Position numbers and translations under genes: made by a program
Shown here: one piece after another, positions 1 to 64,000 of the stretch
Position numbering within the stretch: the first letter of the stretch is position 1
Layout: every line of letters begins with the position of its first letter
Notes under the pieces: model-generated
Told to the model about the DNA's origin: nothing
What the model saw: the letters and a program-made list of their open reading frames with translations, nothing else
The model's database searches: none
Assembly: GCA_021372615.1 (NCBI GenBank)
Contig: JAJFUB010000013.1
Coordinates: forward strand, 62,001 to 126,000
Direction: 5' to 3'
From: a bacterium
Lineage (GTDB): Bacteria > Armatimonadota > Zipacnadia > Zipacnadales > UBA11051
DNA: 64,000 nt

Positions 1-623
1 ACCGGCGCTACGGGCTGTACTACGTGCTGAGCCTGCTGTTTGGAGCCCGCAAGCAGCTCTTCATCACATTCGGCCCGTGGGTGCTCATCAAGGTGTTCGG
101 GCAGAAGGTGCCGACCTTCGCCAAGCTGGGCATCGTCAATGCTGTGCTGACAATGTTCACCAATCCGGCCATTGGCACGCTGATAGACAAGTGGGGCGAG
201 CGCCGGACGCTGGTGCTTGAAGGCCTACTGCTTGTACTGGTGTGCGCGGGTTACGGTGTGGCTCACCTGGTGGGGCCATGGGGCCTGTACCTGGCCTTCG
301 CCTGCTTCGTCCTGGATCAGGTGATGTTCGGGTTCGGCAACGCCCGGACGACGTACCTGGCCAAGATCGCCGAGAGGCCCGAGGACGTGACCGCGAGCCT
401 TAGCCTGGGCATCAGTCTAGATCACGCGGTCTCGATGTCGCTGCCGACGCTCGGCGGGCTGGTGTGGGTCAGATACGGGCACATGTGGGTGTTTGTGGGC
501 GGAGCGGTGCTGTCGCTGGTCTACGCCCTGTGCGCAACGTTCGTCCGCGTGCCGAGCAAGGCGGCCGCTGCGAGCAGCGCGGGTGAGACGCGGGCGGATG
601 AACCGGCGGCGCCAGCATCTTGA
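1..623 (+). CDS. MFS transporter, C-terminal part (gene enters from left edge)
   Basis: C-terminal portion of a membrane transporter of the major facilitator superfamily. The reading frame is open from base 3 with no start visible, leaving about 206 residues. Several long hydrophobic segments alternate with short loops. The loop motif DKWGERRTLVLEG, near residue 62 of the visible part, fits the D-x-x-G-R-R inter-helix signature of MFS proteins. The tail is Ala-rich and hydrophilic, and probably cytoplasmic. The substrate cannot be told. Its TGA stop lies inside the -35 box of the next promoter, so the leuA leader starts directly behind it. Confident as an MFS protein, not as to function. Confidence 0.8.
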   Translation, partial: RRYGLYYVLSLLFGARKQLFITFGPWVLIKVFGQKVPTFAKLGIVNAVLTMFTNPAIGTLIDKWGERRTLVLEGLLLVLVCAGYGVAHLVGPWGLYLAFACFVLDQVMFGFGNARTTYLAKIAERPEDVTASLSLGISLDHAVSMSLPTLGGLVWVRYGHMWVFVGGAVLSLVYALCATFVRVPSKAAAASSAGETRADEPAAPAS

Positions 624-648
624 CACTGTGCCCGCCCGTTTCTATACT
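620..648 (+). promoter_or_regulatory. Sigma-70-type promoter of the leuA leader
   Basis: TTGACA (620-625), a 17-base spacer and TATACT (643-648): a near-consensus housekeeping promoter. Transcription would start near base 655, just ahead of the T-box leader, and the -35 overlaps the stop codon of the upstream transporter. Confidence 0.8.
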
Positions 649-689
649 GCCTACAAACCAGTGTCCAAAGACCACGAAAGGGAATAGTA

Positions 690-990
690 GGCGGAGAGCG
701 CGATAGGCGCATGAGTCATGCGTAGAGAGACCGTCCCGCGGGCCTTGAGCCCCAGGCTGGAAGACGGTTATCGCAGCACCGCTGAAGCTCGCCCTGGAGT
801 CGCGATCTGAACGGGCCGCAGGCCCTAGTAGGTGAGACGGTGGCTCCCGCCGTTATCGGGGAGAGGGCATCGCCGACATAGCGGCCGTGCCTGCCAGAGT
901 GGGCGGCCCTCCGGGCCGCCAAGAAGAGTGGTACCGCGCAGCGCGCACTCGCGCCTTGCGTCTCTTCACTGAGGCGCAGGGCGTTTTTGT
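690..990 (+). promoter_or_regulatory. T-box leader, leucine-type specifier, controlling leuA
   Basis: A tRNA-sensing T-box riboswitch in the long leader ahead of 2-isopropylmalate synthase. The T-box core GAGTGGTACCGCG lies at 926-938; its TGGT bulge (929-932) would pair with the ACCA end of an uncharged tRNA. Stem I carries an AGAGAG motif (724-729). The specifier region reads GAAGCTCGCC, placing CTC (Leu) at 788-790, followed by the usual CTGGAG. The antiterminator helix can form between GAGT (926-929) and ACTC (947-950) around a GCGC/GCGC stem. A terminator hairpin follows. Uncharged tRNA-Leu should permit read-through into leuA. The family and the Leu assignment agree with the downstream gene; exact pairing was worked out by eye. 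Confidence 0.85.
952..988 (+). terminator. T-box terminator hairpin
   Basis: Arms CGCCTTGCG (952-960) and CGCAGGGCG (975-983) pair with one G-U wobble and are followed by five T residues (984-988). This is an intrinsic terminator immediately behind the T-box antiterminator, as expected for transcriptional attenuation. Confidence 0.8.
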
Positions 991-1128
991 TTGGGTGTAT
1001 TGGGAGGTGATGGTCATGGTTCGTGTCCTCGCGGGCCGTGGTCTTGCAGGTGACGTGACCGCCTAGCGGCGCGATTGGTCGCGCCCCCGGGCGCCAGGCA
1101 TGGCGCCATTACACACAAGGAGCCAACC

Positions 1129-2676
1129 ATGTCACGCAAGATCACCATATTCGACACGACGCTGCGCGATGGCGAGCAGTCGCCGGGCGCCAGCATGAAC
1201 CTGAACGAGAAGGTGGCAATTGCCCACCAACTCGCCCTGCTGAACGTAGACGTCATCGAGGCGGGCTTCCCGTACTCCTCGCCGATGGACTTCAAGGCCG
1301 TTGAGACCATTGCCAACGAGGTCCAGGGCCCGACCATCTGCGGACTGTGCCGCACCAAGGAAGAGGACATTGAGGCGGCCTACAACGCCATCAAGGCCGC
1401 GCCGAAGCACCGCGTCCACATGTTCGTGGGCACCTCGCCGCTGCACCTGGAGAAGAAGCTGAAGAAGACCGCGGCGGAAGTGCTGGACATGGCCGTCCGC
1501 AGCGTCCGGTTCGCCAGGGAGCGCTGTGATGACGTGGAGTTCTCGGCCGAGGACGCGATGCGCACCGACCTGGTGTACCTGAAGGACGTCGTGACCGCGG
1601 TCATCGAGGCAGGCGCCACGACCGTCAACATCCCGGACACCGTCGGCTACAGCGTCCCGTGGGTGACGGAGGACACGATCCGCTACCTGTTCGAGAACGT
1701 GCCCAACATCAGTGACGCGGTCATCAGCGTCCACGAGCACAACGATCTGGGGCTGGCGGTGGCGAACTCACTGGCTGCCGTGCGGGTTGGCGCGGGGCAG
1801 GTCGAGTGCACCATCAATGGCATTGGCGAGCGCGCAGGCAACTGTTCGCTCGAAGAAGTCGTGATGGCGATCAAGACACGTTCCGACGTGATTGACGCCC
1901 ACACCGACATCCGCACCCAGCACATCGTGAAGACCTCGCGGCTGGTGTCCAACTACAGCAGCTTCGTGGTGCAGCCGAACAAGGCAATCGTCGGCGCGAA
2001 CGCCTTCCGCCACGAAGCCGGCATCCACCAGCACGGCGTGCTGATGGACCGGCAGACCTACGAGATCATGGAGCCCAAGGACGTGGGCTGGAGCGACAGC
2101 GTCCTGACCCTGGGCCCCCGGTCGGGCAAGCACGGCGTCCGACACCGCCTGGAGGACCTGGGCTACCAGATCTCCGACGAGGACATGGAGACGATCTACA
2201 AGCGCTTCATCGAGATCGCCGACCGCAAGAAGCAGGTCTACGATGAGGACCTGGAGATGATCATGCGCGAGGTCAACGCGCAGGTGCCACAGGTGTGGGT
2301 ATTGACCAGCCTGCAGACCACGTCGGGCGGCCACACCACGCCTACGGCAGTGGTCACCCTCAGCAAGGGCGAGCATGTGGCGCAGGATGTGGCGCTGGGC
2401 AATGGCCCCGTGGAGGCCGCCTACAAGGCCATAGACCGCATCACCGGCGTCTCGCTGACCCTCCAGGACTACGTGGTGCGGAGCATCACGCGCGGCGGCG
2501 ACGCCGTCGGCGAGGCGACCGTGCACGTGCGCACCGAGGAGGGCGAGGAAGCCGTGGGGCGCGCGGCAGACACGGACGTGGTACAGGCCAGCGCCGCCGC
2601 GTACCTCAACGCCATCAACCGCCTACTCGTCCGCGAGCAGTCCGAGGCCCGTCGCCAGGTGCGCGACGGCGTGTAG
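1129..2676 (+). CDS. leuA: 2-isopropylmalate synthase
   Basis: First committed step of leucine synthesis: condenses acetyl-CoA with 2-oxoisovalerate to 2-isopropylmalate in the cytoplasm. 515 residues, the usual length for the long LeuA form. The N-terminal TIM barrel opens with the HMGL-family signature [16 protein letters not shown] (residues 8-23). The metal-binding H-x-H is in [13 protein letters not shown] (His202, His204), and [12 protein letters not shown] follows near residue 227. The last roughly 130 residues fit the LeuA regulatory dimer domain. I chose the ATG behind AAGGAG rather than an earlier in-frame start. Relatives such as citramalate or homocitrate synthase share the fold, but the leucine T-box upstream favours LeuA. 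Confidence 0.93.
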
Positions 2677-2739
2677 CATGGCGCAGTGCGCAACTCCCGT
2701 CCGGCGCAGTTGGGCGGCGCGGGATCGACGAGGAGCCCT

Positions 2740-2812
2740 GACCGAGGCTTCCGGGCACGTGGGAGGAGGTGAGACGCCTCCCGTTGGGCCCGGGCCTCGG
2801 TCCGTCTTTGTC
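2740..2812 (+). terminator. Branched inverted repeat behind leuA, probable terminator
   Basis: GACCGAGGC (2740-2748) pairs perfectly with GCCTCGGTC (2794-2802), and an inner GGGAGG/CCTCCC pair (2761-2766, 2777-2782) sits inside. The following bases (CGTCTTTGT) are only weakly T-rich, so it may be a weak or factor-assisted terminator. Confidence 0.5.
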
Positions 2813-2838
2813 GGGTGCAGCCGTTCCCGCCCCTCGCA

Positions 2839-2867
2839 TTGACCGCGTGCCGGCAAACCGGTACAAT
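2839..2867 (+). promoter_or_regulatory. Promoter of the apgM operon
   Basis: TTGACC (2839-2844), 17-base spacer, TACAAT (2862-2867). A start point near 2874 gives a leader of about 48 bases to the apgM ATG. Strong match to a housekeeping promoter. Confidence 0.75.
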
Positions 2868-2921
2868 CGCCTTCGCTTAGCGCAGGTCCTGAGCACCCGA
2901 TGTCACCGAAGGAGCCCCCCT

Positions 2922-4184
2922 ATGTCAGACGCCGCCTCCAAGCCCAAGATCATCATCTTCCTGGGCGATGGCCTGGGCGACCGGCAGGTGCCTGCCCTGG
3001 GCGGCCGCACGCCCCTGGAAGCGCTCGACACTCCGCACCTGGATCACCTCGCCGCTGAGGGGCTGTGCGGGATGCTCGACCCCGTCTCGCCGGGCCGCCG
3101 GGTTGGCTCAGACACCGCTCACATGGCGATCCTGGGTTACGACCCGTTCAAGTACTACAAGGGACGTGGGCCCTTTGAGGCCAAGGGCGTCGGCCTGGAC
3201 GTGCTTCCCGGCGACGTGGCGTTCCGCTGCAACTTCGCGACCGTGGACGGGCGCAAGCTGGTGGACCGGCGTGCCGGTCGCATCAAGGACGGCACCGACC
3301 AGCTCGCGGCGGCCGTCAACGAGAAGGCCGGCCTCATTGACGGCGTGCAGTGCATCTTCAAGGAGTCGGTCGAGCACCGCGCGGCCCTGGTACTGCGCGG
3401 CGCCGGCCTGGACCATCGCGTGAGCGAAGTGGACCCCCACCACGAGGGCGTTGAGTACCCCGACTGCGCGCCGCTGCCCGAAGCAGCCAACGATCCGGCC
3501 GCGCAGAAGACGGCGCGGATCGTCAACGAGTGGGTGCGGCTGGCGCATGAGGCACTGGCAGCCCACCCAATCAACGCCGCGCGCGCGGCCGAGGGTCTGC
3601 CGCCGGCCAACGCCGCCTTGCCCCGGGGCGTAGGCACCGCCGTGGAGCTGCAGCCCTTTGCCGAACGGTACGGTCTCAGTGGCGCGATGATCGTGGAAGT
3701 GGATCTGGTCCGCGGTCTCGGGCAGTACCTGGCAATGGACGTAGTGGACGTGCCCGGCGCGACCGGTGGCAAGGACACCGACGAGATGGCCATCGCTGCC
3801 GCCGTCGTCGCGGCGCTGGACGATCACGACTTCGTGCTGGCGAACATCAAGGCTCCGGACCTGGGCGGCCACGACGGTGATGTCGGGCAGAAGATGGCGG
3901 GCATCGCGAAGGTCGAGAACGCCATCGGCTATCTGCTGGAGCGCCTGGACTTCACGCAGACTGTCATCATGGTGACCGGCGACCACTGCACGCCCGTCAC
4001 GTTCGGCGACCATACCGGAGACGCCATCCCAGCCGTGTTCTATGGCTGCGGCGTGCGCCCCGACGAGGTGCGGTCGTTCGGCGAGCGCCCGTGCATGCGC
4101 GGCGGACTGGGGCACTTCACGGGCGAAGACATCATGACGCTGCTTACGAACTTCACCGGCACGCAGGAGAAGTTCGGGGCCTGA
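2922..4184 (+). CDS. apgM: 2,3-bisphosphoglycerate-independent phosphoglycerate mutase, archaeal type
   Basis: Glycolytic and gluconeogenic enzyme interconverting 3- and 2-phosphoglycerate; a metal-dependent member of the alkaline phosphatase superfamily. 420 residues, typical of ApgM and shorter than GpmI. Visible motifs are the metal site FLGDGLGDR (13-21), the nucleophile region GSDTAHMAILGYDPFKYYKG (62-81) and the late metal-site stretch IKAPDLGGHDGD, with GDHCTP further on. The ATG sits behind AAGGAG and a clear promoter. It heads an operon with an exported protein, a TIM-barrel protein and a DUF4127 protein; no functional link to these is evident. Family assignment is secure. Confidence 0.9.
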   Translation: MSDAASKPKIIIFLGDGLGDRQVPALGGRTPLEALDTPHLDHLAAEGLCGMLDPVSPGRRVGSDTAHMAILGYDPFKYYKGRGPFEAKGVGLDVLPGDVAFRCNFATVDGRKLVDRRAGRIKDGTDQLAAAVNEKAGLIDGVQCIFKESVEHRAALVLRGAGLDHRVSEVDPHHEGVEYPDCAPLPEAANDPAAQKTARIVNEWVRLAHEALAAHPINAARAAEGLPPANAALPRGVGTAVELQPFAERYGLSGAMIVEVDLVRGLGQYLAMDVVDVPGATGGKDTDEMAIAAAVVAALDDHDFVLANIKAPDLGGHDGDVGQKMAGIAKVENAIGYLLERLDFTQTVIMVTGDHCTPVTFGDHTGDAIPAVFYGCGVRPDEVRSFGERPCMRGGLGHFTGEDIMTLLTNFTGTQEKFGA

Positions 4185-4259
4185 GTGAGGATGCAGGCAG
4201 GACTGAGGCACACACCCGACGAGGCTGGGCCCGTGAGGCGGAAGGAGTGGGAGGCGGCG

Positions 4260-5558
4260 ATGGCGAGGCGACCTGACGCCCGTCAGAGCGCTCTGCTGTG
4301 CGCTCTGTTGCTGCTTGCGCATCCTCTCCTGTGTTCGGCTGCGCCGATCGAGTCGTTGCGCCTGCGGATCACCAACGCGGTCGGTGGGGCGGTCGAGGTC
4401 AGTGCGGACCGGGGCGTGACCTGGGAGCGGCTGGGCAGTGTGACCGTGCCGGCCGACCGCGTCAATCCGGCCAGCTACACTGCCGCCGGCTGGGCGCGGG
4501 ACAGCCACGTGGCCGCGACGGCGGTCAACGCGATCCACATCAAGGTCGCCGCCAACCCGCAGACCGGGCGGCCCATGACGCTCTCGATCACGCCGGGCGG
4601 CGAGATGATCGGGGCGGCGACCCGGCAGCGCTCGTCGGCCATTGTGACTGACCTCCCCGGCGGCAGCGGCATCTTCGGCGGCGGCCTGGGGCCGTACGTG
4701 AACTCGCCGGTGTATGTCGCTGTCAGAAGGGGACGTGTACCCCCCCCAGATACGTCAGGCGCGGTACAGGCCCCGGCCCCGCAGACCCTTCCCCCGGACT
4801 ACCAGCCTCACGACGGCGATGTTCTCCTGATCGTCCGCAATGAGCCCGCGCGCCTGCCGCTGTATGCCGTGTTCGAGAACCGGGCGGGGGGGACGATCAC
4901 GCTCGACTACGGCGCCGGACCGGTAGCGGCGGGGATGGTGGACCGGCCGGTCACCGGCATCGGGCGCTTCGAGGGCGGGCTGTACTCCTGGCCCGGCCGT
5001 ATCCGCGCTAACCACCCCGGCGTCATTGACGTCTCGACCGCCCCCCATGGCATGATCGGCGGGTTCCAGATCATCCCTCGGCAGCACGCCCGTAGCCCGG
5101 AGATGGCCTACGTCGCGAGCGGGCATCAGTGGATGGTCATCGGGCCGGCGGACAGTGGCCAGGGAGCACCAACGCCTGCCCTTGAAGACTTCGCCGGGCA
5201 ACCGCCGTTCTTCTCCGAGACGATCCTGCCCAGCTACCGGCCGGACGACATCCTGGGTCGCTACGCCGACTGGGTACAGCGCGTGTGGGCGCGGGCAATG
5301 GTGCAAGTGCGCTACGGCGACGGGCCGTGGGAGCTGATGCCGCGCATCGCCTTCTCGGACCGCGTTGTGGAGAGCAACGCCGAACGGGCCGACCGCGGGC
5401 GGCACGGGCTGTGGCTGATACCGGGGCGACCGCGCGGCGGGCGGGCGATGGAGCAACAGACGCGGGAGTTGGCCGACCACGCCCTCGATGGCGTCACGCA
5501 CCTGCGGATCGTGTTCCCGCTGACAACCTTCCCCCCGCCGCAGGAGGACAAGCACTGA
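4260..5558 (+). CDS. Exported protein of unknown function
   Basis: 432 residues starting with a signal peptide: basic MARRPDARQ, hydrophobic ALLCALLLLA, then a cleavage region ending CSA-AP. The ATG is preceded by AAGGAG. The remainder is rich in beta-forming, Gly and Pro residues (ITNAVGGAVEVSADRGVTWE near the mature start), suggesting an extracytoplasmic beta-sandwich or lectin-like domain, but I recognise no family. It lies 75 bases behind apgM, and its TGA overlaps the ATG of the next gene, implying translational coupling with the TIM-barrel and DUF4127 genes. No function is proposed. Confidence 0.75.
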   Translation: MARRPDARQSALLCALLLLAHPLLCSAAPIESLRLRITNAVGGAVEVSADRGVTWERLGSVTVPADRVNPASYTAAGWARDSHVAATAVNAIHIKVAANPQTGRPMTLSITPGGEMIGAATRQRSSAIVTDLPGGSGIFGGGLGPYVNSPVYVAVRRGRVPPPDTSGAVQAPAPQTLPPDYQPHDGDVLLIVRNEPARLPLYAVFENRAGGTITLDYGAGPVAAGMVDRPVTGIGRFEGGLYSWPGRIRANHPGVIDVSTAPHGMIGGFQIIPRQHARSPEMAYVASGHQWMVIGPADSGQGAPTPALEDFAGQPPFFSETILPSYRPDDILGRYADWVQRVWARAMVQVRYGDGPWELMPRIAFSDRVVESNAERADRGRHGLWLIPGRPRGGRAMEQQTRELADHALDGVTHLRIVFPLTTFPPPQEDKH

Positions 5559-6292
5559 TGGGCGACTGCCGCACACTGGAGTTGCTGCAACGCGCCGGAC
5601 CTCCGGCCCTGCTCGTGAGCCTGCCGGCAAACGACCCCGAACTGGCCCGGGCCGCCCGCGACGGCGGGGCCGAGGGCCTCAAGGTGCACATCAACATCAC
5701 GCATGCGGCGGCGGGTGTGAAGTTCGGCTCTCTGGACGAAGAGGCGACGGCGCTGGCGGAGATCGTGGCACTGGGGCTGCCGGTGGGGATCGTGCCCGGA
5801 GACTTCGACACGATGGCCTCGTCCGACGATGTGCGCCGCCTGGAGGAACTGGGGTTGGACTTCCTGGACGTCTACCTCGGAGCGATGCCGGTATGGATGC
5901 TGCGCCAGGAGAACCTGCCGGTCATGGCGGCCCTGGGGGCGGAAGATGTGCGGCGGCCGGGGCGGATCGAGGCTCTGGCGACGCTGCCGGGGGTGCAGAT
6001 GGTGGAGGCCTCGATCATCGAGCACTCCGGCTACGGCAAGCCCTTGTCAGTCAGCGACCTGTGCGATTATACTGATGTGGCCCGCGCCTGTGGGGGACGG
6101 CCGGTGGTCGTGCCAACGCAACGGCGCATCATGCCCGAGGACATTCCGGCGCTCACGGCGACGGGCATCCGCGGGCTGCTGATCGGCGCGATCGTCACCG
6201 GCGCAGGAGCGCAGACCCTGGAGGCGGCAACGCGCCGGTACCGGGGGGCCCTGGCTGAAGGTTCAGACTGCGGCGCGGTCCGCACGAGGTGA
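5558..6292 (+). CDS. Putative TIM-barrel protein
   Basis: 244 residues with no signal peptide, so probably cytoplasmic. Alternating short hydrophobic strands and helices fit a (beta/alpha)8 barrel: PALLVSLPAND, AEGLKVHINI, LPVGIVPGD, FLDVYLGAMP, VQMVEASIIE, RPVVVPTQRR. The late stretch GIRGLLIGAIVTGAG resembles the Gly-rich phosphate-binding end of NanE-, ThiG- or HisF-like barrels. The substrate is unknown. The ATG overlaps the previous stop (TGATG), and its own TGA overlaps the GTG of the DUF4127 gene, so all three are coupled. A sugar-phosphate or cofactor role would fit the fold but is inference. Confidence 0.7.
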   Translation: MGDCRTLELLQRAGPPALLVSLPANDPELARAARDGGAEGLKVHINITHAAAGVKFGSLDEEATALAEIVALGLPVGIVPGDFDTMASSDDVRRLEELGLDFLDVYLGAMPVWMLRQENLPVMAALGAEDVRRPGRIEALATLPGVQMVEASIIEHSGYGKPLSVSDLCDYTDVARACGGRPVVVPTQRRIMPEDIPALTATGIRGLLIGAIVTGAGAQTLEAATRRYRGALAEGSDCGAVRTR

Positions 6293-7971
6293 GAGCGTTG
6301 ACACTCCGACACCGTCCGCACAAGGTGATCGTTGTCCCCCTGGATGACCGCCCGTATTCGGTCAAGCAGGTGCGTATGCTCGCCGAGATGGTGGACTACG
6401 AGCTGAGCATGCCCCCGCTGGAACTGCTCGGGCGCTTCACGACACCCGGTCAGCCTGAGGAGATCGCCGAGTGGCTACTGGCCGAAGCACAAGGCGGGGC
6501 GGACGCCGCGATCCTGTCACTGGACATGCTTGCCTACGGCGGCCTGGTCGCCTCGCGCACCCCGCTGGTGCGGACGCAGTTGGCCCTCGAGCGGCTCGAT
6601 GTCGTCTCGACGTTGCGGCAGCGCGCTCCGGACATGCAGGTGCTCGCGAGCAACGTCATCATGCGCCTGTCCATCACCGCCGCAACAGACACCTCGGCCT
6701 TGTACTGGCAACTGCTGCGGCGCTACTCTGAGCTGGTCGGGCTGGTGGATGAGTTCGGGCGGGAGAGCCACCAGCGCGAACTGGAGCAGGTGCGCCGCCG
6801 GATCCCCCAGGAGTTGCTGGGACAGTACCTCGCCTGCCGCGAGCGCAACCACCTGGTGAACCTCAGAGCGATAGATCTCGTGGCCGAGGGGGCGCTGGGC
6901 TTCCTGGCTCTGACGCAGGAGGATGCCGCGCCACACGGGCTACACCGTAGCGAACATGCCGCACTGCAGCAGCGAATGGCGGAGCGGCACGTGCAGGACA
7001 AGACCCTCATCTATCCCGGCGCCGACGAGACCGGCGCCACCCTTTTTGCCCGCTTCGTGCACTCACACATGCAGAAGGTCCCGCGTGTGTATGTGTTGCC
7101 CTCCAATGGCACACATATGAAGAACATCGCGACCTTCGAGGATCGTCCCTTTGCCGAGACCTTGGCTGCGAACATCAAGGTCATCGGCGGCGAGCCGGCG
7201 AGCACGCCGGAGAAGGCCGACCTCGTACTGGCCGTCAACGCGCCGCTGCGGCGGCCCCGCGACTACTACGCCGCGGAGACCCAGCGGCCCGCGCGGCAGG
7301 GCAAGTGCCGGCAGTTCGCCCAGCGAATTGCTGGCCTCAACCATCCCGGCCTGGCCATCTGCGACGTCGCCTTCGCCAACGGCGCCGAGGACGATTTCGT
7401 CACCGCGCTGCTGGCTGCGGGGGTAGAGCCGCTGAAGCTACTGAGCTTCGGCGGCTGGAACACTGCCGGCAACTCCGTGGGCTCGGCCCTGGCGCAGGGC
7501 ACGCTGCGCCTGATCGCCTTGCAGGACAAGGGCGCTTTCGATCTCGCCAACGTCGTGGTCAGCCTCTCGCCGATGCGCTACTTGCGGTTGCTCAACTCAC
7601 TGATCGCCAGCGAGCGCGCACACGTCGAGTTGCTGTTCACACACCTGGTGGACGACTGGCTGTACATGTCGCAGGTGCGGCCGCGCGTGACCAAGACCGT
7701 CATGAACCTGCTCGCCGCGTCAGTATTCGACCTGGCCAACAGCTACCCACAGGCCGAGGCGATTGTGCGCGAGGAACTGACGCACGGTGCGGCCGATCTG
7801 TGGATCGAGCACTTCCTGGGCCGGCAATCGGTCTCCATCGGCTCGGGTGACACGCGCAGCGGCCTCGTGCTCGCCGACCTGGAGGAGACCCGCGTCCGCC
7901 TACCGTGGCGACGGCTGTTCGAGGTGGACATAGATCTCGAGTTCGGGGTGCAGATGGTTGCCGAGCAGTAG
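6289..7971 (+). CDS. DUF4127 family protein
   Basis: 560 residues. The N-terminus VIVVPLDDRPYSVKQVRML matches the opening of DUF4127 proteins (family form: VPLDERP). Other conserved-looking blocks are SLDMLAYGGLVASR, ASNVIMRLSIT, LIYPGADETGATLFAR and FGGWNTAGNSVGSALAQG. The family is of unknown function; the acidic and His-poor conserved blocks suggest an enzyme, and no signal peptide is seen. GTG is used as start, overlapping the TIM-barrel gene stop; a TTG lies three codons on. Last gene of the apgM operon. Family assignment is good, biochemical role unknown. Confidence 0.85.
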   Translation: MRALTLRHRPHKVIVVPLDDRPYSVKQVRMLAEMVDYELSMPPLELLGRFTTPGQPEEIAEWLLAEAQGGADAAILSLDMLAYGGLVASRTPLVRTQLALERLDVVSTLRQRAPDMQVLASNVIMRLSITAATDTSALYWQLLRRYSELVGLVDEFGRESHQRELEQVRRRIPQELLGQYLACRERNHLVNLRAIDLVAEGALGFLALTQEDAAPHGLHRSEHAALQQRMAERHVQDKTLIYPGADETGATLFARFVHSHMQKVPRVYVLPSNGTHMKNIATFEDRPFAETLAANIKVIGGEPASTPEKADLVLAVNAPLRRPRDYYAAETQRPARQGKCRQFAQRIAGLNHPGLAICDVAFANGAEDDFVTALLAAGVEPLKLLSFGGWNTAGNSVGSALAQGTLRLIALQDKGAFDLANVVVSLSPMRYLRLLNSLIASERAHVELLFTHLVDDWLYMSQVRPRVTKTVMNLLAASVFDLANSYPQAEAIVREELTHGAADLWIEHFLGRQSVSIGSGDTRSGLVLADLEETRVRLPWRRLFEVDIDLEFGVQMVAEQ

Positions 7972-8106
7972 ACGCGACGCCCGCGCGTGTTCCTAACGGG
8001 TGACGGGTATCGGGGCGAGGATGAGGCGGCCTGCGGGCGGCTCCGTCGCTGCCGAGCCCGGCCCTCACGTCGGGCCGCCGGAGACACCCCTGCCACACAC
8101 GCGGAC

Positions 8107-8135
8107 TTGCCTCCGACCGCTTCTGCGGGTAGACT
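8107..8135 (+). promoter_or_regulatory. Promoter ahead of the exported protein gene
   Basis: TTGCCT (8107-8112), 17-base spacer, TAGACT (8130-8135), about 55 bases ahead of the chosen ATG. A moderate match, lying behind the end of the DUF4127 operon. Confidence 0.5.
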
Positions 8136-8190
8136 ACCATCGCGTGTGGCGCAGACTTGGGCGAGGTCTCGACCGCAAGGAGGTGCGAAG

Positions 8191-9258
8191 ATGTTCGCGC
8201 GTGCCTGTATACTGGCCGTCATCCTCAGTCTGTCTGTAGGGCTGGCCGCAGCTCAGACTGTCGAGGCCTCCGCCGTCGCCCAGTCGCTGCTACGGGACAT
8301 CGCCAGTGCCCGCAGCGTGCTGCAGTCGAACCAGTCACCGTGGCAGGACACAGCCGCGCGCCCACAGCCTCAGCCCCTGGCGGTGCTGGCCCAGGAGCTG
8401 CCGGGCAACTCCATCTGGTTAGCCTTCAAGCCGGTGGACGAGCGTGTGCGGGCTGCCTACTGGCTGCAGCGGCAGAGCTATCTGGAGAAGGACGCGGCGG
8501 TGCGTCAGCGCCGCGAAGCACGCGAGCTGCTCCCTGCCCTATCCGCCGCGATCCGCGCCGAGCGCGATCGCTACAACCCCACCGTCATCAATCTGGCCGT
8601 GCGCCAGGTCGCGCAGGTGGACAACGCCCTCGTCCACCTGGAGTACCACGCCGCCCTGTGCGTGCTATGGAGCATGGCTGACCTGCTCGGGCTGTGGGAT
8701 CGGCAGGCGGCGCTGGAAGTCGCGCAGGATCACCTCAGCGATCTGCGGCACGATGGCGCCGGGAAGAGCGAACTCCGTGCCAGCATCGCGCGGGGGATGG
8801 ACCGCACGCTCGAGATCATCGCGCAGATGATCGAGACGGCCATCGCGTGGCGGCCCGTCGGCGAGAGCCAGAAAGCGCCGAGCATCGGGCCGAGCGATAT
8901 CGGCCCGGCCGGCAGCCCCCGCTCCGACGCAGAGCGCCACTTCGCCGACCATGCCGTGCTGGGGCACGCTTTCGACCCCTGGCGCCATGACAGTGTCGTG
9001 ACCAGCGGAGCGACGCCCCTGGTCTACGACGAGGTCAACGCCCGACTCGCGCTGTCCCGGCCGCCCAAGGAGACGAAGTGTCTGGCTGCGTGCCCCCGGT
9101 ACCGTGACTGGCAGGACAAGCTGGAGGACCACCGTCACGGGTGGTCTCCCTACATGAACTCAGCCGCCCGACAGAAACCGTGCTGTGACTGGCGCGCCCT
9201 GCAGCCGTGGGCCGCATGGCCCGCTGCCAAGGGTGCAGACAACGCCGGCGGCCTGTAA
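8191..9258 (+). CDS. Exported helical protein of unknown function
   Basis: 355 residues with a clear signal peptide (MFARACILAVILSLSVGLAAA, cleavage near Ala-Gln). The mature part is largely helical, with repeated Arg/Ala/Leu/Glu stretches and no recognised domain. The C-terminal third has Cys pairs (KCLAACPRY and PCCDW), which could form disulfides outside the cytoplasm. A much earlier in-frame ATG exists, but AGGAGG just ahead of this ATG and the signal peptide decide the start. It probably has its own promoter. The next gene, ferritin-like, follows after 41 bases and may be co-transcribed. Function unknown. Confidence 0.75.
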   Translation: MFARACILAVILSLSVGLAAAQTVEASAVAQSLLRDIASARSVLQSNQSPWQDTAARPQPQPLAVLAQELPGNSIWLAFKPVDERVRAAYWLQRQSYLEKDAAVRQRREARELLPALSAAIRAERDRYNPTVINLAVRQVAQVDNALVHLEYHAALCVLWSMADLLGLWDRQAALEVAQDHLSDLRHDGAGKSELRASIARGMDRTLEIIAQMIETAIAWRPVGESQKAPSIGPSDIGPAGSPRSDAERHFADHAVLGHAFDPWRHDSVVTSGATPLVYDEVNARLALSRPPKETKCLAACPRYRDWQDKLEDHRHGWSPYMNSAARQKPCCDWRALQPWAAWPAAKGADNAGGL

Positions 9259-9299
9259 CCGCGCAGCGCCGCATTGCACGAAGCAGCAGGAGTATCCGC

Positions 9300-9806
9300 A
9301 TGACGAACCCGGCCCATTTCTCCGGGCGTGAAGTCTTTGACCTGGCGGTGCAGACCGAGACCAACGGTCGCGTCTTCTATGCGGCGGCGGCCCAGGCCGC
9401 CCGCGACGCCGCGGTGCGGCACATCATGGAGCGTCTTGCCAACGCCGAGGCCGAACACGAGGCAACCTTCCGCCGCCTGCGCGACGAGGCGTACCCGCCG
9501 GGACCAGTCGCCGCGGCGCCGCCGCTGCCCGAGACGTACGCCGATGAGTTCGGCGAGTACATGGCGGCGCTGCTGCGCGCGCGTGTGCTGCCCGACGAAG
9601 CTACCGGCCTGCGCGTCGTCGCCGAGATGACCGACGACACCACTGCGCTCGATTTCGCCCTCGCCTTCGAGAAGGACACCATTCTGTTTATGCAGCAGAT
9701 GCGCGAGGTGATCCCCGAGAACGAGCGGGAGCGCCTCACAGTGCTGATCCAGCAGGAGTACACCCACGTGCGCCTGCTGCAGGAACTCAAGGACGCTCGC
9801 GCGTAG
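9300..9806 (+). CDS. Ferritin-like / rubrerythrin-type protein
   Basis: 168 residues, all helical, with the spacing of a four-helix di-iron bundle. Glu in VQTETNGRVFYAAAA and the E-x-x-H in ANAEAEHEATF fit the first half; EKDTILFMQQM and IQQEYTHVRLLQEL fit the second. Rubrerythrins and related ferritin-like proteins handle peroxide or iron in the cytoplasm. No C-terminal rubredoxin-like Cys4 site is present, so it is a sulerythrin- or erythrin-like short form at most. GCAGGAG precedes the ATG. Nine bases separate it from rsmD, suggesting an operon. Confidence 0.75.
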   Translation: MTNPAHFSGREVFDLAVQTETNGRVFYAAAAQAARDAAVRHIMERLANAEAEHEATFRRLRDEAYPPGPVAAAPPLPETYADEFGEYMAALLRARVLPDEATGLRVVAEMTDDTTALDFALAFEKDTILFMQQMREVIPENERERLTVLIQQEYTHVRLLQELKDARA

Positions 9807-9814
9807 GCTCGGCC

Positions 9815-10360
9815 ATGCGCATCATCGCCGGCAGTGCCGGATCTCGCGCCCTGACCGCCCCGAAGGGCGTCACCATCCGCCCCACCGCGGACCGGGTACG
9901 GGAGGCGCTGTTCGCCAGCCTGGCCGACCGGACTATTGACTGCCGCTTTGGCGACCTGTATGCTGGCAGCGGCAGCGTCGGCCTGGAAGCGCTCAGTCGT
10001 GGGGCGGCGTGGTGTGTCTTCGTCGAACGCGACCCGCGCTGCCTGCACGCCGTACGTGCGAACCTGGCGGCGACCGGCTTGTCCGACCGCGCCGAGGTCA
10101 TACGGGGTGACGTCCTGACGCAGATCGAGCCGGCCTGGGAGCGCGGTCCGTTGGACGTCGTCTTCATGGATCCGCCCTACCGCGAGAGCGCCGAACCGCT
10201 GCTGCGCTTGGTCTTGCGTCTAGCCCGGGACGCCCGGCACGACTGCCTGGCGGTCGTGGAGTGCGAACGGGGCATGGAACCAGCGCTCGCCCCGACCAAA
10301 GAGAAGTGTTACGGCCGCACCAAGCTGCTGTACTATGAGGCGGCGGATTGCCCGCCCTGA
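9815..10360 (+). CDS. rsmD: 16S rRNA (guanine-966 N2)-methyltransferase
   Basis: 181 residues, the usual RsmD length. Begins MRIIAGSAGSRAL (family form MRIIGG...R.L), then RPTADRVREALF, the SAM-binding LYAGSGSVGLEALSRGA, the acidic VFVERD and the catalytic DPPY in VVFMDPPYRE. It methylates G966 of 16S rRNA in the 30S subunit, using SAM. The order rsmD-coaD is widely conserved in bacteria and supports both calls. Confidence 0.93.
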   Translation: MRIIAGSAGSRALTAPKGVTIRPTADRVREALFASLADRTIDCRFGDLYAGSGSVGLEALSRGAAWCVFVERDPRCLHAVRANLAATGLSDRAEVIRGDVLTQIEPAWERGPLDVVFMDPPYRESAEPLLRLVLRLARDARHDCLAVVECERGMEPALAPTKEKCYGRTKLLYYEAADCPP

Positions 10361-10392
10361 AGCCGTCGCCAATCCCTGGTACCCAGTCCCTG

Positions 10393-10884
10393 ATGCCCAC
10401 CACTGACGTCGTCGCCTACTGTCCCGGCAGCTTTGATCCCATCACTTACGGCCACCTGGACATCATCGAACGGGCCGCGAAGCTGTTCGGCACCGTCATC
10501 GTGGCCGTAGCGACCGATGCCCAGAAGGATCACCTGTTCAGTACGGACGAGCGAGTGGCGCTGTGCCGCGAGGTGTGTGCGCACCTGCCCAACGTCATCG
10601 TGCAGCCCTTCGCAGGACTGCTGGTCGAAGCCGCGCACGCCTCCGGAGCCACGGTCATCATCAAAGGCCTACGGCAGCCCATTGACCTGTCGCATGAGGG
10701 CCCGATGGCGGCCATGAACCACAGCCTACGGCCCGAGATCGAGACGATGTTCCTGCTCGCGAGCCCGGCCTATACGTACGTCAGCTCGAGCCTCATCAAG
10801 TGGGTGTGTGGCATGGGCGGGGATATCTCGGCGCATGTGCCCGCGGTGGTGGGCCAGCGCCTGCGCGAGAAGCTTGGGGCCTAG
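10393..10884 (+). CDS. coaD: Phosphopantetheine adenylyltransferase
   Basis: 163 residues, normal CoaD size. Penultimate step of coenzyme A synthesis: 4'-phosphopantetheine + ATP to dephospho-CoA. Motifs: YCPGSFDPITYGHLDIIERA with the T/H-x-G-H nucleotidyltransferase signature, VAVATDAQKDHLFS, VIIKGLRQPID and the C-terminal SSSLIKWVCGMGGDIS (family form SS.lvkeva..GgdvS). An earlier in-frame start would overlap rsmD; the ATG chosen gives the standard N-terminus. Sits 32 bases behind rsmD. Confidence 0.94.
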   Translation: MPTTDVVAYCPGSFDPITYGHLDIIERAAKLFGTVIVAVATDAQKDHLFSTDERVALCREVCAHLPNVIVQPFAGLLVEAAHASGATVIIKGLRQPIDLSHEGPMAAMNHSLRPEIETMFLLASPAYTYVSSSLIKWVCGMGGDISAHVPAVVGQRLREKLGA

Positions 10885-10934
10885 ACTCGCCGCCGTTGCG
10901 TTCTGTCCACGACCCATCCAGCGGAGGGTACACT

Positions 10935-11429
10935 ATGGATATTGACCAGCTCATCGGCGAGTTGGAGGCCATGGGCGAAGAGGGCGAGCACCGCTGGTAT
11001 CGCTTCATGCTCTTCGGCAAGACCGTGCTGGATGCCGAGGAGTTCTACGACCTGCTCACCCAGCTCAAACGGTCGCTACCGCAGGAAGTAACCACTGCCG
11101 CACAGATCACCGCCGAGCGGGACCAGATCATCGAGGAAGCCCACCGCGAGCGCCAGAAGATCATCGACTCGGCGCGCGAGCAGGCGCAACTGCTGGTCTC
11201 CAACGACAGCCTGGTGCTCGAAGCGCAGAACCGCGCTAAGGAGATCATCAAGCAGGCCCAGGTCGAGGGGGACGCCGTCCGGGCCGAAGCCGAACAGTGG
11301 GCTCGCGGCATCGTCGAGCGACTGGAGAGCTATATCAGCCGCATTGCCGCTACCGTAGACAAGACCAAGAAGGCGATGGTCAGCGCCCCGCCGGCGCCCG
11401 CCCGTCCACCGGGGCCGCGGCCGCAGTAG
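10935..11429 (+). CDS. Coiled-coil protein, ATP-synthase b-subunit-like helix pattern
   Basis: 164 residues. After a short N-terminal helical region (MDIDQLIGELEAM...YRFMLFGKT) a long charged heptad-rich helix runs from about residue 55 to 145 (AAQITAERDQIIEEAHRERQ and onwards), followed by a Pro-rich tail. No membrane segment, so it is not a true F-type b subunit despite the look of the helix. It resembles small coiled-coil proteins encoded next to coaD in some lineages, with possible roles in division or envelope scaffolding (DivIVA-like), but that is inference. GGAGG precedes the ATG. Function unknown. Confidence 0.7.
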   Translation: MDIDQLIGELEAMGEEGEHRWYRFMLFGKTVLDAEEFYDLLTQLKRSLPQEVTTAAQITAERDQIIEEAHRERQKIIDSAREQAQLLVSNDSLVLEAQNRAKEIIKQAQVEGDAVRAEAEQWARGIVERLESYISRIAATVDKTKKAMVSAPPAPARPPGPRPQ

Positions 11430-11634
11430 GCCGTGCGGCGCGTCGGAGCACACAAGCCAGACAACCAGTCACACAGGCGCGAGCGGTCATAGACCGCATG
11501 AGCCGCACGTCCCCGCGCGGGCGGGCAGGTCTGTCTGTGTCTGGTCGGGGGATTGCCGCACTGTCGCGCAGTGACCGGCGGTGACAGCGCCGTCTGTTCC
11601 ATATGCAACCATCTCACACTCTCTGGGTACTCGC

Positions 11635-12846
11635 ATGATCCTCGTCATCAACTGTGGCAGTTCCTCCCTCAAGTACCAGCTCTTCCGCCAGGACGAGACC
11701 AGCCTGGCGAGCGGGCTGTGCGAACGCGTCGCGATCGACGGCGGCGTGGACGCCCGGCTCACGCATAGCTGCAACGGTCATGTGGTGGAGAAGGCCGCGC
11801 CGATGCCCGACCACGGCACGGCGCTGGGCTTCGTCATTGAGGCCCTCTGCGACCCGGTGTGTGGGTTCATCAAGGATCTGTCCGAGATCAGAGCTTGCGG
11901 CCATCGCGTCCTGCACGGCGGCTCCAAAGTCACCGAGTCGGTGATCGTCGATGACGCAGTGCTGGGCGTCATCAGGGAGATGATCGTTCTCGGGCCGCTA
12001 CACAATCCCGCGAACCTCAGCGGCATCCTCGCCTGCATGAAGCTGCTGCCGGGCACCCCTCAGGTGGCGGTCTTCGATACGGCGTTCCACCAGACCATGC
12101 CCCGCAAGGCCTACCTGTACGGTCTGCCCTACGAGATGTACGAGGAGCACCAGATCCGGCGCTACGGCTTCCACGGCACCTCCCACCGGTATGTCAGCAT
12201 GGTGGCGTCACAGATGCTGGAGGAGCGCGGGGTGCCGTTGGCGGACCAGCGCGTCATCACCTGCCACCTGGGCAATGGCTGCAGCATGGCCGCCGTCCGC
12301 GCCGGCAAGGTGCAGGACACCAGCATGGGCCTGACACCACTGGAGGGGCTGCTCATGGGTACCCGCTGTGGCGACATGGATCCTGCCATCGTGGTCTACC
12401 TCGCCGACAAGCTGGGCCTCACCCCCCCTGAGATGGACGAGTACATGAACAAGAAAAGCGGCCTGCTGGGCGTGTCCGGTCTGGGGAGCGACATGCGCGA
12501 CATCCAGGCCAGCCGCTTCACCAACGAGCGGGCCGGCGCCGCCTACGAAATATTCTGCTACCGCGTGCGCAAGTACATCGGCGCCTATGCCGCCGCTCTC
12601 GGCGGCCTCGACGCCCTTGTCTACACGGCCGGGATTGGCGAGAACGACCCCGAACTGCGCGCCGAGTGTGTCGAGGGGCTCGATTTCCTGGGGCTGACCA
12701 TAGAGGCGGAGATGAACGCCGCCCCCAAGCGCAAGGATGTGCCCGGCTGGGAGATCGGCCGCAGCGACGCCTCGTCCCGCATCTTCGTGATCCCCACCGA
12801 CGAAGAGCTGATGATCGCCCGGGACACCATGGCGCTGATCGCGTAG
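11635..12846 (+). CDS. ackA: Acetate kinase
   Basis: 403 residues, standard AckA length. Catalyses acetyl phosphate + ADP to acetate + ATP in the cytoplasm. Signatures: NCGSSSLKYQLF (residues 5-16), HRVLHGGSK, FDTAFHQTMPRKAYLYGLPY, RRYGFHGTSHRYV, HLGNGCSMAAVR, MGLTPLEGLLMGTRCGDMDP and GIGENDPELR near the C-terminus. An earlier in-frame GTG exists, but MILVINCGSSS is the conserved start. No pta gene in the window. Stops 25 bases before the convergent THUMP methyltransferase gene. Confidence 0.95.
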   Translation: MILVINCGSSSLKYQLFRQDETSLASGLCERVAIDGGVDARLTHSCNGHVVEKAAPMPDHGTALGFVIEALCDPVCGFIKDLSEIRACGHRVLHGGSKVTESVIVDDAVLGVIREMIVLGPLHNPANLSGILACMKLLPGTPQVAVFDTAFHQTMPRKAYLYGLPYEMYEEHQIRRYGFHGTSHRYVSMVASQMLEERGVPLADQRVITCHLGNGCSMAAVRAGKVQDTSMGLTPLEGLLMGTRCGDMDPAIVVYLADKLGLTPPEMDEYMNKKSGLLGVSGLGSDMRDIQASRFTNERAGAAYEIFCYRVRKYIGAYAAALGGLDALVYTAGIGENDPELRAECVEGLDFLGLTIEAEMNAAPKRKDVPGWEIGRSDASSRIFVIPTDEELMIARDTMALIA

Positions 12847-12871
12847 GCCGCGTGGGGCCGGACGTCCGCGC

Positions 12872-13918
12872 CTACGCTTCCTTCACCAGCACGTGCAGCG
12901 ACGGCTCCAGCCCGCCCAGGCTGAGCCGCTGGTGGACCACCAGCCGCATGTCTGGACAGCTCTCGCGGAACTTGCGTACCAGCGATCGCTCGCTGGTCAG
13001 GATCACGACACGTCCGCCAGGGCGCAGGCACCTGCGCAGGTGCCCCAGCATCCACGGGTAGAGCCTCTCATTGGCGGTGTGGCTCGCGACCAGCCGTCCC
13101 CACGGTGGGTTGAGCAGGAACTTGTCCACCGTCTCATCGGCCAGCGGCAGCCGCGACGCATCCCACTGCACCAGTTCCGCCGGCACCCCCAGCGCCGTGA
13201 AGTTCTCCCGCGCCATCGCCAGCTTCTCCGCGAAGCGATCTCCGCCGATCAGTCGCACCCGCGGGTCGTGCAGGTACCGCTCGGTCAGCACCGTGCCCCC
13301 ACCGACCGTCGGGTCCACCACGAGTTCCCCGGCCTCGGGCAGCGACAGCCGTGCCATGGCGGCGGCTACCGTGGGGTTGAGAGTGACACGGGGATGCACC
13401 ACTCGCGAGCGCTTGTGCAGGGCGCGCTGCGAGAGCCGCACCCCTACCAGCGCCTGGTCCTGCCGCACATCCACCCGCACCTCGATGTCGAAGCCCTTGA
13501 GGTCCACGCCCCAGCCCGTGCTCGCGACAACTCCCGCGCCTGCGGCACCCGCTACGTCCGGTGAGTGGAACTCGTGCCGCCCCACTCGCTCGGCCGTGAC
13601 ACGGAAGGTCGGGGAGGGGGGCAGGGGTCTCAGGCGGCCAAGCAGCGCCGCGGCCGGCCCGAAGTCCGTACGTGCCAGCAGCCCTTCTACATCGTCCAGC
13701 CACTGCACCCGCGGCGAGACTTCGGGGATCGCCAGCACCGTCACGAAGACGTTCTCGACCGTGCGCAGCTCCAGCAGGCGCACGGGCTCGCCCGGGAAGA
13801 CCAGGTGCAGGCGGCCGTACTCCGCACCGGTGACGCGCGCCTCGGGCAGTCGCTCCGCGACCTCGTCACGGACGACACTCTCCAGCCCACCCACATGGCT
13901 CAGATAGTACTCGGTCAT
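12872..13918 (-). CDS. THUMP-domain RNA methyltransferase
   Basis: 348 residues. The N-terminal part (YYLSHVGGLESVVRDEVAER, then a beta-rich stretch to about 165) fits the THUMP RNA-binding domain. The C-terminal half is a SAM-dependent Rossmann methyltransferase with motif I VDPTVGGGTVLTE (201-213), VRLIGGDRFAEKL and the amino-methyltransferase motif NPPW at 270-273. Relatives are RlmL/RlmKL N2-guanine or Trm14-like tRNA methyltransferases. NPPW instead of NPPY/F is seen in this group. Target RNA (tRNA or 23S rRNA) cannot be told. It lies downstream of the ubiquitin/Pup-like operon but behind a 207-base gap with hairpins, so probably a separate unit. Confidence 0.85.
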   Translation of the reverse strand: MTEYYLSHVGGLESVVRDEVAERLPEARVTGAEYGRLHLVFPGEPVRLLELRTVENVFVTVLAIPEVSPRVQWLDDVEGLLARTDFGPAAALLGRLRPLPPSPTFRVTAERVGRHEFHSPDVAGAAGAGVVASTGWGVDLKGFDIEVRVDVRQDQALVGVRLSQRALHKRSRVVHPRVTLNPTVAAAMARLSLPEAGELVVDPTVGGGTVLTERYLHDPRVRLIGGDRFAEKLAMARENFTALGVPAELVQWDASRLPLADETVDKFLLNPPWGRLVASHTANERLYPWMLGHLRRCLRPGGRVVILTSERSLVRKFRESCPDMRLVVHQRLSLGGLEPSLHVLVKEA

Positions 13919-14061
13919 AGGAAGGGGAATGGCGACGGCTCAGTGCCAGCGGCAGGGGAAGCACCGTAGTGCGGGCTTCCAGGCTGCTTGGCAAGGGGAG
14001 GTTTCAGCGGGGGAAAGGGGAGGACCTCCGGGCGAGAGGCGACAACGGCGGCCTACCCCCT

Positions 14062-14085
14062 GCCCCCTCCCTGAAGGGAGGGGGC
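14062..14085. terminator. Perfect hairpin downstream of the Ub/Pup-like operon
   Basis: GCCCCCTCCCT (14062-14072) and AGGGAGGGGGC (14075-14085) are perfect inverted repeats with a two-base loop. They lie just past the last gene of the minus-strand operon. There is no T-run, so it may be a processing or factor-dependent stop, or a dispersed repeat, rather than a classic terminator. Confidence 0.45.
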
Positions 14086-14125
14086 GCCGCGCGGCGGCGG
14101 GGGTAGGCTGCCGTTCCGCCGATGT

Positions 14126-15277
14126 CTACCCGTTCCCCCCCTCCGTCGCCTCCCCCCCGTTCGGCGCGCTCGAGTCAATCGAGTCCATCAGTGAGTGCAG
14201 GAGCAGGTCCTGACTGGCTCCGAACTGCAGTAGGCTCATCTCCACGGTCGCCGCGGTAATAGCCGGCGGACCCTCCTCCCTGGCGCGCACGCCGGCCATC
14301 GCCAGGCCCCGACGGCACGCCAGCCGGAGCACCGTTACCAGCGCCCCGGGCGCTACCTGATACACCGTCGGGCTGGGCCTTTCCGTCCGCACCCCCGTGG
14401 CGTGGTCGAAGATGTAGTCGACGGTCGCCTCGGGAATGGTCACACCCAACTCGACCTCCAGCGCCTCGGCCGCCTGCGCGAGCATGGCGTACACCTGGTG
14501 TGGCGATAGCTCTGGCAGGACGATGTGCACAACGTCGCTGACCGTGGCCAGCAGGGCTGCCTCCATGGGCGTGGTGCAGAAGGCCACGCCGCGTAGGCCC
14601 GCCGGCAGGACACGCGCCAACTCCTGGACATGCCCGCGCGGGATCACCGGCACATGGCCACTGCACGTGAGGTCCTGCACGACTTGCGCCAGGCGTTCCT
14701 CGGTCCCCAGGGCACCGCTCTGTGTCTGCGAAGCGCTCAGTTTCAGCCAGTCGAGTTCCATGACCCGCCCGTGGCGCAGCTCCGGCAACACCGTCTCCCC
14801 CGCCAGCATCCGGCGAGCCAACTCGATCGCGACCGCGTGGCAGCCCGTACCGGGGAAGCCCTGGACGGCGACCAGGTGGTCCGCCGCCACGGCATCCGCC
14901 AGAGCTTGCACGACTTCCTCTCGCTCCACACAGGGCGTCGTAGGGAAGCAGGCGACGTGCAGGCCCCAGTCGCGGCAACAGCGCGCTGCGCCCGGACGGA
15001 TGCCCTTCAGCCGGGGCGGGGGTGCCGTCATGTCTGGCCCACCCAGCGCCAACACGCTCTCGACGAGGGCCTCGTCGGGAGTGGCGTAGTGGCCGATGGC
15101 TTTGCCGAGCAGATCGAGGGAGACGACATCCTCACCCTCGCGCGCAATGTCGAAGCCCCGGTGGTGTATGTCCCGGCAGGGCACACCGCGCAAGCGCAGT
15201 CGCGCGGACTCCTCGTCCATCTCAACCGAGACGCTGCCCATGGCGTCGAGCCACTCGATGTTGTGTGCGTTGAACAT
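14126..15277 (-). CDS. Clp-like AAA+ domain protein lacking the Walker lysine (pseudo-ATPase?)
   Basis: 383 residues. Residues 130-330 follow the layout of the first AAA+ module of ClpA/ClpB. A P-loop-like stretch GFPGTGCHAVAIELARRML (140-158) has Cys146 where Lys should be. LGTEERLAQVVQDL matches the Clp block around GEFEERL, but the following strand (GHVPVIPRG) has no DE Walker B. HIVLPELSPHQVYAMLAQ and LEVELGVTIPEATVDYIFDH match the Clp small-domain region. It probably cannot hydrolyse ATP and may be a structural or adaptor partner. GTG and two ATG starts lie close together; I took the ATG placed nine bases behind GGAG. Last gene of the operon, 50 bases behind the second PafA-like gene. 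Confidence 0.6.
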   Translation of the reverse strand: MFNAHNIEWLDAMGSVSVEMDEESARLRLRGVPCRDIHHRGFDIAREGEDVVSLDLLGKAIGHYATPDEALVESVLALGGPDMTAPPPRLKGIRPGAARCCRDWGLHVACFPTTPCVEREEVVQALADAVAADHLVAVQGFPGTGCHAVAIELARRMLAGETVLPELRHGRVMELDWLKLSASQTQSGALGTEERLAQVVQDLTCSGHVPVIPRGHVQELARVLPAGLRGVAFCTTPMEAALLATVSDVVHIVLPELSPHQVYAMLAQAAEALEVELGVTIPEATVDYIFDHATGVRTERPSPTVYQVAPGALVTVLRLACRRGLAMAGVRAREEGPPAITAATVEMSLLQFGASQDLLLHSLMDSIDSSAPNGGEATEGGNG

Positions 15278-15327
15278 GTCACCCATCTCCACATGCTGCC
15301 GAGCCTGCGCTCACCCCCGCCCTTCGG

Positions 15328-16956
15328 CTACGTGGGCTCCCGCTCGGTCAGCACCTGCTCAGCCGACACGCCGACCAGGTCGGCATAGCGCTGCATGAGC
15401 AGCCAGTCATCGCGTGTGACGGTGTCATTGAGCACGTTGCCCAGGTGGTGCATGTGTATCAACTGGCCCTCGTCGGTGCGGAGCTTGATGCCGATGCGGT
15501 CGAAGCCGGCGAAGCAGGGGGCCAGCCGGCCGGCGCTGCGCTCGGAGATCGCCGCATAGGCTTCCATGAGGCGCTGCCGCTTGGCCGAGCGAGTGGGCGG
15601 CACGTAGCTCGGGTCGGCGGTGTCTCCGAAGGGAGCGCGCTGCCAGGCGGCCACATGCGGGTACGCCTCCATCAGGCGCTCGTACAGGCCGTCGGCCATC
15701 GCGAAGTCGTGGTACAGCAGGTTCAGCCCGAACATCTCCCGCTGCAGTTCCATGGCCTCGGTCACGAAGGGCAGACGGGCGGCATCGCCGTCCGAGGTTG
15801 GCGCCGCGCTGGCGGTCTGCGCCACCGTGGACGGCTCGTAGCCATGCTCCTGGCACACCGGGCGGAAGACGAACTCGTGCTTGATGACAGCGTCCAGGCC
15901 CAGCAGCGGGCCGGACACTTCCCCGGGATAGCGCTCCAGCGCGCCGCGCAAGGCCGTCAGCTGCTCCAGGGCCCAGGCGACCCATGCCACCTGTGTCTTC
16001 TCCCCCTCTGTCAGTAGCCGGTCGTACAGCGCCAGTCGCAGGTCTAGCAAGTCCAGGTGCGTCCACTCCCTGCCGCCGATAGCCACGGGCTGGTGAATGG
16101 TCTCGCCGAAGCGCTGGCTGAGGGCCAGGCGAATGGTGAACCACGGATCGGGTGGCGCGATCTCCAGGCCGCGCTCCTTGAGGAGCCGCAGCACCTCGGC
16201 CGTGTGGTGGCAGCCCAAGTGGGCGTCCATGGCCACCGTGGCCGCCGACAGGGCCCGCTGGTAGGCCGACCGTGCCCATCCCGCCTCATAGTGGGTGTAG
16301 TGCAGCGTTTCGATCTCCTTCACCTCAAAGGCCGGTACCTCGCGTCCCGGCTGCAGGAGGCCCTTGAAGGAGATGCAGTCATTGCTGATATCGGTGACGA
16401 TGGCGCGGCTGCGGACCTCCCACTCCGGGCCGAAGTGCACACCGATGCCGCCCCAGACCTGGCAGGTGCCCAGGAAGTACAGCATCACCTGGCGCACGTC
16501 GTCGCGACGCAGGGCGGTGCGCAAGCCCGGCAGGCTCGGATCGTTGAGGCTGACATTCAGGTGCGAGCCGGCGAAGGTCAGGCGGCGGCGTCCGCCGCGC
16601 ACATAGCCGCAGGCCCCCAGCTTGATGCGCTCGCCCAGGCGCTCGCGGAGGATGCGCCGGTTCTGGTCCTGCGCGGCGGCTAGCTGGAAGGGGGAACCGC
16701 ACTCGGGGGTCTGCGTCTCCAGCAGGTCGCTCTCGCGGGACACGTCGTAGTAGAAGGCGCCCCCGCCACGCAACATGCAGTAACGCGGGAAGCGCCAACG
16801 GATCTCGTCGGTGGGCATGGTGTCGGTGTGGGGCATGGCACAGCGGCGAATGATCTCCGCGCGCTGTTCGGCGAGCAGGTGGCTGTTGCCACCGGTCGTG
16901 AGGTAGTGCTCGCAGTCATTGCCCATGGCCACTCGCGCCAGCGTCTCGGTGCTCAT
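15328..16956 (-). CDS. PafA/Dop-like protein 2 (Pup ligase/depupylase fold)
   Basis: 542 residues, close to the 450-500 of Pup ligase PafA and depupylase Dop, which share the glutamine-synthetase-like ligase fold. The N-terminal strand MGNDCEHYLTTGGNSH (11-26) aligns with the metal-binding G-x-E-x-E-x-G of PafA/Dop, with Asp14 for the first Glu. GGAFYYDVSRESDLLETQTPEC (from residue 65) matches the block around the catalytic Asp (here Asp71) and the TPEC. A region with FAGSHLNVSLND fits the later N/H block. ATG overlaps the stop of its paralogue (ATGA) and is preceded by GGGAG. Whether it ligates, cleaves or is regulatory cannot be decided; the altered first metal ligand could mean a changed activity. 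Confidence 0.65.
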   Translation of the reverse strand: MSTETLARVAMGNDCEHYLTTGGNSHLLAEQRAEIIRRCAMPHTDTMPTDEIRWRFPRYCMLRGGGAFYYDVSRESDLLETQTPECGSPFQLAAAQDQNRRILRERLGERIKLGACGYVRGGRRRLTFAGSHLNVSLNDPSLPGLRTALRRDDVRQVMLYFLGTCQVWGGIGVHFGPEWEVRSRAIVTDISNDCISFKGLLQPGREVPAFEVKEIETLHYTHYEAGWARSAYQRALSAATVAMDAHLGCHHTAEVLRLLKERGLEIAPPDPWFTIRLALSQRFGETIHQPVAIGGREWTHLDLLDLRLALYDRLLTEGEKTQVAWVAWALEQLTALRGALERYPGEVSGPLLGLDAVIKHEFVFRPVCQEHGYEPSTVAQTASAAPTSDGDAARLPFVTEAMELQREMFGLNLLYHDFAMADGLYERLMEAYPHVAAWQRAPFGDTADPSYVPPTRSAKRQRLMEAYAAISERSAGRLAPCFAGFDRIGIKLRTDEGQLIHMHHLGNVLNDTVTRDDWLLMQRYADLVGVSAEQVLTEREPT

Positions 16957-18596
16957 GACAGGCTCCCTTCTTCATACGGTCCCATCAGCATGGGGTACAT
17001 GCCGTGCCCGGCGCCGCCCCCGGACGGGCTGGACGGTGCCGGCGCTGACACCACCTTGCCCCCGCTGCGGACGTGGTGCTGCGTCCGGTAGCGGTGGGTG
17101 TAGCTCAACTCGGTGCGGTAGGGGGCGGCCGGGCCGTCGAGGATCTCGTCCAGGCTCAGCCCCTCCAGGCCCCCGATCCGCGCTAGTGAGCAATCCTCAG
17201 GCGTCGGCAGCGACAGGCGGGCGCTGCGACGCGGCAGGTTCAGACCATCCCAGTCGCACATCTGCAGCCGCTCGCCCTCAGTGATGCAGCGCTGAGCAAT
17301 ATGGCCCCGCAGGTACGCCCGAGTGACCGTCGGCGGCGTGGTGAACGCCTCGGCGAGCTGGAGGGGCGCGAACGGCGGGGCGTGTCCCAGGACGCGGGCG
17401 ATGTGCTGACCCTCCGGCTCAAAGAGCGCCGGCTCGATCTGGTGCCACAGCACGTCCAGCTCGCGGGCGGTGCGGTTGTCGGCGGCCTCGAACGTCATCC
17501 TCTTCGCAGCCCACTCGACGCCGCTGGCGAAGAGGTCGCGGCGCCGCAGCGCGTCTATGACCTGCCGGAGCCAGCGGTCGTAGCGCCGCCAATGCGGCAG
17601 AGCCTCCGCCGCGTGTTCATCGTCCTCCAGGACCGCCGCGATGGTCGCCAGCCCCTGCTCGGCGAGGTCCAGCGCGTTGGCGGAACGGCCGTCGTTGAGT
17701 GGCACGGGCAGCCACGGATCGCGGTTCATCACGGCTGCCGCCAGCAGCGGCTGGCGCAGCGACAGATCCGGATACGGCCGCACGGGAGCGGGGCGCAGCA
17801 GGGCGTAGGTGGCGGCCTGCACCAGCGCGATGCGCAGTTCCTGCGTTGGGCTGACAGTCGTGTCGTGCGGGCCGATGCAGTGGTTGCGTGTGCGGCTGGC
17901 GTCGTCGTTCAGTGTTTCGCGGTTGCCGCGCAGGTTCAGGCTGATCGTGCGCTGGAAGGTCGTCTCGTGCGACGGGAAGAGCGTCTCCATGCTCTCCAGC
18001 CGCTGTCCGCACAGGAAGGCGGTCTCGTCGTAGTCGTCCCCCACCGCTCCGCTGCCCAGCAGTACTGCCGCCGCGGTCACGAACGGCACATAGGCGCGGA
18101 GGACCGTGGAGAAGCACTCGCCCACAAGCAGCCGCCAGTCGTCGCGCCCCACCTGCACATTGATATGTCCGGCTCGGTAGACATAGCCCGTGCCGCGTGA
18201 CTTGCGCGAACGGTTCATGAGCCAGACCAGGGCCTCCTGGGGACATTCGGCGGCGGCCTGGGCCAGCATGTACTCGGTGGCGCACAGATGCAGATAGGCC
18301 TCGTGCGGGTCCAGCGTCTCGCACGAGGTGACCTCGGGCTGGTCCAGGTCAATGTAGACGGCGCCGCCGTCGGGCAGGGGCAGCAGGTCAGCCGACGCTC
18401 CCCAGTAGCCCCCCGGCGTGCTCAGCCCGTAGCTGGTCCGTACCGGCTCATCACCGAATACACGCTCGTTGAGGGCCTGTAGTACGTGACGCGCCCCCTG
18501 GGCCTGCGGGTCTGGCCAGCGCTGTGTCGTCTTGGTGACAGCCAGATGCTCCCATTCGTTGCCGAGGATCGGCAGGACACAGGTCTCGTTGCTCAT
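16953..18596 (-). CDS. PafA/Dop-like protein 1 (Pup ligase/depupylase fold)
   Basis: 547 residues. The first strand LPILGNEWEHLAV (8-20) keeps the E-x-E metal pair (Glu14, Glu16) of PafA/Dop. GGAVYIDLDQPEVTSCET (78-95) matches the segment with the catalytic Asp (Asp83). RGTGYVYRAGHINVQV (135-150) fits the SYG-x-HENY block. VPFVTAAAVLLGSGAVGDDY (170-189) matches the PFLVTRQ..TGSGRVG block, and SRTRNHCIGPHDTTVSPTQE resembles the late R-x-H-x-x-x-x-D region. In known systems these enzymes join, or remove, the C-terminal Glu of Pup to lysines. The paralogue downstream shares the G-N-x-x-E-H start. I chose the ATG behind GGGGAG, not the GTG three codons earlier. Starts 18 bases after the AAA ATPase gene. 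Confidence 0.7.
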   Translation of the reverse strand: MSNETCVLPILGNEWEHLAVTKTTQRWPDPQAQGARHVLQALNERVFGDEPVRTSYGLSTPGGYWGASADLLPLPDGGAVYIDLDQPEVTSCETLDPHEAYLHLCATEYMLAQAAAECPQEALVWLMNRSRKSRGTGYVYRAGHINVQVGRDDWRLLVGECFSTVLRAYVPFVTAAAVLLGSGAVGDDYDETAFLCGQRLESMETLFPSHETTFQRTISLNLRGNRETLNDDASRTRNHCIGPHDTTVSPTQELRIALVQAATYALLRPAPVRPYPDLSLRQPLLAAAVMNRDPWLPVPLNDGRSANALDLAEQGLATIAAVLEDDEHAAEALPHWRRYDRWLRQVIDALRRRDLFASGVEWAAKRMTFEAADNRTARELDVLWHQIEPALFEPEGQHIARVLGHAPPFAPLQLAEAFTTPPTVTRAYLRGHIAQRCITEGERLQMCDWDGLNLPRRSARLSLPTPEDCSLARIGGLEGLSLDEILDGPAAPYRTELSYTHRYRTQHHVRSGGKVVSAPAPSSPSGGGAGHGMYPMLMGPYEEGSLS

Positions 18597-18614
18597 GTTG
18601 CACACTCCCCGGGT

Positions 18615-20318
18615 CTAGCTCGCATTACGGAAGCGCATCCGGACCTCGCGGGCAGAGGTCGTGTCCAGCAGTGCCTCGCGGTCCACGTGCAGACCGGTCA
18701 CGCGCTGGGCTTCCTCGCCCGACAGCCCCAGCGCCACGACCAGGTCCTCGGGTGCCAGGAACGCCACATTCGCGTAGAGCTGGCGCTTCAGTTCGCCGGC
18801 GAGGCTGAAGGCGCTCAGGCAGGTGTCGTCGTAGTACGCAGCCCGTGCCGCTGCCTGTACGCTCTGTTCCAGCGTGCGTCCGCTGACCGCCTCGGAGGCC
18901 TGGTAGACCCGCCCATGGTCGCTGCTATCGAACACCAGGCGGATGAGCGGGAAGTCCAGGCCGCACAAGGCCATCTGAGCCGTCGTCTCCGGCTCGTCGT
19001 CAAGCTGCACCCGCGACAGGTACGCAGTCAGGATGCGCACGGCCGTCTCGCGCTCCGGCAACCCCACCGCCACCGTCTCGGAGATGCGGCTCAGCAATGC
19101 GGCATCCAGCCGCGACTGGTAGTTGCTGGTGAAGGCCAGGATGCGGATCGGCTCGCCGGGCTCGCGCGGACGGCCCAGCATGTCGGCGATCACCGCGAAA
19201 ATGCGCGAGGTGACATCGGCGCTGGTGGAGTCCATGTGGGCCCCGCGCTTGCGCATGATCGCGTCCACCTCGTTCATCACGATCAGCGTGTTCTGGTCGC
19301 CGCCGGCGGCCAGCGCCTCGCGCATCAGCTTCTCACTGCGGCCGAACCACTCAGAGGTGATGTTGGACGTGTCTATGCGGATGGTCTGGTAACCCAGGGC
19401 CGCCACCTCACGCGCCAGATGGCGTTCCGCGATGGTCGTCTTGCCCGTGCCGCTCGGGCCGGCGAACAGGATGGTCTGCGGCAGGCCTATCCCGTAGCTG
19501 GCGGCTCGCTCGGGGTCGCGCATCACCTTGATGATCTGGCCGATGCGCTGCAGCACTGAGGGCGAGTAGATGAAGTTGTCCTCCTCCGCCGGGAGCGGCG
19601 TGAACACGTTGTAGAGCGGGTTGCGCCGCGTCTCGGCAGCCTCGTCGGCCTGGGGCGCAGGATACGCGATGCGGATCTTGCCGTCCGTCACGCGCACCCG
19701 GTCCCCGGGCGTCAGCTCCGCCAGGTGCGGCTCCAACTCCGCCGAGGCGATGGCCACCACGCTGTCTTCGGCCAGCACGCCGTCGCGCAGCTCCAACTCG
19801 ACATGGATCCGCCCCTCGCCCGCAGGCTGGACGGCCTTCAGTCGCGCTGAGACCAGCCCCACATGGTCGTAGCCGTACGAGCCGAAGTAGGCGGCATCGC
19901 CCTCAGCGCCCAGTGCGAACTGCACGGTCTCGCCCAACGACGGCGCGCGGGCATCCTGCGGCAGGATGATGAAGTCGGCATCGTCAATCCAGATGGCCAC
20001 CAGCGGCTCGCCGTGGATGATCTCCTGCATGATCCGGGTGACGCGCCCGATACGGCGGGCCGACGAGGCCTTCACACGATCGAGTTGCTCGCGCACGGCC
20101 TCGTACTCAGCTCGGGCGTCGGCTACCTGTTGGGTGTAGCTGTCAAAGGCCTCGCAGATGCGGTCTACCGCGTCTGGCGGGACTTCGGCCGCCAGCAGCG
20201 AGCCCCGGAGATGGTCGCCAATGCCCACCGGGTCCAGGGGGAAATCCCGCTGCGAGGCCGCCGCCAGGTGCTGGTTGATGATGCTGGCGATATCGGCTAT
20301 GAGGGTCCGTCGTGTCAT
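18615..20318 (-). CDS. Proteasomal-type (Mpa/ARC-like) AAA ATPase
   Basis: 567 residues laid out as in Mpa/ARC: an N-terminal helical region with coiled-coil-like segment about 60-87, a beta-rich double OB-like region about 105-220, one AAA module 275-425 and a helical end. Walker A is GPSGTGKT (287-294), Walker B LIVMNEVD (345-352) with Asn349 replacing the usual Asp, and sensor-1 region FTSNYQSRLDAALLSR. In Mpa this ring unfolds pupylated proteins into the 20S proteasome. Here the C-terminus (MRFRNAS) lacks the GQYL-like docking tail, and no prcA/prcB lies in the window. ATG overlaps the RING stop (ATGA). It may unfold or extract tagged proteins without a 20S core. Confidence 0.85.
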   Translation of the reverse strand: MTRRTLIADIASIINQHLAAASQRDFPLDPVGIGDHLRGSLLAAEVPPDAVDRICEAFDSYTQQVADARAEYEAVREQLDRVKASSARRIGRVTRIMQEIIHGEPLVAIWIDDADFIILPQDARAPSLGETVQFALGAEGDAAYFGSYGYDHVGLVSARLKAVQPAGEGRIHVELELRDGVLAEDSVVAIASAELEPHLAELTPGDRVRVTDGKIRIAYPAPQADEAAETRRNPLYNVFTPLPAEEDNFIYSPSVLQRIGQIIKVMRDPERAASYGIGLPQTILFAGPSGTGKTTIAERHLAREVAALGYQTIRIDTSNITSEWFGRSEKLMREALAAGGDQNTLIVMNEVDAIMRKRGAHMDSTSADVTSRIFAVIADMLGRPREPGEPIRILAFTSNYQSRLDAALLSRISETVAVGLPERETAVRILTAYLSRVQLDDEPETTAQMALCGLDFPLIRLVFDSSDHGRVYQASEAVSGRTLEQSVQAAARAAYYDDTCLSAFSLAGELKRQLYANVAFLAPEDLVVALGLSGEEAQRVTGLHVDREALLDTTSAREVRMRFRNAS

Positions 20319-20881
20319 GATTCGCTCCACCCTTCTTGCCCCTTGAGCATGAAGCTCTCGCGTTGCCGGTCGGTGCGGCAGATGGCGCAGGAGCAGACAG
20401 GACATGCGGTCGGCTCCTCACCTTGCAGACATTGCGGATGGAAGGCCCAGGAGCAGGCCGGGCAGTAGACCACCTCGTCACCGGCGTGCAGTGGTTGCCC
20501 GTCGTCCATACAGGCCGCGCACAGCACGGGCCCGCTCGCGACGTCGTCCGGCGCCCAGAGCGGCTCAGTCCGCTCGGGGTCGAGGAAGTCCTGGGTCACG
20601 TAGCGCCAGACCTGCGCGCCACACTCGATCGTGTCGCCGTTGACGACGCGGCAAGTGCCCGCCAGCAGGGGCAGACCGCGCACACGTGCGAGGCCCGGTG
20701 GGGTTAGCAGTACATGGCCCCCGTCGTGCCCCACCAGCACCGGGACATCCACCGACTCGCCTGGCTGCAGGCGCCGGAGCAATCCGGCCGGCTCGTCGCC
20801 ACTTAGCACGACCGCGGCGTGGCAGGGCAGGCCGATGGACTCGACGGCCTCGTTGTCCTCCAGGCGCATCAACCGAGGCAT
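20315..20881 (-). CDS. Prokaryotic RING-type zinc finger protein (candidate E3)
   Basis: 188 residues. The C-terminal part has eight zinc ligands in C4HC3 order: C121-x2-C124, C140-PA-C143, H148, C151, C160-PV-C163 (VYCPACSWAFHPQC at 138-151), the cross-brace layout of RING/PHD-like fingers and of the Prok-RING families described next to bacterial E1/E2 genes. Two more Cys follow at 165 and 168. Residues 1-110 are beta-rich (LAGTCRVVNGDTIECGAQVW resembles an FHA-like sandwich edge) and may bind substrate. Overlaps the JAB gene by 13 bases and the AAA gene by 4. Probable E3-like bridge between E2 and target; this role is inferred from context. Confidence 0.8.
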   Translation of the reverse strand: MPRLMRLEDNEAVESIGLPCHAAVVLSGDEPAGLLRRLQPGESVDVPVLVGHDGGHVLLTPPGLARVRGLPLLAGTCRVVNGDTIECGAQVWRYVTQDFLDPERTEPLWAPDDVASGPVLCAACMDDGQPLHAGDEVVYCPACSWAFHPQCLQGEEPTACPVCSCAICRTDRQRESFMLKGQEGWSES

Positions 20882-21819
20882 GATTCGACCTCCTGGTCGT
20901 CTGTGACGGGCTCTGTCTCCGGGCCGGCCTCGATGTGTAGGTTCACCTGCTGCAGGGAGCCATTGATCCAGCGGAAGCCGGCAGCCGTCGGCTGTTGGCC
21001 GACACTGGCGGCGATGATGAACAGGCCCTCGGCGCCCGCCGACCACAGACACAGGTCCCAGTCCATCGGGGAGGGGGCGATCAGGCCGTAGGGGTGTGTG
21101 TGGCAGGGCCCCAGGATACGGAAGGGCGGGCCCATGGCCGCCACGCTGTCTTGGGCATAGGCCCAGTCCTCGGGGCTGAACTGGACGGTCGCGGCCCCGG
21201 CGCCCTCAGCCGCGCCAGGCGGAACGATGACATCGGTCACGACCGGCACGCCGCCCGGCCCCAGGACCCCGACCGAGAACGCGCGCTGCTCGGCCTCGTC
21301 GGTCATCGCCACCAGTTGGCTGATGACCGCGCCGGCCTGCGCCGTGAGCATGGCCTCCCTGGCCTTGACCGAGTAGTCGCAGTCCGGCAGCACGTAGTCG
21401 AACACCGGCACCTCGGGCACGGCCTGCTGGTCCACATACAGGGCAGCGGTGGCACGGTCGCCGGGCAAGAAGATGTTGTGATGGCTGGAGAGAGCCTCGA
21501 CCAGGGCCTTGGTCTCCATCAGCAGAACGGCCGACATGGGGAGGTCGCGTGCGGTCGCCACGGTGCCATCGCTCGCTCGCACCTCGATCCGGCAGGTGAC
21601 GAGACGGAGGCGCCCTGACGCCGTAGTCTGTCCCTGGCAGGCGACGCGCAGTTGCAGGGGTGTGCCACCGGCGAGGCTGCTGCCCAGTTCCTCGAGGGCC
21701 ACCCCCTGCGCGGCCAGCTCCAGGCGTCGCCACAGGACCTCCGGCGCCATCAGGAAGGTCGTGGCGACATCGGGATTCGTCTGGTTGTGGATCGTCACAT
21801 GAAGGCCGTTGCCTGCCAT
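20869..21819 (-). CDS. JAB/MPN (JAMM) metallopeptidase, deubiquitinase-like
   Basis: 316 residues. Residues about 150-290 form a JAB domain with a complete zinc motif: CHTHPYGLIAPSPMDWD gives His240, His242, Ser250 and Asp253 (H-x-H-P-x6-S-x2-D), with Glu177 as likely catalytic Glu. In related systems such enzymes trim Ubl precursors or remove Ubl from targets. The N-terminal 140 residues are a separate beta-rich domain that I do not recognise. GAGGAG lies ahead of the ATG; 68 bases separate it from the Ubl gene. All catalytic residues appear intact, so an active peptidase is expected. Confidence 0.88.
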   Translation of the reverse strand: MAGNGLHVTIHNQTNPDVATTFLMAPEVLWRRLELAAQGVALEELGSSLAGGTPLQLRVACQGQTTASGRLRLVTCRIEVRASDGTVATARDLPMSAVLLMETKALVEALSSHHNIFLPGDRATAALYVDQQAVPEVPVFDYVLPDCDYSVKAREAMLTAQAGAVISQLVAMTDEAEQRAFSVGVLGPGGVPVVTDVIVPPGAAEGAGAATVQFSPEDWAYAQDSVAAMGPPFRILGPCHTHPYGLIAPSPMDWDLCLWSAGAEGLFIIAASVGQQPTAAGFRWINGSLQQVNLHIEAGPETEPVTDDQEVESCLG

Positions 21820-21887
21820 GGGATCATCTCCTCGTCGGCCGATGGACGGGGAGGAGTCGAACCTCCCCGTCCGCTTGGGGCCGGCGC

Positions 21888-22160
21888 CTACGCGGCGGTC
21901 AGGCGCGGGATCACCGTGACCTGACCGGCGGTCAGCAGGTCGCGCACGCGCTCATCCTGCAGGCTCTCGCTCGGGCGCAGGAGCTCGCCCGACTCGGCCC
22001 GCAACTGGTAGTCCAGGGGCATATTGCGCTGACTGCGCGACGGCAGTTGCAGCCGCCACACCGCCTCCGCCGCGACATCGGCGATGGTCGCGGCCGCACC
22101 CAGCTCTACGCTGGCTCGGCGTTGACCCGTCAGGTCTCGGCACTCAACCGTGTTGCTCAC
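21888..22160 (-). CDS. Ubiquitin-like (YukD-type beta-grasp) protein
   Basis: 90 residues with a beta-grasp pattern: strand VECRDLTGQRRASVEL, helix ATIADVAAEAVWRLQL, then LDYQLRAESGELLRPSESLQ and a last strand TVIPRL. The YQL...G..L....SL order is that of YukD/ubiquitin-like proteins. The C-terminus is PRLTAA: there is no diglycine, and no long tail for the JAB enzyme to remove. GTG start behind AAGGAGG; its first codons overlap the end of the 202-residue protein gene. Likely the protein activated by the E1 of this operon, but the C-terminal Ala makes the chemistry uncertain. Confidence 0.65.
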   Translation of the reverse strand: MSNTVECRDLTGQRRASVELGAAATIADVAAEAVWRLQLPSRSQRNMPLDYQLRAESGELLRPSESLQDERVRDLLTAGQVTVIPRLTAA

Positions 22161-22752
22161 GATGGTTCCCTCCTTCCTGTTGCTGAGGTGCTCGCCACCA
22201 GCGACCCCAGTTGGCAGCCAGCCCGGGGTGGTTGCGCAGCACCTCGAGAATGGGGCGCAGTTCCACCGCGATGTACCGCAGAGCTGCGTCCACCAGCTCC
22301 ACGTCCTCGTCGGTGGGCTGCAACAGCGGAATGAAGATGCTCGCCTTGGTGCAGGCCTGATTGACGGCGATAAGGTGTGTCTGCGTGTTGGCGGCCGTGA
22401 CCCAGAGATGCCGCACCGTGCCTCCTATCTCGGGCGGGGTCAGCGGGATCCAGCACTCCAGACAGTCCTCGTGCACAATGACCTGGGCCTTCACGCTGCC
22501 GCCGCACAGCCGCCGCAGCGGTTCGGCCAGCCTGTCGCGCCACGCCGCGCCGATGGCCTCGCGCTCCACGGCGCTGAGTTCCGGCCCCTTCCCGCCGGCG
22601 AGCCACCGCGCCGCGCACTTGTCCTCGCGCCAGCTGAGCGGGCCATCCACCGCGTGTCCCGTGTGCGTACGCTTGGACCACCGGCGCTCTTGGGGCAGCG
22701 TGTGCCGTGTGAACTCACCTCGGGTTGTGGCTTGTGCCTGAAGCTGCGACAT
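22144..22752 (-). CDS. Unknown protein encoded between E2-like and Ubl genes
   Basis: 202 residues, no family recognised. Start behind AAGGAG, 16 bases after the E2-like gene; its end overlaps the Ubl start, so it is translated as part of the set. The N-terminal 40 residues are basic and polar. From 60 on it alternates helices (LSAVEREAIGAAWRDRLAEP) with strands (AQVIVHEDCLECWIPLTPPE, VRHLWVTAANTQTHLIAVNQ) and ends in a Gln/His-rich tail. Three Cys occur in the middle. No membrane segment. The fixed place between E2 and Ubl suggests a conjugation cofactor or substrate adaptor; this is inference only. Confidence 0.6.
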   Translation of the reverse strand: MSQLQAQATTRGEFTRHTLPQERRWSKRTHTGHAVDGPLSWREDKCAARWLAGGKGPELSAVEREAIGAAWRDRLAEPLRRLCGGSVKAQVIVHEDCLECWIPLTPPEIGGTVRHLWVTAANTQTHLIAVNQACTKASIFIPLLQPTDEDVELVDAALRYIAVELRPILEVLRNHPGLAANWGRWWRAPQQQEGGNHREQHG

Positions 22753-22768
22753 CTAGGTCTCCTTCAGA

Positions 22769-23245
22769 TCACCGCAGGGCGTGCGCATCGAAGGGCAACT
22801 CGCCCCGGGCCTGGGCCGCCGTGTACCAGCGGGCGGCGTGGGCGTTGTAGATCCCCTCGGACATGGCCCACGACGCCCCGGCGATAATATCGAACACCAG
22901 GGAGACCACGGACCACAGCGGGATGACCGGCCCGCGCTCAAGCTGTTGCTCGAGGTTCGCGCAGATGATGCGCGGCGGGTCGGGTCGGATGTTGGGGTGG
23001 AAGGGCCGCTCACCGTCCTGCGGCTCATAGACGGCCATGAGACCATGCAGCTTCTCGGCCCCCACGAACCGGACGACATGGCGGGGCACGATCTCAATGC
23101 TGCCTTCGGGCCGTTCCACCGCGCCCAGGCAGTCGAAGGCAACCAGCAGGTGCATCGGCCCTCGCTCGATGATCTCGGCGCGCGTGCGCGGATCGTTGAT
23201 GAAGTCCACCGTCTCGGCTATCTCGCGTTCGGTGCGGTCAGTCAT
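22769..23245 (-). CDS. E2-like (UBC-fold) conjugating protein
   Basis: 158 residues, the size of a minimal E2. FHPNIRPDPPRIICANLEQ (82-100) reproduces the E2 core: HPNI at 83-86 and a Cys ten residues after the Asn (Cys95), the place of the catalytic Cys in HPN-x-x-x-G-x-x-C-L. PLWSVVSLVFDIIAG (109-123) matches the W-P..-i..vl..i..ll helix behind the active site. The preceding sheet (EIVPRHVVRFVGAEKLHGLM) fits the UBC meander. It would carry the Ubl as a thioester on Cys95. The ATG overlaps the E1 gene by 8 bases; an earlier in-frame start would overlap more and lacks family support. Confidence 0.75.
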   Translation of the reverse strand: MTDRTEREIAETVDFINDPRTRAEIIERGPMHLLVAFDCLGAVERPEGSIEIVPRHVVRFVGAEKLHGLMAVYEPQDGERPFHPNIRPDPPRIICANLEQQLERGPVIPLWSVVSLVFDIIAGASWAMSEGIYNAHAARWYTAAQARGELPFDAHALR

Positions 23246-24326
23246 CCTGCACCAGCCCCTCGACTGCAATGGTCACGGCTGTCTGTGGTTGACTGGGTGT
23301 ACGCCCCCGGCCGCGCAGCAGCAGCAGATCGCGCGCGGGTAGTCCTAGTGAGGCAGCGCTGGCGTCTGGCCGTAGCTGGTCCAGGGCCAACTCGCTCGTC
23401 CAGCCTTCCAGGGCCACCACGGGTGACTGGCAGTGCGGGCACGGGTTGCGGAAGACGCGCGGATTGGGGCGCCTGCCGCAGGCGCACTCGCTGCCCAGCG
23501 CCAGGGGTCTGAGGAACTCCAGGCGGGCCGTACCCTCGGTGATCCCCACGTCCCGCGCCACGGCCGACAGCACGGGCAGGATCGGCTCGGCCGCACCCAA
23601 CGTCACCGTCGCCTCGGGCCAGGGGGTCACCCGGGCGCAGTCGAGGAGACAGTGCGGGTCGCGGGTGAGGCGGCTGGCAAAGGCCTCACAGGCCGGGCCG
23701 AGGGCCAGGGTCGTGTCCACGCCCGCCGGGGCCCCGATGGCGCTGAGCGTCAGGGCCGCCGCGGCTTGGCCCTCGGCCGCCCCGTAGGGCATCGTGAAGG
23801 CGTCGCCGCCCTCGGCCACGGCCTGCTCGCAGGAAAAGCCGTCTTCGTTGAGGATGGATGAGATGAAAGCCTCCCCGCTGCCGCACAGAGGACAGGGCCC
23901 AGCGGCCAGGGGGAAGAGGAAGGAGCGCACTTGGGCGGCCCCCTCGCTGACATGACAGGTGAGGAGAGGCAGGGGGTGGTTCGGTGTGGCCAGACGCAGG
24001 CAGATCCCGGTCACGCGGCGCGTGGTCGCGGGGCGGTCCGTGGCGAGCACGATCAGCTCCGCTTCGCGCCACTCCTGTCCGCCGACGACGTCCTCGATCC
24101 GGCCGCAGCGCGCCGACAACTGATCTGGGCGACCGAGGGCCGCGGCCTGCTGCTGCAGCGCCAGCACCTTTGGCTTGCCCACATCGGCCGGGCCGTAGAC
24201 CCGCTCCGTGGTGCGTGCCGTGACAGGCTTGGGGTCGGCGGCGATCAGCTTCCACCCCTGGCGCAAAAGGGCCAGCACGATGGTCGTGCCTGGTAGTCCG
24301 AGGCCGGCGCTGATCGCCTTGTGCAT
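23238..24326 (-). CDS. E1/ThiF-like Ubl-activating enzyme
   Basis: 362 residues. The N-terminal Rossmann fold has G-L-G-L-P-G (8-13), Asp31 in LIAADPKPV, the ATP-contacting Arg42 in ARTTERVYG and Lys53 in DVGKPKV, then VLATDRPATTRR: the ordered signature of MoeB/ThiF/E1 enzymes. GPCPLCGSG may hold the thioester Cys or a zinc ligand. Residues near 300 carry C-A-C ... C-P-H-C, a zinc-ribbon-like element, followed by a small C-terminal domain that could present E2, like a UFD. It would adenylate a Ubl C-terminus with ATP. GGAGGAG precedes the ATG, 53 bases behind the Pup-like gene. Family secure, pairing with the local Ubl inferred. Confidence 0.85.
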   Translation of the reverse strand: MHKAISAGLGLPGTTIVLALLRQGWKLIAADPKPVTARTTERVYGPADVGKPKVLALQQQAAALGRPDQLSARCGRIEDVVGGQEWREAELIVLATDRPATTRRVTGICLRLATPNHPLPLLTCHVSEGAAQVRSFLFPLAAGPCPLCGSGEAFISSILNEDGFSCEQAVAEGGDAFTMPYGAAEGQAAAALTLSAIGAPAGVDTTLALGPACEAFASRLTRDPHCLLDCARVTPWPEATVTLGAAEPILPVLSAVARDVGITEGTARLEFLRPLALGSECACGRRPNPRVFRNPCPHCQSPVVALEGWTSELALDQLRPDASAASLGLPARDLLLLRGRGRTPSQPQTAVTIAVEGLVQDD

Positions 24327-24379
24327 CCGAAACTCCTCCTGTGTGTCGGAACAGCTTCGTATGTCGTTGGGGGTCGTTA

Positions 24380-24550
24380 CTACTCGCCTTCGTGGTTGGA
24401 TTGGGCCAGATCGTGGCGCTCGTGGGCCGTGTTGCGGAACTGGTCTACGATCGCCAACGGCTGGAGCCGGGGCATGGATACGAAGCGTTGCTCCCGGTTG
24501 TCGCCGTCGTCCCCCCTAGAGGGGCCTTCGTGTTCGCGGAAACGCTCCAT
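24380..24550 (-). CDS. Small Pup/UBact-like protein ending in Gly-Glu
   Basis: 56 residues, first gene of the operon. Strongly charged and probably disordered N-terminal half (MERFREHEGPSRGDDGDNRE), then a possible amphipathic helix (PLAIVDQFRNTAHERHDLAQ) and the C-terminus NHEGE. Size, polarity, helix position and the terminal Gly-Glu are those of Pup (GGE/GGQ end) and of the Gram-negative UBact proteins, the substrates of PafA-type ligases. Two PafA/Dop-like proteins are encoded downstream in the same operon. AAGGAGG sits at ideal distance from the ATG; an in-frame start 11 codons earlier has no such site. No diagnostic catalytic motif exists for this family, so the call rests on these features plus context. 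Confidence 0.55.
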   Translation of the reverse strand: MERFREHEGPSRGDDGDNREQRFVSMPRLQPLAIVDQFRNTAHERHDLAQSNHEGE

Positions 24551-24611
24551 GTCTTCCCTCCTTCCGCAGAATGGTGGTTGCACATTAGGCTAGAACAGTC
24601 GTCTAGAAGTC

Positions 24612-24640
24612 TTGACCTGTAGTGTGAACTTGTATATCAT
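24612..24640 (+). promoter_or_regulatory. Promoter toward the 444-residue protein gene
   Basis: TTGACC (24612-24617), 17-base spacer, TATCAT (24635-24640). It overlaps a promoter on the other strand. The leader to the ATG would be about 220 bases, long enough to hold regulation. A short inverted repeat CTAGA/TCTAG (24590-24606) lies just upstream. Confidence 0.55.
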
Positions 24641-24660
24641 GTAGGCGGGTCCCGTGTCAA
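24631..24660 (-). promoter_or_regulatory. Promoter of the Ub/Pup-like operon
   Basis: On the minus strand: TTGACA (24660-24655), 18-base spacer, TATACA (24636-24631), giving a leader of about 75 bases to the Pup-like gene. Its -10 shares bases with the -10 of the plus-strand promoter, so the two polymerases compete or are jointly controlled. The same short leader contains the CTAGA/TCTAG dyad (24590-24606). Confidence 0.55.
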
Positions 24661-24865
24661 CACCCTTGTTGGGCACTGTCTCCATTCCGGACAGGTAGGC
24701 TGTACCGCCCGCGTCGTGGACCAATTGTGCGGCAAGACGCGCTACAGTCAGCAATCATCTGAATGCTGCAACGTGCACAGGAGAGGCAGCAAGGGTCGAG
24801 GACCGGGCAGGCGGCGTCTTCGTGTGCCGGGAAGCTCCCCGGCGCCAATCCGTGGGAGGTGTACG

Positions 24866-26200
24866 ATGGCGACGGACATCTTCGCACAGAGGGAACTCCG
24901 CGAACGCATCACGCACTGCTATCAGGAGCTGTACGGGGACTACTGGGGTGGACTGTGGCGCAACTTCTACGCCCGCAGCGGGGGCGTCTGTCTGGTAGGC
25001 ACTTACGGGGACGTCCGCCTGCGCGACGCCTTCGCCGTGCGGGAGATCATCCAGGTTCTACCCCTACGTGAGATGGCAGTGCTGGTGATGGACGACGCCG
25101 AGGCGCGTTTCCCGGGGGATGTCGTCATCATCGCTCGCCCCGACCTCTTCGCCAGCCGCCATGCCAAGCGCGTGCTGGCCGACGCCCACCAGGTCCGCCA
25201 CTTTTTCCATCTGGGGCGCTACGCCTTCATCAACGTCACCGACGGGAAGTGCTACTGGCGGGCCCGCCAGGGGCCAATGATGCGCGAGTACGGGTTAGTG
25301 GCACGGCGCGTCCGTTCCAACGGCCACCACGTCATCACCGTCTCCGGCCTCAGTCGCATCGGCACATGGGCGGCAGCCAAGAGCTGCAGCGACATGCACT
25401 ACCTCGATGCAGTAGAGAGCCTACTGCAACCGCGGCTGCAGCAAGTGGCTGCCGAGAGCGGCAAGGACCCGGCCAACATCGGCTTTGAGGTGCTGGTGGA
25501 GGTCACGTACGAAGTCGAGAAGCAGGAGAAAGCCTACCTGGCGCAGTTTGACCTGGATGCCACCCTCTATCCGCTGATCACCTGCGAAGGACCGCCCCCC
25601 GCTTACTACGAAGGATCCAGTGGCGATGTCGTACGCGAAGAGGATCTGATGATCCGCCCCGTTGCCGTCGCCACGGAGTTGCAGACGCCGCGCGCCGAGC
25701 ATGTGGTCATCGCCCTGGTCAAGGGCGACTGCCCCGCGAACGCCACGACCGACCCGAACCTCATCACACACTTCGTAGTGGATGGCATAGACCTGGTGGA
25801 GAAGGGGACGAACCGGTTCAACATGCTGCTGCAGGCCTGGTATCGGGGACCACGGAGCGAGAAGGAGTTCGAGAGCGGGGAGATCAAGCCGAGCCTGCAC
25901 TACCCCGCCAAAGACGCCCGCACCATCCGCTGCCAGTTCAACCGCGAGGCCAACCGCTTTGGTGTGCCGGGGGAGCTGGCCCGCTGGTCCGGCCACCAGT
26001 ACTACATCAACACGATCTCACAGCACTGGCTGCCGGCCTGGGAGCACGTAGACATGCCTGGGCTGACCAACCCGCCTCCGGGGCTGTCGCCAGTGGCGCA
26101 GACGCCGGCCGGTGCTCCGACAACTCCCCGCAAGCGGCGTCCCAACACGCCCCGCGACGAGGTCACCTGCCCGCCGACAGGCACCGATCCACTCGGTTAG
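24866..26200 (+). CDS. Unknown protein divergent from the Ub/Pup-like operon
   Basis: 444 residues, family not recognised. GGGAGG precedes the ATG; upstream in-frame starts lack a ribosome site. Residues 1-150 alternate strands and helices (GGVCLVGTYGDVRLRDAF, EMAVLVMDDAEARFPGDVVI), and HHVITVSGLSRIGTWAAAKS (about 151-170) resembles a sensor-like Rossmann edge. The middle has YEVEKQEKAYLAQFDLDATL. The last 70 residues are Pro-rich and disordered, ending TGTDPLG. No signal peptide or membrane segment. The overlapping divergent promoters suggest it is co-regulated with the Ub/Pup operon, as a regulator, substrate or effector; which one cannot be told. Confidence 0.7.
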   Translation: MATDIFAQRELRERITHCYQELYGDYWGGLWRNFYARSGGVCLVGTYGDVRLRDAFAVREIIQVLPLREMAVLVMDDAEARFPGDVVIIARPDLFASRHAKRVLADAHQVRHFFHLGRYAFINVTDGKCYWRARQGPMMREYGLVARRVRSNGHHVITVSGLSRIGTWAAAKSCSDMHYLDAVESLLQPRLQQVAAESGKDPANIGFEVLVEVTYEVEKQEKAYLAQFDLDATLYPLITCEGPPPAYYEGSSGDVVREEDLMIRPVAVATELQTPRAEHVVIALVKGDCPANATTDPNLITHFVVDGIDLVEKGTNRFNMLLQAWYRGPRSEKEFESGEIKPSLHYPAKDARTIRCQFNREANRFGVPGELARWSGHQYYINTISQHWLPAWEHVDMPGLTNPPPGLSPVAQTPAGAPTTPRKRRPNTPRDEVTCPPTGTDPLG

Positions 26201-26229
26201 GGGAGCGTGGTTGATGCCGCAGGGCTGGC

Positions 26230-27030
26230 TCAGGACGTCTCGTCCGCCCCGAGCATGTCAAGCAGCTCGAGGTCCGGCTGGAGGTCCTCGCAGAAGCGGT
26301 TGGCTAGCGCCTCCGCTACTTCCTCATCCTGCCGGGTGTAGATGGTGACGTTCTCGTGCCGCTGATCGCCCGGGTCGAAGGGGGCCGTGTAGGGTTCCTC
26401 GTTCAGCCACTCACCGTCTCCGGGCGGTAGGCACAACACCTTCCCGTCCGGCCCCAGCTTGTTCTCTAGACTGAGCATTAACACCGGTCGCGGACCCCGC
26501 GAGGACGGGATGAAGGCCGGCACGTGCAGCAGGCTCTCGCACCGTCCGCTACGGAAGAACGGCGCCTCACGGGTGCGGCGATAGCGCTTGGCCTTGTGCT
26601 GGGTGATGTGGTAGCCCCCCAGGTTGATGAGCTTGCCCGACCGCAGCGGCTCGGTGGTGAGCGAGGTGTCCACCAGTGGAGCTGTGCACGTGGCGGTCGT
26701 GAGTTGCCGACGGCGCCGTGTCTCCAGGTCCTGGAAGCGGGCAGCGGCCGGTAGCAGCAGGCATTCCGCATCCTCCACCAGCCAGATGGCCGCCAACTCG
26801 CTGGGAATGGCGTCGAAGGCCTCCTCGCACAGCCTACCCAGCACGTCCTCGAGCACGCGGGGGAGGAAGAAGTGGCGCAGGCCGTTCGTCTCCAGCAGCG
26901 AGAACTGGCGCGGCGGGTCGGCCGCCTCCCAGTTGGCGATGGTGCGCGCCGACAGGCCCAAATCCACGGCGATCTCCGCCTGCGACAGCCTGGTGCGCTT
27001 GCGCAGTTGGGTGAACTGGTCCGAGTTCAT
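26230..27030 (-). CDS. Cro/C1-type HTH regulator with sensor-like C-terminal domain
   Basis: 266 residues. The N-terminus FTQLRKRTRLSQAEIAVDLG plus LSARTIANWEAADPPRQ (residues 6-42) is a Cro/C1 helix-turn-helix. Residues 60-240 are a mixed alpha/beta domain (AIWLVEDAECLLLPAAAR, LINLGGYHITQHKAKRYRR, RPVLMLSLENKL) resembling a GAF-type sensor; ligand unknown. GGAGG lies ahead of the ATG chosen, six codons inside the longer frame. It is the last gene of the radical SAM operon (18 bases from the next gene) and converges with the 444-residue gene, so it probably regulates this region. Confidence 0.8.
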   Translation of the reverse strand: MNSDQFTQLRKRTRLSQAEIAVDLGLSARTIANWEAADPPRQFSLLETNGLRHFFLPRVLEDVLGRLCEEAFDAIPSELAAIWLVEDAECLLLPAAARFQDLETRRRRQLTTATCTAPLVDTSLTTEPLRSGKLINLGGYHITQHKAKRYRRTREAPFFRSGRCESLLHVPAFIPSSRGPRPVLMLSLENKLGPDGKVLCLPPGDGEWLNEEPYTAPFDPGDQRHENVTIYTRQDEEVAEALANRFCEDLQPDLELLDMLGADETS

Positions 27031-27048
27031 CAGCGTCACCTCCAGCAT

Positions 27049-28317
27049 TCAGCAGCCTTGCAGCGGGCACAGCGGGTCAGGGCCGGCGAAGTCCCCCCTG
27101 GCCAGATAGGCATGCACGGGACATGACCCAAAGCAGCCGTAGCCGTACCGCGTGCATCGGGTGCAGGCCGGGTTCTTGCTCAAGCGTAGGTCCCGGAACA
27201 CGCGCCAGACCTCCGCCTGCAGCCATAGGCCATGGATCTGGCAGGCCGACATGTGTCGGACATTGCCCGCGGCGAACGGGGCGCGCGCCGCCGGGTCAGG
27301 CGACCCGCCCGGCGAGCAGCCACACGCGTGCATCCAGCCGGCCGGGGAGATGAACGCCGCCTCGCGGCCCGCCGGGCACCAGCGCACCTTGTGGATTACG
27401 GGATCGCTGGCCTGCCCGGCCACGGCTCCGACGTCCGCGCCATACTGGAATTCGACCTGCAGGTCGGCCTGTCCTTGCCGCTGGCCCAGCAGATGCGACA
27501 CGGCGGCCATTTCGGTCGCGCCGGGGCGGTCCGCGGCGAACTGCCCGGAAGCGCCGCGCCCTGTCGGGCGGGGAGCGATCAGCGACAGATGCCGCACACC
27601 GCGAGCCTCCAGCCAGCGCATGAAGTCAGACAGGACCGGTAGCAGGGACCGCGTGATGACGGTGTTCACGCGCAGGCTGCGTCCGGAGGCCAGCAGCCAG
27701 TCCACCGTCGCCATCGTCCGTGCGAACGCCCCGGGCCCACGCAGAGCGTCATTGATGTCCTCGGGCCCATCCAGCGACACGAGGTACCGCCCGATCGAGC
27801 GGGCGAGCAATTCCTCGGCGAGCCCCTCGCGCCATACGCCGTTCGTGCCCAGAGACACGTACAGGCGGCACGCGAGGGCCTCGTCAATGAGTTCGGGCAG
27901 ATCCGGCCGCGCGGTCGGCTCCCCGCCGGTGAAGCGGATCTCGCGGACACCGATGGCCGCCAGACGGTGGATCAGGGCGCGCAGCTCACCGGTCCCGAGT
28001 TCCGGCTCCGGCGCAATCGTGTCGCGATAGCACATCACACATGACAGATTGCAGCGCCCTGTCACTTCCAGATAGATGCGGTTGGGGCTGCTCAGGCAGC
28101 CCTCAGGCAACTCCTCGGCCCACGAGCGCGTGGCGAAGTAGAGCAACGTGTCATCGTTCGCGGCGGCACGTCGCAGGGACTGGAGTTCCTCCTCGCCCAA
28201 CTCCGTGACGACGCCGGTGTGCGGATCGAGGGCCTGTCCGCCGACGCGCTCCTCGCGAATGCGTCGCGCGATGGGGACCGCAGGTAGACCCTCCTCGGGA
28301 ATGGTATGGAGGATCAT
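27049..28317 (-). CDS. Radical SAM protein with C-terminal Cys-rich (SPASM-like) region
   Basis: 422 residues. YLEVTGRCNLSCVMCYR carries the C-x3-C-x2-C cluster site for the 4Fe-4S/SAM unit; EIRFTGGEPTARPD is the GGE motif. The C-terminal part holds many Cys (HACGCSPGG, ACTRCTRYGYGCFGSCPVH, CPLQGC), as in SPASM/twitch domains that bind extra clusters. Such enzymes often modify peptides or proteins. ATG overlaps the previous gene stop (ATGA) and follows GGAGG. Substrate unknown; no precursor peptide is seen nearby. Confidence 0.88.
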   Translation of the reverse strand: MILHTIPEEGLPAVPIARRIREERVGGQALDPHTGVVTELGEEELQSLRRAAANDDTLLYFATRSWAEELPEGCLSSPNRIYLEVTGRCNLSCVMCYRDTIAPEPELGTGELRALIHRLAAIGVREIRFTGGEPTARPDLPELIDEALACRLYVSLGTNGVWREGLAEELLARSIGRYLVSLDGPEDINDALRGPGAFARTMATVDWLLASGRSLRVNTVITRSLLPVLSDFMRWLEARGVRHLSLIAPRPTGRGASGQFAADRPGATEMAAVSHLLGQRQGQADLQVEFQYGADVGAVAGQASDPVIHKVRWCPAGREAAFISPAGWMHACGCSPGGSPDPAARAPFAAGNVRHMSACQIHGLWLQAEVWRVFRDLRLSKNPACTRCTRYGYGCFGSCPVHAYLARGDFAGPDPLCPLQGC

Positions 28318-29513
28318 GGCCGTGCCTCCGCCAGCAGGTCCACGAAGCAGTACGGATCGCCCGCGTCCATCGCTCCGTTCACGACCAGCGCCGACACGGC
28401 GCACCCGCCGAAGCACGGCGAGCCATACAGATAGGCGCAGCGACGGCACTTGTCCGCGAGCCGTGCATTGACCAACGGACAGGCATCACGCGACCGCCGC
28501 CAGATGGTCAGCAGGTCGTCCTCGCGGACATTGCCGACGCGGGACTCCGGACGGCCGGATAGCTGCCCGCAGGTGAAGCAGTCCCCGCCAACAGTGACCG
28601 AGATGCCGCCTTGGCCGCAGCCCAGACGCTTGTGGGCGCCCTGGACAGGAGGCCCGGGCGGCGCGGCCAGGTAGTCCCAGGGCGTGTCGAGGCGCATCTG
28701 CGGGTACTGCCGGCGCAGGGCGACGACCCGCTCCACGAGGGCACGGTGCTCCTGCGCGTCAAGCATATCGCCAGGCGCGGCTCCGCCGACCGGTCGCAGG
28801 GGACTGAAGGCCGCGGCAGCACCCATCTGGGCCGCCAGCGCTACGACGTGATCCACGCAGTGCTGGTTGCGGCGGTGGAAGGTCATCGAGAGGCGCACGC
28901 GCTGCCCGGCGGCACACAGTGTGCGTGCGCTGTGGACACACTGGTCATAGCTGCCCGCGCCGCGGATGGCATCGTGGGTCTCGCGGTCGCCCTGCAGCGA
29001 GAGATAGACGGCCGATATGGGGGCATGTGCCAGCTCCCCCCGCAACGCCCCGGCGATCATCCCGTTGCTGACCAGGACGGTGGTCATCCCCAGCCCGGCG
29101 CTGGTCGCGATGAAGCGCAGCAGGTCAGGATGCAGCGTGGGCTCGCCCCCGGACAGTCGCACCTCCACCCCGCCGTGCTCGGCGTGGGCGCGAATGAGAC
29201 CCTCGATCTCCCATGTCGTCAGCTCGTTCTCCAGGGCCCGACCGGACCGGTTGTAGCAATACCAGCACGAGCACTGACACGCGGCTGTGAGGTCCAGGAA
29301 GAGCGACAGCGGCGCCCCCCAGTGACGGCTGCCGGGCGCGTAGACGGTACGGTAGTCAATGGGCTGCACATCGTCGCGGTTGGCCCAGGTGAGCAGGTCG
29401 TCGCTCGGCAGGTACTCCCAGCGCCCGGACACGCGGTCGTGGTGGATCAGGCACGTGCTCTCAGCACGAACCAGGTGGGGCTTCACCTGGGGGGCAAGCT
29501 GTGGCGTCGCCAT
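28314..29513 (-). CDS. Radical SAM protein with SPASM-like C-terminus
   Basis: 399 residues. LDLTAACQCSCWYCYNRSGR has the C-x3-C-x2-C site, VEVRLSGGEPTLHPDLLRF the GGE motif. The C-terminus has CGQ...FTCGQLSG and KCRRCAYLYGSPCFGGC, an auxiliary cluster region. Architecture matches PqqE/anaerobic sulfatase-maturase-like enzymes. GGAGG sits eight bases before the ATG chosen; a GTG four codons earlier lacks spacing. The gene overlaps the MazG-like gene by 31 bases and the next radical SAM gene by 4. Function unknown. Confidence 0.88.
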   Translation of the reverse strand: MATPQLAPQVKPHLVRAESTCLIHHDRVSGRWEYLPSDDLLTWANRDDVQPIDYRTVYAPGSRHWGAPLSLFLDLTAACQCSCWYCYNRSGRALENELTTWEIEGLIRAHAEHGGVEVRLSGGEPTLHPDLLRFIATSAGLGMTTVLVSNGMIAGALRGELAHAPISAVYLSLQGDRETHDAIRGAGSYDQCVHSARTLCAAGQRVRLSMTFHRRNQHCVDHVVALAAQMGAAAAFSPLRPVGGAAPGDMLDAQEHRALVERVVALRRQYPQMRLDTPWDYLAAPPGPPVQGAHKRLGCGQGGISVTVGGDCFTCGQLSGRPESRVGNVREDDLLTIWRRSRDACPLVNARLADKCRRCAYLYGSPCFGGCAVSALVVNGAMDAGDPYCFVDLLAEARP

Positions 29514-30070
29514 AGCAGCCTCCACAGACGCAGCGTTGCCAGGGGCCGGCGCATGGGCTGGGGGTGGGGCCAGTCATCGCCGCAGGCGGCGAAGAAGCCG
29601 GCGGCGATGGCCATCTCGTGCTCGTAGGCGGTCGCGAAATCCGCGCCCGCGCTCGTGGCCACTGCAGCCGCACCGCCAATGATGCCAATGAGGTGTTCCT
29701 TCGCGCCCGGGGACTCGCTCAGGGCTGCCAGGTCGCGACACATGCTCAGGATGACCGCAGAGGGGCGGTCGGGACGTACGTCGGGGATCGCGATGCGCTC
29801 GGGCAGAGCCACACCATCATCGCGGGCCAGACGGATGGCGATGAAGGCGACATCACAGCACTCGTCGGCCAGCTTGGCGGGCAGAGCTTCACCGCGCCGG
29901 AAGCCTTCGAGTCTCTGCGCGATGTGCCCTAACGACCCCAGTTCCCCCAGCAACTCCAGCAGCACGGCCTGCCGATCCCACGCCCTCGGTTCGACCCGCG
30001 CGAAGCCGTCGAAGACGGGCAGGGACAGCTCGGTCAGATGCCGCATGTCCAACTCGGCCATGGTTGTCAT
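29483..30070 (-). CDS. MazG-like all-alpha NTP pyrophosphohydrolase-type protein
   Basis: 195 residues, all helical. LLELLGELGSLGHIAQRLEG and KLADECCDVAFIAIRLARDDG follow the E-x-x-E ... E-x-x-D metal-binding pattern of MazG/dUTPase-2 nucleotide pyrophosphohydrolases. Such enzymes clean nucleotide pools or hydrolyse nucleotide-activated intermediates. A GalT/HIT-like nucleotidyltransferase is encoded next to it, so a nucleotide-sugar or nucleotide step in the pathway is possible. The C-terminus is basic. Metal ligands were judged by eye, so activity is uncertain. Confidence 0.65.
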   Translation of the reverse strand: MTTMAELDMRHLTELSLPVFDGFARVEPRAWDRQAVLLELLGELGSLGHIAQRLEGFRRGEALPAKLADECCDVAFIAIRLARDDGVALPERIAIPDVRPDRPSAVILSMCRDLAALSESPGAKEHLIGIIGGAAAVATSAGADFATAYEHEMAIAAGFFAACGDDWPHPQPMRRPLATLRLWRLLWRRHSLPPR

Positions 30071-30074
30071 CCCC

Positions 30075-30965
30075 TCAGTCCGAGAGGTGGCCGGCGACAG
30101 TCAGGGCGTGCTCCTCGATGGCCAGCCGGTCGCCGGGATCCGGCAGGCTACAGGCCGCAAGGGCCTCCTCGACCATCGCGGTGGAGTTGAGGCTGTCGTA
30201 GGCGGGGCGAGTGACCGGGCTGATGAGGCCCAGCATCTCCGAGGCCCCGTAGCGGTTCTCCTGTGACGGCGCGCGCTCCAGTCCACGGGGGATGACATAC
30301 AGCCGCCCGCCGCCGACCAGCGCGAAGTTGTGGGGCCGCAGGTTCGAGGCGGCCATGTAGCCCTGCAGCCAGCGCGCCAGACCCTCCCACGGGCCCTGCA
30401 TCACGAGCACAAAGGCCGGGTAGTCCACGACGCGCGACAACGTGAGTCCTCCCGCCTCCGCCAGTCGCTCAAGGGGCTTGTTGAGCAGCGGGAAGGCCGC
30501 TACATCCCCGCGGTCGCCGTCCGCGCCGGGCAGGCGGTCATCGTGCAACTGGGCGTGGAAGTGCTCGGGCAGCGAGGCCGCTGAGCCGCGCAGGTTGATG
30601 CAGATCACGACATCGCTGACGCCGTCGGCGAAGTCCCCCAGTTGCACAATGTCGTCCGGGCGAATGGCGGCCCGGTGTTCCGTCGGGTAGCAGATGCCGT
30701 GCAGGGACTTGATGGGATAGGTCGCGGGCAGCCACTGCAGGCTGCCGACGAGGCCCGTCAGTGTCCCGCCCTCCTGGATGCGTTCGCACAGTGGACAGTT
30801 GGCGCGCGTGTGGGTCTTGTACTGCTGGTAGGGGCGGTGCTGCCGCGCCGGGCAGAAGATGACCGGGTAGACGCTTCCCGCCGCCCCGGCCAGGAGCTTC
30901 ACCTCAGATTGCACCAGCGGCTGCGGCTCGCCCGCTACTGCCGCGATGGCCCCGGCGTAGTTCAC
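30075..30965 (-). CDS. GalT/HIT-superfamily nucleotidyltransferase or phosphorylase-like protein
   Basis: 296 residues. NCPLCERI (near 72) matches the zinc C-x2-C of galactose-1-phosphate uridylyltransferases, and LPEHFHAQLHDD holds the H-x-H-x-Q active site of the GalT branch. TYPIKSLHGICYPTEHRA and NLRPHNFALVGGGRLYVIPR fit later strands of GDP-hexose phosphorylase/DUF4922-like proteins. It would transfer or release a nucleotide from a sugar or similar substrate through a His intermediate. GTG start overlaps the previous stop (GTGA) and follows GGAGGGG. Substrate unknown. Confidence 0.7.
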   Translation of the reverse strand: MNYAGAIAAVAGEPQPLVQSEVKLLAGAAGSVYPVIFCPARQHRPYQQYKTHTRANCPLCERIQEGGTLTGLVGSLQWLPATYPIKSLHGICYPTEHRAAIRPDDIVQLGDFADGVSDVVICINLRGSAASLPEHFHAQLHDDRLPGADGDRGDVAAFPLLNKPLERLAEAGGLTLSRVVDYPAFVLVMQGPWEGLARWLQGYMAASNLRPHNFALVGGGRLYVIPRGLERAPSQENRYGASEMLGLISPVTRPAYDSLNSTAMVEEALAACSLPDPGDRLAIEEHALTVAGHLSD

Positions 30966-31957
30966 TGGTGTTCCCCTCCCCTCGCCACCGGCGTGTCCAG
31001 CAGTTCGCGCACCCAGTGCTGATAGCCGCCGCGGCCCCAACTGCTGAGCGACGGCCCCGAGCACTTCTGGCAGCACTTCAGGTATGGCCCCGCCAGCGTC
31101 GCCCCGCGGATCGCGTCGAAGGCCGCGCCGGTCCAGACCGACTTGATGGTGCTCCCCGGCTCGTTGAGATCGCCGATCAGTTCCGCATCGCCCCAGTCGT
31201 TGTAGCAGGCATTGACCTGTCCCCAGGTGTTGACGGAGAACCGCTCCCAGAGCTGAACGCAGGGGATGTAGTCACCGGTGGTGTGCTCGCACGCGTACGG
31301 GTCCTCCAGGCGCCCGGCATAGGTGTGGTAGGGGCGGACAATGACCTTGTCGGCGATGGGCGCCCAGCAGTCCATGAAGGCCTCGCGGTGGGGCCGGAAG
31401 TCCGGGTGGTCCACCGCCGAGACGACGATGCGCGTCGGGCTGTCGGGCAGCTTGCCGCGCGCGGCATGGAGGTCCGTCACGGCGGCATGGATACGGCGGA
31501 AGTTGTCGGTGCGGCGCCACTGTAGGTAGGTGTCGGGGTCCGGAGCATCGGCGCTGACTTCCAGCATGTCCAGCGGCGCCTCTAGCACCGCCCCGATGTG
31601 CTCGTCCAGGGCAATGCCGTTGGTGAAGCTGGTGAGGGTGCCCACGCCATGCGCCTTGGCGTAGCCCAGCATCTCGGCGTACTGCGGGTGAACCATGGGC
31701 TCACCGCGCGAGTGGATACGCAGGATGGCCCAGGGGTATGCGGCCATCTCGTGCACGATCCTGCGGAAGAGACCGAAGTCGAAGAAGCCCGGCCGCAGTT
31801 CCGCCGCCAACGCCGGCGGCAACTCCCCCATGTTCTTGCGGCCCATCGGGCAGTGGCGACAGCGTGACTGACAGACCCCCGACACGAGCGCGATCTGCAC
31901 GACCGGCGGGAACTCCGCGTAGCGCGGGTCATTGAAGCCGAAGGCAGTGGCGCTCAT
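30962..31957 (-). CDS. Radical SAM protein
   Basis: 331 residues. VSGVCQSRCRHCPMGRKNMG has the C-x3-C-x2-C cluster site; LRIHSRGEPMVHPQYAEML replaces GGE with RGE. The C-terminal part has CVQLW, NACYNDWGD and YLKCCQKCSGPS, enough Cys for an auxiliary cluster. ATG overlaps the upstream radical SAM gene stop (ATGA). Part of a four-enzyme radical SAM operon; reaction unknown. Confidence 0.85.
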   Translation of the reverse strand: MSATAFGFNDPRYAEFPPVVQIALVSGVCQSRCRHCPMGRKNMGELPPALAAELRPGFFDFGLFRRIVHEMAAYPWAILRIHSRGEPMVHPQYAEMLGYAKAHGVGTLTSFTNGIALDEHIGAVLEAPLDMLEVSADAPDPDTYLQWRRTDNFRRIHAAVTDLHAARGKLPDSPTRIVVSAVDHPDFRPHREAFMDCWAPIADKVIVRPYHTYAGRLEDPYACEHTTGDYIPCVQLWERFSVNTWGQVNACYNDWGDAELIGDLNEPGSTIKSVWTGAAFDAIRGATLAGPYLKCCQKCSGPSLSSWGRGGYQHWVRELLDTPVARGGEHQ

Positions 31958-33285
31958 GTCACGATCCCCAACTGGTCTGACCAGGCGATGCCAAGGCGGT
32001 CGAAAGCCTGGAGGAACTGATCGCGCCAGCACCGCACTTGCTCGGGGCCGAACGATCTGGTGGCCAGCAGGTAGCCCGTGGAGCGTTCGTGCCCGGCCTG
32101 GATGTACTTGGAGTAGTCCGGGTCGATCCAGGTGATGCCGTAGGAGCTGGGGCGGACGGCCAGATCGGTGCCGGGGTAGGGCAGGCACGGGTAGCAGGTT
32201 GCCTCATCGAGCGCGAGGTGGGGGAGAGCGTCCAGCGTTCGGGCCACCGTCTCGTCGGTCTCGCCCGGGAAGCCGACGATGAAGAAGCCCCGGGTAAGCA
32301 AGCCGGCGGCCCGGGCTCGCGCCAGGCCCTCCTGGATCACCGACACCCGCTGCGCCTTGGCCATGCGAGCCAGCATGGACGGGTCGAGGGATTCGATGCC
32401 CACCCCTACGTGCATGCAGCCTGCTCCCGCCAGCGCCTCACAAAGCCCCGGTGCGGCCAGGTCCTCGGCCCGACAGAAGATGCGGAACTTCAGGTCCAGC
32501 GGGCGCAGCAGACGGCAGATCTCATATGCCCGCGGCCGGTCCGCCAGGAACGAGTCGTCGTTGAAGCGGAAGGCCCGCCAACCGGCCTTGTGGTGCCATC
32601 GCACCTCCTGCAGGACGCTCTCGGGGCTGCGCGGGCGCCAGCACCCACGCTCCATCACCCGTGAGTTGCAGAAGCGGCAGCGGTTCGCACAGCCTCGCGA
32701 ACTGTCCAGGGCCATGACCGGCAGTCCGGCAATGCGCCGCGAGTAGCGTTTCATGTCACACAGACCGCTGTAGTCGGGGTACGGGAGGGTGTCGAGGTCG
32801 TCATTGGGCCGGGCCCGGATGAGGTCCGGTATGGCGGCACGCTCGCCACTGGCCAGGTGGTCCAGGATCGCCGCCAGCGCCTCCTCGCCCTCGCCGCATA
32901 CCACAGCATCGAAGCCGTGGGCCAGGACCTCCTCAGGCACGGCGCTAGCATGGGGGCCTCCCGCCACCAGGAACGCCTCCGGCCGCGCCTGCCGCAGGCA
33001 CGCCACGAATCCATAGGCGAGGTAACAGGTCGCCGTGTAGAGCGACAGACCATAGACCTCGGCCTCCGGCAGGTGCTCGGGTGTCAGTTGGTCGGGCGGG
33101 GTGCCGGCCAGGTCACAGATCTCGGCCTCGTAGCCGTGCGCTCGCACGAAGGTGGCCAGAGCCACGAGGCCACCCGGTGCCTGGCGCTGGTCGTCATCAA
33201 TCTGGGGAACAGGCAGGTTCACCAGGACGACCCGTGGGGCGCCATGTTTGCCTAACACACGCGCATCATCCCAGCCATTTGGCAT
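31954..33285 (-). CDS. B12-binding-domain radical SAM protein
   Basis: 443 residues, first gene of the operon. Residues 15-145 form a cobalamin-binding Rossmann-like domain (RVVLVNLPVPQIDDDQRQAP, EAEVYGLSLYTATCYLAY, AFLVAGGPHASAVPEEVL, AVVCGEGEEAL) without the DxHxxG His. The SAM domain follows with LDSSRGCANRCRFCNSR (C-x3-C-x2-C) and VGVGIESLDPSMLARMAK. GFFIVGFPGETDETV is typical of this class, which includes methyltransferases and ring-forming enzymes. No strong ribosome site ahead of the ATG; a promoter lies about 60 bases upstream. Confidence 0.87.
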   Translation of the reverse strand: MPNGWDDARVLGKHGAPRVVLVNLPVPQIDDDQRQAPGGLVALATFVRAHGYEAEICDLAGTPPDQLTPEHLPEAEVYGLSLYTATCYLAYGFVACLRQARPEAFLVAGGPHASAVPEEVLAHGFDAVVCGEGEEALAAILDHLASGERAAIPDLIRARPNDDLDTLPYPDYSGLCDMKRYSRRIAGLPVMALDSSRGCANRCRFCNSRVMERGCWRPRSPESVLQEVRWHHKAGWRAFRFNDDSFLADRPRAYEICRLLRPLDLKFRIFCRAEDLAAPGLCEALAGAGCMHVGVGIESLDPSMLARMAKAQRVSVIQEGLARARAAGLLTRGFFIVGFPGETDETVARTLDALPHLALDEATCYPCLPYPGTDLAVRPSSYGITWIDPDYSKYIQAGHERSTGYLLATRSFGPEQVRCWRDQFLQAFDRLGIAWSDQLGIVT

Positions 33286-33347
33286 CAGCGCAGAGCTGCG
33301 TTCCGTGCTGAGTATGAAAGGCTTTCTGTAAGCACATTCTCGCTGAG

Positions 33348-33376
33348 ATGATGAGCCTTCGACCGCGGGTTGTCAA
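33348..33376 (-). promoter_or_regulatory. Promoter of the radical SAM operon
   Basis: Minus strand: TTGACA (33376-33371), 17-base spacer, CATCAT (33353-33348). Leader of about 55 bases. The bases AGTCTTGAC around the -35 also occur at the plus-strand promoter near 24612. Confidence 0.5.
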
Positions 33377-33405
33377 GACTGTTGTCTTCGTGCCCCCGGT
33401 ACCGA

Positions 33406-34758
33406 TCACTTGCCCTCGGCCGGGTCTGGGTCTGGGTCCGACCTCTGTAGCGCGCTTCCCGCCATCTCTGCGCGGTGCGCGGGCGTCTTGAGCCGAAAGA
33501 CGTACCAGAACCAGATGCCGGAAAGCAGCTTCAGCAGTGCCCCAAGGGCGAAGACTAGCACAAAGTGGCCCCCGTCGAAAAGCCAGCCGAAGATCGGGCC
33601 GCCGATGGCGTTGGAGCCCATCAGGATCATCAGTCGGGCGGCGCTGAAGGCTCCTAGGTGCTCGGCCGGCACGAGGTTGATCGCGCCGAGCGGCACCGTG
33701 TTGTCCTCGAGGTTGCGGCCAAACTGCGTGAGGAAGTACAGCACCAGGAAGGCCGCGGGGTTCCCGCCGAGAAGCACGACGGTAGCCATGCCCACGGCGT
33801 AAAGCACGTCCCCCAGCAGAGTCGCCCACGCCGCACCCCAGCGGTCCGCATAGACCGCCACCCATATGCCCGCCAACACCGTGGCAATCTGTGTGGCCGA
33901 GGTGGCGTAGCCCGGGTAATGCTCGGGCATATGCAGGTACTTGAGGCCCAGCGGCACGGAAAAGCCGATGACACTCATGGTCAGCCCGCGCACGATGTGG
34001 GGCCCGGCCAGCCATCGGAACTCCTTGAGCGCCAGCACGCGCGCCACCGACGCGAAAGGCAGGGCCGAGGTACTGGCCCCGGCCACGGCCAGGTCAGGCA
34101 ACTCGCGGACCCGCGAGTACGTCACTGCACGGACCGTGATCGCCGCCGCTGCCGCCAGGAAGCACCAGGCATAGCCCATCGGGTAGGGCATGTCCTTCAA
34201 GAGCCCGGCGGCGAAGACGCCGATGAGAATCCCGGGAAGGCCATAGGAGAGGTTGCTGAAGCCAAAGAGACGCCCCCGCACACCAGGCGCGATGGCCCGC
34301 GCCCAGATCGGGTAGTCGAGCATCACCGGGATGGAGTTCGCGAGCGCCTGCGACACGCCGATGGCAATGAGCGCCACGAACACGCCGGTGAGCGGGAGCG
34401 CAACCCGCGGGATCAGAGCAACCCCGACCGTCGCCAGGGGCGCCAGCGCGAGAAGCCCGATGACCAGGCAGGCCGTGCGCACCCGGTTCCGCACGCGGTC
34501 GCCGAGCCCCATGAAGGCGAAAAGGCCGCAGGCGGTGGCGATCAACCCCGCGAAGCTGATCCAGCCGATCTCCTGCAGCGAGAACCCCGTTCGCTCCAGG
34601 AAGCCGCTCCATAGCTCGCCGCCAAAGAGCGTGGCCCCGGCGCCATTGAGCAAGTACGCCAGCGTGACCCAGAACAGGTTCCGCCGCTCGGCCGGGTCGT
34701 GCGAGGCCCGCCCCAGCAGTCGCCCCAAGACGCCGTCGAGGGCGCTGTCGTGCGCCAT
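33406..34758 (-). CDS. MFS transporter
   Basis: 450 residues with about 12 hydrophobic segments, and MGLGDRVRNRVRTACL as the D-R-x-x-R loop motif between early helices. The N-terminal 35 residues (LGRASHDPAERRNLFWVTLA) are cytoplasmic. ATG follows GGGAGG. It starts 26 bases after the end of the glycosyltransferase gene on the same strand and is probably co-transcribed with it. Substrate unknown; an export role for a glycan or small product of the neighbouring enzymes is conceivable but not shown. Confidence 0.85.
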   Translation of the reverse strand: MAHDSALDGVLGRLLGRASHDPAERRNLFWVTLAYLLNGAGATLFGGELWSGFLERTGFSLQEIGWISFAGLIATACGLFAFMGLGDRVRNRVRTACLVIGLLALAPLATVGVALIPRVALPLTGVFVALIAIGVSQALANSIPVMLDYPIWARAIAPGVRGRLFGFSNLSYGLPGILIGVFAAGLLKDMPYPMGYAWCFLAAAAAITVRAVTYSRVRELPDLAVAGASTSALPFASVARVLALKEFRWLAGPHIVRGLTMSVIGFSVPLGLKYLHMPEHYPGYATSATQIATVLAGIWVAVYADRWGAAWATLLGDVLYAVGMATVVLLGGNPAAFLVLYFLTQFGRNLEDNTVPLGAINLVPAEHLGAFSAARLMILMGSNAIGGPIFGWLFDGGHFVLVFALGALLKLLSGIWFWYVFRLKTPAHRAEMAGSALQRSDPDPDPAEGK

Positions 34759-34784
34759 GCGTGCCTCCCGTCGGTGTTGCGTGT

Positions 34785-36146
34785 TCAGTCGGCACTGGCG
34801 CGGTGGCGGCTGCACGCCCGTTCCACCGCGGCCAACACCTCAGTCACAGCCACATCCACGCTGTAGCGCGTGGCGATGGTGCGTGCCCCTACCTGCCCCA
34901 TGCGGTAGCCTCGCGCCGGGTCGTCAAGCAACTTGTTCAGGCAGGCTGTCAGGGCCTCGGCCGCGCCGTGTGGCCCCGTCTCTCCGACGGCGAACTGCAG
35001 TCCCGCCTCCGTGCCCTGCAGTAGCTCCGGGAACACGCCCTGGGCCGTTACCACCACGGGGAGCCCGGAGGCCATCGCTTCCATCGCCGCGACTCCCCGG
35101 GCCTCGGCGAAGCGGCTGGGCAGACAGAAGATGCGGCACTCACGCAGCAGTTGTAGCTTGCCCTCGCGCGTCACCTCGCCCCGGAAGTCCGCGATCTCCT
35201 GTAGGCCACCCCGGGCGATCTGCCGCTGAACTTGCTGCCAATAGCCGTGGTTGAGCACGCGACCGGCCACCAGCAGGCGTACCGGGCGCCCGGACTGATG
35301 CAGGCGCGCGACGGACTCTACCAGCAGGTCGAGACCCTTGCCGGGGGTGATGACCGAGAGGTAGCCGATGGTGCACGGTCCGCCGGGAGGCGCAGGGCAA
35401 CGCCCAGCGGCGAGCGGCGCGAAGTCCGTGGCGTCCAGGCCGGTACGCACGACCGCGATGTCGTCGGCGGGCAGGCCGAGCGTCTCACCCATGCGTCGGG
35501 CGCAGTCGGCGCTCGACGCAATGAATAGGTCAACTGACCTGGCATTCCGCCGGATGTGGGCAAGCGCCTGCTCAGTATGCGGGGCGCCCAGGGCTTCCAG
35601 GAAGGCGTCCTCGCCCTGCAGGCCGCAAAGGACCGGCGCCCCGAAGTTGCGGCGCAGTTCCGGCGCCAGGCCAGACAGGAGCGAGTTGGTGATGATGAAG
35701 GCGGTCTGGCAGGTGTTGGGGGTCGAGGCGGAACAGCCCGAGCCGCTCTGCCGCAGATAGGCCATGAGGCGCTCGAGTTCCTTGCGCTGGCGCCCTTCAC
35801 GGCCGGCCAGCACCGAGACGGTCATCGGCCCCAGACGCGCCGCCTCGGTGCGGACCGCGAACTGCGACACGAACCGGAGCAGAGCGGGGTGGTCGAGGAC
35901 GCGATCCGCAGCGGGCGGCAGGCGGCGGAAGAGGCTGCTGTGCTGCTGGAGAAAGGCATTGAGTCCACCGAGGAACACGGGGCGGAGGCCGTCAGGGGCC
36001 TCTCCCTCGATCCGCAGAGGCGTGTACAGGGGGATGACCTCAGCGTCGTGTCCCCGGGCGATCAGCCCGCGCACGAGAGCAAGGTCGCGGGCACAAGCGC
36101 CACAGTACATCTGCCCGGCGCCGGCGGCAAGGTAGATGAGGTGCAT
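34785..36146 (-). CDS. GT4-family glycosyltransferase
   Basis: 453 residues, GT-B fold. The N-terminal domain starts MHLIYLAAGAGQMYCGACARD with a GT4-type acceptor-side loop. The C-terminal nucleotide-sugar domain has IGYLSVITPGKGLDLLVES, VRLLVAGRVLN, FCLPSRFAEARGVAAMEAMA (the E-x7-E region) and GLPVVVTAQGVFPELL. It transfers sugar from a nucleotide donor with retention of configuration; donor and acceptor unknown. Cytoplasmic or peripheral. Divergent from the DUF1549/DUF1553 gene, with a promoter for that gene in between. Confidence 0.88.
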   Translation of the reverse strand: MHLIYLAAGAGQMYCGACARDLALVRGLIARGHDAEVIPLYTPLRIEGEAPDGLRPVFLGGLNAFLQQHSSLFRRLPPAADRVLDHPALLRFVSQFAVRTEAARLGPMTVSVLAGREGRQRKELERLMAYLRQSGSGCSASTPNTCQTAFIITNSLLSGLAPELRRNFGAPVLCGLQGEDAFLEALGAPHTEQALAHIRRNARSVDLFIASSADCARRMGETLGLPADDIAVVRTGLDATDFAPLAAGRCPAPPGGPCTIGYLSVITPGKGLDLLVESVARLHQSGRPVRLLVAGRVLNHGYWQQVQRQIARGGLQEIADFRGEVTREGKLQLLRECRIFCLPSRFAEARGVAAMEAMASGLPVVVTAQGVFPELLQGTEAGLQFAVGETGPHGAAEALTACLNKLLDDPARGYRMGQVGARTIATRYSVDVAVTEVLAAVERACSRHRASAD

Positions 36147-36250
36147 ATCTGTGGCGGGGCAATTCGCGCTGAGAGGCCCGGTTCCCTGCCCGACACTGTG
36201 GAGAGCAGCCGCCGGCGGGAAGGCAGGCTAGCCGCCGTCACGGCCCGCAC

Positions 36251-36279
36251 TTGTCTTCCAGGCAGTGTCTGGATACACT
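36251..36279 (+). promoter_or_regulatory. Promoter of the DUF1549/DUF1553 gene
   Basis: TTGTCT (36251-36256), 17-base spacer, TACACT (36274-36279), about 110 bases before the chosen ATG. A moderate housekeeping-type match in the divergent intergenic region. Confidence 0.5.
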
Positions 36280-36390
36280 CTTCATGTTGGCAAACGGAAT
36301 GACATGCCCGCGCGGCGCGTCAAGAGGTCCACTGGCGCCTGTCGTCGGCACCATCGTGCAAACGGGCAGATCTCGGGAACCCTCACCAAC

Positions 36391-37956
36391 ATGGGACAAC
36401 GCTCCTTCGTCGGTCTCACCGTCCTCGTAGCCCTCATCGCCGTGGGCGCGGCAGCCCATGCGACCACGCCCTACGACTCCGAGCAGCCCTTCACCCCAGC
36501 CAGCCCCGTTGACGAGAAGGTGCTGGTCATCCTGCGCAAGCAGGGGATCGCGCCGGCCAGTCGTTGTAGCGACGCGGTCTTCGTGCGGCGGGTGTACCTG
36601 GATGTCATCGGCACCTTGCCCCGCCCCACCGAGGTCGAAGGCTTCCTCAGGGACCAACGCCCCGACAAGCGGGCCCTGCTGATTGATGCGCTGCTGGCGC
36701 GCGACGAGTTCGGGCAGTACTGGGGCCTGAAGTGGGGCGACCTGCTGCGGATCAAGTCCGAGTTCCCCATCAACCTGTGGCCCAACGCCGTCCAGGCCTA
36801 TGACCGCTGGGTCCGTGACGCCATTGCCGCCAACATGCCCTACGACCAGTTCGTCCGCGAGCTACTCACGGCCAGTGGCAGCAACTTCCGCGTGCCGCAG
36901 GTCAACTTCTACCGCGCCGTGCAGAACCACGAGCCGGTGGGGCTGGCTTCGGCCGTGGCGCTCACCTTCATGGGTACGCGCCTGGAGAAGTGGCCCGAGA
37001 CGATGCGGAACCAGATGGGCACCTTCTTCTCGCGCGTAGCGTACAAGAAGACGGGCGAGTGGAAAGAGGAGATCGTCTACCCGGACCCGATGAAGACCGA
37101 CCCGCTGCCGGTGGTCTTCCCCGATGGCAGCAAGCTGACCATCCCGGCCGGCAAGGACCCGCGCGCCGTGTTCGCCGACTGGCTGCTGGCACCGAACAAC
37201 CAGTGGTTCAGCCGCGCCATCGTCAACCGCGTGTGGTGTTGGTTATTGGGCCGGGGGATCATCCACGAGCCCGATGACATTCGCTCCACCAACCCCCCGG
37301 TGAACCCGGAGTTACTGACCTACCTGCAGGGCGAACTGGTTAAGAGCAAGTACGACCTCAAGGCCCTGTACCGGCTGATCCTGACCTCGGCGACCTACCA
37401 GCAGTCATCTGTCCCGGCGAGCAAGCAGCCGCAGACGGAGGCTTTGTTCGCCGTCTACCCGGTGCGTCGGCTGGATGCCGAAGTGCTGATTGACGCGCTG
37501 TGCTGGCTGTCGGGGGACGGGCAGGGCTACTCCAGCCAGGTGCCGGAGCCGTTCACCTGGATCCCCGAGAGCCATCGGGCCATCACCCTGGCGGACGGGA
37601 GCATCACCAGCGCGTTCCTGGAGATGTTCGGGCGCCCGCCGCGCGATACCGGACTGGAGTCCGAACGCAACAACCAGCCGAGCGACGCGCAGGAGCTATA
37701 CCTGCTCAATTCCGTGGACATGCAGAAGAAGATTGAGCGCAGCAAGATGTTCCAGAAGTTCGTGGAGGCGGCCAAGGGCGACCGTCGCGCCGTCATCGGC
37801 TCAGTCTACCTGGCGGTCCTATCTCGCCCGCCGACGGATGAAGAAGTGGCGACCGCGGAGAAGTACTACCAGACGCCGGGGCTGACGGCCAAGCAGGCCC
37901 AGGACGACCTGGCCTGGGCGCTCATCAACAGCAAGGAGTTCCTGTATCGTCACTGA
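36391..37956 (+). CDS. Exported DUF1549/DUF1553 protein
   Basis: 521 residues with a signal peptide (SFVGLTVLVALIAVGAAAHA). Residues 45-250 match DUF1549 (FVRRVYLDVIGTLPRPTEVE, YDQFVRELLTASG), and 270-500 match DUF1553 (RAVFADWLLAPNNQWFSRAI, NRVWCWLLGRGIIHEPDD, LTSATYQQSS, YPVRRLDAEVLIDAL). These large paired domains are typical of planctomycetes and allied groups and are usually encoded beside DUF1501, as here. Role unknown, probably envelope or periplasmic. The ATG nearest the signal peptide was chosen; it has only a weak ribosome site (CGGGAACC). Confidence 0.88.
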   Translation: MGQRSFVGLTVLVALIAVGAAAHATTPYDSEQPFTPASPVDEKVLVILRKQGIAPASRCSDAVFVRRVYLDVIGTLPRPTEVEGFLRDQRPDKRALLIDALLARDEFGQYWGLKWGDLLRIKSEFPINLWPNAVQAYDRWVRDAIAANMPYDQFVRELLTASGSNFRVPQVNFYRAVQNHEPVGLASAVALTFMGTRLEKWPETMRNQMGTFFSRVAYKKTGEWKEEIVYPDPMKTDPLPVVFPDGSKLTIPAGKDPRAVFADWLLAPNNQWFSRAIVNRVWCWLLGRGIIHEPDDIRSTNPPVNPELLTYLQGELVKSKYDLKALYRLILTSATYQQSSVPASKQPQTEALFAVYPVRRLDAEVLIDALCWLSGDGQGYSSQVPEPFTWIPESHRAITLADGSITSAFLEMFGRPPRDTGLESERNNQPSDAQELYLLNSVDMQKKIERSKMFQKFVEAAKGDRRAVIGSVYLAVLSRPPTDEEVATAEKYYQTPGLTAKQAQDDLAWALINSKEFLYRH

Positions 37957-38044
37957 CCCCCCTCGACCGGCAGGACAGGCGGGACCGCCCATCCCGCCCG
38001 AGAGACGAGGCGACCAAGTCCCTCGGTCTGCAGGAGACTAGAAC

Positions 38045-39352
38045 ATGCGACCCTACCAGCGCTTGTCAATCTGCCTACTAGCTGCCCTCGCCACTTGCTT
38101 GGCCTGTGCACAGACAGCCCCCGCCAGCAAGCCCATGGCCGCGAAGGCCAAAGCCCTGATCCAGATCTGGATGTGGGGCGGCCCGGCTCAGACCGAGACC
38201 TTCGACCCCAAGCCCGACGCCGGGCGCGATGTCTGCGGGCCGCTCACCAAGCCCACCCAGACGAACGCGCCGGGGATGATGATCGGGGAACTGCTACCCG
38301 AACTGGCCAAGCAGGCCGACAAGTACTCCATCATTCGCAGCATGACCCACGGCAACAACGGCCACGAGACGGCGGCGTACATCATGCAGACCGGCCGCAA
38401 GCCAGGTGGCTCGCTGGTGTTCCCCAGCGTCGGCGCGGTGGTCTCGCTGTTCAAGGGCTATGACCACGGCTACACCGGCCTGATCCCCCCGTATGTGATC
38501 CTGACGCAGCCGCAGGGGCGCTTCTCAGAAGTCGGCTTCCTGGGGCCCAAGTACAAGCCCTTCTGCACGGGCGGGGATCCCAACGCCACGCGCTTTGCGG
38601 TCGAGGGTGTCGTGGCCCAGGGCATCACCGACCAGCGACAGCAGGAGCGGCGCAAGCTGATGGCCGCGCTGGACACGCTGGGCAACTGCATGTTGGTCAA
38701 CCCTCGGTTTGAGCAGACCAACAAGAGCCAGGAGAAGGCCTATGACCTGATCCTGGGCGATGCCGGCAAGCTGTTCGATCTGTCGCAGGAGCCCAAGGAG
38801 CTGCGCGACAAGTACGGACGCACCACCTTTGGCCAGTCGTGCCTGATGGCGCGCCGCCTCGTCGAGGCCGGCGTACCCTATGTGACCATCAACTACGGCG
38901 GCTGGGACACCCACAAGCAGCACTTCGAAACCATGAGGCGCAGGCTGCCCGATATGGACCGGGGCTTCGCGACACTCCTGCAGGACCTGTCGGACCGCAA
39001 GCTGCTGGACAGCACCATCGTGTGGTGGGGCGGGGAGTTCGGTAGGACGCCGCGCGTGCAGTGGGAGGCGCCTTGGAACGGCGGTCGCAGTCACTTCGGG
39101 CAGTGCTTCTCCGTGGTCGTAGCCGGTGGTGGCTTCAAGGGCGGTCATGTGATCGGCTCCTCGAACGCGACCGGGGAGCAGGTGGCGACCCGCCCCGTGT
39201 CGCCGCAGGACCTGATCGGCAGCTTCTACGAACTGCTCGGCATTGACTCCAACGGCCCGCTCCCCAATCCGCGCGGGCTGAAGCTGAAGGTGCTACCGTC
39301 GTCTGAGGAAGAGGGCATCAAGTCCGGCGGCCTCCTCAGGGAGATCATGTGA
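38045..39352 (+). CDS. Exported DUF1501 protein
   Basis: 435 residues with a signal peptide (ICLLAALATCLACAQTA). DUF1501 belongs to the alkaline-phosphatase-like/sulfatase superfamily: ALIQIWMWGGPAQTETFDPK and MTHGNNGHETAAYIMQTGR near the N-terminus, YGGWDTHKQHFETM and WWGGEFGRTPRVQ near the end are family blocks with likely metal-binding Asp/His. It follows the DUF1549/DUF1553 gene by 88 bases and overlaps the next. Probably acts with its neighbours outside the cytoplasm; substrate unknown. Confidence 0.9.
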   Translation: MRPYQRLSICLLAALATCLACAQTAPASKPMAAKAKALIQIWMWGGPAQTETFDPKPDAGRDVCGPLTKPTQTNAPGMMIGELLPELAKQADKYSIIRSMTHGNNGHETAAYIMQTGRKPGGSLVFPSVGAVVSLFKGYDHGYTGLIPPYVILTQPQGRFSEVGFLGPKYKPFCTGGDPNATRFAVEGVVAQGITDQRQQERRKLMAALDTLGNCMLVNPRFEQTNKSQEKAYDLILGDAGKLFDLSQEPKELRDKYGRTTFGQSCLMARRLVEAGVPYVTINYGGWDTHKQHFETMRRRLPDMDRGFATLLQDLSDRKLLDSTIVWWGGEFGRTPRVQWEAPWNGGRSHFGQCFSVVVAGGGFKGGHVIGSSNATGEQVATRPVSPQDLIGSFYELLGIDSNGPLPNPRGLKLKVLPSSEEEGIKSGGLLREIM

Positions 39353-41634
39353 TGTCATCCCCGAGACTCTGCGCTCTGGCGTTGTTGGTTTCATGCGCCG
39401 CGCTCGCCTGGGGACAGTCGCCCCGGCGCGGAGTGCCTACCGCCGGCTACATCTACCCCGCCGGTGGGAAGCAAGGCACGACTGTGCATGTGGCCGTCGG
39501 TGGGCAGAACCTGGCTGGTGTGAGGGCCGTGCATGTCGGTAGTGCGGGCGTGCGCGGAGTCGCCGTGGACTACGCGCGCCCGTTGAACCGGAAGCAGCTT
39601 CGCGACGTCGGCGAGCACCTGCGCGTGCTGATGCGGATGCGCTGGGCCCAACTCATGGGGAAGCCGGTGACGAGCAAGGACGAGGAGGACCTGAAGGCTC
39701 TCGAACCCCTACCCGACCACCCCTGGCTGCGCGGCCTGGACAAGAAGAAGCTCAAGGAACTCGACGACCTGCGGCTGAGGCTGTTCAACCCCAAGGCCCA
39801 GCCGAACGCCCAGCTTGAGGAGATAGCGTACCTCGACCTGACGATTGACGCGCATGCGGCCCCGGGACTGCACGACCTCCGCGTCGAGACCCCCAACGGC
39901 CTGTCCGACCCCGTCCATTTCACGGTCGGGAGCCTGCCGGAAGTCAGCGAAGCCGAGCCCAACTCGATGGAGACGGCTGGGACCGTCCTCGATCTGCCCG
40001 TGGTCCTCGATGGCCAGGTCATGCCGGGCGACACCGATGTCTGGCGCTTTCGGGCCCGGCGCGGGCAGAAGCTCACGCTCACGACCCAGGCCCGCAGCTT
40101 GGTGCCGTACCTGGCCGACGCCGTGCCCGGGTGGTTCCAGGCCACGCTCACGCTCTACGACGCTCAGGGCAGGGAAGTGGCCTTCAACGATGACTACCGC
40201 TTCGATCCGGACCCCGTGATCTTCTACCAGGTGCCGCAGGACGGGGAGTACGCGCTGGAGATACGCGACTCGATCTACCGCGGGCGCGAGGACTTCGTCT
40301 ACCGGATCACGGTGGGCGAGCAGCCGTTTGTGACCAGTCTCTTCCCACCTGGCGGCACGGTCGGCAAGCCGCTGACGGCACAGCTCACAGGCTGGAACGT
40401 GCCGACGGCCCCGGTGAAGCTGGACACAACGGCCGGCGGGCCGACGATCCGCCACGTGTCCTGGCAGTGGGGCAACAAGCGCTCGAACACCGTAGCCTAC
40501 GCGGTGGATGACCTCACCGACAGCGCCGAGGCCGAGCCCAATGACACGGTCGCGAGCGCGCAGAAGGTCTCCTGGCCGCTGGCCGTCGACGGTCGCGTCG
40601 GCAAGCCGGGGGACGTGGACGCCTACCGGCTGGAGGGACGCGCCGGGGACGAGCTGGTCGTCGAAGTGCAGGCACGGCGCCTGGGCTCGCCGCTGGACTC
40701 GCTGGTGCGCGTGCGCGACGCGGCCGGCCGCGTCACCGCCCTCAATGACGACCACGACGACAAGCAGGCGACACTACTGACGCACCAGGCGGACTCGTGG
40801 CTGTCGGTGAAACTGCCGAAGGCCGGAGCCTATACTGTGCTCGTGTCCGACGCGCAGGCGCATGGGGGCGAGGAGTACTTCTACCGCCTGTGCCTGCGAG
40901 CGCCGCACCCGGACTTCGCCCTGCAGATTGCGCCCTCGAGCCTGAAGCTGGACGCAGGGCGGACGCAGGTGCTGGAAGTGCACGTGCTCCGCCTGGACGG
41001 CTTCAGCGGCCCGGTGGAACTGGCTCTGGGTGGCATGACCGGCGGGTTCGTCCTGAACGGTGGCCGTGTGGGCGCCGGGCAGGATGTGGTTCACGCGACC
41101 GTGACGGCGCCGACTGAGCCGCCGACCGGCGCGGTCGCCCTGCAGGTCGTGGGCAAGGCGCAGATGGGCGGGGCCACGGTCACGCGAACGGCGGCAGCGG
41201 CGGACGAGATGATGCAGGCGTTCGCCTACTGGCATCTGGTGCCCGCTCAGGAGTTCGCCGTCGTCGTCGGGCCGGCGCCGCGTTGGCCGCCCCGGCTGGA
41301 CATCGTCAGCGATGGCGCGCCGCTGCGGCTGTCACCGGGGGGAACGGCTCAGGTGCAGATCAAGACGCCGCCTGTGCCCACGCTGATCAAGTCTCTGCGT
41401 CTGGAGCTGAAGTCCGCCCCCGAGGGCGTGACCATCAAGGAGCAGAACGCGCTACCGAGCGGCCTGGCGCTGACGGTGCAGGCCGACCGCGCGAAGGTCA
41501 AGCCCGGCTCGGCGGACAACCTCATCGTCGAGGTCTTCATCGAGGCGGAGGTCAAACGAGGGAACGGACAGACCGTCACGGTGCGGAACTCGGTGGGAGT
41601 TCTGCCGGCGGTCCCGGTTGAGGTCGTTCCCTGA
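39352..41634 (+). CDS. Exported protein with pre-peptidase C-terminal (PPC) domains
   Basis: 760 residues from ATG overlapping the DUF1501 stop (TGATG); a GTG one codon earlier is the alternative. Signal peptide SPRLCALALLVSCAALAWG. At least two PPC-type beta-sandwiches are visible, each introduced by E-A-E-P-N (SEAEPNSMETA near 203, AEAEPNDTVASAQKV near 395), with GDTDVWRFRARRGQKL and GDVDAYRLEGRAGDEL as the matching D-W/Y strands. An IPT-like start (YIYPAGGKQGTTVHVAVGG) precedes them. Typical partner of DUF1549 and DUF1501 genes. No catalytic domain seen; likely a binding or scaffold protein. Confidence 0.85.
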   Translation: MSSPRLCALALLVSCAALAWGQSPRRGVPTAGYIYPAGGKQGTTVHVAVGGQNLAGVRAVHVGSAGVRGVAVDYARPLNRKQLRDVGEHLRVLMRMRWAQLMGKPVTSKDEEDLKALEPLPDHPWLRGLDKKKLKELDDLRLRLFNPKAQPNAQLEEIAYLDLTIDAHAAPGLHDLRVETPNGLSDPVHFTVGSLPEVSEAEPNSMETAGTVLDLPVVLDGQVMPGDTDVWRFRARRGQKLTLTTQARSLVPYLADAVPGWFQATLTLYDAQGREVAFNDDYRFDPDPVIFYQVPQDGEYALEIRDSIYRGREDFVYRITVGEQPFVTSLFPPGGTVGKPLTAQLTGWNVPTAPVKLDTTAGGPTIRHVSWQWGNKRSNTVAYAVDDLTDSAEAEPNDTVASAQKVSWPLAVDGRVGKPGDVDAYRLEGRAGDELVVEVQARRLGSPLDSLVRVRDAAGRVTALNDDHDDKQATLLTHQADSWLSVKLPKAGAYTVLVSDAQAHGGEEYFYRLCLRAPHPDFALQIAPSSLKLDAGRTQVLEVHVLRLDGFSGPVELALGGMTGGFVLNGGRVGAGQDVVHATVTAPTEPPTGAVALQVVGKAQMGGATVTRTAAAADEMMQAFAYWHLVPAQEFAVVVGPAPRWPPRLDIVSDGAPLRLSPGGTAQVQIKTPPVPTLIKSLRLELKSAPEGVTIKEQNALPSGLALTVQADRAKVKPGSADNLIVEVFIEAEVKRGNGQTVTVRNSVGVLPAVPVEVVP

Positions 41635-41659
41635 CGATAATCGCGTTGGAGGACGCAGC

Positions 41660-42745
41660 ATGCAAGACGGGTTTGCCCAAGGTTGCCGTACGCGCGAGGT
41701 GTCGCGCGAGGGTATGCAAGAGCTGTCCATCACCTGCGCCGGGAAGCCGGCCGACGACCTGGAGTTGCTGGCCCGGCATGTCACCAGTGAGTGGGACGCG
41801 GGCGTCATCGCTGCGGAGTACTTCGGGCCCCGCCTGAACGGGTCAGCCCCGAGGGCGCGCGAAGTTCTGGCCCAGGCGACTATGCCCCTGACCTGGGTGC
41901 AAGGCGGCGACAAGGGAGAAGGCCTGGGGGGCATCCACCTGCGCGCCGTGACCGGCGCAGAGGTCCGGCCACTGCGGCTCGATGGCGTGGTCGTGGGCTC
42001 CGTGATCGAGGGACCCTATGCGGTGGAGTGCCTCCTGGGTGGCGTGCACTGCATGGACACCAGCCTCTCCGCCCCCGCGCAGGCACGGGCCACCTTCGAG
42101 CGCCTCGAGGACGCCCTGGCCCTGGCGGACATGGACTTCTCCCATGTGGCACGCACGTGGCTCTTCCTGGATGACATCCTCTCCTGGTACGACGACTTCA
42201 ACCCCGTCCGCACCACCTTCTTCACCGAGCGCGGGGTCTTCGACCGGATGGTGCCGGCCAGTACCGGCATCGGCGGCAGCAACCCCCATGGCGCCGCGAT
42301 GGTGACCGGCGCCTACGCCCTCAAGAGCAAGCACCCGGCCGTGACAGTGCAGGCCTTGCCCTCGCCGCTGCAGTGCCCGGCCCTCCAGTACGGCAGTTCG
42401 TTCAGTCGCGCCGTAGAAGTGGCCATGCCGGATCTGCGGCGCGTGTTCGTGTCCGGCACGGCGAGCATCGCCCCGAGCGGCGAGACCGCCCACGTCGGCG
42501 ACGTGGCGGCCCAGACCGCGCGCACCTGTGAGGTCGTCGAGGCCATCCTGCAGTCGCGGGGAATGGGCTGGGAGCACGTGACACGGGCGACGGCCTACGT
42601 GCGCTACGCCGAGGATGCCGGGGTGCTCGAGCAGCACTGCCGCACGGCGAACCTGCCTCCGCTGCCGGTCGTGGTGGCGCACAACGTCATCTGCCGCGAT
42701 GACCTGCTCTTCGAGTTGGAGGTCGACGCGGCGCTGCCGGTGTAG
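41660..42745 (+). CDS. RidA/YjgF-superfamily protein, chorismatase-like layout
   Basis: 361 residues. The C-terminal domain (RRVFVSGTASIAPSGETAHV, WEHVTRATAYVRYAEDAG, VVVAHNVICRDDLLFELEVD) is a RidA/YjgF fold. The N-terminal half (CLLGGVHCMDTSLSAPAQAR, MDFSHVARTWLFLDDI) looks like a second, diverged copy, as in FkbO/Hyg5 chorismatases and related tandem YjgF proteins. Chorismatase activity is possible but unproven; active-site residues were not checked. ATG is preceded by GGAGGA, 25 bases behind the PPC gene, so it is probably in the same transcript. Confidence 0.7.
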   Translation: MQDGFAQGCRTREVSREGMQELSITCAGKPADDLELLARHVTSEWDAGVIAAEYFGPRLNGSAPRAREVLAQATMPLTWVQGGDKGEGLGGIHLRAVTGAEVRPLRLDGVVVGSVIEGPYAVECLLGGVHCMDTSLSAPAQARATFERLEDALALADMDFSHVARTWLFLDDILSWYDDFNPVRTTFFTERGVFDRMVPASTGIGGSNPHGAAMVTGAYALKSKHPAVTVQALPSPLQCPALQYGSSFSRAVEVAMPDLRRVFVSGTASIAPSGETAHVGDVAAQTARTCEVVEAILQSRGMGWEHVTRATAYVRYAEDAGVLEQHCRTANLPPLPVVVAHNVICRDDLLFELEVDAALPV

Positions 42746-42751
42746 GGTGCG

Positions 42752-42835
42752 GCAGCACCGTGGTGCTGCAGTACTGACGGACCACTTTGAGCGCCCGCTA
42801 GTGCGGGCGCTCAATGGTGTCCGCCAGCGGACACC
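42752..42835. repeat. Three consecutive perfect hairpins
   Basis: Three perfect inverted repeats in 84 bases: GCAGCACC/GGTGCTGC (42752-42769), TTGAGCGCCCGC/GCGGGCGCTCAA (42787-42814, 4-base loop) and GGTGTCCGC/GCGGACACC (42816-42835). No T-runs. They lie between the RidA-like stop and the PQQ-propeller start and may end the upstream transcript or stabilise its 3' end. Confidence 0.6.
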
Positions 42836-42947
42836 GGGCAGGTCACCGCGCTCGGGACAACGAAGTACGGTCGTCGCGTAGAGCAGGGGCAAAGACCCGG
42901 CAGCCCTCGGGTTGGCGCCTCATCTCCGCCGTTATGAGGTCCCAACC

Positions 42948-44564
42948 ATGAGGGTCGGTCGGTCTGTGCTGCTCGCATCCCTACCCGTGCTGCTGTCCGC
43001 GCTATCTCCCTTCGCCATCGCCGCCGACTGGCCCCAGTGGGGCAACACTCTGGGCCGCAACATGGTCGCCGTGGAGACTGGGCTGCCGAGCTACTTCTCC
43101 GTCGGCGTGCCCGGCCGCGGCGACTCATGGGTCACCAAGCCCGAGAACCTCAAGTGGGCCGCTCGCCTGGGCAGCCAGACGTATGGCAGCCCCGTTATCG
43201 CTGGCGGCAAGGTGTTCATCGGCACGAACAACGGCGCTCCCCGCAACTCTCGGCTGACCGGCGACCGGCACGTACTGATGTGCTTCAGCGAGGCTGACGG
43301 GAAGTTCCTGTGGCAGATGGCCACCCCGCGGCGAGCGCGCTCGGCGAACTTCAACCCCGACTACGGGATGCTCGGCCTGTGTGTCGCGGCCGCGGTAGAC
43401 GATAGCCGCGCCTACGTCGTCACCAGCCGCTGCGATGTGGTGTCCATGGCCCTGGACCCGCTGGGCCCGGAGAAGAAGCCCCTCTACGCCAAGGAAGCCT
43501 CCTACCTGGCCTTCCCCGCCTCCGAGCACGTCGGCGCCAGCCGCAGCGGCCCGGTCGTGAGCATCCGCCCCGGCGGTCCCGTCGCGCTCAGCCAGAGCGA
43601 TGCGAATCTCGCTTGGGTCTACGACATGGTCGCTGGCGCGGGCAGTTGGCCCCACGAAGCCAGCAGCTCGTCGGTGCTGCAGGTGGATGACGTGCTCTAC
43701 GTCGGCACGGCGAACGGCAAGGGCAGCGATCACCGCACCACTCCCTCGCCCGGCGGTGCCAGTCTGATCGCGCTCGACAAGCGTACCGGGAAGCTCCTGG
43801 CTCGAGACAACGCCGGGATCGCGCCAGGCGTCTTCCATGGCCAGTGGTCGTCCCCGTCCTATGGGGTCGTCAACGGACGTCCGCTGGTGTTCTACGGCGG
43901 CGGGGACGGCGTGTGCTACGCCTTCGACGCCAAGCCCGAGCCGCGCGGCAACGGCAAGCCGGGCGCGCTCCGCTGTGTATGGCGATGTGACGGGAACCCG
44001 CCCGAGGCGCGGCGGAGAGGCTACCGCGACTCCGCCGGGCCGAATGACATCATCGGCACGCCCGTCTTCGACAGCAACCGGGTCTACGTGGCCACCGGCC
44101 AGGACCCGCGGCACGGCCCCGGCCGGGGCTGCCTGACTTGCATAGACGCGACAAAGGCGGGCAAGCTCACCGACGGGGCGGGCGTGCGTTGGCGCTACAA
44201 GGGTATCGGCCGCACCTGCTCGACCGTCTCGGTGGCTGATGGCTTGGTGTATGCGGTGGACTTCGCCGGTACGCTGCACTGCGTGGACGCGCAGACCGGC
44301 AAGCTGGTGTGGAGCCAGAACCTGCAGTCCAAGGTCTGGGGTTCGACTCTGTGCGCTGACGGCAAGGTGTACGTGGGTACCGAGCGCGGTCAACTGTGGA
44401 TCATGAAGGCAGGCCGGCAGAAGCAGGTACTGTCCACCATAGCGATGCGCAGCCCGATCTACACGACGCCGGCCGCCGCGAATGGCGTGCTGTATGTGGC
44501 GACCCACCGGTACCTATACGCGTTCGCCAGGCCGAGCCAGGATGGCGAAGTGGCGCGTCGGTGA
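42948..44564 (+). CDS. Exported PQQ-like beta-propeller protein
   Basis: 538 residues with signal peptide (SVLLASLPVLLSALSPFAIA-AD). The mature start DWPQWGNTLGRNMVAVETGL is the usual opening of PQQ-like (BamB/alcohol dehydrogenase-type) propellers in planctomycete-like bacteria. Blades with A-x-D-x-x-G-K/T patterns recur: SEADGKFLWQM, IALDKRTGKLLARDN, CIDATKAGKL, CVDAQTGKLVWSQNL. Extracytoplasmic; binding partner or redox role unknown, and presence of a real quinone cofactor is not shown. Ends 58 bases before the tRNA. Confidence 0.85.
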   Translation: MRVGRSVLLASLPVLLSALSPFAIAADWPQWGNTLGRNMVAVETGLPSYFSVGVPGRGDSWVTKPENLKWAARLGSQTYGSPVIAGGKVFIGTNNGAPRNSRLTGDRHVLMCFSEADGKFLWQMATPRRARSANFNPDYGMLGLCVAAAVDDSRAYVVTSRCDVVSMALDPLGPEKKPLYAKEASYLAFPASEHVGASRSGPVVSIRPGGPVALSQSDANLAWVYDMVAGAGSWPHEASSSSVLQVDDVLYVGTANGKGSDHRTTPSPGGASLIALDKRTGKLLARDNAGIAPGVFHGQWSSPSYGVVNGRPLVFYGGGDGVCYAFDAKPEPRGNGKPGALRCVWRCDGNPPEARRRGYRDSAGPNDIIGTPVFDSNRVYVATGQDPRHGPGRGCLTCIDATKAGKLTDGAGVRWRYKGIGRTCSTVSVADGLVYAVDFAGTLHCVDAQTGKLVWSQNLQSKVWGSTLCADGKVYVGTERGQLWIMKAGRQKQVLSTIAMRSPIYTTPAAANGVLYVATHRYLYAFARPSQDGEVARR

Positions 44565-44583
44565 CACAGGGCACAAATTGCTG

Positions 44584-44612
44584 TTGCATCGAGTGGGGAG
44601 TCTGAGTATAAT
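44584..44612 (+). promoter_or_regulatory. Promoter of the initiator tRNA gene
   Basis: TTGCAT (44584-44589), 17-base spacer, consensus TATAAT (44607-44612), with the tRNA starting 11 bases later. Position and strength are as expected for a tRNA promoter. Confidence 0.75.
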
Positions 44613-44622
44613 GGCAATCTAT

Positions 44623-44699
44623 CGCGCGGTGGAGCAGTCCGGTAGCTCGCAAGGCTCATAACCTTGAGGTCAGAGGTTCGAATCCTCTCCGCGCTACCA
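44623..44699 (+). tRNA. tRNA-Met (CAT), initiator type, CCA encoded
   Basis: 77 bases. Acceptor stem CGCGCGG pairs with CCGCGCT except for the first pair, C1 opposite T72: the mismatch that marks initiator tRNA-fMet. D-arm GAGCAG...GGTAGCTC matches the initiator form. Anticodon CAT at 44657-44659 in a CAAGG/CCTTG stem (only two of the usual three G-C pairs), T-arm GAGGTTCGAATCCTC and ACCA end. The minus-strand serine recombinase gene reads into its 3' half, which marks this tRNA as the likely integration site of the downstream element. Confidence 0.9.
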
Positions 44700-46365
44700 A
44701 ACCATTCACCACTGGCTCCGGAACCTTGTACTGTATCTCTACAGTCAGGTCATCCGGGGTCAGTTTCATTTCTGAGACATGGTTGCGAACGAGTCTCTTC
44801 AGGTCTGCAGGGCTCCCTCCGGCGAGCAGGCGCTCCGTGTCGCGGCGGTAGGCCATGACCTCCTCGGTCTTCAGCATGGGTAGATCGCGAGCCACTCCTC
44901 GCTGGACCTCTGCCTGTTGCTTCTCGAACTGCAACTCTCGCAGACGCTCATTCGCCCGGGCTGCGTCCGCCAGGCCATCCTCTATGGCTGTGCGAACGTT
45001 GGCGATCTTCTGCTCGACCCCCTTCAGGCTCTTGTCGGCGGCCGCTGTCAGAGCCCCAGTCGCTCCACACAGGGCGCTCAGTTCGTCGTTGACCATCCGA
45101 GTGAACTTGCCAGCGTCACTGCAGAAGCCCAGAAGGCCCTGCAGCCCCGCCATGACCTCTGCCTCCACCTCCTGTTGGGGGACGTAGACCCCCGGCCCAC
45201 AGCCAAGGCCCTTGCGATATGGCTGGCTTCCGCACACATAGTAGTTCTGCCCCTCAGCCACGCGGCGGCCTATCATGTTGTTGCCACAGCGTGCGCACTT
45301 GAAGAGTCCCCCGGACAGTAGGTACCGCGATTCACGACTCCTGCCGTAGCCCGCGTCAAAGCCCTGGTGCCTCTTCCGTTCCCGCGCTTCCAGCACCGCC
45401 CGCGCTTCGTCTTCCGTGATGAGCGCCTGGTGGGCCTTCTCGACGATCAGCCACTCCGACGGGGGACGCTTCCGCCCGTTCTTGTGGTGGACGTTCCAGA
45501 CCCCGAAGCCGCAGTACTGCAGCAGCACGTTGGGCTCCAGCAGTGAGTTCCAGGTGGAGGTTGACCAGAAGGGATTCCGTCGAGCCGGGATCGCGTGATG
45601 GTTGCAGAAGTCGCGGAGTTCTTCGAGGGAAGCGCCGTTGGCGGCCAGATTCACAAAGCAATGCCTTGCCCATTCCATTGTCGGCTGTCCAGCGACGATG
45701 GTCTCGTCTGGGACCCAGACGCTCTTGGTCTGCGGACGGCCATGCTTGACCTGGCCTCGGTCGAGTTGCTGTAGCCGGTACCCCCAGAGAGGTTGTCCGC
45801 CATTCTTGTAGCACCAGCCGGTCTCCGGATCGCGCGTCTGCACGTTCGCGCGACAGCCCTTGCGCGTATGGAATGCCACCTCCCGACTGAAGGCCTCGTT
45901 CTTGGCGAAGGTGATGGCCTCCAGGTAGACCCCCGAGACGGTCTCCGTATCCATGTCCGGGTCGTTGAGGGACACAATCTCCAGCCCCTGCGCCTTCAGG
46001 TCCCGGAAAAGTTGCCTGCCCTTCATGCTGTCCCGCGAGAAGCGCGAAAGGTCGTGGACCAGTATGATCGTGACATCGGCCCGCGCCTTGGCCACCTCGA
46101 TCATCCGGCGAAACTCATGGCGGCGCTCCTCGTGCCGGAAGGCGCTTGCGGCTTCTTGGAAGGTCTCGACGATCTCTATGCCGTGGCGCTCAGCATATTG
46201 CTCGATCTCGCGCAGTTGCTCCGGGATGGACAGGCCTCGTTCCTCCTGGCCCTCCGTTGACACGCGGCCCCAGGCCAGAGCCTTGCGGGGTCCCTTCTCC
46301 GCCGCTCCTGAACCTGGCTGCGATGCGCGGATGATCTGTTGGGCGAGACTGATCTTGTCTTCCAT
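44656..46365 (-). CDS. Large serine recombinase
   Basis: 569 residues. The catalytic domain has LAWGRVSTEGQEERGLSIPE with nucleophile Ser36 and ILVHDLSRFSRDSMKGR with the Arg-rich helix. A recombinase domain follows (QPLWGYRLQQLDRGQVKHGR). The zinc-binding part FKCARCGNNMIGRR...YYVCGS...LGCGPG and a coiled coil (SLKGVEQKIANVRTAIEDG) are as in phage and ICE integrases. The last codons (ARRGFEPLTSRL) are the antisense reading of the tRNA T-arm and anticodon arm; the TGA lies in the anticodon loop. The ATG behind GAGGGG was chosen. Likely integrates or excises the element at the tRNA gene. Confidence 0.9.
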   Translation of the reverse strand: MEDKISLAQQIIRASQPGSGAAEKGPRKALAWGRVSTEGQEERGLSIPEQLREIEQYAERHGIEIVETFQEAASAFRHEERRHEFRRMIEVAKARADVTIILVHDLSRFSRDSMKGRQLFRDLKAQGLEIVSLNDPDMDTETVSGVYLEAITFAKNEAFSREVAFHTRKGCRANVQTRDPETGWCYKNGGQPLWGYRLQQLDRGQVKHGRPQTKSVWVPDETIVAGQPTMEWARHCFVNLAANGASLEELRDFCNHHAIPARRNPFWSTSTWNSLLEPNVLLQYCGFGVWNVHHKNGRKRPPSEWLIVEKAHQALITEDEARAVLEARERKRHQGFDAGYGRSRESRYLLSGGLFKCARCGNNMIGRRVAEGQNYYVCGSQPYRKGLGCGPGVYVPQQEVEAEVMAGLQGLLGFCSDAGKFTRMVNDELSALCGATGALTAAADKSLKGVEQKIANVRTAIEDGLADAARANERLRELQFEKQQAEVQRGVARDLPMLKTEEVMAYRRDTERLLAGGSPADLKRLVRNHVSEMKLTPDDLTVEIQYKVPEPVVNGLVARRGFEPLTSRL

Positions 46366-46528
46366 AGGAGCCCCTCTGGCTGCCTCTCGCGGACCTGCGA
46401 TGTGCACTCCCCCTGATTATACAACGTGACGGCGATTATGTCTTGATGGCAATGGCCTGACAGCGCCGCGCCTCCAGTACCGTGCCGCGGGGAAGGCGGC
46501 TGCACGGCTACTTCTGCCAGCCGTCCAT

Positions 46529-46637
46529 CACCCCTGTTGCAGCGTTACAGGGTTACACCCCTGTTGCAGAACTCCTCCCGCGAGGAGTAGTAGCCGCAAG
46601 TTCTGGAACAGACCCCTCAACCTGTAACCTTGTAACC
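46529..46637. repeat. Iteron-like direct and inverted repeats
   Basis: CACCCCTGTTGCAG occurs exactly twice (46529-46542 and 46556-46569, 27 bases apart). GGTTACA (46551-46557) is answered by two TGTAACC copies (46622-46628, 46631-46637), and ACTCCTC/GAGGAGT forms a hairpin in between. The block sits between the primase-helicase and recombinase genes, where an element origin or regulatory site would be expected. Confidence 0.45.
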
Positions 46638-46639
46638 CC

Positions 46640-48751
46640 CTATGCCGTCTTCAGCCCGATCCCGGTGTACTGCCGCGTCGGCCTGCCGTTGTGCCGCAGA
46701 GTCACCTTGTCGAATCGCTCCCCGATGTTCGTGCCGAACGTCGTGCTTGACATGCGCTCGCGTGGAGGCAGCCCGGCCTCGTCGCAGTAGTCCTGGTAGG
46801 CCTTGAACAGTTCGCCAGCGGGCACTCGCAGGTTCTCGCCGGCCTCGCAGTATTGGGCGAGGAAGTCGCCGAGACGGTCGGACACTTCCTGCCACTGCTG
46901 CGAGGCCATCACGACTGCCTCCGGTTGCGGTAGCCCTTCGGCGATCCACAACCCTGCGCCCGCCACCGCCCAGGCGAGAATCCCCGGCAGTTCGGCCATG
47001 AGCCTGTCGCGCAAGTCCGGTTCGGCCTGCGGGCTGAAGCTCCGCGTGAAGGGTATGAGGCGCACCCTTCGCCAGAAGTCGAGGCTGTCGTCGTGAACAC
47101 GCGGTCGGTGGTTGCAGGCCAGCCAGAGCTTCCCGCAGGGCTGGAACGAATAGGGCATCGCATAGAGTGCCCGCGCCGTCATGGGGTCCCCGCCTGTCCA
47201 GGCTTTGAGACGGCTCTCGTTGAGACGGGCGGCCTCGGCGGTCTCGCTGGCAGTGACTACGCGCGCGCCGTCGAGAACCACCACGTCACAGGATACGCTC
47301 GCTCGGTTCGCGGCCTCGAAGGTGCCGAAGCCCGTGTTCGCGGCGTAGTCGCCGAGGACCGCGCGAAGAAGGTCAAGCAAGACCGACTTCCCGTTACTGC
47401 CGCGCCCATGTAGCAGGAAGAACACCTGCTCACTCATAGCTCCGGTGAGGCTGTATCCGATGGCCCGCCAGACGAAGTTGACAAGCTCCCCGTCATCGGC
47501 AAAGGCCTCCTGCAGGAACCGACTCCACCGCGGACACGTCGCCTGCGGGTCATAGGCCACGGTCGTCTGCTTCGTCACGAGGTCGGCGGCGGCACCGTCG
47601 CGCAGGGCCGCCGTCCGCAGGTCCACAATACCATTCGGCACACCTAGCAGGTAGGGGTCGGCGTCCCAGTCGTTGCCCCGATCCGCGATAGGCAACTCGT
47701 TCTTCGCCAAGTCGAGACACGCGGTCAGCTTCGCCGCCGACTCCGAGGAGAAGGCCCAGGTCCGTCCCTCCTTGTCATCGAGTCGGCCAGCAGCATCATA
47801 GCGCCGCCGCGCGGCTGCCTTGACAAGGCGCTTGAGTTCGCCGCCACTGTCCACTTGCCAACGGTGTTCCGCAAACAGCAGCCATCGGTTGCGCCGATGG
47901 TCGAATCGGACGCGATCACCGAACAGGTCGGCGAATAGCTCCGCGTTGCCGCTGTCGGTGCGGCGGTACGCATTGATGCGCGCGTCATGCGGTTCCAGGT
48001 CCCCCACCGGTTCGTACCGGCCTATGCTGGCGGCGATCCGGGCGACTTCCGAATCAGGCAGGGGCGGCTGGTATTCGCGGTTACGCGCTTGCAGTGCCGC
48101 CAGCATTTCCTCCGCCCTCAGTCCCGCTCGCCGCAACTTCCCGGCCAGGCTCGCCAGGGCGCAGTTCCGCTCGCCCTCTTTGATGGGTCCTACCGCTGCT
48201 GGTCTGCCCTTCTGCGGCTTGTCGGCGTCCGCGCGCAGGGCCTCCAGCAACCACTGCGGACACTCGGCCAGGGCGACTTCATCCGGGCTGCAGCCGTAAG
48301 CCCACGAGTATTCAGCCCCTGTGGGATGTATGCTTCCTGCCGCCACTACATAGCCGCCTGCGGCTTTCACGTGCAAGCCGGGTCCAACGGCTTCTCCCCG
48401 CGAGTCGTTCCTCACCGGGAATGGTGGATGCGCGAAGTAGAAGTGAGTCCCGCCGCCGGGCCTCCCGGTCTCGACGGCCAAGGTCGCAGGCATGGGCTTG
48501 CCGGCCAGAGAGGAGCGCCCCTCCTCGTCGTCAACGTCCAGCACGAGCAGCCCCGAGGTCGGGCCGCAGGCAATGCCGACGTTCGCGAGAGACCACTTCC
48601 CCCACCATGCCCTGATCTGCGCCGGGTCGGTGGTTGCCTCAGTGACACCGTGCTCATTCTGAGGTCTCTTGGCGCGCGGTCTGAGAGGAAAGACGGGCCA
48701 TCCTCGGGCCGCATACGCTAAGGCTGTCTCCACGAACACCCTAGTTGACAT
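46640..48751 (-). CDS. Primase-polymerase / D5-type SF3 helicase
   Basis: 703 residues. The N-terminal 190 are a bifunctional primase-polymerase: AARGWPVFPLRPRAKRPQNE, the catalytic D-x-D in SGLLVLDVDDEEGR, GGGTHFYFAHP and the later His-containing AGGYVVAAGS. A linker leads to the D5_N/SF3 helicase with Walker A in FFLLHGRGSNGKSVLLDLLR and VVLDGARVVTASETAEA/LWLACNHRPRV as later helicase motifs. Typical replication protein of phages, plasmids and integrative elements. GAGGG precedes the ATG. Should initiate replication of the excised element. Confidence 0.9.
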   Translation of the reverse strand: MSTRVFVETALAYAARGWPVFPLRPRAKRPQNEHGVTEATTDPAQIRAWWGKWSLANVGIACGPTSGLLVLDVDDEEGRSSLAGKPMPATLAVETGRPGGGTHFYFAHPPFPVRNDSRGEAVGPGLHVKAAGGYVVAAGSIHPTGAEYSWAYGCSPDEVALAECPQWLLEALRADADKPQKGRPAAVGPIKEGERNCALASLAGKLRRAGLRAEEMLAALQARNREYQPPLPDSEVARIAASIGRYEPVGDLEPHDARINAYRRTDSGNAELFADLFGDRVRFDHRRNRWLLFAEHRWQVDSGGELKRLVKAAARRRYDAAGRLDDKEGRTWAFSSESAAKLTACLDLAKNELPIADRGNDWDADPYLLGVPNGIVDLRTAALRDGAAADLVTKQTTVAYDPQATCPRWSRFLQEAFADDGELVNFVWRAIGYSLTGAMSEQVFFLLHGRGSNGKSVLLDLLRAVLGDYAANTGFGTFEAANRASVSCDVVVLDGARVVTASETAEAARLNESRLKAWTGGDPMTARALYAMPYSFQPCGKLWLACNHRPRVHDDSLDFWRRVRLIPFTRSFSPQAEPDLRDRLMAELPGILAWAVAGAGLWIAEGLPQPEAVVMASQQWQEVSDRLGDFLAQYCEAGENLRVPAGELFKAYQDYCDEAGLPPRERMSSTTFGTNIGERFDKVTLRHNGRPTRQYTGIGLKTA

Positions 48752-48838
48752 GAGTTCCCTCGCGGTAGGGGAGGGATCAAAGCGGGGGCCGCACCGCGAG
48801 GAAGACGGCCCCACGCATCGATCCAAAGTTCTGCAGAG

Positions 48839-49084
48839 CTACGTGGCTGGAACTGCCTCCTCGCCAGGTTGCGCCTGTGCAGGCGGCTCGTCAGGAAGCA
48901 AGCAGCGGACATTCGGGTTCTTCGTCGGCGGTTCGGTGAGCAATCCGGGATGGTCCGCCAAGTACGCCTGCGCCACCAGTCGCGCCAACACGGCCTCAAG
49001 CTCGCGGAGCGCCGCGCCCGGAGCGGTCTGATCGCCAAGGGTATATGTCATCTTGTACTGTATGAGGCGCGCTGACATGCCCAT
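48839..49084 (-). CDS. Small element-encoded hypothetical protein
   Basis: 81 residues from the ATG behind GAGAG; a longer frame (97 residues) is possible. IQYKMTYTLGDQTAPGAALR and ELEAVLARLVAQAYLADHPG suggest a short strand followed by a helix; the acidic, Pro-rich tail ends AVPAT. Lies 87 bases upstream of the primase gene on the same strand. No family recognised; small helper or accessory proteins are common at this place in elements. Confidence 0.45.
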   Translation of the reverse strand: MGMSARLIQYKMTYTLGDQTAPGAALRELEAVLARLVAQAYLADHPGLLTEPPTKNPNVRCLLPDEPPAQAQPGEEAVPAT

Positions 49085-49180
49085 TCGCTCTCGAAAACGA
49101 AGAAACCGGACACGTGGCCCCTCGTGCGACAAAGGCCAGTGTCCGGCTTCTATCCTGCCGACTGTGCTGCAGGAAGTGAA

Positions 49181-51220
49181 CTACATCTTGCCGCGCTCCT
49201 TGTGTGGACTCGACCTAAGCAGCTCCCTTAGGTGTAGTAGTGCCTGCTTGGGGTCGTCACCTGCGGCCTGTCGCGCCTTCTCCCAGACAGCGACGAAGGC
49301 CCCAGGCGAACCGGCTGCCTTGAAGTCAGCCTCGGCAAGCTCCTCCGCCCGCTGCCAAAGTGCCCTCTTCTCATTCTGCAGTAGCGTGTAGTTCTGTTTG
49401 CACACTGCACGCCCGCAAGTGCTGCCGCCGCGCTCGGCGAGGTAGAACGTGCCACATTCCGGCGCGTCGGCTTCTCGCTCCTCAAGCAGGTAATCCCAGT
49501 GCGCGGCGATACCAGAGGGCACGCGGCACTTGCGCAGACAGGGGTTCCCCGTCTTCGCGATCTGGAGAAGCAACCGCAATGTCCCGGCGATCCGCACGTC
49601 GTAGGTGCTGGCCTCCCATTCGGCCACCTCTCGCGTGTCAATCAGGAGGTCAACTCGTTCGTCGCATGGCTGTGGGCAGTAGCAGTCGCCGTCAGGATTG
49701 TTGTAGTTGAAGTACCCCTCGGTCTCGCCGAGGCCGCCAGCCATGATCCAGAACCGCGCCAGGCGCTCGCCCCTGCTGGCTACCTGTCGGAGTTGCTCTA
49801 CCTCGCCGAGGGCGAAGTCACGGAAACGTATTGCCCCTGTCGCGTCTTGAGTGGACGCCTCTCCTCCAGGACATATGGCATCTGCCACTCGCTGCAGCGT
49901 CAGCACGCAACCATAGAAGCGAACCCGTTCCTCCTCGTGATCTCGCACAATCCAGTGTGCTGGTGTGGAGCAACCGAGCACAATCGGGACCTCACTAAGA
50001 CCGACCTTGGCCTCGGCTTCCGCTCGCATCTGCTCAACAAGCTCGGGGTCAGCGTTCAGGAGGCCGAGGAGGCGCTGCTCTTGTGCCGAGATAGGCGGGC
50101 TCTCGGAGTAGTCCTCGTGCCAGGCCCATCCGAGATCGAGGACCTTCCGTGCGTCGTCATGCCCGGAAATCCCCGCCGCCTCTACGCCTTCTTCGGCCAG
50201 TGTCTTGGTGAGCAACTCCTTGGCTTCGCGCCTCCATCCGCCCGCCTTCAGCACCTCAACGAGTTGTGCTCTCATCAGAAGCCTCGAGTGGCCGAGCAAT
50301 GGGTCACTATCGTCCTTGAGCATCCCCAGCGACCGCTCCAATGCTCCCCGCGCATCGCCATACAGTCTGGCCTTCTGCTGCAGGTCCGCGAGCCTCTGCA
50401 GAGCGTAGAAGACGCCGAGTTCGCTCTTGCGGGTCACTGCCAGTTTCTCTTCAATGGACACCACCTGCGCCTGCAGCTCGGTCGCCCGCTGAATGTCATT
50501 TCTCTCTTCGCGGACGCGGGAGAGGTTGGACAGGATATTCGCTCGCGCTTGAGACTGATCGGATGAGTCGGCAGCGTCGGAGGCCGGCAACAGAGTCAAC
50601 GCGTCATTCAGTCGGTTCTCGGCGCTCGCATGATCCCCGCCGAACGACAACGCATAGCCAAGTTCGCTGAGGGCGTGTGCTTGCAGAACGGTCCTGTCAG
50701 CTTCATCGAGGTCCTTGCAGTGTTGGAGCCACTCGGCGGCAAGCTCATAGTACCTGATCGCATAGGGATAGGCAGCGCGCGGGGTCTCCGATCCCTGATC
50801 CTTGTACAGCAATGCTCGTCCGAGGGACTGGCAGGTATGGTACCCGAGGAGGCCAAGCTCCCCCACATGGAAGTGGCGGAGTGCGTTCGCGGCGTCGTAA
50901 AGCGTTGCCGAGAGTAGGAAATCATCGTCTTGCGCCAAAACGAGCAGAGTGGTTGCGCACTTCCTCACATCCTCTGCCGGCAAGCCGAGCGCCTCGGCCT
51001 GGCGTAGGTTGAGGGTAGCAAGCCGCAGCGTGGCGTAACTCGGCCCGGAACACTTCCATCCGCCGGCAAGGTGCTCGTCGAGTTCGAGGACATCTTCGGG
51101 CGCCACGTCGGGGAGATCGTGGTCCTCGATGACGATGTCATCGGGAGGACCCATGACAACGTCAGTGCACATGAAGAGCTGCACGACGGAGTTCTGCTCC
51201 GGGGTACCAGTCGCGGGCAT
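49181..51220 (-). CDS. TPR-type helical-repeat protein with Cys-rich C-terminal region
   Basis: 679 residues. Residues about 60-350 are helical repeats of TPR type (LLGYHTCQSLGRALLYKDQG, HALSELGYALSFGGDHASAE, NILSNLSRVREERNDIQRAT, LVEVLKAGGWRREAKELL). The C-terminal third has Cys pairs that could bind zinc: GDCYCPQPCDE, CLRKC, CGTFYLAERGGSTCGRAVC followed by a helix, resembling treble-clef tails seen in some regulators. No signal peptide. Encoded in the same direction as the Type III R-M genes, 63 bases from the HEPN-like gene. Could be a sensor or accessory protein of the defence island; not recognised further. Confidence 0.65.
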   Translation of the reverse strand: MPATGTPEQNSVVQLFMCTDVVMGPPDDIVIEDHDLPDVAPEDVLELDEHLAGGWKCSGPSYATLRLATLNLRQAEALGLPAEDVRKCATTLLVLAQDDDFLLSATLYDAANALRHFHVGELGLLGYHTCQSLGRALLYKDQGSETPRAAYPYAIRYYELAAEWLQHCKDLDEADRTVLQAHALSELGYALSFGGDHASAENRLNDALTLLPASDAADSSDQSQARANILSNLSRVREERNDIQRATELQAQVVSIEEKLAVTRKSELGVFYALQRLADLQQKARLYGDARGALERSLGMLKDDSDPLLGHSRLLMRAQLVEVLKAGGWRREAKELLTKTLAEEGVEAAGISGHDDARKVLDLGWAWHEDYSESPPISAQEQRLLGLLNADPELVEQMRAEAEAKVGLSEVPIVLGCSTPAHWIVRDHEEERVRFYGCVLTLQRVADAICPGGEASTQDATGAIRFRDFALGEVEQLRQVASRGERLARFWIMAGGLGETEGYFNYNNPDGDCYCPQPCDERVDLLIDTREVAEWEASTYDVRIAGTLRLLLQIAKTGNPCLRKCRVPSGIAAHWDYLLEEREADAPECGTFYLAERGGSTCGRAVCKQNYTLLQNEKRALWQRAEELAEADFKAAGSPGAFVAVWEKARQAAGDDPKQALLHLRELLRSSPHKERGKM

Positions 51221-51283
51221 GGCCCACCGCCCTGCTCCAGGTTTTGACTACTGACCAGGTCCCTCTCGCGGCCGATCTGTTGG

Positions 51284-51964
51284 CTACGGTCCAGAGTCAC
51301 TGAAGGACCGCATTTCCGCCTTGCCATCGAGATACGCGGACAGCATCGCGTCTATCCCGTCCAGCAGGCAAGCGATCTTGTCCATCACCACCTGCACGTT
51401 ACGAAGCCCCACCCTCCTCAGCCTTGGCAGCGTCGGATCGCCCTTCGTCGTTTCGGGGTAACGGAAGGCCTCAGATGTGCGGTCATGCTCGCAGAACTCG
51501 CCGATCAGACGAGCAACGTCGTCCAGCACCTCCACCGGGCCGCCAGGTGACACGCGGATCACCAAGGTTCGGCAAATGCCCCAGTGCTTGCCGATGTCAT
51601 GCGAGCGAAGGCTATCACCCGGCTCTTCGTCGAGAAGCTCCCAGGCGCTTCGGATGAGGCTCTTGATCGCCAACTCCAGGTACTGCCGATAGAGGAACAG
51701 GATGGGGTACAGGAGGAAGTCCTGGTCTCGCAGTGTGCCTGTCACGTGCGCCACGACGATGTCGGCCGCCCGCTTGTAGCCTTCCGCATAGACATACCAG
51801 CGGTGGCCGAACTCGTGCGATAGTAGCGCATCAGTGCGCCAGTCCTGGCTGTCACCGGCGAACATCCGATCGTCCGCGCCCGGCCATTCCCCGGACGGCT
51901 CAAACGGTGCTGTATCGTCCACTTCCCTCTCCTCGCCGTCGTCACGAATGCTCATGGCCCTCAT
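51284..51964 (-). CDS. Putative HEPN-like helical protein in the R-M locus
   Basis: 226 residues. An acidic N-terminal stretch (RDDGEEREVDDTAPFEPSGE) is followed by helices: LYPILFLYRQYLELAIKSLI (about 110-129) and SLRSHDIGKHWGIC (148-161), a layout like HEPN/DUF-type helical domains that accompany restriction and toxin systems. The R-x4-H RNase motif is not clearly present. Follows the Res gene by 20 bases, so it is probably the third gene of the restriction operon. An alternative ATG lies three codons inside. Function unknown. Confidence 0.55.
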   Translation of the reverse strand: MRAMSIRDDGEEREVDDTAPFEPSGEWPGADDRMFAGDSQDWRTDALLSHEFGHRWYVYAEGYKRAADIVVAHVTGTLRDQDFLLYPILFLYRQYLELAIKSLIRSAWELLDEEPGDSLRSHDIGKHWGICRTLVIRVSPGGPVEVLDDVARLIGEFCEHDRTSEAFRYPETTKGDPTLPRLRRVGLRNVQVVMDKIACLLDGIDAMLSAYLDGKAEMRSFSDSGP

Positions 51965-51984
51965 CCGGTGGGAGAATGGGCCTG

Positions 51985-54903
51985 TCAGGCCCTCCCTGCC
52001 AGTTCCGCCAGCACCTTCGGCATGTCCGTCATCTTCTTGACGACCGCGAACTCCCACTTGCCCCACTGCCCGGCGTTGTTGACCGCCCGCACCCAGCGTT
52101 GCGCCGCCGCCCACTTCTGCCGGTCAATCTCAGTCTCCTGGCCTTTGACCTCGATGAAGAGCATTACCCCGTTCCTCATGCGAACGAGGTAGTCGGGAAT
52201 GTAGGAGTGCGTGGTGTCGGCGAACTCGTACGGAATCACGAACCCGAGGTGGTCGTTCTTGGCATAGGCCTCAACCTGCTCCGAGGCCTCCAGGCAGAAG
52301 GCCGCGCTGCCTTCCCATAGCTCCGAGTCGAGCACGACGTGGCTGATATGGCTCTTGCGCGTCGGGCGGCACTCGCGCTCCGTCGAGAAGATCACGTCAT
52401 GCGTGGACCCCTTCGGGCGGAACCGCTCGATGCGCGGGAGAATGGCCGGCTCCCCCCGGTCGCTGTCGGGCTCGATCGCCTGCAGGAGTCGCTGGGCGAT
52501 CAGTTCGCGGTAGTTCAGCAGCCCGATCTCCTTGAGGTTGACGCCCTCGCACACTACCCGCCTGCGGATGAACTCACGCACGATCTGCAACACCTGCGGG
52601 AACAGTTGCGTCCGGGCCTTGAACCGGAAGGCCTCCTGCCTGTCCTGCCCGGCCAGGAGGTCTCTGGTGATCGTCTGCGCCAGGTCGAACTCGATGCTCT
52701 GCAGCCGCACCTCGCGGTAGAACGCCTCCCGCGTCTGGGTCACCGTCTCGCCGGGGCCGGCCAGCCCTGGCGGGCCGCCCTCGCTCCAGACCTTCGGGCG
52801 GGAGATCGTCGCGGTCGGGTCCACGTTCGGCTCGACCTTGACCTCGGGGATCGCGTCCAGGTCTGCCCTGATCCGGTCGCTGACTCTGTAGACGTACCCC
52901 TCCACCAGCGGGAACTCAATCGCCAGGTGCTTGCGCTCCGGCAGGTCCTTCACGATGGTCTTGTCGCGTTCCGGCGGCGCCGTTCGTTCCGCGCGCTTCT
53001 TGACCGGGATGACCTCGAAGGGCACCCCGTACACGTCCACATACTCCTCCGTGAGTAGCCCGGTCTCTTCGTCAACGGTGTAGTTGATCCGCCGCAGGCC
53101 TCGCCCCACGACCTGCTCGCACAGAAGCTGCGAGTCGAAGGCCCGCAGGCCGAGTATCTGCTTGACGTTGTTGGCATCCCAGCCCTCGGTCAGCATCGCC
53201 ACCGAGACCACGCACCGCACCTGCTCCCCCGGCTCGCCGGCCTTGCCGACCGTGGACACCTTCCGCCTAAGCTCGTCCCCGACCACCGTCCGCGTCTTGC
53301 CCTCTTCCTCATTCTCGGCCTCGGCGATCAGGCGCGAGTCAATGCGCATCGTCGGCTGGTACTCGTCCGTGTTTTGGAGCAGTTCCGGGAAGACCTGACC
53401 GGCGGCGCGCACCATGACCTTGCGCTTCTTGCCCTTCTCGTCTTCGACTTCTTCGGTGCGCTCGCCGCTAATGTGCTCGTACATGACCTGCGCCAGCGCC
53501 GTGTTATCGCAGACCACGATCATCGCTGGCGGGACCTCGCGGCCTTCCCTCTGGAACTGGTCCAGGCTCTGTTGCCACAGGCCCGCCAGTTGTTGCAGCG
53601 CACCGTCGGCACACTTGCAGATGGCCTCCGGCTTCGCCCGCCGGCGTCCGGTTGCGGCCGAGGCCGGGTCCTCTCGCTTCAGCTTGTCATTGATCCAGCG
53701 CCAGAGCGTGAAGTACTCCGGCTCCGTCCGGCCGGTGTTGCTGGCAACCGGCACGCGCGGTATCTTGACGAGGCCGCTCTCGATGGCGTCCACGAGGCCG
53801 AAGTCCGAGACGATCCAGGGGAACGGTGTGCCCTCCTCGTGGCCGCTGCCGCCGATGTAGAACGGCGTGGCCGACAGGTCCAGGCAGAAGCGAAGGCCCC
53901 GGTTGGCATTGATCCGGTCGAGCCCGGCCACCCAGACCGTCGCTTCCTCACGCTGGTCGCGCTGTTGCTGGGTCAGGCCCTCCAGTTCGTCCTCGCTCAG
54001 CGGCGGTGGGCGGTAGGCATGGTGGGCCTCATCGTTGAAAACCAGCAGGTTCTTCGCCGCGCCGAGGTCGTGCAGGACGCGCTTCGCAAAGGCCTCGTCG
54101 GACTCCCTGCCCCGCTGGCGAACACCACGCCTCCTGCCATCGTCCTGGACCATGAAGTCATGCCAGTTCGTGATGTGAATCCGGCCGCGCCCGATCAGGG
54201 TCCTGGTGCCGTCCGGCAGCAGGTCGAACTTGTCATAGTAGTTGCCGGGAGCGCCGGGGCGCAGGACTTGCAGGCGTTCTCGGATCGTCAGCCCCGGACA
54301 CACCGCCAGGATCGCCTCGGGGTACCGCTCCTTGTCGCCGCCCACCGCGCGGTTGAGCCAGGTCCAAGCCGCGATCATCGCCATGACCACGGTCTTGCCC
54401 GCGCCGGTTGCCATCTTGCAGCCATAGCGCCGCAAGCCCCCGCGCCCGTTCGCCAGTCCCGCCGCGCTCTCGTCTCTGTCCAGGGGCAGCCGCTGGCGCA
54501 CACTCCGGTCGCCGATCTCGTTCAGCCAGATGACCGTCTCCGCCGCCTCCAACTGGCAGAAGAACAGGCGCGGCTCGTGGTCCGTGCTCCACCAGTGCGC
54601 CAGCAGGTCCCGCGTCATCTTGGTCGCGCCGGGATAGCCGTCCTTGCGCCACTGCCGCACCTTCTGGCGTATTTCGTTCACCAGCTCCAGCGGATGAAAC
54701 TCCTCCTCCGTCACCAGCGTCATCTGCTGCTTCGCGCCGGCCTTGCGGGAGCGCTGCCAGTACCCGGCGTCGCGGCGGTGCCCCTCGATCAGCACCGGCT
54801 GCTTGTTCTCATACATCCAATAGCGCAAGGGCTCCTCGTATGGGGAGTTGAGGATGGGCTGGTCTACGGCAAGCTGTCGCGGCTCAGGCTCGGTCTTCCT
54901 CAT
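51985..54903 (-). CDS. Type III restriction enzyme, Res subunit
   Basis: 972 residues. SF2 helicase core: Walker A YGCKMATGAGKTVVMAM, DEAH-type Walker B LLVFNDEAHHAYRP, motif III LDLSATPF, and motif VI region EQVVGRGLRRINY. The C-terminus has a PD-(D/E)xK nuclease: SYIPDYLVRMRNGVMLFIEV followed by KGQ. It translocates along or loops DNA using ATP and cuts near unmethylated sites with its Mod partner. ATG overlaps the mod stop by four bases (coupled). All motifs look intact. Confidence 0.92.
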   Translation of the reverse strand: MRKTEPEPRQLAVDQPILNSPYEEPLRYWMYENKQPVLIEGHRRDAGYWQRSRKAGAKQQMTLVTEEEFHPLELVNEIRQKVRQWRKDGYPGATKMTRDLLAHWWSTDHEPRLFFCQLEAAETVIWLNEIGDRSVRQRLPLDRDESAAGLANGRGGLRRYGCKMATGAGKTVVMAMIAAWTWLNRAVGGDKERYPEAILAVCPGLTIRERLQVLRPGAPGNYYDKFDLLPDGTRTLIGRGRIHITNWHDFMVQDDGRRRGVRQRGRESDEAFAKRVLHDLGAAKNLLVFNDEAHHAYRPPPLSEDELEGLTQQQRDQREEATVWVAGLDRINANRGLRFCLDLSATPFYIGGSGHEEGTPFPWIVSDFGLVDAIESGLVKIPRVPVASNTGRTEPEYFTLWRWINDKLKREDPASAATGRRRAKPEAICKCADGALQQLAGLWQQSLDQFQREGREVPPAMIVVCDNTALAQVMYEHISGERTEEVEDEKGKKRKVMVRAAGQVFPELLQNTDEYQPTMRIDSRLIAEAENEEEGKTRTVVGDELRRKVSTVGKAGEPGEQVRCVVSVAMLTEGWDANNVKQILGLRAFDSQLLCEQVVGRGLRRINYTVDEETGLLTEEYVDVYGVPFEVIPVKKRAERTAPPERDKTIVKDLPERKHLAIEFPLVEGYVYRVSDRIRADLDAIPEVKVEPNVDPTATISRPKVWSEGGPPGLAGPGETVTQTREAFYREVRLQSIEFDLAQTITRDLLAGQDRQEAFRFKARTQLFPQVLQIVREFIRRRVVCEGVNLKEIGLLNYRELIAQRLLQAIEPDSDRGEPAILPRIERFRPKGSTHDVIFSTERECRPTRKSHISHVVLDSELWEGSAAFCLEASEQVEAYAKNDHLGFVIPYEFADTTHSYIPDYLVRMRNGVMLFIEVKGQETEIDRQKWAAAQRWVRAVNNAGQWGKWEFAVVKKMTDMPKVLAELAGRA

Positions 54904-57578
54904 AGCCCCCTCACCACCATGACCTCGTTCCCGCGCCGGTCAATCACCTTCACCGCCGCCTTGCCATGCTTGCCCTTCGAGAACGGCAGGGACTCCGTGC
55001 CGGCCAGCATCTCGAACTTCTCCTCGTCAATGACCCCGCGCAAGGCCCGCCCCAGCTTCTCCCATGCCGACCGATCCGGGAAGAAGGCCTGGCAGACGCA
55101 GAAGGTCCGCCCGTCATAGTCCGTGTCCACGAACCAGCCTGCGACCTTGTCGCCCCTGTCCGAACTCACGGAGCCGTCCAGCGGGTTGTAGATGTCCACG
55201 CCGAGCAGCTCCACGACGAAGCCCTCGTCCGTCTCGCGCAAGTCCACCTCCGGCTCGCCGAACACCGTGAAGAGCTGGCTGCTGGCCGTGGTCTTGAGCA
55301 GGCTGTGTCCGTCGTCGTCCGTCATCAGCAAGTCGGGGCGGATGTGCGACATGAACGCCCGCACCCGCTGGTGCGGGTCGGCGGCGATGACCGCCTGCGC
55401 CTCGGCGTCGAAGGCGAAGCCGCAGAAGATGATCCCGTCATAGCCGCCCATGTTCGCTTCCCGCAGGCCGTCCTCCACCTGCTGCGTCGTGATCGAGCCA
55501 TACAGTGGCCCGAAGGACAGGGCCACCTTCTTGAGGCCGGTCGCCCCGCCGTTGCCGGGCTCGCCCTCGGCATGGATGAACCCGCGCCCGCAACCTGTCA
55601 GGGTCGCGAAGACCATCTTCTTGTTGTTCGGGAAAGTCACCCCGTCCTTGCGCAGTAGCTCAATCAGCGTCTCGATGTGCTCCGCCGCTGAAGACGCCGT
55701 GTCCTGTAGGGCGGGGGCTTGTGCCCCGCCGCCTTCGGCCTCCCCCTCCATCTCCGGTTCCCCGCCAATCGGCGTCTCCTCCATCGCAGCCAGTGACGGC
55801 GGCGGGATCGCCTCCACCGTGAACGGCCCCGACACCCGCACCTTGTTCCGCGCCACCTCCGGCTGATCGTACAGCGTCTCCTGATCCGCGTTCGCGCGGA
55901 TGATCGCCTCGTTGGCCTCGCGCAGCAGGCGCTCGATCTCCTCGGGTCTGGTCTTGGGGTTCGCCTTGCGGATCGCCTCCCGCCGCGCCTCCACTCTCTC
56001 CGGGTCAAGCTCCGGGTTCTGAGCGATGGACTTGAGTGTGACGTGCGGCACGGTCTTGTACTTGAGGTCGCCGTCAAGGCCCGCCGCTTCGTCGGCCAGG
56101 TCATAGTAATCGAGGCGTGCAGTGAGGAGGCGTTGCCGCGCGAGAAAGACGGAAACGCGGGAGGTATCGCACGTGATCCAGCGCCGGCCCCACTGCTCGG
56201 CGACATAGGCCGTCGTGCCCGATCCGCAGGTCGGGTCCAGGACAATGTCGCCGGGCTTCGTAGTCATCAGAAGGCAACGTTCAACGACCTTCGTGTTGGT
56301 CTGCACCACGTAGCTGCGGTCGCTGACGCCTGCGGTATCCGTCCAGTTGTTGTCCCGCTCGAAGGCAGCGAAGTCATCAATGTACCTCACATACGCCAAG
56401 CGGTCTCCTTGCACCACAAGGCGATTGGCCGCCGACAGACGCGCCATGCCCTCGCTTGTAGTGGACCATCCGCGCGAGCCGGGTGGGTAGAACGTCTTCC
56501 CGTCAGCCACGACGGGGAAGTGCATTGCCGTCCCAAGTCCAGAGGGCCGGCCTTGCCGCTGTGAGGTGACATCGCCCAAACGATATGGCCTCGCTCTGGG
56601 ATCAATGCTGGCAGGATTGGCTACCTCTTCCTGAGTGAGTCGGCGACGCTCGCAGTTGCAGTCCTCGACGTACTGGTACATACCCGAACCAGCGCCACCG
56701 AGGCTCTTCTCCACGAATAGAGGGTTGTACGCAGGGCTCTCTTTGGCATACCAGAGCACATAATCTGTCGTCACGGAAAGGTACTTCGCGGTCTGCCCGG
56801 AGGTCTTCGTATAGTTGATAACCGCGACATACCTGTCGGCACCGAAGACCTCATCCATCATGGATCGCACGAGATGCAGATTCTCGTCGCTGATCTGCAC
56901 GAACACACTGCCGGTCTCGCTGAGCAGGTCTCTCGCCAGCAGCAGCCTGTCCCGCAGGTAGGTCAGGTAGGAGTGTATGCCCAGCGTCCAGGTGTCGCGG
57001 TAAGCCTTGATCTGCTCCGGCTCCCGCGTCAGGTCCTCATCCGCCCCGTCCTTCACGTCGCGCTTGTCCACGCGCGGCTGGAAGTTGCTGTTGTAGCCGA
57101 TCCCGTAAGGCGGGTCCAGGTAGATCATCTGCACCTGCCCGGCCATGCGCTCGCGCTCCAGGAGCGAGTTCATCACCACCAGCGAGTCGCCGAGGATCAG
57201 GCGGTTGGCCCAGTTCTCGGGGTAGGTGTAAGCCTTGATGACCTCATGCAGGGGTCGCTCCGGGTCGGCGAAGAGGCTCTTCTGCACCTCCTCGCGTCGC
57301 ACGGCCCGGACGATGGCCTCGGTGGACAGCCGCTCGTGGATGTAGAGGGGCACGCTGTCCACCTCGAAGGAGGTGTGCTCGGCCTTGCCGGCCCAGACCA
57401 GTTGCGGGTCCAGGTGCGGGTCATACTCATACCGCTTCTTGGGCTGCTGGGAGGCGGGGTCTTCGTAACCCGACAGGCCGGCGGGCGGGAGGTTGAGCCG
57501 GGGGTCGTCATGGCGGTAGTCGTCCACCTGCGGCCCGGTGTCGGTGCCGGCCTTGCGGGGTTTCTTGCGGTAAGCCAT
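54900..57578 (-). CDS. Type III DNA methyltransferase (adenine-N6), Mod subunit
   Basis: 892 residues, long for Mod. Motif IV DPPY at 155-158 (QMIYLDPPYGIGYNSNFQ) precedes the SAM-binding GDIVLDPTCGSGTTAYVAEQ, the beta-class order of Type III Mod enzymes. The variable target-recognition part lies between. After residue 560 comes an extra roughly 300-residue region (IETLIELLRKDGVTFPNNKK, YDGIIFCGFAFDAEAQAVIA) beyond the usual Mod length, as in the larger Mod relatives. Methylates adenine in the recognition site, and also recruits Res. ATG behind GGGGGA chosen. Confidence 0.92.
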   Translation of the reverse strand: MAYRKKPRKAGTDTGPQVDDYRHDDPRLNLPPAGLSGYEDPASQQPKKRYEYDPHLDPQLVWAGKAEHTSFEVDSVPLYIHERLSTEAIVRAVRREEVQKSLFADPERPLHEVIKAYTYPENWANRLILGDSLVVMNSLLERERMAGQVQMIYLDPPYGIGYNSNFQPRVDKRDVKDGADEDLTREPEQIKAYRDTWTLGIHSYLTYLRDRLLLARDLLSETGSVFVQISDENLHLVRSMMDEVFGADRYVAVINYTKTSGQTAKYLSVTTDYVLWYAKESPAYNPLFVEKSLGGAGSGMYQYVEDCNCERRRLTQEEVANPASIDPRARPYRLGDVTSQRQGRPSGLGTAMHFPVVADGKTFYPPGSRGWSTTSEGMARLSAANRLVVQGDRLAYVRYIDDFAAFERDNNWTDTAGVSDRSYVVQTNTKVVERCLLMTTKPGDIVLDPTCGSGTTAYVAEQWGRRWITCDTSRVSVFLARQRLLTARLDYYDLADEAAGLDGDLKYKTVPHVTLKSIAQNPELDPERVEARREAIRKANPKTRPEEIERLLREANEAIIRANADQETLYDQPEVARNKVRVSGPFTVEAIPPPSLAAMEETPIGGEPEMEGEAEGGGAQAPALQDTASSAAEHIETLIELLRKDGVTFPNNKKMVFATLTGCGRGFIHAEGEPGNGGATGLKKVALSFGPLYGSITTQQVEDGLREANMGGYDGIIFCGFAFDAEAQAVIAADPHQRVRAFMSHIRPDLLMTDDDGHSLLKTTASSQLFTVFGEPEVDLRETDEGFVVELLGVDIYNPLDGSVSSDRGDKVAGWFVDTDYDGRTFCVCQAFFPDRSAWEKLGRALRGVIDEEKFEMLAGTESLPFSKGKHGKAAVKVIDRRGNEVMVVRGL

Positions 57579-57834
57579 GCGGGAACGTCCCCCTGTCAGT
57601 GGCGCGGAATGGTGCGTGAGGCATCCGGCCAATTCGCCGCCGCAGGATCGTCTTCCTTTGTGCGCAGGGCGCGTTGTGGTGCGCCGTGGGGCGTCGAGAG
57701 GGGCTCAGGTATGGGGTTAGCCCTACTGCAGCCCTCGTCGCGTTACAGGCGTCTGTGGTTCGTCCTCGCTGCCCGCAAGCGCAAAGCGCGCCCTGGTGTC
57801 GGGACGCGCTCTGGTCACCGCTTCTGCCGCCCCT

Positions 57835-58578
57835 TCACGCGGCGGCGGCCAGGGCTTTTCCCCGGTATCCCCCTTCCGGGTTCGCCGCCGGGTCCACTCG
57901 GTTGACCAGGTAGTAGACGGCGCTGGTGCTCCACTTGCGGCCCCGCGCGGTCGGCACTCCCTCGGCATTGAACAGGTCGGCGATCTGCGCGATGGTCTTC
58001 CTTGCGCGCCGCAGGGCCACGGCCCGGTCGGCGATCTCCGCAGGCGTCCGCACCGGCGGCCCCAGCTTGACGCCCTTGGCCTTCGCCGCCGCCAGCCCTT
58101 CACGGGTCCGCTCGCTGATCTTCTTGGCCTCCTGTTCCGCAACCCAGGCCCGAATCTCCAACACCTCGTCAATGCGCTTGCCGTCTTTGACCGTCCAGCT
58201 CTCCGCGACCGACAGGATGTTCACGCCTTCCTCTTCGGCCTGCTTGACGGTCTTGAGTATGCCGATGTTGGAGCGCCCCAGGCGATCAATCTTCGGCACG
58301 ATCAGGGTCCCGGCTTCGCCGGCCATGATCCGCTGCAGCGCGTCCTTGAGGCCATCGCGCTCCTTGCGGCCCGAGGCCACCTCCACGACGATGTCAATCA
58401 GCTCCAGGCCCTCGCGGTCGGCTGCCTCCCGCAGTCGCGTCTGCTGACCGTCAAGGGAATGGCCGTTCTCGCCCTGCGCGACCGTCGAGACGCGCGCATA
58501 GCCGATAGCCTTTCCGGCTCCGTTGCGAACCCTCATGCTGATCTCCCGCTGCTTCTGATTGCCTCTCGGCCTTGCCAT
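57835..58578 (-). CDS. Small serine recombinase (resolvase/invertase)
   Basis: 247 residues. Catalytic domain with GYARVSTVAQGENGHSLDGQ (nucleophile Ser in RVST), LIVPKIDRLGRSNIGILKTV and the long E-helix; C-terminal HTH RRARKTIAQIADLFNAEG plus VPTARGRKWSTSAVYYLV. The N-terminal 20 residues are basic. GGAGG precedes the ATG, and a near-consensus promoter with an overlapping dyad lies upstream. Probably resolves multimers or inverts DNA of the element. Last residues are Ala-rich. Confidence 0.88.
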   Translation of the reverse strand: MARPRGNQKQREISMRVRNGAGKAIGYARVSTVAQGENGHSLDGQQTRLREAADREGLELIDIVVEVASGRKERDGLKDALQRIMAGEAGTLIVPKIDRLGRSNIGILKTVKQAEEEGVNILSVAESWTVKDGKRIDEVLEIRAWVAEQEAKKISERTREGLAAAKAKGVKLGPPVRTPAEIADRAVALRRARKTIAQIADLFNAEGVPTARGRKWSTSAVYYLVNRVDPAANPEGGYRGKALAAAA

Positions 58579-58613
58579 CTGAACTCGCCTCCTGCTGCCT
58601 GATTACAGGAGGG

Positions 58614-58652
58614 AGTATAGCATATATTCAGTAAACGGTCAACTGCTGAATA
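58614..58652 (-). promoter_or_regulatory. Resolvase promoter with overlapping dyad
   Basis: Minus strand TTGACC (58642-58637), 17-base spacer, TATACT (58619-58614). TATTCAG (58625-58631) and CTGAATA (58646-58652) form a 7-base inverted repeat around the -35, a likely autoregulatory site for the resolvase or a crossover half-site. Confidence 0.6.
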
Positions 58653-58707
58653 CGCGCCACAAGCCCCCGAAGTCGCCCCACAATCCTGAGTTCAGGCGGA
58701 GATCGAG

Positions 58708-59619
58708 ATGGAACCCGAGTGCAAGTTCGTCCAGAAGCTGATCGAGGAGATGGCCCAGGAGGACTGGGCCGCGGGGACCAAGCAGCGATTGCTGATCGAT
58801 GCCCGGCAGTTCTGCGAGTGGTACGCCGGCACGTACTCCGAGTACCCGGATCCCGACGATCTGGCTCTGAACAATGCCGACCTCAACGACTTCAAGGCCT
58901 ACTTGCTGCAACGCTGCCAGGCCAACACCACTGAGCGAAAGCTGGCCTCGCTTAGGGCGACGCTGAAGCTGGTGGATATCGCACTGCTCACCAAGCTTCG
59001 CTTCCCCAAGGTGCCACAGGCACCGAAGGCATCGCCCAGCGGCTTCAACCGCAAGGAGCGACTCGCGATCTTCCGGGCGGCCGACAAGCTGAGCCCCCGA
59101 GATCGTGCCATCGTGTACCTCGCCATGTGGACGGGAGCCCGCACGGGCAGCATCGCGGACGCCAAGCTCAGCGACGTGGAGATCAAGGCGAGATCGGGCA
59201 GCATCACCCACGACACGATGAAGGGCAAGGCCGGCGGCCACACCGTGCCGCTCAATGCCGAAGCCCGCGACGCACTGGCGGCTTGGATCAAGGTACGGCC
59301 CCCAGTGCAGCACGATTTCTTGCTCTGCTCCGAGAAGTATCCGTATGAGAAATTGAGCCGCTGGGCCCTCCACTCCGTCTTCCACAAAAAACTCGCGGTG
59401 CACGTTCCCGAGGGGCTGCGTGCCAAGCTCAAGGGCCTGCACCAGTGCCGCCACTCCCTCGCCAGGATGCTCGTCGCAGAGCAGGGCGTCAACTGGAGCG
59501 ACGCCATGCAGACCATGGGCTGGAAGTCGCCCGGCAGCGTCATGACCTACACCAGGGCCTCCAAGGACGACCTCGCCAAGCATCTGGAGAGAGCCGTCGG
59601 CGAGGACGTCGAGGACTGA
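58708..59619 (+). CDS. Tyrosine recombinase (phage-type integrase)
   Basis: 303 residues. N-terminal SAM-like/core-binding part (CKFVQKLIEEMAQEDWAAGT, DFKAYLLQRCQA) and catalytic domain with the full set: Arg145 in MWTGARTGSIADAKLSDV, Lys region MKGKAGGHTVPL, H-x-x-R at His245-Arg248 (LHQCRHSLAR), Gly271-Trp272 and nucleophile Tyr281 (MTYTRAS). GGAG lies ahead of the ATG. A long open frame on the other strand is its shadow. Divergent from the resolvase. May be the integrase of a second, nested or decayed element. Confidence 0.88.
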   Translation: MEPECKFVQKLIEEMAQEDWAAGTKQRLLIDARQFCEWYAGTYSEYPDPDDLALNNADLNDFKAYLLQRCQANTTERKLASLRATLKLVDIALLTKLRFPKVPQAPKASPSGFNRKERLAIFRAADKLSPRDRAIVYLAMWTGARTGSIADAKLSDVEIKARSGSITHDTMKGKAGGHTVPLNAEARDALAAWIKVRPPVQHDFLLCSEKYPYEKLSRWALHSVFHKKLAVHVPEGLRAKLKGLHQCRHSLARMLVAEQGVNWSDAMQTMGWKSPGSVMTYTRASKDDLAKHLERAVGEDVED

Positions 59620-59799
59620 GCGATTCCCGAACCCCTCCCCGTACGCGGGGACGGCGGGAGATCGCCGAGCGGCGGGGAGATCGGGTTGGACGCGTCGGCG
59701 AAGTGCGAGCCACCCTCCCCGCCCCTCGCCAAATGCATCCCAAAAACAAACTGCGTACGATGTGGCTCCATCCGTTTCATCGCCGGTATAAGTACCGGC

Positions 59800-60093
59800 A
59801 TGGAAAACTCAACCTACAACCGACTGATGGAGATCAACCCGGAGGCCCGGACGCTCATCGGGTTCGAGAGGGCCTACCTCGGCATCTCGATCTCGTACTC
59901 GGGCGACCCGGCCGCGACCTACGACTGGGAGAAATGCATCGAGATCCTCATGGAGAGTGGGATGGACCGCGATGATGCCGAGGAGTACTTCGACGCCAAC
60001 GTGTTTGGCCTCGGCGGACCCGGCACCCTACCGCTCTTCCTCCAGCTCGACGAGGATGGCGATGGGACTCCGGCGGATGGGACCCAGGGCTGA
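59800..60093 (+). CDS. Small conserved-looking acidic protein
   Basis: 97 residues. ARTLIGFERAYLGISISY, YDWEKCIEILMESGMDRDDA and EEYFDANVFGLGGPGTLPLF form a compact alpha/beta pattern that I have seen in short hypothetical proteins of elements and archaea (Y-D-x-x-K-C-I ... E-Y-F-x-x-N-V-x-G); function unknown. There is no ribosome site: a perfect hairpin GCCGGTA/TACCGGC (59782-59799) abuts the ATG and contains TATAAG, so the transcript may be leaderless or the start may lie upstream. The frame is open for 38 codons before it. Confidence 0.55.
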   Translation: MENSTYNRLMEINPEARTLIGFERAYLGISISYSGDPAATYDWEKCIEILMESGMDRDDAEEYFDANVFGLGGPGTLPLFLQLDEDGDGTPADGTQG

Positions 60094-60207
60094 GGGCACC
60101 GGAAATCCGGGAGGGGGGTGGCCCCAAACATTTAGGAGTCCCCCTGGACCGCTCCGTCGTGATGCCGATTTCCGGGGGGCTGCTCCGCCATCTCTCTCGG
60201 AGATCGG

Positions 60208-60504
60208 TTATGCCGGCGGGAGATCCCGGAGGGCCTTGCTGATCCACGGCTGACTGCATCCCAGAGCCTTCGCCAGCTCGGACTGGCTGCGATACCTCCC
60301 CGACTCCAGCAGCCGGCGGAAACGCTCCGCACGCTCGACCGGGGACTCCTTGGGCAACGGCTTGGGCGGGGCCGAGGACGGAGATCGACCGTTGCCGAAC
60401 TCCAGGATCACGGGGAACTGCAAGGACACCAGGATCCGTCGCTGGGAGACCGAGGGGCTACCAATAATACCCTGAAATGGCCTCAGAATGGCTTCTGAGG
60501 CCAT
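60208..60504 (-). CDS. Possible small HTH protein (ParB/KorB-like helix-turn-helix)
   Basis: Up to 98 residues. The C-terminal RFRRLLESGRYRSQSELAKA followed by LGCSQPWISKALRDL is a good helix-turn-helix of the ParB/KorB kind. The N-terminal half is Pro-rich and low in structure. The most upstream ATG lies inside the perfect palindrome and lacks a ribosome site, so the true start may be a later GTG. Could be a remnant or a small DNA-binding regulator of the element end. Moderate confidence in the domain, low in the start. Confidence 0.45.
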   Translation of the reverse strand: MASEAILRPFQGIIGSPSVSQRRILVSLQFPVILEFGNGRSPSSAPPKPLPKESPVERAERFRRLLESGRYRSQSELAKALGCSQPWISKALRDLPPA

Positions 60505-60506
60505 TT
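60475..60506. repeat. Perfect 14-bp palindrome with 4-base loop
   Basis: AAATGGCCTCAGAA (60475-60488), loop TGGC, TTCTGAGGCCATTT (60493-60506), followed on the plus strand by TCTTTGG. Could be a bidirectional terminator or an operator for the adjacent HTH gene. Confidence 0.7.
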
Positions 60507-61079
60507 TCTTTGGCCAGGCCCTCCTGAGTCAACCCGCCGAAACGTGCCAAAACGGCCCCGTGGTTCGCAAGGTTTGGCGCGTTCGGCTTTGTCAGGTGGT
60601 GCATGACTTCTGCGCTAGCGGGGCAGCCGTGGCTGTGCCCGGCCCTGCGCAAACCCAGCAAGTAGCGAGGCAGATGGAGGTAGTAGCGGATAGGTGCGGA
60701 GAGAGTAGAAGCACTGCGTGTCTCCAGGACCTGCGATCTGACCAACTGCCGGTGCTCCGCCCGGAAGGGGGCTCCCTTCTGATGTCGGTCTCAACCGGGA
60801 TTCGAGTGGCAACCTACAGTTTCCTGTGGGCAATCCAGCCAACCCATTTCCCTCCCGTGGATGACGCCATGGGTGTCCCATCCAGGCGGCCGGTGCGCCA
60901 GGACCTCTTCGCGGAGGCGCAGCGAGGCGTTGACGATCGGCGGCGGGGCCAGTGTCTGCTGTCTATGGTGACTGGTTGCGGCCGCTGGCAGTGACGTCTG
61001 CTGCTGCCTCAGCCAATCCGCCATCACGACAGCCGTTGCCGGCCCCAGCGATCCGCTGCCACAACGGATGATAGGGTCA
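60507..61079. other. Stretch without a supported gene
   Basis: About 570 bases between the palindrome and the NHL gene end. Open frames exist on both strands but show no motif, no ribosome site and a composition like random frames. May be decayed sequence at the edge of the element. Confidence 0.5.
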
Positions 61080-62849
61080 CTACCCGCCCGCATGCGCGAA
61101 CACTCGCAGACAGTGATTGGGCGTATCGGCGACATACACGCGTCCGTCAGGAATCACCACCACACCACTCCCGCACGCGCCGGGCCAGCCAAACTGGCCC
61201 TCGCCCGTACCGCGTTCGCCCCATGTGGCTAAACTGCGCCCGTCGCTCGTGAATTTGCGCATACACCCCGCCGCCGGGTCGAAGACGTAGACAAATCCGG
61301 CGTCATCAACTGCAATGCCTTCAGGCTGCTTCAGCTCACCCGGACCGGCGCCTTCCTTTCCCCAACCGCCGAGGAAGCGACCGCCACTGTCGAACTTCTC
61401 TACACGGCAGCATCCGCTATCCATCACGTACAACAGCCCCGCACGATCGACTGCCATCCCCCCAATTGAGCCGAATTGACCGTCCGCCTGAAGGCCACTC
61501 CTCAACTGGCGAACGAACTGACCGTCGAGTGTGAACTGCTGGACTCGGCACGTGTTGATGTCTGCGGCGTATAGGTATCTACGACCGTCCGTGGCAAGTA
61601 CCGATACGTGGTCAAACTCGCCATCGCCGTCGCCGTGGCTGCCCCACATGTGTAGAAAGCGCCCGCTGGGATCGAACTTCTGAATGCGATGATTCGAGGT
61701 ATCGCCGACGTAGACGTTGCCAGCTCTGTCCACGGCAATCCCGGTCGGCATGGCGAACTCCCCAGGCTCCAGGCCCCAGGTACCCCACCTGAGCAGGCAG
61801 GCGCCGTCAGGGGAGATCTTCTTCACGCAGTTGAGACGGCTGTCGATGACGTAGACGTTGCCCGCGCCGTCCGCGGCAAGCCCCTCGGGGCATGGGAAGT
61901 CCCCATCGCGCGGTCCGGGCCACGCGCGCAACAGCTTCATTGCAGGGGTGAACACCTGCAGCCGGTCGTTGTCTGCGTCAGTGACGTACACGTTCCCCTG
62001 TCGGTCGACGGTGAGGCCAAACGGCCGGGCGAACTCACCGGTTCGCGTTCCGGCAAATGCCCACGTGCCTTCTACTTCGCCATGTGATGTCAGCTCTACG
62101 ATGCGAGCGTTCCCGGTGTCGCTCACCAGTACGTGCCCATCAGGGGTGACGGCAAGGTCGCCGGGTTCCTCGAGCCCTCCGGCGTCCCAGGTGGCGAGGC
62201 ATTGCCCATCTGGGTCGAGCTTCGCGATCCGGTCATTGTACGTGTCTGCGACATAGATGTTGCCTGCGGGGTCGAGGGCGATCCCGGTGGGAGATGAAAA
62301 CTCACCGAGTCCACTACCTTTGCGGCCAAAACGGCGAATGAACCCGCCAGCAGCGGTAAACACACTGACAGAGTTAGTGGAGCTGTCGAGGACGTAGAGT
62401 TCGCCGCCGGGCGCGAAGGCGAGGGCGCGCGGCGCCATCAGTGCACCGGGGGTCTCACCATAGCTTCCGAAGCTAACGGCCGCTGTGCCGTCCGGGTTCA
62501 GCACCTGGATCCGGTGGTTGTTCATGTCCGCGACGTGGATGCGCGCGTTTGCGTCAATGGCGACATCTGAGGGCGTCTCGAACTGACCTGATCCATCTCC
62601 GAATTGACCCACGCAGTAAAGGAAGCGGCCGTCCGCTGTGAACTTGATGATCCGGTTGCTGCACTGGTCCGCGAGGATGACATTGCCGTCGCTGTCCACC
62701 ACAGGGCCAACCGGGCCGAACAGCACGTGGGGGTTCCCCAGGGCTCCGACAGCCACGTAAGGTGCCGCCCGCGCCGGGCAGCAGCATGGCGGCAGGACTG
62801 CAAGTAGTGCCACGGCCACAGCACAGACAACTCTCGTCCTGTCAAGCAT
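61080..62849 (-). CDS. Exported NHL-repeat beta-propeller protein
   Basis: 589 residues with signal peptide (VVCAVAVALLAVLPPCCCPARA). The rest is a run of about 11 NHL repeats, each like F-x-x-P-x-G-I-A-V-D-x-x-G-N-x-Y-V-A-D-x-x-N-x-R-I-Q (for example GIALDPAGNIYVADTYNDRI, GLTVDRQGNVYVTDADNDRL). Enough blades for one or two propellers outside the cytoplasm. Such proteins bind ligands or partners; no catalytic part is seen. The number of Cys in the signal region could allow lipoprotein-like processing, but no clear lipobox is present. Confidence 0.88.
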   Translation of the reverse strand: MLDRTRVVCAVAVALLAVLPPCCCPARAAPYVAVGALGNPHVLFGPVGPVVDSDGNVILADQCSNRIIKFTADGRFLYCVGQFGDGSGQFETPSDVAIDANARIHVADMNNHRIQVLNPDGTAAVSFGSYGETPGALMAPRALAFAPGGELYVLDSSTNSVSVFTAAGGFIRRFGRKGSGLGEFSSPTGIALDPAGNIYVADTYNDRIAKLDPDGQCLATWDAGGLEEPGDLAVTPDGHVLVSDTGNARIVELTSHGEVEGTWAFAGTRTGEFARPFGLTVDRQGNVYVTDADNDRLQVFTPAMKLLRAWPGPRDGDFPCPEGLAADGAGNVYVIDSRLNCVKKISPDGACLLRWGTWGLEPGEFAMPTGIAVDRAGNVYVGDTSNHRIQKFDPSGRFLHMWGSHGDGDGEFDHVSVLATDGRRYLYAADINTCRVQQFTLDGQFVRQLRSGLQADGQFGSIGGMAVDRAGLLYVMDSGCCRVEKFDSGGRFLGGWGKEGAGPGELKQPEGIAVDDAGFVYVFDPAAGCMRKFTSDGRSLATWGERGTGEGQFGWPGACGSGVVVIPDGRVYVADTPNHCLRVFAHAGG

Positions 62850-63221
62850 GCCATTGCTCCTTTGCGCGAACCGAAGGTGCTACGCACTCTCGCGGCGGCG
62901 GTTTGGTGGTTGCGACCCCGGTGGTGAACGAGAAGTAGGGAGCCCGTGGACACTGACTTCGTTTCTGCTCTCCCCACTCACCACGACCGTGCTTTGGTAG
63001 CCGCTCTGTTGATACAGGCCCTGGTTGATCCGAGTTGTCGACGAATAGGCGTCAACCGTCCCGATGCCCAGACAAGCGGGGTCGTGACGAAGCCGTGAAT
63101 GCGCGCCGCTACGTGTAACGTAGGTGGAGGCGCAACCGCGGACGCGAGGGCAGATACAGCAACCGGTCGAGACGAGGGACATGCCTCCGCCGAAGTATGA
63201 GGCGCTCGCTAATCCCGAGCG
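62850..63221. other. Intergenic stretch upstream of the NHL gene
   Basis: About 370 bases between two minus-strand genes. It should hold the NHL promoter; TTGACG (minus strand, near 63055) is a possible -35, but no good -10 is spaced behind it. An open frame here has no recognisable motif. Confidence 0.4.
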
Positions 63222-64000
63222 TCACTCTTTCCCGAAGAACGCACTGATGTCGAAGTAGACTGTATGTCTGGTCCCGTCAGCGGCCTCTATGTCCATTTGG
63301 TCGAACCACTTGTCAGATACGTTCAGGAGAGCCTGCTGGCATTGACCTATCGTGCCAAACTGCTGCCGCAACCAGAGATACTCAGCCTCAACTCCCGCCT
63401 CGTGGTCGGCGACGTCATCAATGGCAATCGCCTCGTCAGGACTACTGCCGTCTCCACCACTGTAGGTGACACCTGGAGCACTTGGACGGGCTCCGCTTGC
63501 ACGTAGCAAGGCTGCGGTTTCAGGGTGGTCGTTGCCAACGGCGAGATACAGTGGCGTTGTACCGCCGGGGCCCTGCACATTCACCTCGGCCCCATGGTCC
63601 AACAGCAACGCGGGCGTCCCAGCATGGCCATGGTATGCAGCCAAGAGCAGCGACGTTATTTCCTCGGGGTCCCGCATGTTCACAGCAGCGCTATGATCCA
63701 ACAACAGCGCGGCCACCGCGGTATTGCCGCCGCTGACGGCAGAGAGCAGCGGCGTTGCTCCTTCCGAGCTAATCGCATTCACGTCAGCCCCACGATCCAG
63801 CAGCAGGGCAGCGGTCTCAACGGGGCCGTAGGCGACAGTCATGAGGAGCGCCGTGGTTGCGTCGCCCCCGTGGTCCAGCAACAACGCTGCGGTCTCAGTC
63901 CAGCCACCGAAGGCAGCCAGGCTGAGCGGTGTACCGCCTTTCGAGTCCTGCGCATCAATCTCGGCCCCACGATCCAGCAGTAAGGTGACCACCTCGGTGT
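63222..64000 (-). CDS. Ankyrin-repeat protein, N-terminus beyond right edge
   Basis: About 259 residues visible; the frame is open through the right edge (T-E-V-V-T-L-L-L), so the start is missing. Five to six ankyrin repeats (ETAALLLDRGADVNAISSEG, TPLYLAVGNDHPETAALLRA) run to about residue 155. After a linker comes a C-terminal domain of about 70 residues (EAEYLWLRQQFGTIGQCQQA, YFDISAFFGKE) that resembles small stand-alone bacterial proteins I cannot name. Ankyrin repeats bind proteins; the C-terminal domain probably sets the function. One repeat (DHGGDATTALLMTVAYG) is shortened. Confidence 0.85.
   Translation of the reverse strand, partial: TEVVTLLLDRGAEIDAQDSKGGTPLSLAAFGGWTETAALLLDHGGDATTALLMTVAYGPVETAALLLDRGADVNAISSEGATPLLSAVSGGNTAVAALLLDHSAAVNMRDPEEITSLLLAAYHGHAGTPALLLDHGAEVNVQGPGGTTPLYLAVGNDHPETAALLRASGARPSAPGVTYSGGDGSSPDEAIAIDDVADHEAGVEAEYLWLRQQFGTIGQCQQALLNVSDKWFDQMDIEAADGTRHTVYFDISAFFGKE

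Follow-up and report, generated by a model that had tools for sequence, protein, structure and literature searches.

We analyzed a 64,000-nucleotide stretch of DNA (hereafter, the window), in which an operon on the minus strand is headed by a 56-codon open reading frame (Table 1). The ATG of this frame lies at 24550-24548 and its stop codon at 24382-24380, and the deduced protein is MERFREHEGPSRGDDGDNREQRFVSMPRLQPLAIVDQFRNTAHERHDLAQSNHEGE. The sequence in front of the start codon reads GGAAGGAGGGAAGAC-ATG and carries an AGGAGG motif at 24562-24557. The downstream E1 gene starts at 24326, 53 bases beyond the stop codon. A preliminary description of this DNA had placed a 56-residue gene with an ideal ribosome site at the head of the operon, directly ahead of E1, and had described its product as a charged protein ending in H-E-G-E. 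Our analysis bears this out: six bases separate AGGAGG from the ATG, the codon usage is like that of the neighbors, and the HEGE end is read from the minus strand, which the description did not name.

Table 1 Features of the operon in the window.
Feature	Position	Strand	Evidence
Promoter-like TTGACA (24660-24655), 18 nt, TATACA (24636-24631), 5' of the 56-residue frame	24631..24660	-	By eye; below the rule of the promoter scan
Shine-Dalgarno AGGAGG, ATG 6 bases downstream	24557..24562	-	Sequence
56-residue frame, probable Pup-type modifier, ends HEGE	24380..24550	-	Sequence, frame census, codon score, AlphaFold2
E1-like (ThiF), CxxC-type zinc-binding pairs	23238..24326	-	Pfam ThiF 28.7 bits (cut-off 28.1); hhalign to relatives' E1, E 6.2e-06
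E2-like, HPN and conserved Cys	22769..23269	-	hhalign to relatives' E2, E 2.6e-09
Uncharacterised protein X	22144..22752	-	Weak best match to relatives' X, E 0.046
YukD-like ubiquitin-fold protein (Ubl), 90 residues, ends PRLTAA	21888..22160	-	Pfam YukD, E 1.2e-04 (below cut-off); hhalign, E 1e-10
JAB/JAMM protein (HTHP...SxxD), likely Ubl protease	20869..21819	-	hhalign, E 9.3e-07
RING-like protein, likely E3	20315..20881	-	Pfam Prok-RING_1, E 0.0019 (below cut-off); hhalign, E 2.6e-12
AAA ATPase, likely unfoldase	18615..20318	-	Pfam AAA, 2.2e-19; hhalign, E 4.4e-23
PafA/Dop-family enzyme 1 (here 'PafD')	16953..18605	-	Pfam Pup_ligase 104.9 bits (cut-off 25); hhalign to relatives' first ligase-like enzyme, E 2.8e-22
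Highly divergent PafA/Dop-family enzyme 2	15328..16956	-	Retains a catalytic-type Asp (YYD) and GSHLN; hhalign to relatives' second enzyme, E 4.5e-05
Gene following the second ligase-like gene, ClpB-like ATP-binding stretch	14126..15292	-	Common to G010, 34% identity

Codon usage supports translation of the frame. The GC content at the three codon positions (0.73/0.39/0.82) was similar to that of the operon genes. The codon score was 0.224, a value at or below which 20 of the 269 in-frame 56-codon pieces of operon genes fell, and it was reached by 18 of 1345 pieces taken from other frames. We consider it confirmed that the frame is a real gene, and a gene this small is easily missed in a bacterial genome.

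The encoded protein is 36% charged and contains neither Lys nor Cys. An AlphaFold2 model made without an alignment, and as a single-sequence model weak evidence, left residues 1-32 unstructured and placed a helix at residues 33-54 (mean pLDDT 70.7, pTM 0.30). The size and charge fit Pup, as would the predicted layout of a disordered N-terminus and a helical C-terminus; Pup/UBact modifiers have a helical core with an extended tail, and the model shows a single helix. A terminal Gly followed by Glu or Gln (G[EQ]) was found in 6 of the 563 window frames able to give 40-110 residues, or about 1%, and the 56-codon frame is the only coding-strand frame of that size within the operon with this ending.

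Near the other end of the operon, the two genes for ligase-like enzymes of the PafA/Dop family overlap by four bases. The second enzyme scored below the cut-off of Pfam Pup_ligase (PF03136; 14.7 bits, E 0.015) and matched PafA and Dop sets in hhalign at E about 1e-05; its Asp (YYD) and His/Asn motif align with the PafA and Dop motifs. An AlphaFold model of this enzyme failed (mean pLDDT 39.7). Upstream of the operon, a divergent gene on the plus strand (24716-26200, about 444-494 residues) had no Pfam or PADLOC match. Beyond it, the minus strand at 26230-36146 encodes an HTH protein, three radical SAM proteins (two SPASM, one B12-binding), an MFS transporter and a glycosyltransferase, which may form a peptide or natural-product cluster.

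Operons in which genes for a RING protein, E1, E2, a YukD-like Ubl and JAB stand together with those for two PafA/Dop-like enzymes and an AAA ATPase were found in six other Armatimonadota genomes, designated G089, G091, G259, G024, G268 and G266. They came to light through a search of the phylum with Pup_ligase, follow-up searches and reading of the surrounding stretches; Pup_ligase itself matched in 188 of the 291 phylum genomes, by score mostly as canonical pairs. The gene order of this hybrid family is RING, E1, E2, X, Ubl, JAB, AAA, first ligase-like enzyme, Pup-like protein, second ligase-like enzyme. G024 has the gene order of the window, and contig ends truncate the operons of G268 and G266. 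A Pup-like gene lies between the two ligase-like genes in all five relatives with a readable gap, and its product ends in QQSGE (G089), QRGGQ (G091 and G024), QDGGQ (G259) or QQGGE (G268). This count leaves out G266, whose contig ends before the gap, and G257, G100 and G048, where the stretch read shows PafA-like genes but no E1/JAB set. The five Pup-like proteins are related to each other, as none of 100 shuffles reached the score of any of them. Their likeness to UBact is weak (1 to 19 of 100 shuffles reached the score), and Pfam Pup matched one of the five weakly (E 0.045). The hybrid operon family with its two modifiers is a larger, stronger and more interesting finding than the 56-residue protein.

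Other arrangements of these genes were seen in the same phylum. G089 (C290, C582) and G091 (C2, C18) each have, in addition to the hybrid operon, a separate canonical PafA/Dop-proteasome locus, and a UBact gene was read at that of G091 (L040). In G100 (L126, G100:C14:4001-24000, about 5598-10063), three PafA/Dop-like genes stand in tandem, and neither E1 nor JAB is matched in their vicinity.

We compared the components of the window operon with those of the hybrid family in a 9 x 9 profile matrix (hhalign). The correct partner was the best match in all nine rows, clearly in eight and weakly for X, so every component other than the Pup-type tag has a homologous part. Because the matching component tops every row, we take the window operon to be a divergent member of the hybrid family. 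It differs in the place where the relatives carry their Pup-like G[EQ] gene, since the overlap of its ligase-like genes leaves no room there. With this gap closed and no other coding-strand G[EQ] frame of this size in the operon, the 56-codon frame is the only remaining candidate for the tag in the window.

The nearest relatives of the window operon are in G010 and G012. Among the 291 phylum genomes, the E1 of the window found one further genome, G010, and the first ligase-like enzyme matched both. Where readable, the gene order in both is that of the window, and the ligase-like genes abut, so that the gap is closed there as well; neither has a G[EQ]-ending frame between these genes. The contig of G010 ends inside E1 and that of G012 inside E2, and the site corresponding to the 56-codon gene is therefore invisible in both. 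A search of the two genomes for the missing N-terminus of E1 gave only matches of E 0.19 and above. In the stretches of G010 that were read, two frames ending in G[EQ], one of 98 residues over the JAB gene and one of 44 residues far past the last operon gene, were judged implausible. Of two scans of genome contigs for relatives, one was empty and the other gave only G010 and G012. Viral contigs yielded no relative, and plasmids no relative of E1; the PafD-type query matched two actinobacterial records in part.

The 56-residue protein had been called Pup/UBact-like. The part of this claim that stands is the operon context, namely the Pup-like genes of the hybrid relatives and the position of this frame as the window's sole candidate. 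Similarity in sequence, whether to Pup or to UBact, does not back the claim. The profile match proposed as a check failed to appear, as Pfam Pup and UBact gave no match even at E 10. When HMMs were run over all 1175 window frames, the protein took ordinary ranks with UBact (272 of 1100), with the relatives' Pup-like proteins (25 of 1113) and with both jointly (282 of 1128). One other frame, on the plus strand at 11240-11581, had a better HMM score (E 0.00028) and was dropped, being rich in Ala, Arg and Gln and having no G[EQ] end. Alignments anchored at the C-terminus, with the last two residues excluded, were no better than shuffles, whose scores reached that of the real protein in 111 of 200 cases for the relatives and in 185 of 200 for UBact. 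The residue preceding the terminal Gly-Glu is Glu in the 56-residue protein and Gly or Ser in the Pup-like proteins of the relatives. In hhalign, the protein matched the relatives' Pup-like set at E 0.036, a score reached by 1 of 100 shuffles and by 9 of 400 in a second run, and UBact at E 0.31. The match to the relatives covers residues 2-18, a charged low-complexity stretch that includes neither the helix nor the tail, and this local N-terminal similarity is only suggestive. No homologue of the protein was found in the 291 phylum genomes, where the matches were at chance level (best E 0.006 per genome).

According to the available parts of Iyer 2008 (PMC2588565), Pup proteins have 50-90 residues, end in G[EQ] and are encoded invariably beside a PafA gene. 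The protein of the window has this length and this ending; its gene shares an operon with the PafA-family genes but is separated from them by seven genes, about 5.8 kb. The lack of profile similarity and of adjacency weighs less against a protein that works like Pup than against one that is a Pup, given the homology of the partner enzymes and an explanation for the missing place. The protein is a probable Pup-type modifier by context, with a sequence too diverged to prove membership in Pup. We therefore think it fairly likely, on the evidence of the operon, that the 56-residue protein serves as the Pup-type modifier of this hybrid conjugation system.

The operon also encodes a likely second modifier and E1/E2 substrate, the YukD-like Ubl, which the preliminary description had passed over. 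Since pupylation as known proceeds without an E1, the one encoded next to the 56-codon gene more likely serves this Ubl. The Ubl ends in PRLTAA in the window and G010 and in PRLTAARSGT in G012. Among the hybrid relatives, it ends in AG in G266, G024, G268 and G259, and in AG followed by RGSRG in G089 and by RGAGG in G091. These tails resemble extensions of a precursor, which JAB would cut off behind AA or AG.

Operons of the window type might instead have lost the Pup-like tag, with the divergent ligase-like enzymes acting on another substrate, such as a small molecule or the C-terminus of the Ubl, and the 56-codon gene encoding an unrelated protein, such as a regulator, that ends in Gly-Glu by chance. 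Loss would account for the absence of detectable homology to the Pup-like proteins, and it agrees with the change of both the enzymes and the Ubl C-terminus (AG in the relatives, AA in the window type) and with the readable parts of G010 and G012, which have no Pup-like gene. However, it would leave to coincidence that the small gene at the operon head has an ending found in about one frame in a hundred, and that the size and composition of its product also fit Pup. We consider this explanation unlikely, and the next in probability after the preferred reading.

Two further explanations turn on the position of the gene. Directly ahead of E1, it could encode a substrate of that enzyme, a further modifier adenylated at its C-terminus; this is very improbable, as the protein has no predicted beta-grasp fold and the operon itself supplies a better Ubl. 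At the head of the transcript, the frame could yield no functional protein or act as a leader peptide controlling the operon, in keeping with a GC-rich hairpin within it (listed on the plus strand at 24509-24525). The codon signal and the ribosome site speak against such a role, to which we likewise give very little credence.

Under the preferred reading, in which the 56-residue protein is a Pup-type tag, a working scheme can be built on what was observed, namely the frame with its position and coding signal, the homology found for the remaining parts and the Pup-like genes of the relatives; we infer each of its reactions. One of the operon's PafA/Dop-family enzymes would phosphorylate the C-terminal Glu at its gamma-carboxylate and join the protein to target lysines. 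No deamidation would be needed, because the C-terminal residue is already Glu. The paralogous enzyme would remove or transfer the tag. Threading of its disordered N-terminus would fall to the AAA ATPase of the operon, with no 20S proteasome involved. A parallel route through E1, E2 and RING would attach the YukD-like Ubl, and JAB would trim and remove this modifier.

A proteasome-family search gave a match in all ten genomes searched. From sequence and place, the strong match in G000 was read as HslV, and so was the sole match in each of G010, G012, G024, G268, G259 and G266. An additional match, labeled PrcB-type on the same grounds, was confined to G089, G091 and G090, the last a canonical genome included for comparison, and G000 had a second, sub-threshold match (C113, E 8.3e-04). 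No PrcA/PrcB pair was seen in the genome of the window, an absence to be read within the limits of incomplete assemblies. The available parts of Iyer 2008 (PMC2588565) list Plesiocystis and Rhodopirellula as having no linked proteasome genes.

Protein tagging is regarded as having been invented independently in ubiquitination and in pupylation, with unrelated enzymes. Both are kept in one operon here, with the gene content held across divergent Armatimonadota, suggesting that they can work as one pathway. Tentatively, one operon may run two unrelated tagging chemistries with two modifiers, one of ubiquitin fold and one a Pup-type peptide. These might act on shared substrates, or one of them on the other, and bring tagged proteins to the AAA unfoldase without a 20S proteasome; the tag of the window would have been remodeled to a lysine-free form and moved to the operon head. 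The hybrid operon offers a compact system for studying how substrates are shared between two tags and what role a tag has when no 20S proteasome is encoded.

Burroughs is said to have reported in 2011 RING-containing forms of the bacterial E1-E2-JAB-Ubl operons. A search of titles and abstracts found no description of the hybrid operon, the UBact (Lehmann) and RING (Burroughs 2011) papers lying outside that search. An operon joining ubiquitin-type and Pup-type genes is not described in the available parts of PMC2588565, PMC1779556 or PMC11354881. Sporadic Dop/PafA homologues in Armatimonadetes are mentioned in the accessible portion of PMC7947786.

The window operon resembles the actinobacterial Pup/PafA/Dop system (PF05639, PF03136) in encoding a small, probably disordered protein ending in Gly-Glu together with PafA/Dop-family enzymes and an AAA ATPase. 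It differs in that this protein has no sequence match to Pup and its gene lies about 5.8 kb from the ligase-like genes, and in the addition of E1, E2, RING, Ubl and JAB with no PrcA/PrcB pair seen in the genome. UBact (PF20513), known from Armatimonadota and other phyla, shares with the 56-residue protein the phylum, a similar size, the charge and the G[EQ] end, whereas the RYRQRSG[EQ] motif common to UBact proteins is lacking in it. The bacterial operons described in the available parts of Iyer 2006 (PMC1779556) likewise encode E1, E2 (HPN...Cys), JAB and Ubl together, and compared with these the window operon adds PafA/Dop-like enzymes, an AAA ATPase and a second, probable Pup-type modifier.

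Follow-up and report, generated by a model that had tools for sequence, protein, structure and literature searches.

A serine-recombinase element probably integrated at the initiator tRNA gene of a Zipacnadales bacterium

In all likelihood, a mobile element of about 54.9 kb was inserted site-specifically by its own large serine recombinase (LSR) into the sole initiator tRNA gene of its host. The element starts in the window, that is, the whole 64,000-nucleotide stretch of DNA that was analysed, and extends past it to about window-equivalent position 99530 (C13:161530; C13 is the contig holding the window, and C13 coordinates are contig positions). Directly visible are the anatomy of the left junction, a direct repeat at the far end, a single tRNA of initiator type, a family-wide pattern of LSR genes ending in tRNAs, and an attP-like form on a plasmid that carries a distantly related LSR. 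The host genome (G000) has a size of 6.41 Mb, is 96.7% complete and gives 44 tRNA matches. The features of the window are as follows.

43062–44564 (+): host gene, PQQ-like beta-propeller; left flank, outside the element.
44623–44699 (+): tRNA-fMet gene (CAT; ARAGORN and Rfam), an attL-like junction with a host 5' half and a 3' half probably supplied by the element.
44648–44672 (+): 25-bp core common to the right end, comprising the anticodon arm, the variable loop and the first T-stem base.
44656–44658 (−): TGA stop of the LSR, complementary to U33-C34-A35 and located at the anticodon-arm dyad centre.
44656–46407 (−): LSR, identified by Pfam domains; the gene ends inside the tRNA.
46640–48826 (−): Prim-Pol/PriCT/D5-type primase-helicase of the element.
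49181–51220 (−): element protein with a weak TPR match.
51985–54903 (−): ResIII helicase with a weak TnsA-like nuclease match, type III restriction-like.
54900–57632 (−): type III-like DNA methyltransferase.
57633–64000 (no strand given): remaining part of the element in the window, including an NHL-repeat protein at 61080–62849.

LSRs are in general built from a resolvase, a recombinase and a zinc-ribbon domain, in that order. In the window LSR, all three (PF00239, PF07508 and PF13408) score above cut-off. The active-site context R-V-S-T ... S-R-F-S-R is of resolvase type and contains what we take to be the catalytic serine; the catalytic domain can be aligned to that of the TP901-1 integrase (E 2e-10). 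An ATG at 46365 (569 aa), 14 codons inside the listed ORF, is the likelier start because of an upstream purine run. At the other end of the gene, the final 14 codons including the stop (VARRGFEPLTSRL*) lie wholly within the tRNA gene and run antisense through the T-arm. As the anticodon occupies 44657–44659 and the TGA complements U33-C34-A35, the recombinase does end inside the anticodon loop, as a sequence-only reading of this DNA had stated. The passage through the T-arm, which that reading had also stressed, is a real overlap but not a protein feature, since the frame in which the tRNA is read varies among related LSRs. LSRs ending in tRNA-fMet mostly stop at tRNA position 34 and otherwise at position 56, with differing frames, and the letters of the tail track the acceptor stem (VARRGFEP with CCGCGC, VAGAGFEP with CCCCGC). 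Conservation of the antisense tail as protein was considered and rejected: the sister LSRs L040 and L041 (support 100/98) stop at positions 34 and 56, in different frames. Because sisters differ in this way, the tail is best read as a by-product.

Long antisense frames also cross other tRNA genes of this genome. Among 44 distinct tRNA sequences, tRNA-Ala is covered by a frame of 505 aa and tRNA-Gly by one of 315 aa, both without a Pfam match; an antisense ORF across a tRNA is by itself nothing special in this GC-rich genome. These two frames speak for a mere coincidence of convergent genes in GC-rich DNA, an explanation that is nevertheless vanishingly improbable and already contradicted by the repeat and the family pattern. 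The ORF in question encodes an integrase, a direct repeat lies at the far end, and the identity of the ORF as an integrase overlapping a tRNA is far beyond chance. In addition, 7 of 30 LSR loci chosen by PF07508 score, regardless of tRNAs, terminate at a tRNA or across it, three of them at tRNA-Asn in a single family. The present genome alone, with five PF07508 matches, has three LSRs that end in tRNAs: the one at fMet, L233 in tRNA-Asn(GTT) (C29:557-2817) and L234 in tRNA-Asp(GTC) (C95:54635-56241).

Initiator tRNAs are distinguished by the lack of a Watson-Crick pair at 1:72, by A11:U24 and by three G:C pairs at 29-31:39-41. The anticodon CAT is found in three tRNAs of the genome, two of which have G1:C72. 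Because only the window tRNA combines C1 x U72, which is not a Watson-Crick pair, with A11:U24, it is very probably the sole initiator tRNA gene found in this genome. Its anticodon stem departs from the three G:C pairs (A29:U41, G30:C40, G31:C39); of the 29 other initiator-type genes in the order, 28 have the same CAAGG/CCTTG stem, with A:U at 29:41.

At the far end, a perfect 25-bp direct repeat of the core is positioned on the same strand at C13:161506-161530, 54,858 bp away from core to core. It is followed by a decayed T-arm and an acceptor strand ending in ACCA, the whole remnant spanning C13:161506-161563. A genome-wide DNA search with the tRNA region gave one other match, C13:161506-161544, where no tRNA gene is predicted, and, with up to 3 mismatches allowed, a 22-base core has only two copies in 6.4 Mb. 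When 81 kb were scanned by local alignment, the right remnant scored 168, all other places outside the tRNA 99 or less, and the reversed control at most 93. The tRNA 3' end thus has the right-hand copy for which a search had been suggested with the first reading: 25 perfect bp plus a decayed 3' half, 54.9 kb away. Together with the initiator-like character of the tRNA (1:72, A11:U24), this repeat supports a serine-recombinase element targeting an initiator tRNA, as the earlier reading had it. The arrangement shares with the tyrosine-integrase tRNA islands (Islander signature, anticodon subsite), as described in passages of PMC4383910, an intact tRNA, an integrase gene directly beside it, a displaced 3' fragment forming the far-end direct repeat, and a core in the anticodon arm. 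It differs in its tRNA-proximal integrase, which is a serine instead of a tyrosine recombinase.

The tRNA-proximal genes of the element encode the LSR, the Prim-Pol/D5 primase-helicase and a type III restriction-like pair (the ResIII protein and the methyltransferase). Past about window 58 kb, the content shifts from mobility and restriction to NHL, ankyrin, PP2C, FHA, FHA-ABC transporter and protein-kinase genes. This shift, as well as older insertions at the same tRNA visible to the right, would fit a composite of tandem fMet insertions, in which the LSR element is shorter (about 11-15 kb if it comprises, for example, the genes for LSR, primase and type III restriction) and has lost its own right end. 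We consider this possible but rather unlikely; between the tRNA and 161.5 kb, the local-alignment scan revealed no other tRNA-like remnant above noise. The preferred reading is that of one element bounded by the two cores. GC content is about 0.66-0.69 left of the tRNA and 0.62-0.67 right of it. No structural phage gene was recognised in seven element proteins compared with PHROGs, apart from a weak partial head-closure match in the ResIII protein. A run of similar serine/threonine kinase genes (GGFxIxRELGRGGMG) occupies C13:135290-158720 (partly L004) within the element, and PADLOC matches one element kinase to PD-T4-6 kinases.

The initiator tRNA locus was compared with 29 others of the order, five of which have under 400 bp of 3' flank, too little for a judgement. 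No LSR ORF is recognisable at tRNA-fMet in these 29 members: antisense frames over the T-arm reach 314 aa at most, and the longest one has no more than 136 aa where it ends inside the tRNA. All 29 also differ from the window in the T-stem, which is AGAGG/CCTCT here and GCAGG/CCTGC in all five same-family relatives; this difference suggests that the 3' half of the present tRNA was brought by the element. The right remnant was rejected as proof of such a T-arm replacement, as its T-arm fits both versions equally (56 for the present tRNA against 57 for the family type).

A tyrosine recombinase gene (C13:164660-165679) is located 3.1 kb to the right of the right core. Its homologue in a related genome, G264 (60% amino acid identity over 327 residues, 69% DNA identity over 881 bp), lies about 0.6 kb from tRNA-fMet, a spacing expected if 54.9 kb went in between the tRNA and the gene. 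No genome with both element flanks joined was found. In the comparison with relatives lacking the element, which had been suggested along with the first reading, 29 loci thus show no recognisable LSR ORF, but the one flanking gene found in common is that on the right, in G264.

The same recombinase gene could be given a larger role. A tyrosine integrase, this one or a relative, would have integrated the region at fMet, and the LSR would be a passenger beside the tRNA. Consistent with this, a full tyrosine recombinase and an N-terminal fragment of a second one (C13:162197-162823; L002, L006) are found right of the element, the G264 homologue sits near fMet with a displaced tRNA piece, and the anticodon subsite is usually used by tyrosine integrases according to PMC4383910 and a further published passage. 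On the other hand, the tyrosine recombinase is outside the element bounded by the repeats. In the flanks of other tRNA-ending LSRs, mostly of 1.5-3 kb, phmmer detected no strong relative of it (weak ones only, at L060 and L192). It is always the LSR that is at the tRNA, and an LSR is also found at a tRNA half on a plasmid with an attP-like form. This passenger role of the LSR is therefore improbable, and integration by the LSR itself is retained.

Since the G264 gene is a tyrosine recombinase and a displaced tRNA piece accompanies it, the fMet tRNA has received several insertions, and the right border is blurred by older elements in tandem. On the reasoning customary for tandem arrays, the LSR element would be the latest, as it is adjacent to the tRNA. 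Beside the tyrosine recombinases right of the element, CCGCGCTACCA is found at C13:164554-164564, among traces of older fMet insertions. In G264 (L230, G264:C23:151743-152230), fMet is succeeded by a 376-bp stretch, after which comes a displaced piece of tRNA that contains an insertion. The ORF in the 376-bp stretch may be GIY-YIG-like, and the stretch could represent a minimal insertion at this site. A motif close to RGGTTCGCAAGGTYYG is present near displaced tRNA-fMet pieces (C13:161415, C13:122562, L230 and L231); it also precedes the tyrosine recombinase in G264 and occurs inside the element.

Distant LSRs point in the same direction. Alphaproteobacterial LSRs with about 22-27% identity to the window LSR, and their relatives, likewise terminate in tRNA-Met (Paracoccus, Haematobacter, Loktanella, Azospirillum, Novosphingobium, Sphingobium, Rhodobacter). 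Eighteen phage or plasmid LSR regions comprised nine with tRNA-Met at or near the LSR end, two with an attP-like half, both from Bradyrhizobium barranii strain 323S2, and seven with neither. On the circular, conjugative plasmid pBb323S2b of this strain, the LSR ends in the 3' half of tRNA-fMet. Similarity to the tRNA breaks off in the D-stem, at its 3' strand, and a search of the whole 294,915-bp record gave no tRNA 5' half. Such an attP-like arrangement is what an unintegrated attP should look like. Since its tRNA border is near that of the window element, at the start of the anticodon arm, the crossover would be in or next to the anticodon arm in both. The LSR of pBb323S2b is a distant relative, and the plasmid supports the mechanism by analogy. 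Among viral contigs, no relative was confirmed, and the LSR genes of Rhizobium phage RR1-A, Microcystis phage Mae-JY29 and Moorella phage MCACPph1 gave no tRNA at their ends. VapC-type toxin-antitoxin genes adjoin LSRs on Bradyrhizobium and Komagataeibacter plasmids (L241, L263, L266), one of them annotated as a tRNA(fMet)-specific endonuclease.

In the mechanism that we propose, attP would bear a second version of the tRNA 3' half, and the LSR would recombine it with the tRNA gene, which would serve as attB. The anticodon arm would be the shared att core, and integration would rebuild the tRNA. The LSR gene, at the element end, would converge on the tRNA and take its final codons and stop from the antisense of the 3' half; attP and the integrase 3' end would be one stretch of DNA. 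Because the stop and the surrounding bases fall in the block common to both element ends, integration is predicted to leave the LSR protein unchanged, provided that the right end is the repeat found. An integration-dependent change of the LSR C-terminus was rejected for this reason, under the same proviso. The anatomy is clear and the mechanism is well supported up to the catalytic step; in the recombination itself, catalysis would fall to the LSR, with a crossover in the anticodon loop and a 3' half of element origin.

LSR relatives were collected from 291 genomes of the phylum, searched at the protein level, and from named genomes by an alignment search. The resulting tree, enriched for relatives of the window LSR, contains 67 LSRs of at least 400 aa after removal of ten duplicate loci, shorter pieces and the copy L200. 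In total, 34 of the 67 terminate within a tRNA or run over it (Met 17, Glu 6, Asn 5, Leu 2, Gly 2, Cys 1, Asp 1). In the clade of the window LSR (support 100/99), 21 of the 27 full-length proteins do so, at fMet, Glu, Cys, Gly and Leu tRNAs, and two of the six others stop at a contig edge. The clade also has members from Acidobacteriota, Planctomycetota (Brocadiaceae) and Bacillota. All tRNAs at LSR ends are convergent, on the opposite strand, with no strand filter applied. The tRNA labels are clustered on the tree, with 20 changes compared to a shuffled mean of 30.8, indicating that targets switched repeatedly and that tRNA use is found in more than one LSR branch. For the tRNA-Asn element on C29, the search for a right end gave two 12-bp matches only, in an alignment no better than the reversed control; for the tRNA-Asp element on C95, a second copy was absent in 40 kb. 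Among the LSR contexts, only that of G000 yielded a displaced tRNA half, which speaks against the main reading; none was found in nine others (G227, G223, G248, G192, G228, G191, G195, G226, G220) that are mostly cut by contig ends, although G192 was searched over 60 kb, and no plus-strand tRNA was found in the stretch taken of context G242.

From this family pattern, we lean towards a broader view. A widespread, hitherto unrecognised class of serine integrases would have evolved the use of tRNA genes more than once, at the same anticodon-arm subsite as tyrosine integrases. The anticodon-arm dyad would be the serine att core, the integrase gene would end at or near the dyad centre, attP would double as the integrase 3' end, and the choice of tRNA (fMet, Glu, Asn, Asp, Leu, Gly, Cys) would have switched repeatedly. 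If true, this provides a natural set of LSRs with conserved, universal targets. LSRs are genome-engineering tools, and a clade targeting universal, annotated genes that are left intact would be a useful source.

Classical LSRs, of which TP901-1 integrase is an example, mostly target protein-coding or intergenic DNA. A published passage likewise gives coding regions as the commoner targets of serine integrases, and a 2015 source (PMC4383910) states, in the passages concerned, that serine integrases are not known to target tRNA genes. Its passages on Islander-type island finders describe searches for tyrosine integrases only; such finders would miss islands if LSRs also use tRNA genes. In the pertinent passage on Mycobacterium abscessus (PMC10654092), tRNA and tmRNA sites are named for Int-Y systems only. 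The remark that a serine recombinase in a tRNA is less usual holds for the literature (PMC4383910, in part), whereas LSRs that end in tRNAs are common in this phylum. An initiator tRNA as target, also singled out as notable, is less so: published passages already report tRNA-Met/fMet as target of tyrosine-integrase elements, and the novelty is the enzyme type. The preference for tRNAs has been explained, in one published passage, by the core-overlap-core geometry of tyrosine integrases. This explanation would be insufficient if LSRs use tRNAs as well, and the symmetry of the anticodon arm may attract two unrelated enzyme families.

Open-licence PMC papers yielded no description of a tRNA-targeting LSR family, and others may hold one; judging from part of PMC12424338, the TIGER/Islander resource may already contain such islands without comment. 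One later precedent is Paracoccus phage vB_PamS_Pami6 (PMC6536676, in part), a serine-recombinase phage with a predicted integration site in tRNA-Met. It differs in being alphaproteobacterial and the single predicted case in that paper, and was compared by description. Streptococcal rumA serine elements, in the portion of PMC4701971 that describes them, likewise have a repeat at one end inside the integrase gene, whose 3' end overlaps att. In contrast to the rumA case, where target and integrase C-termini are exchanged and the frame is changed, the stop here is in the shared block and the tRNA target is kept intact. At L046/L139 and L044/L137, the LSR frames cross the whole of tRNA-Cys into tRNA-Gly, or tRNA-Glu plus 100 bases beyond, and integration could alter the integrase C-terminus at these loci.
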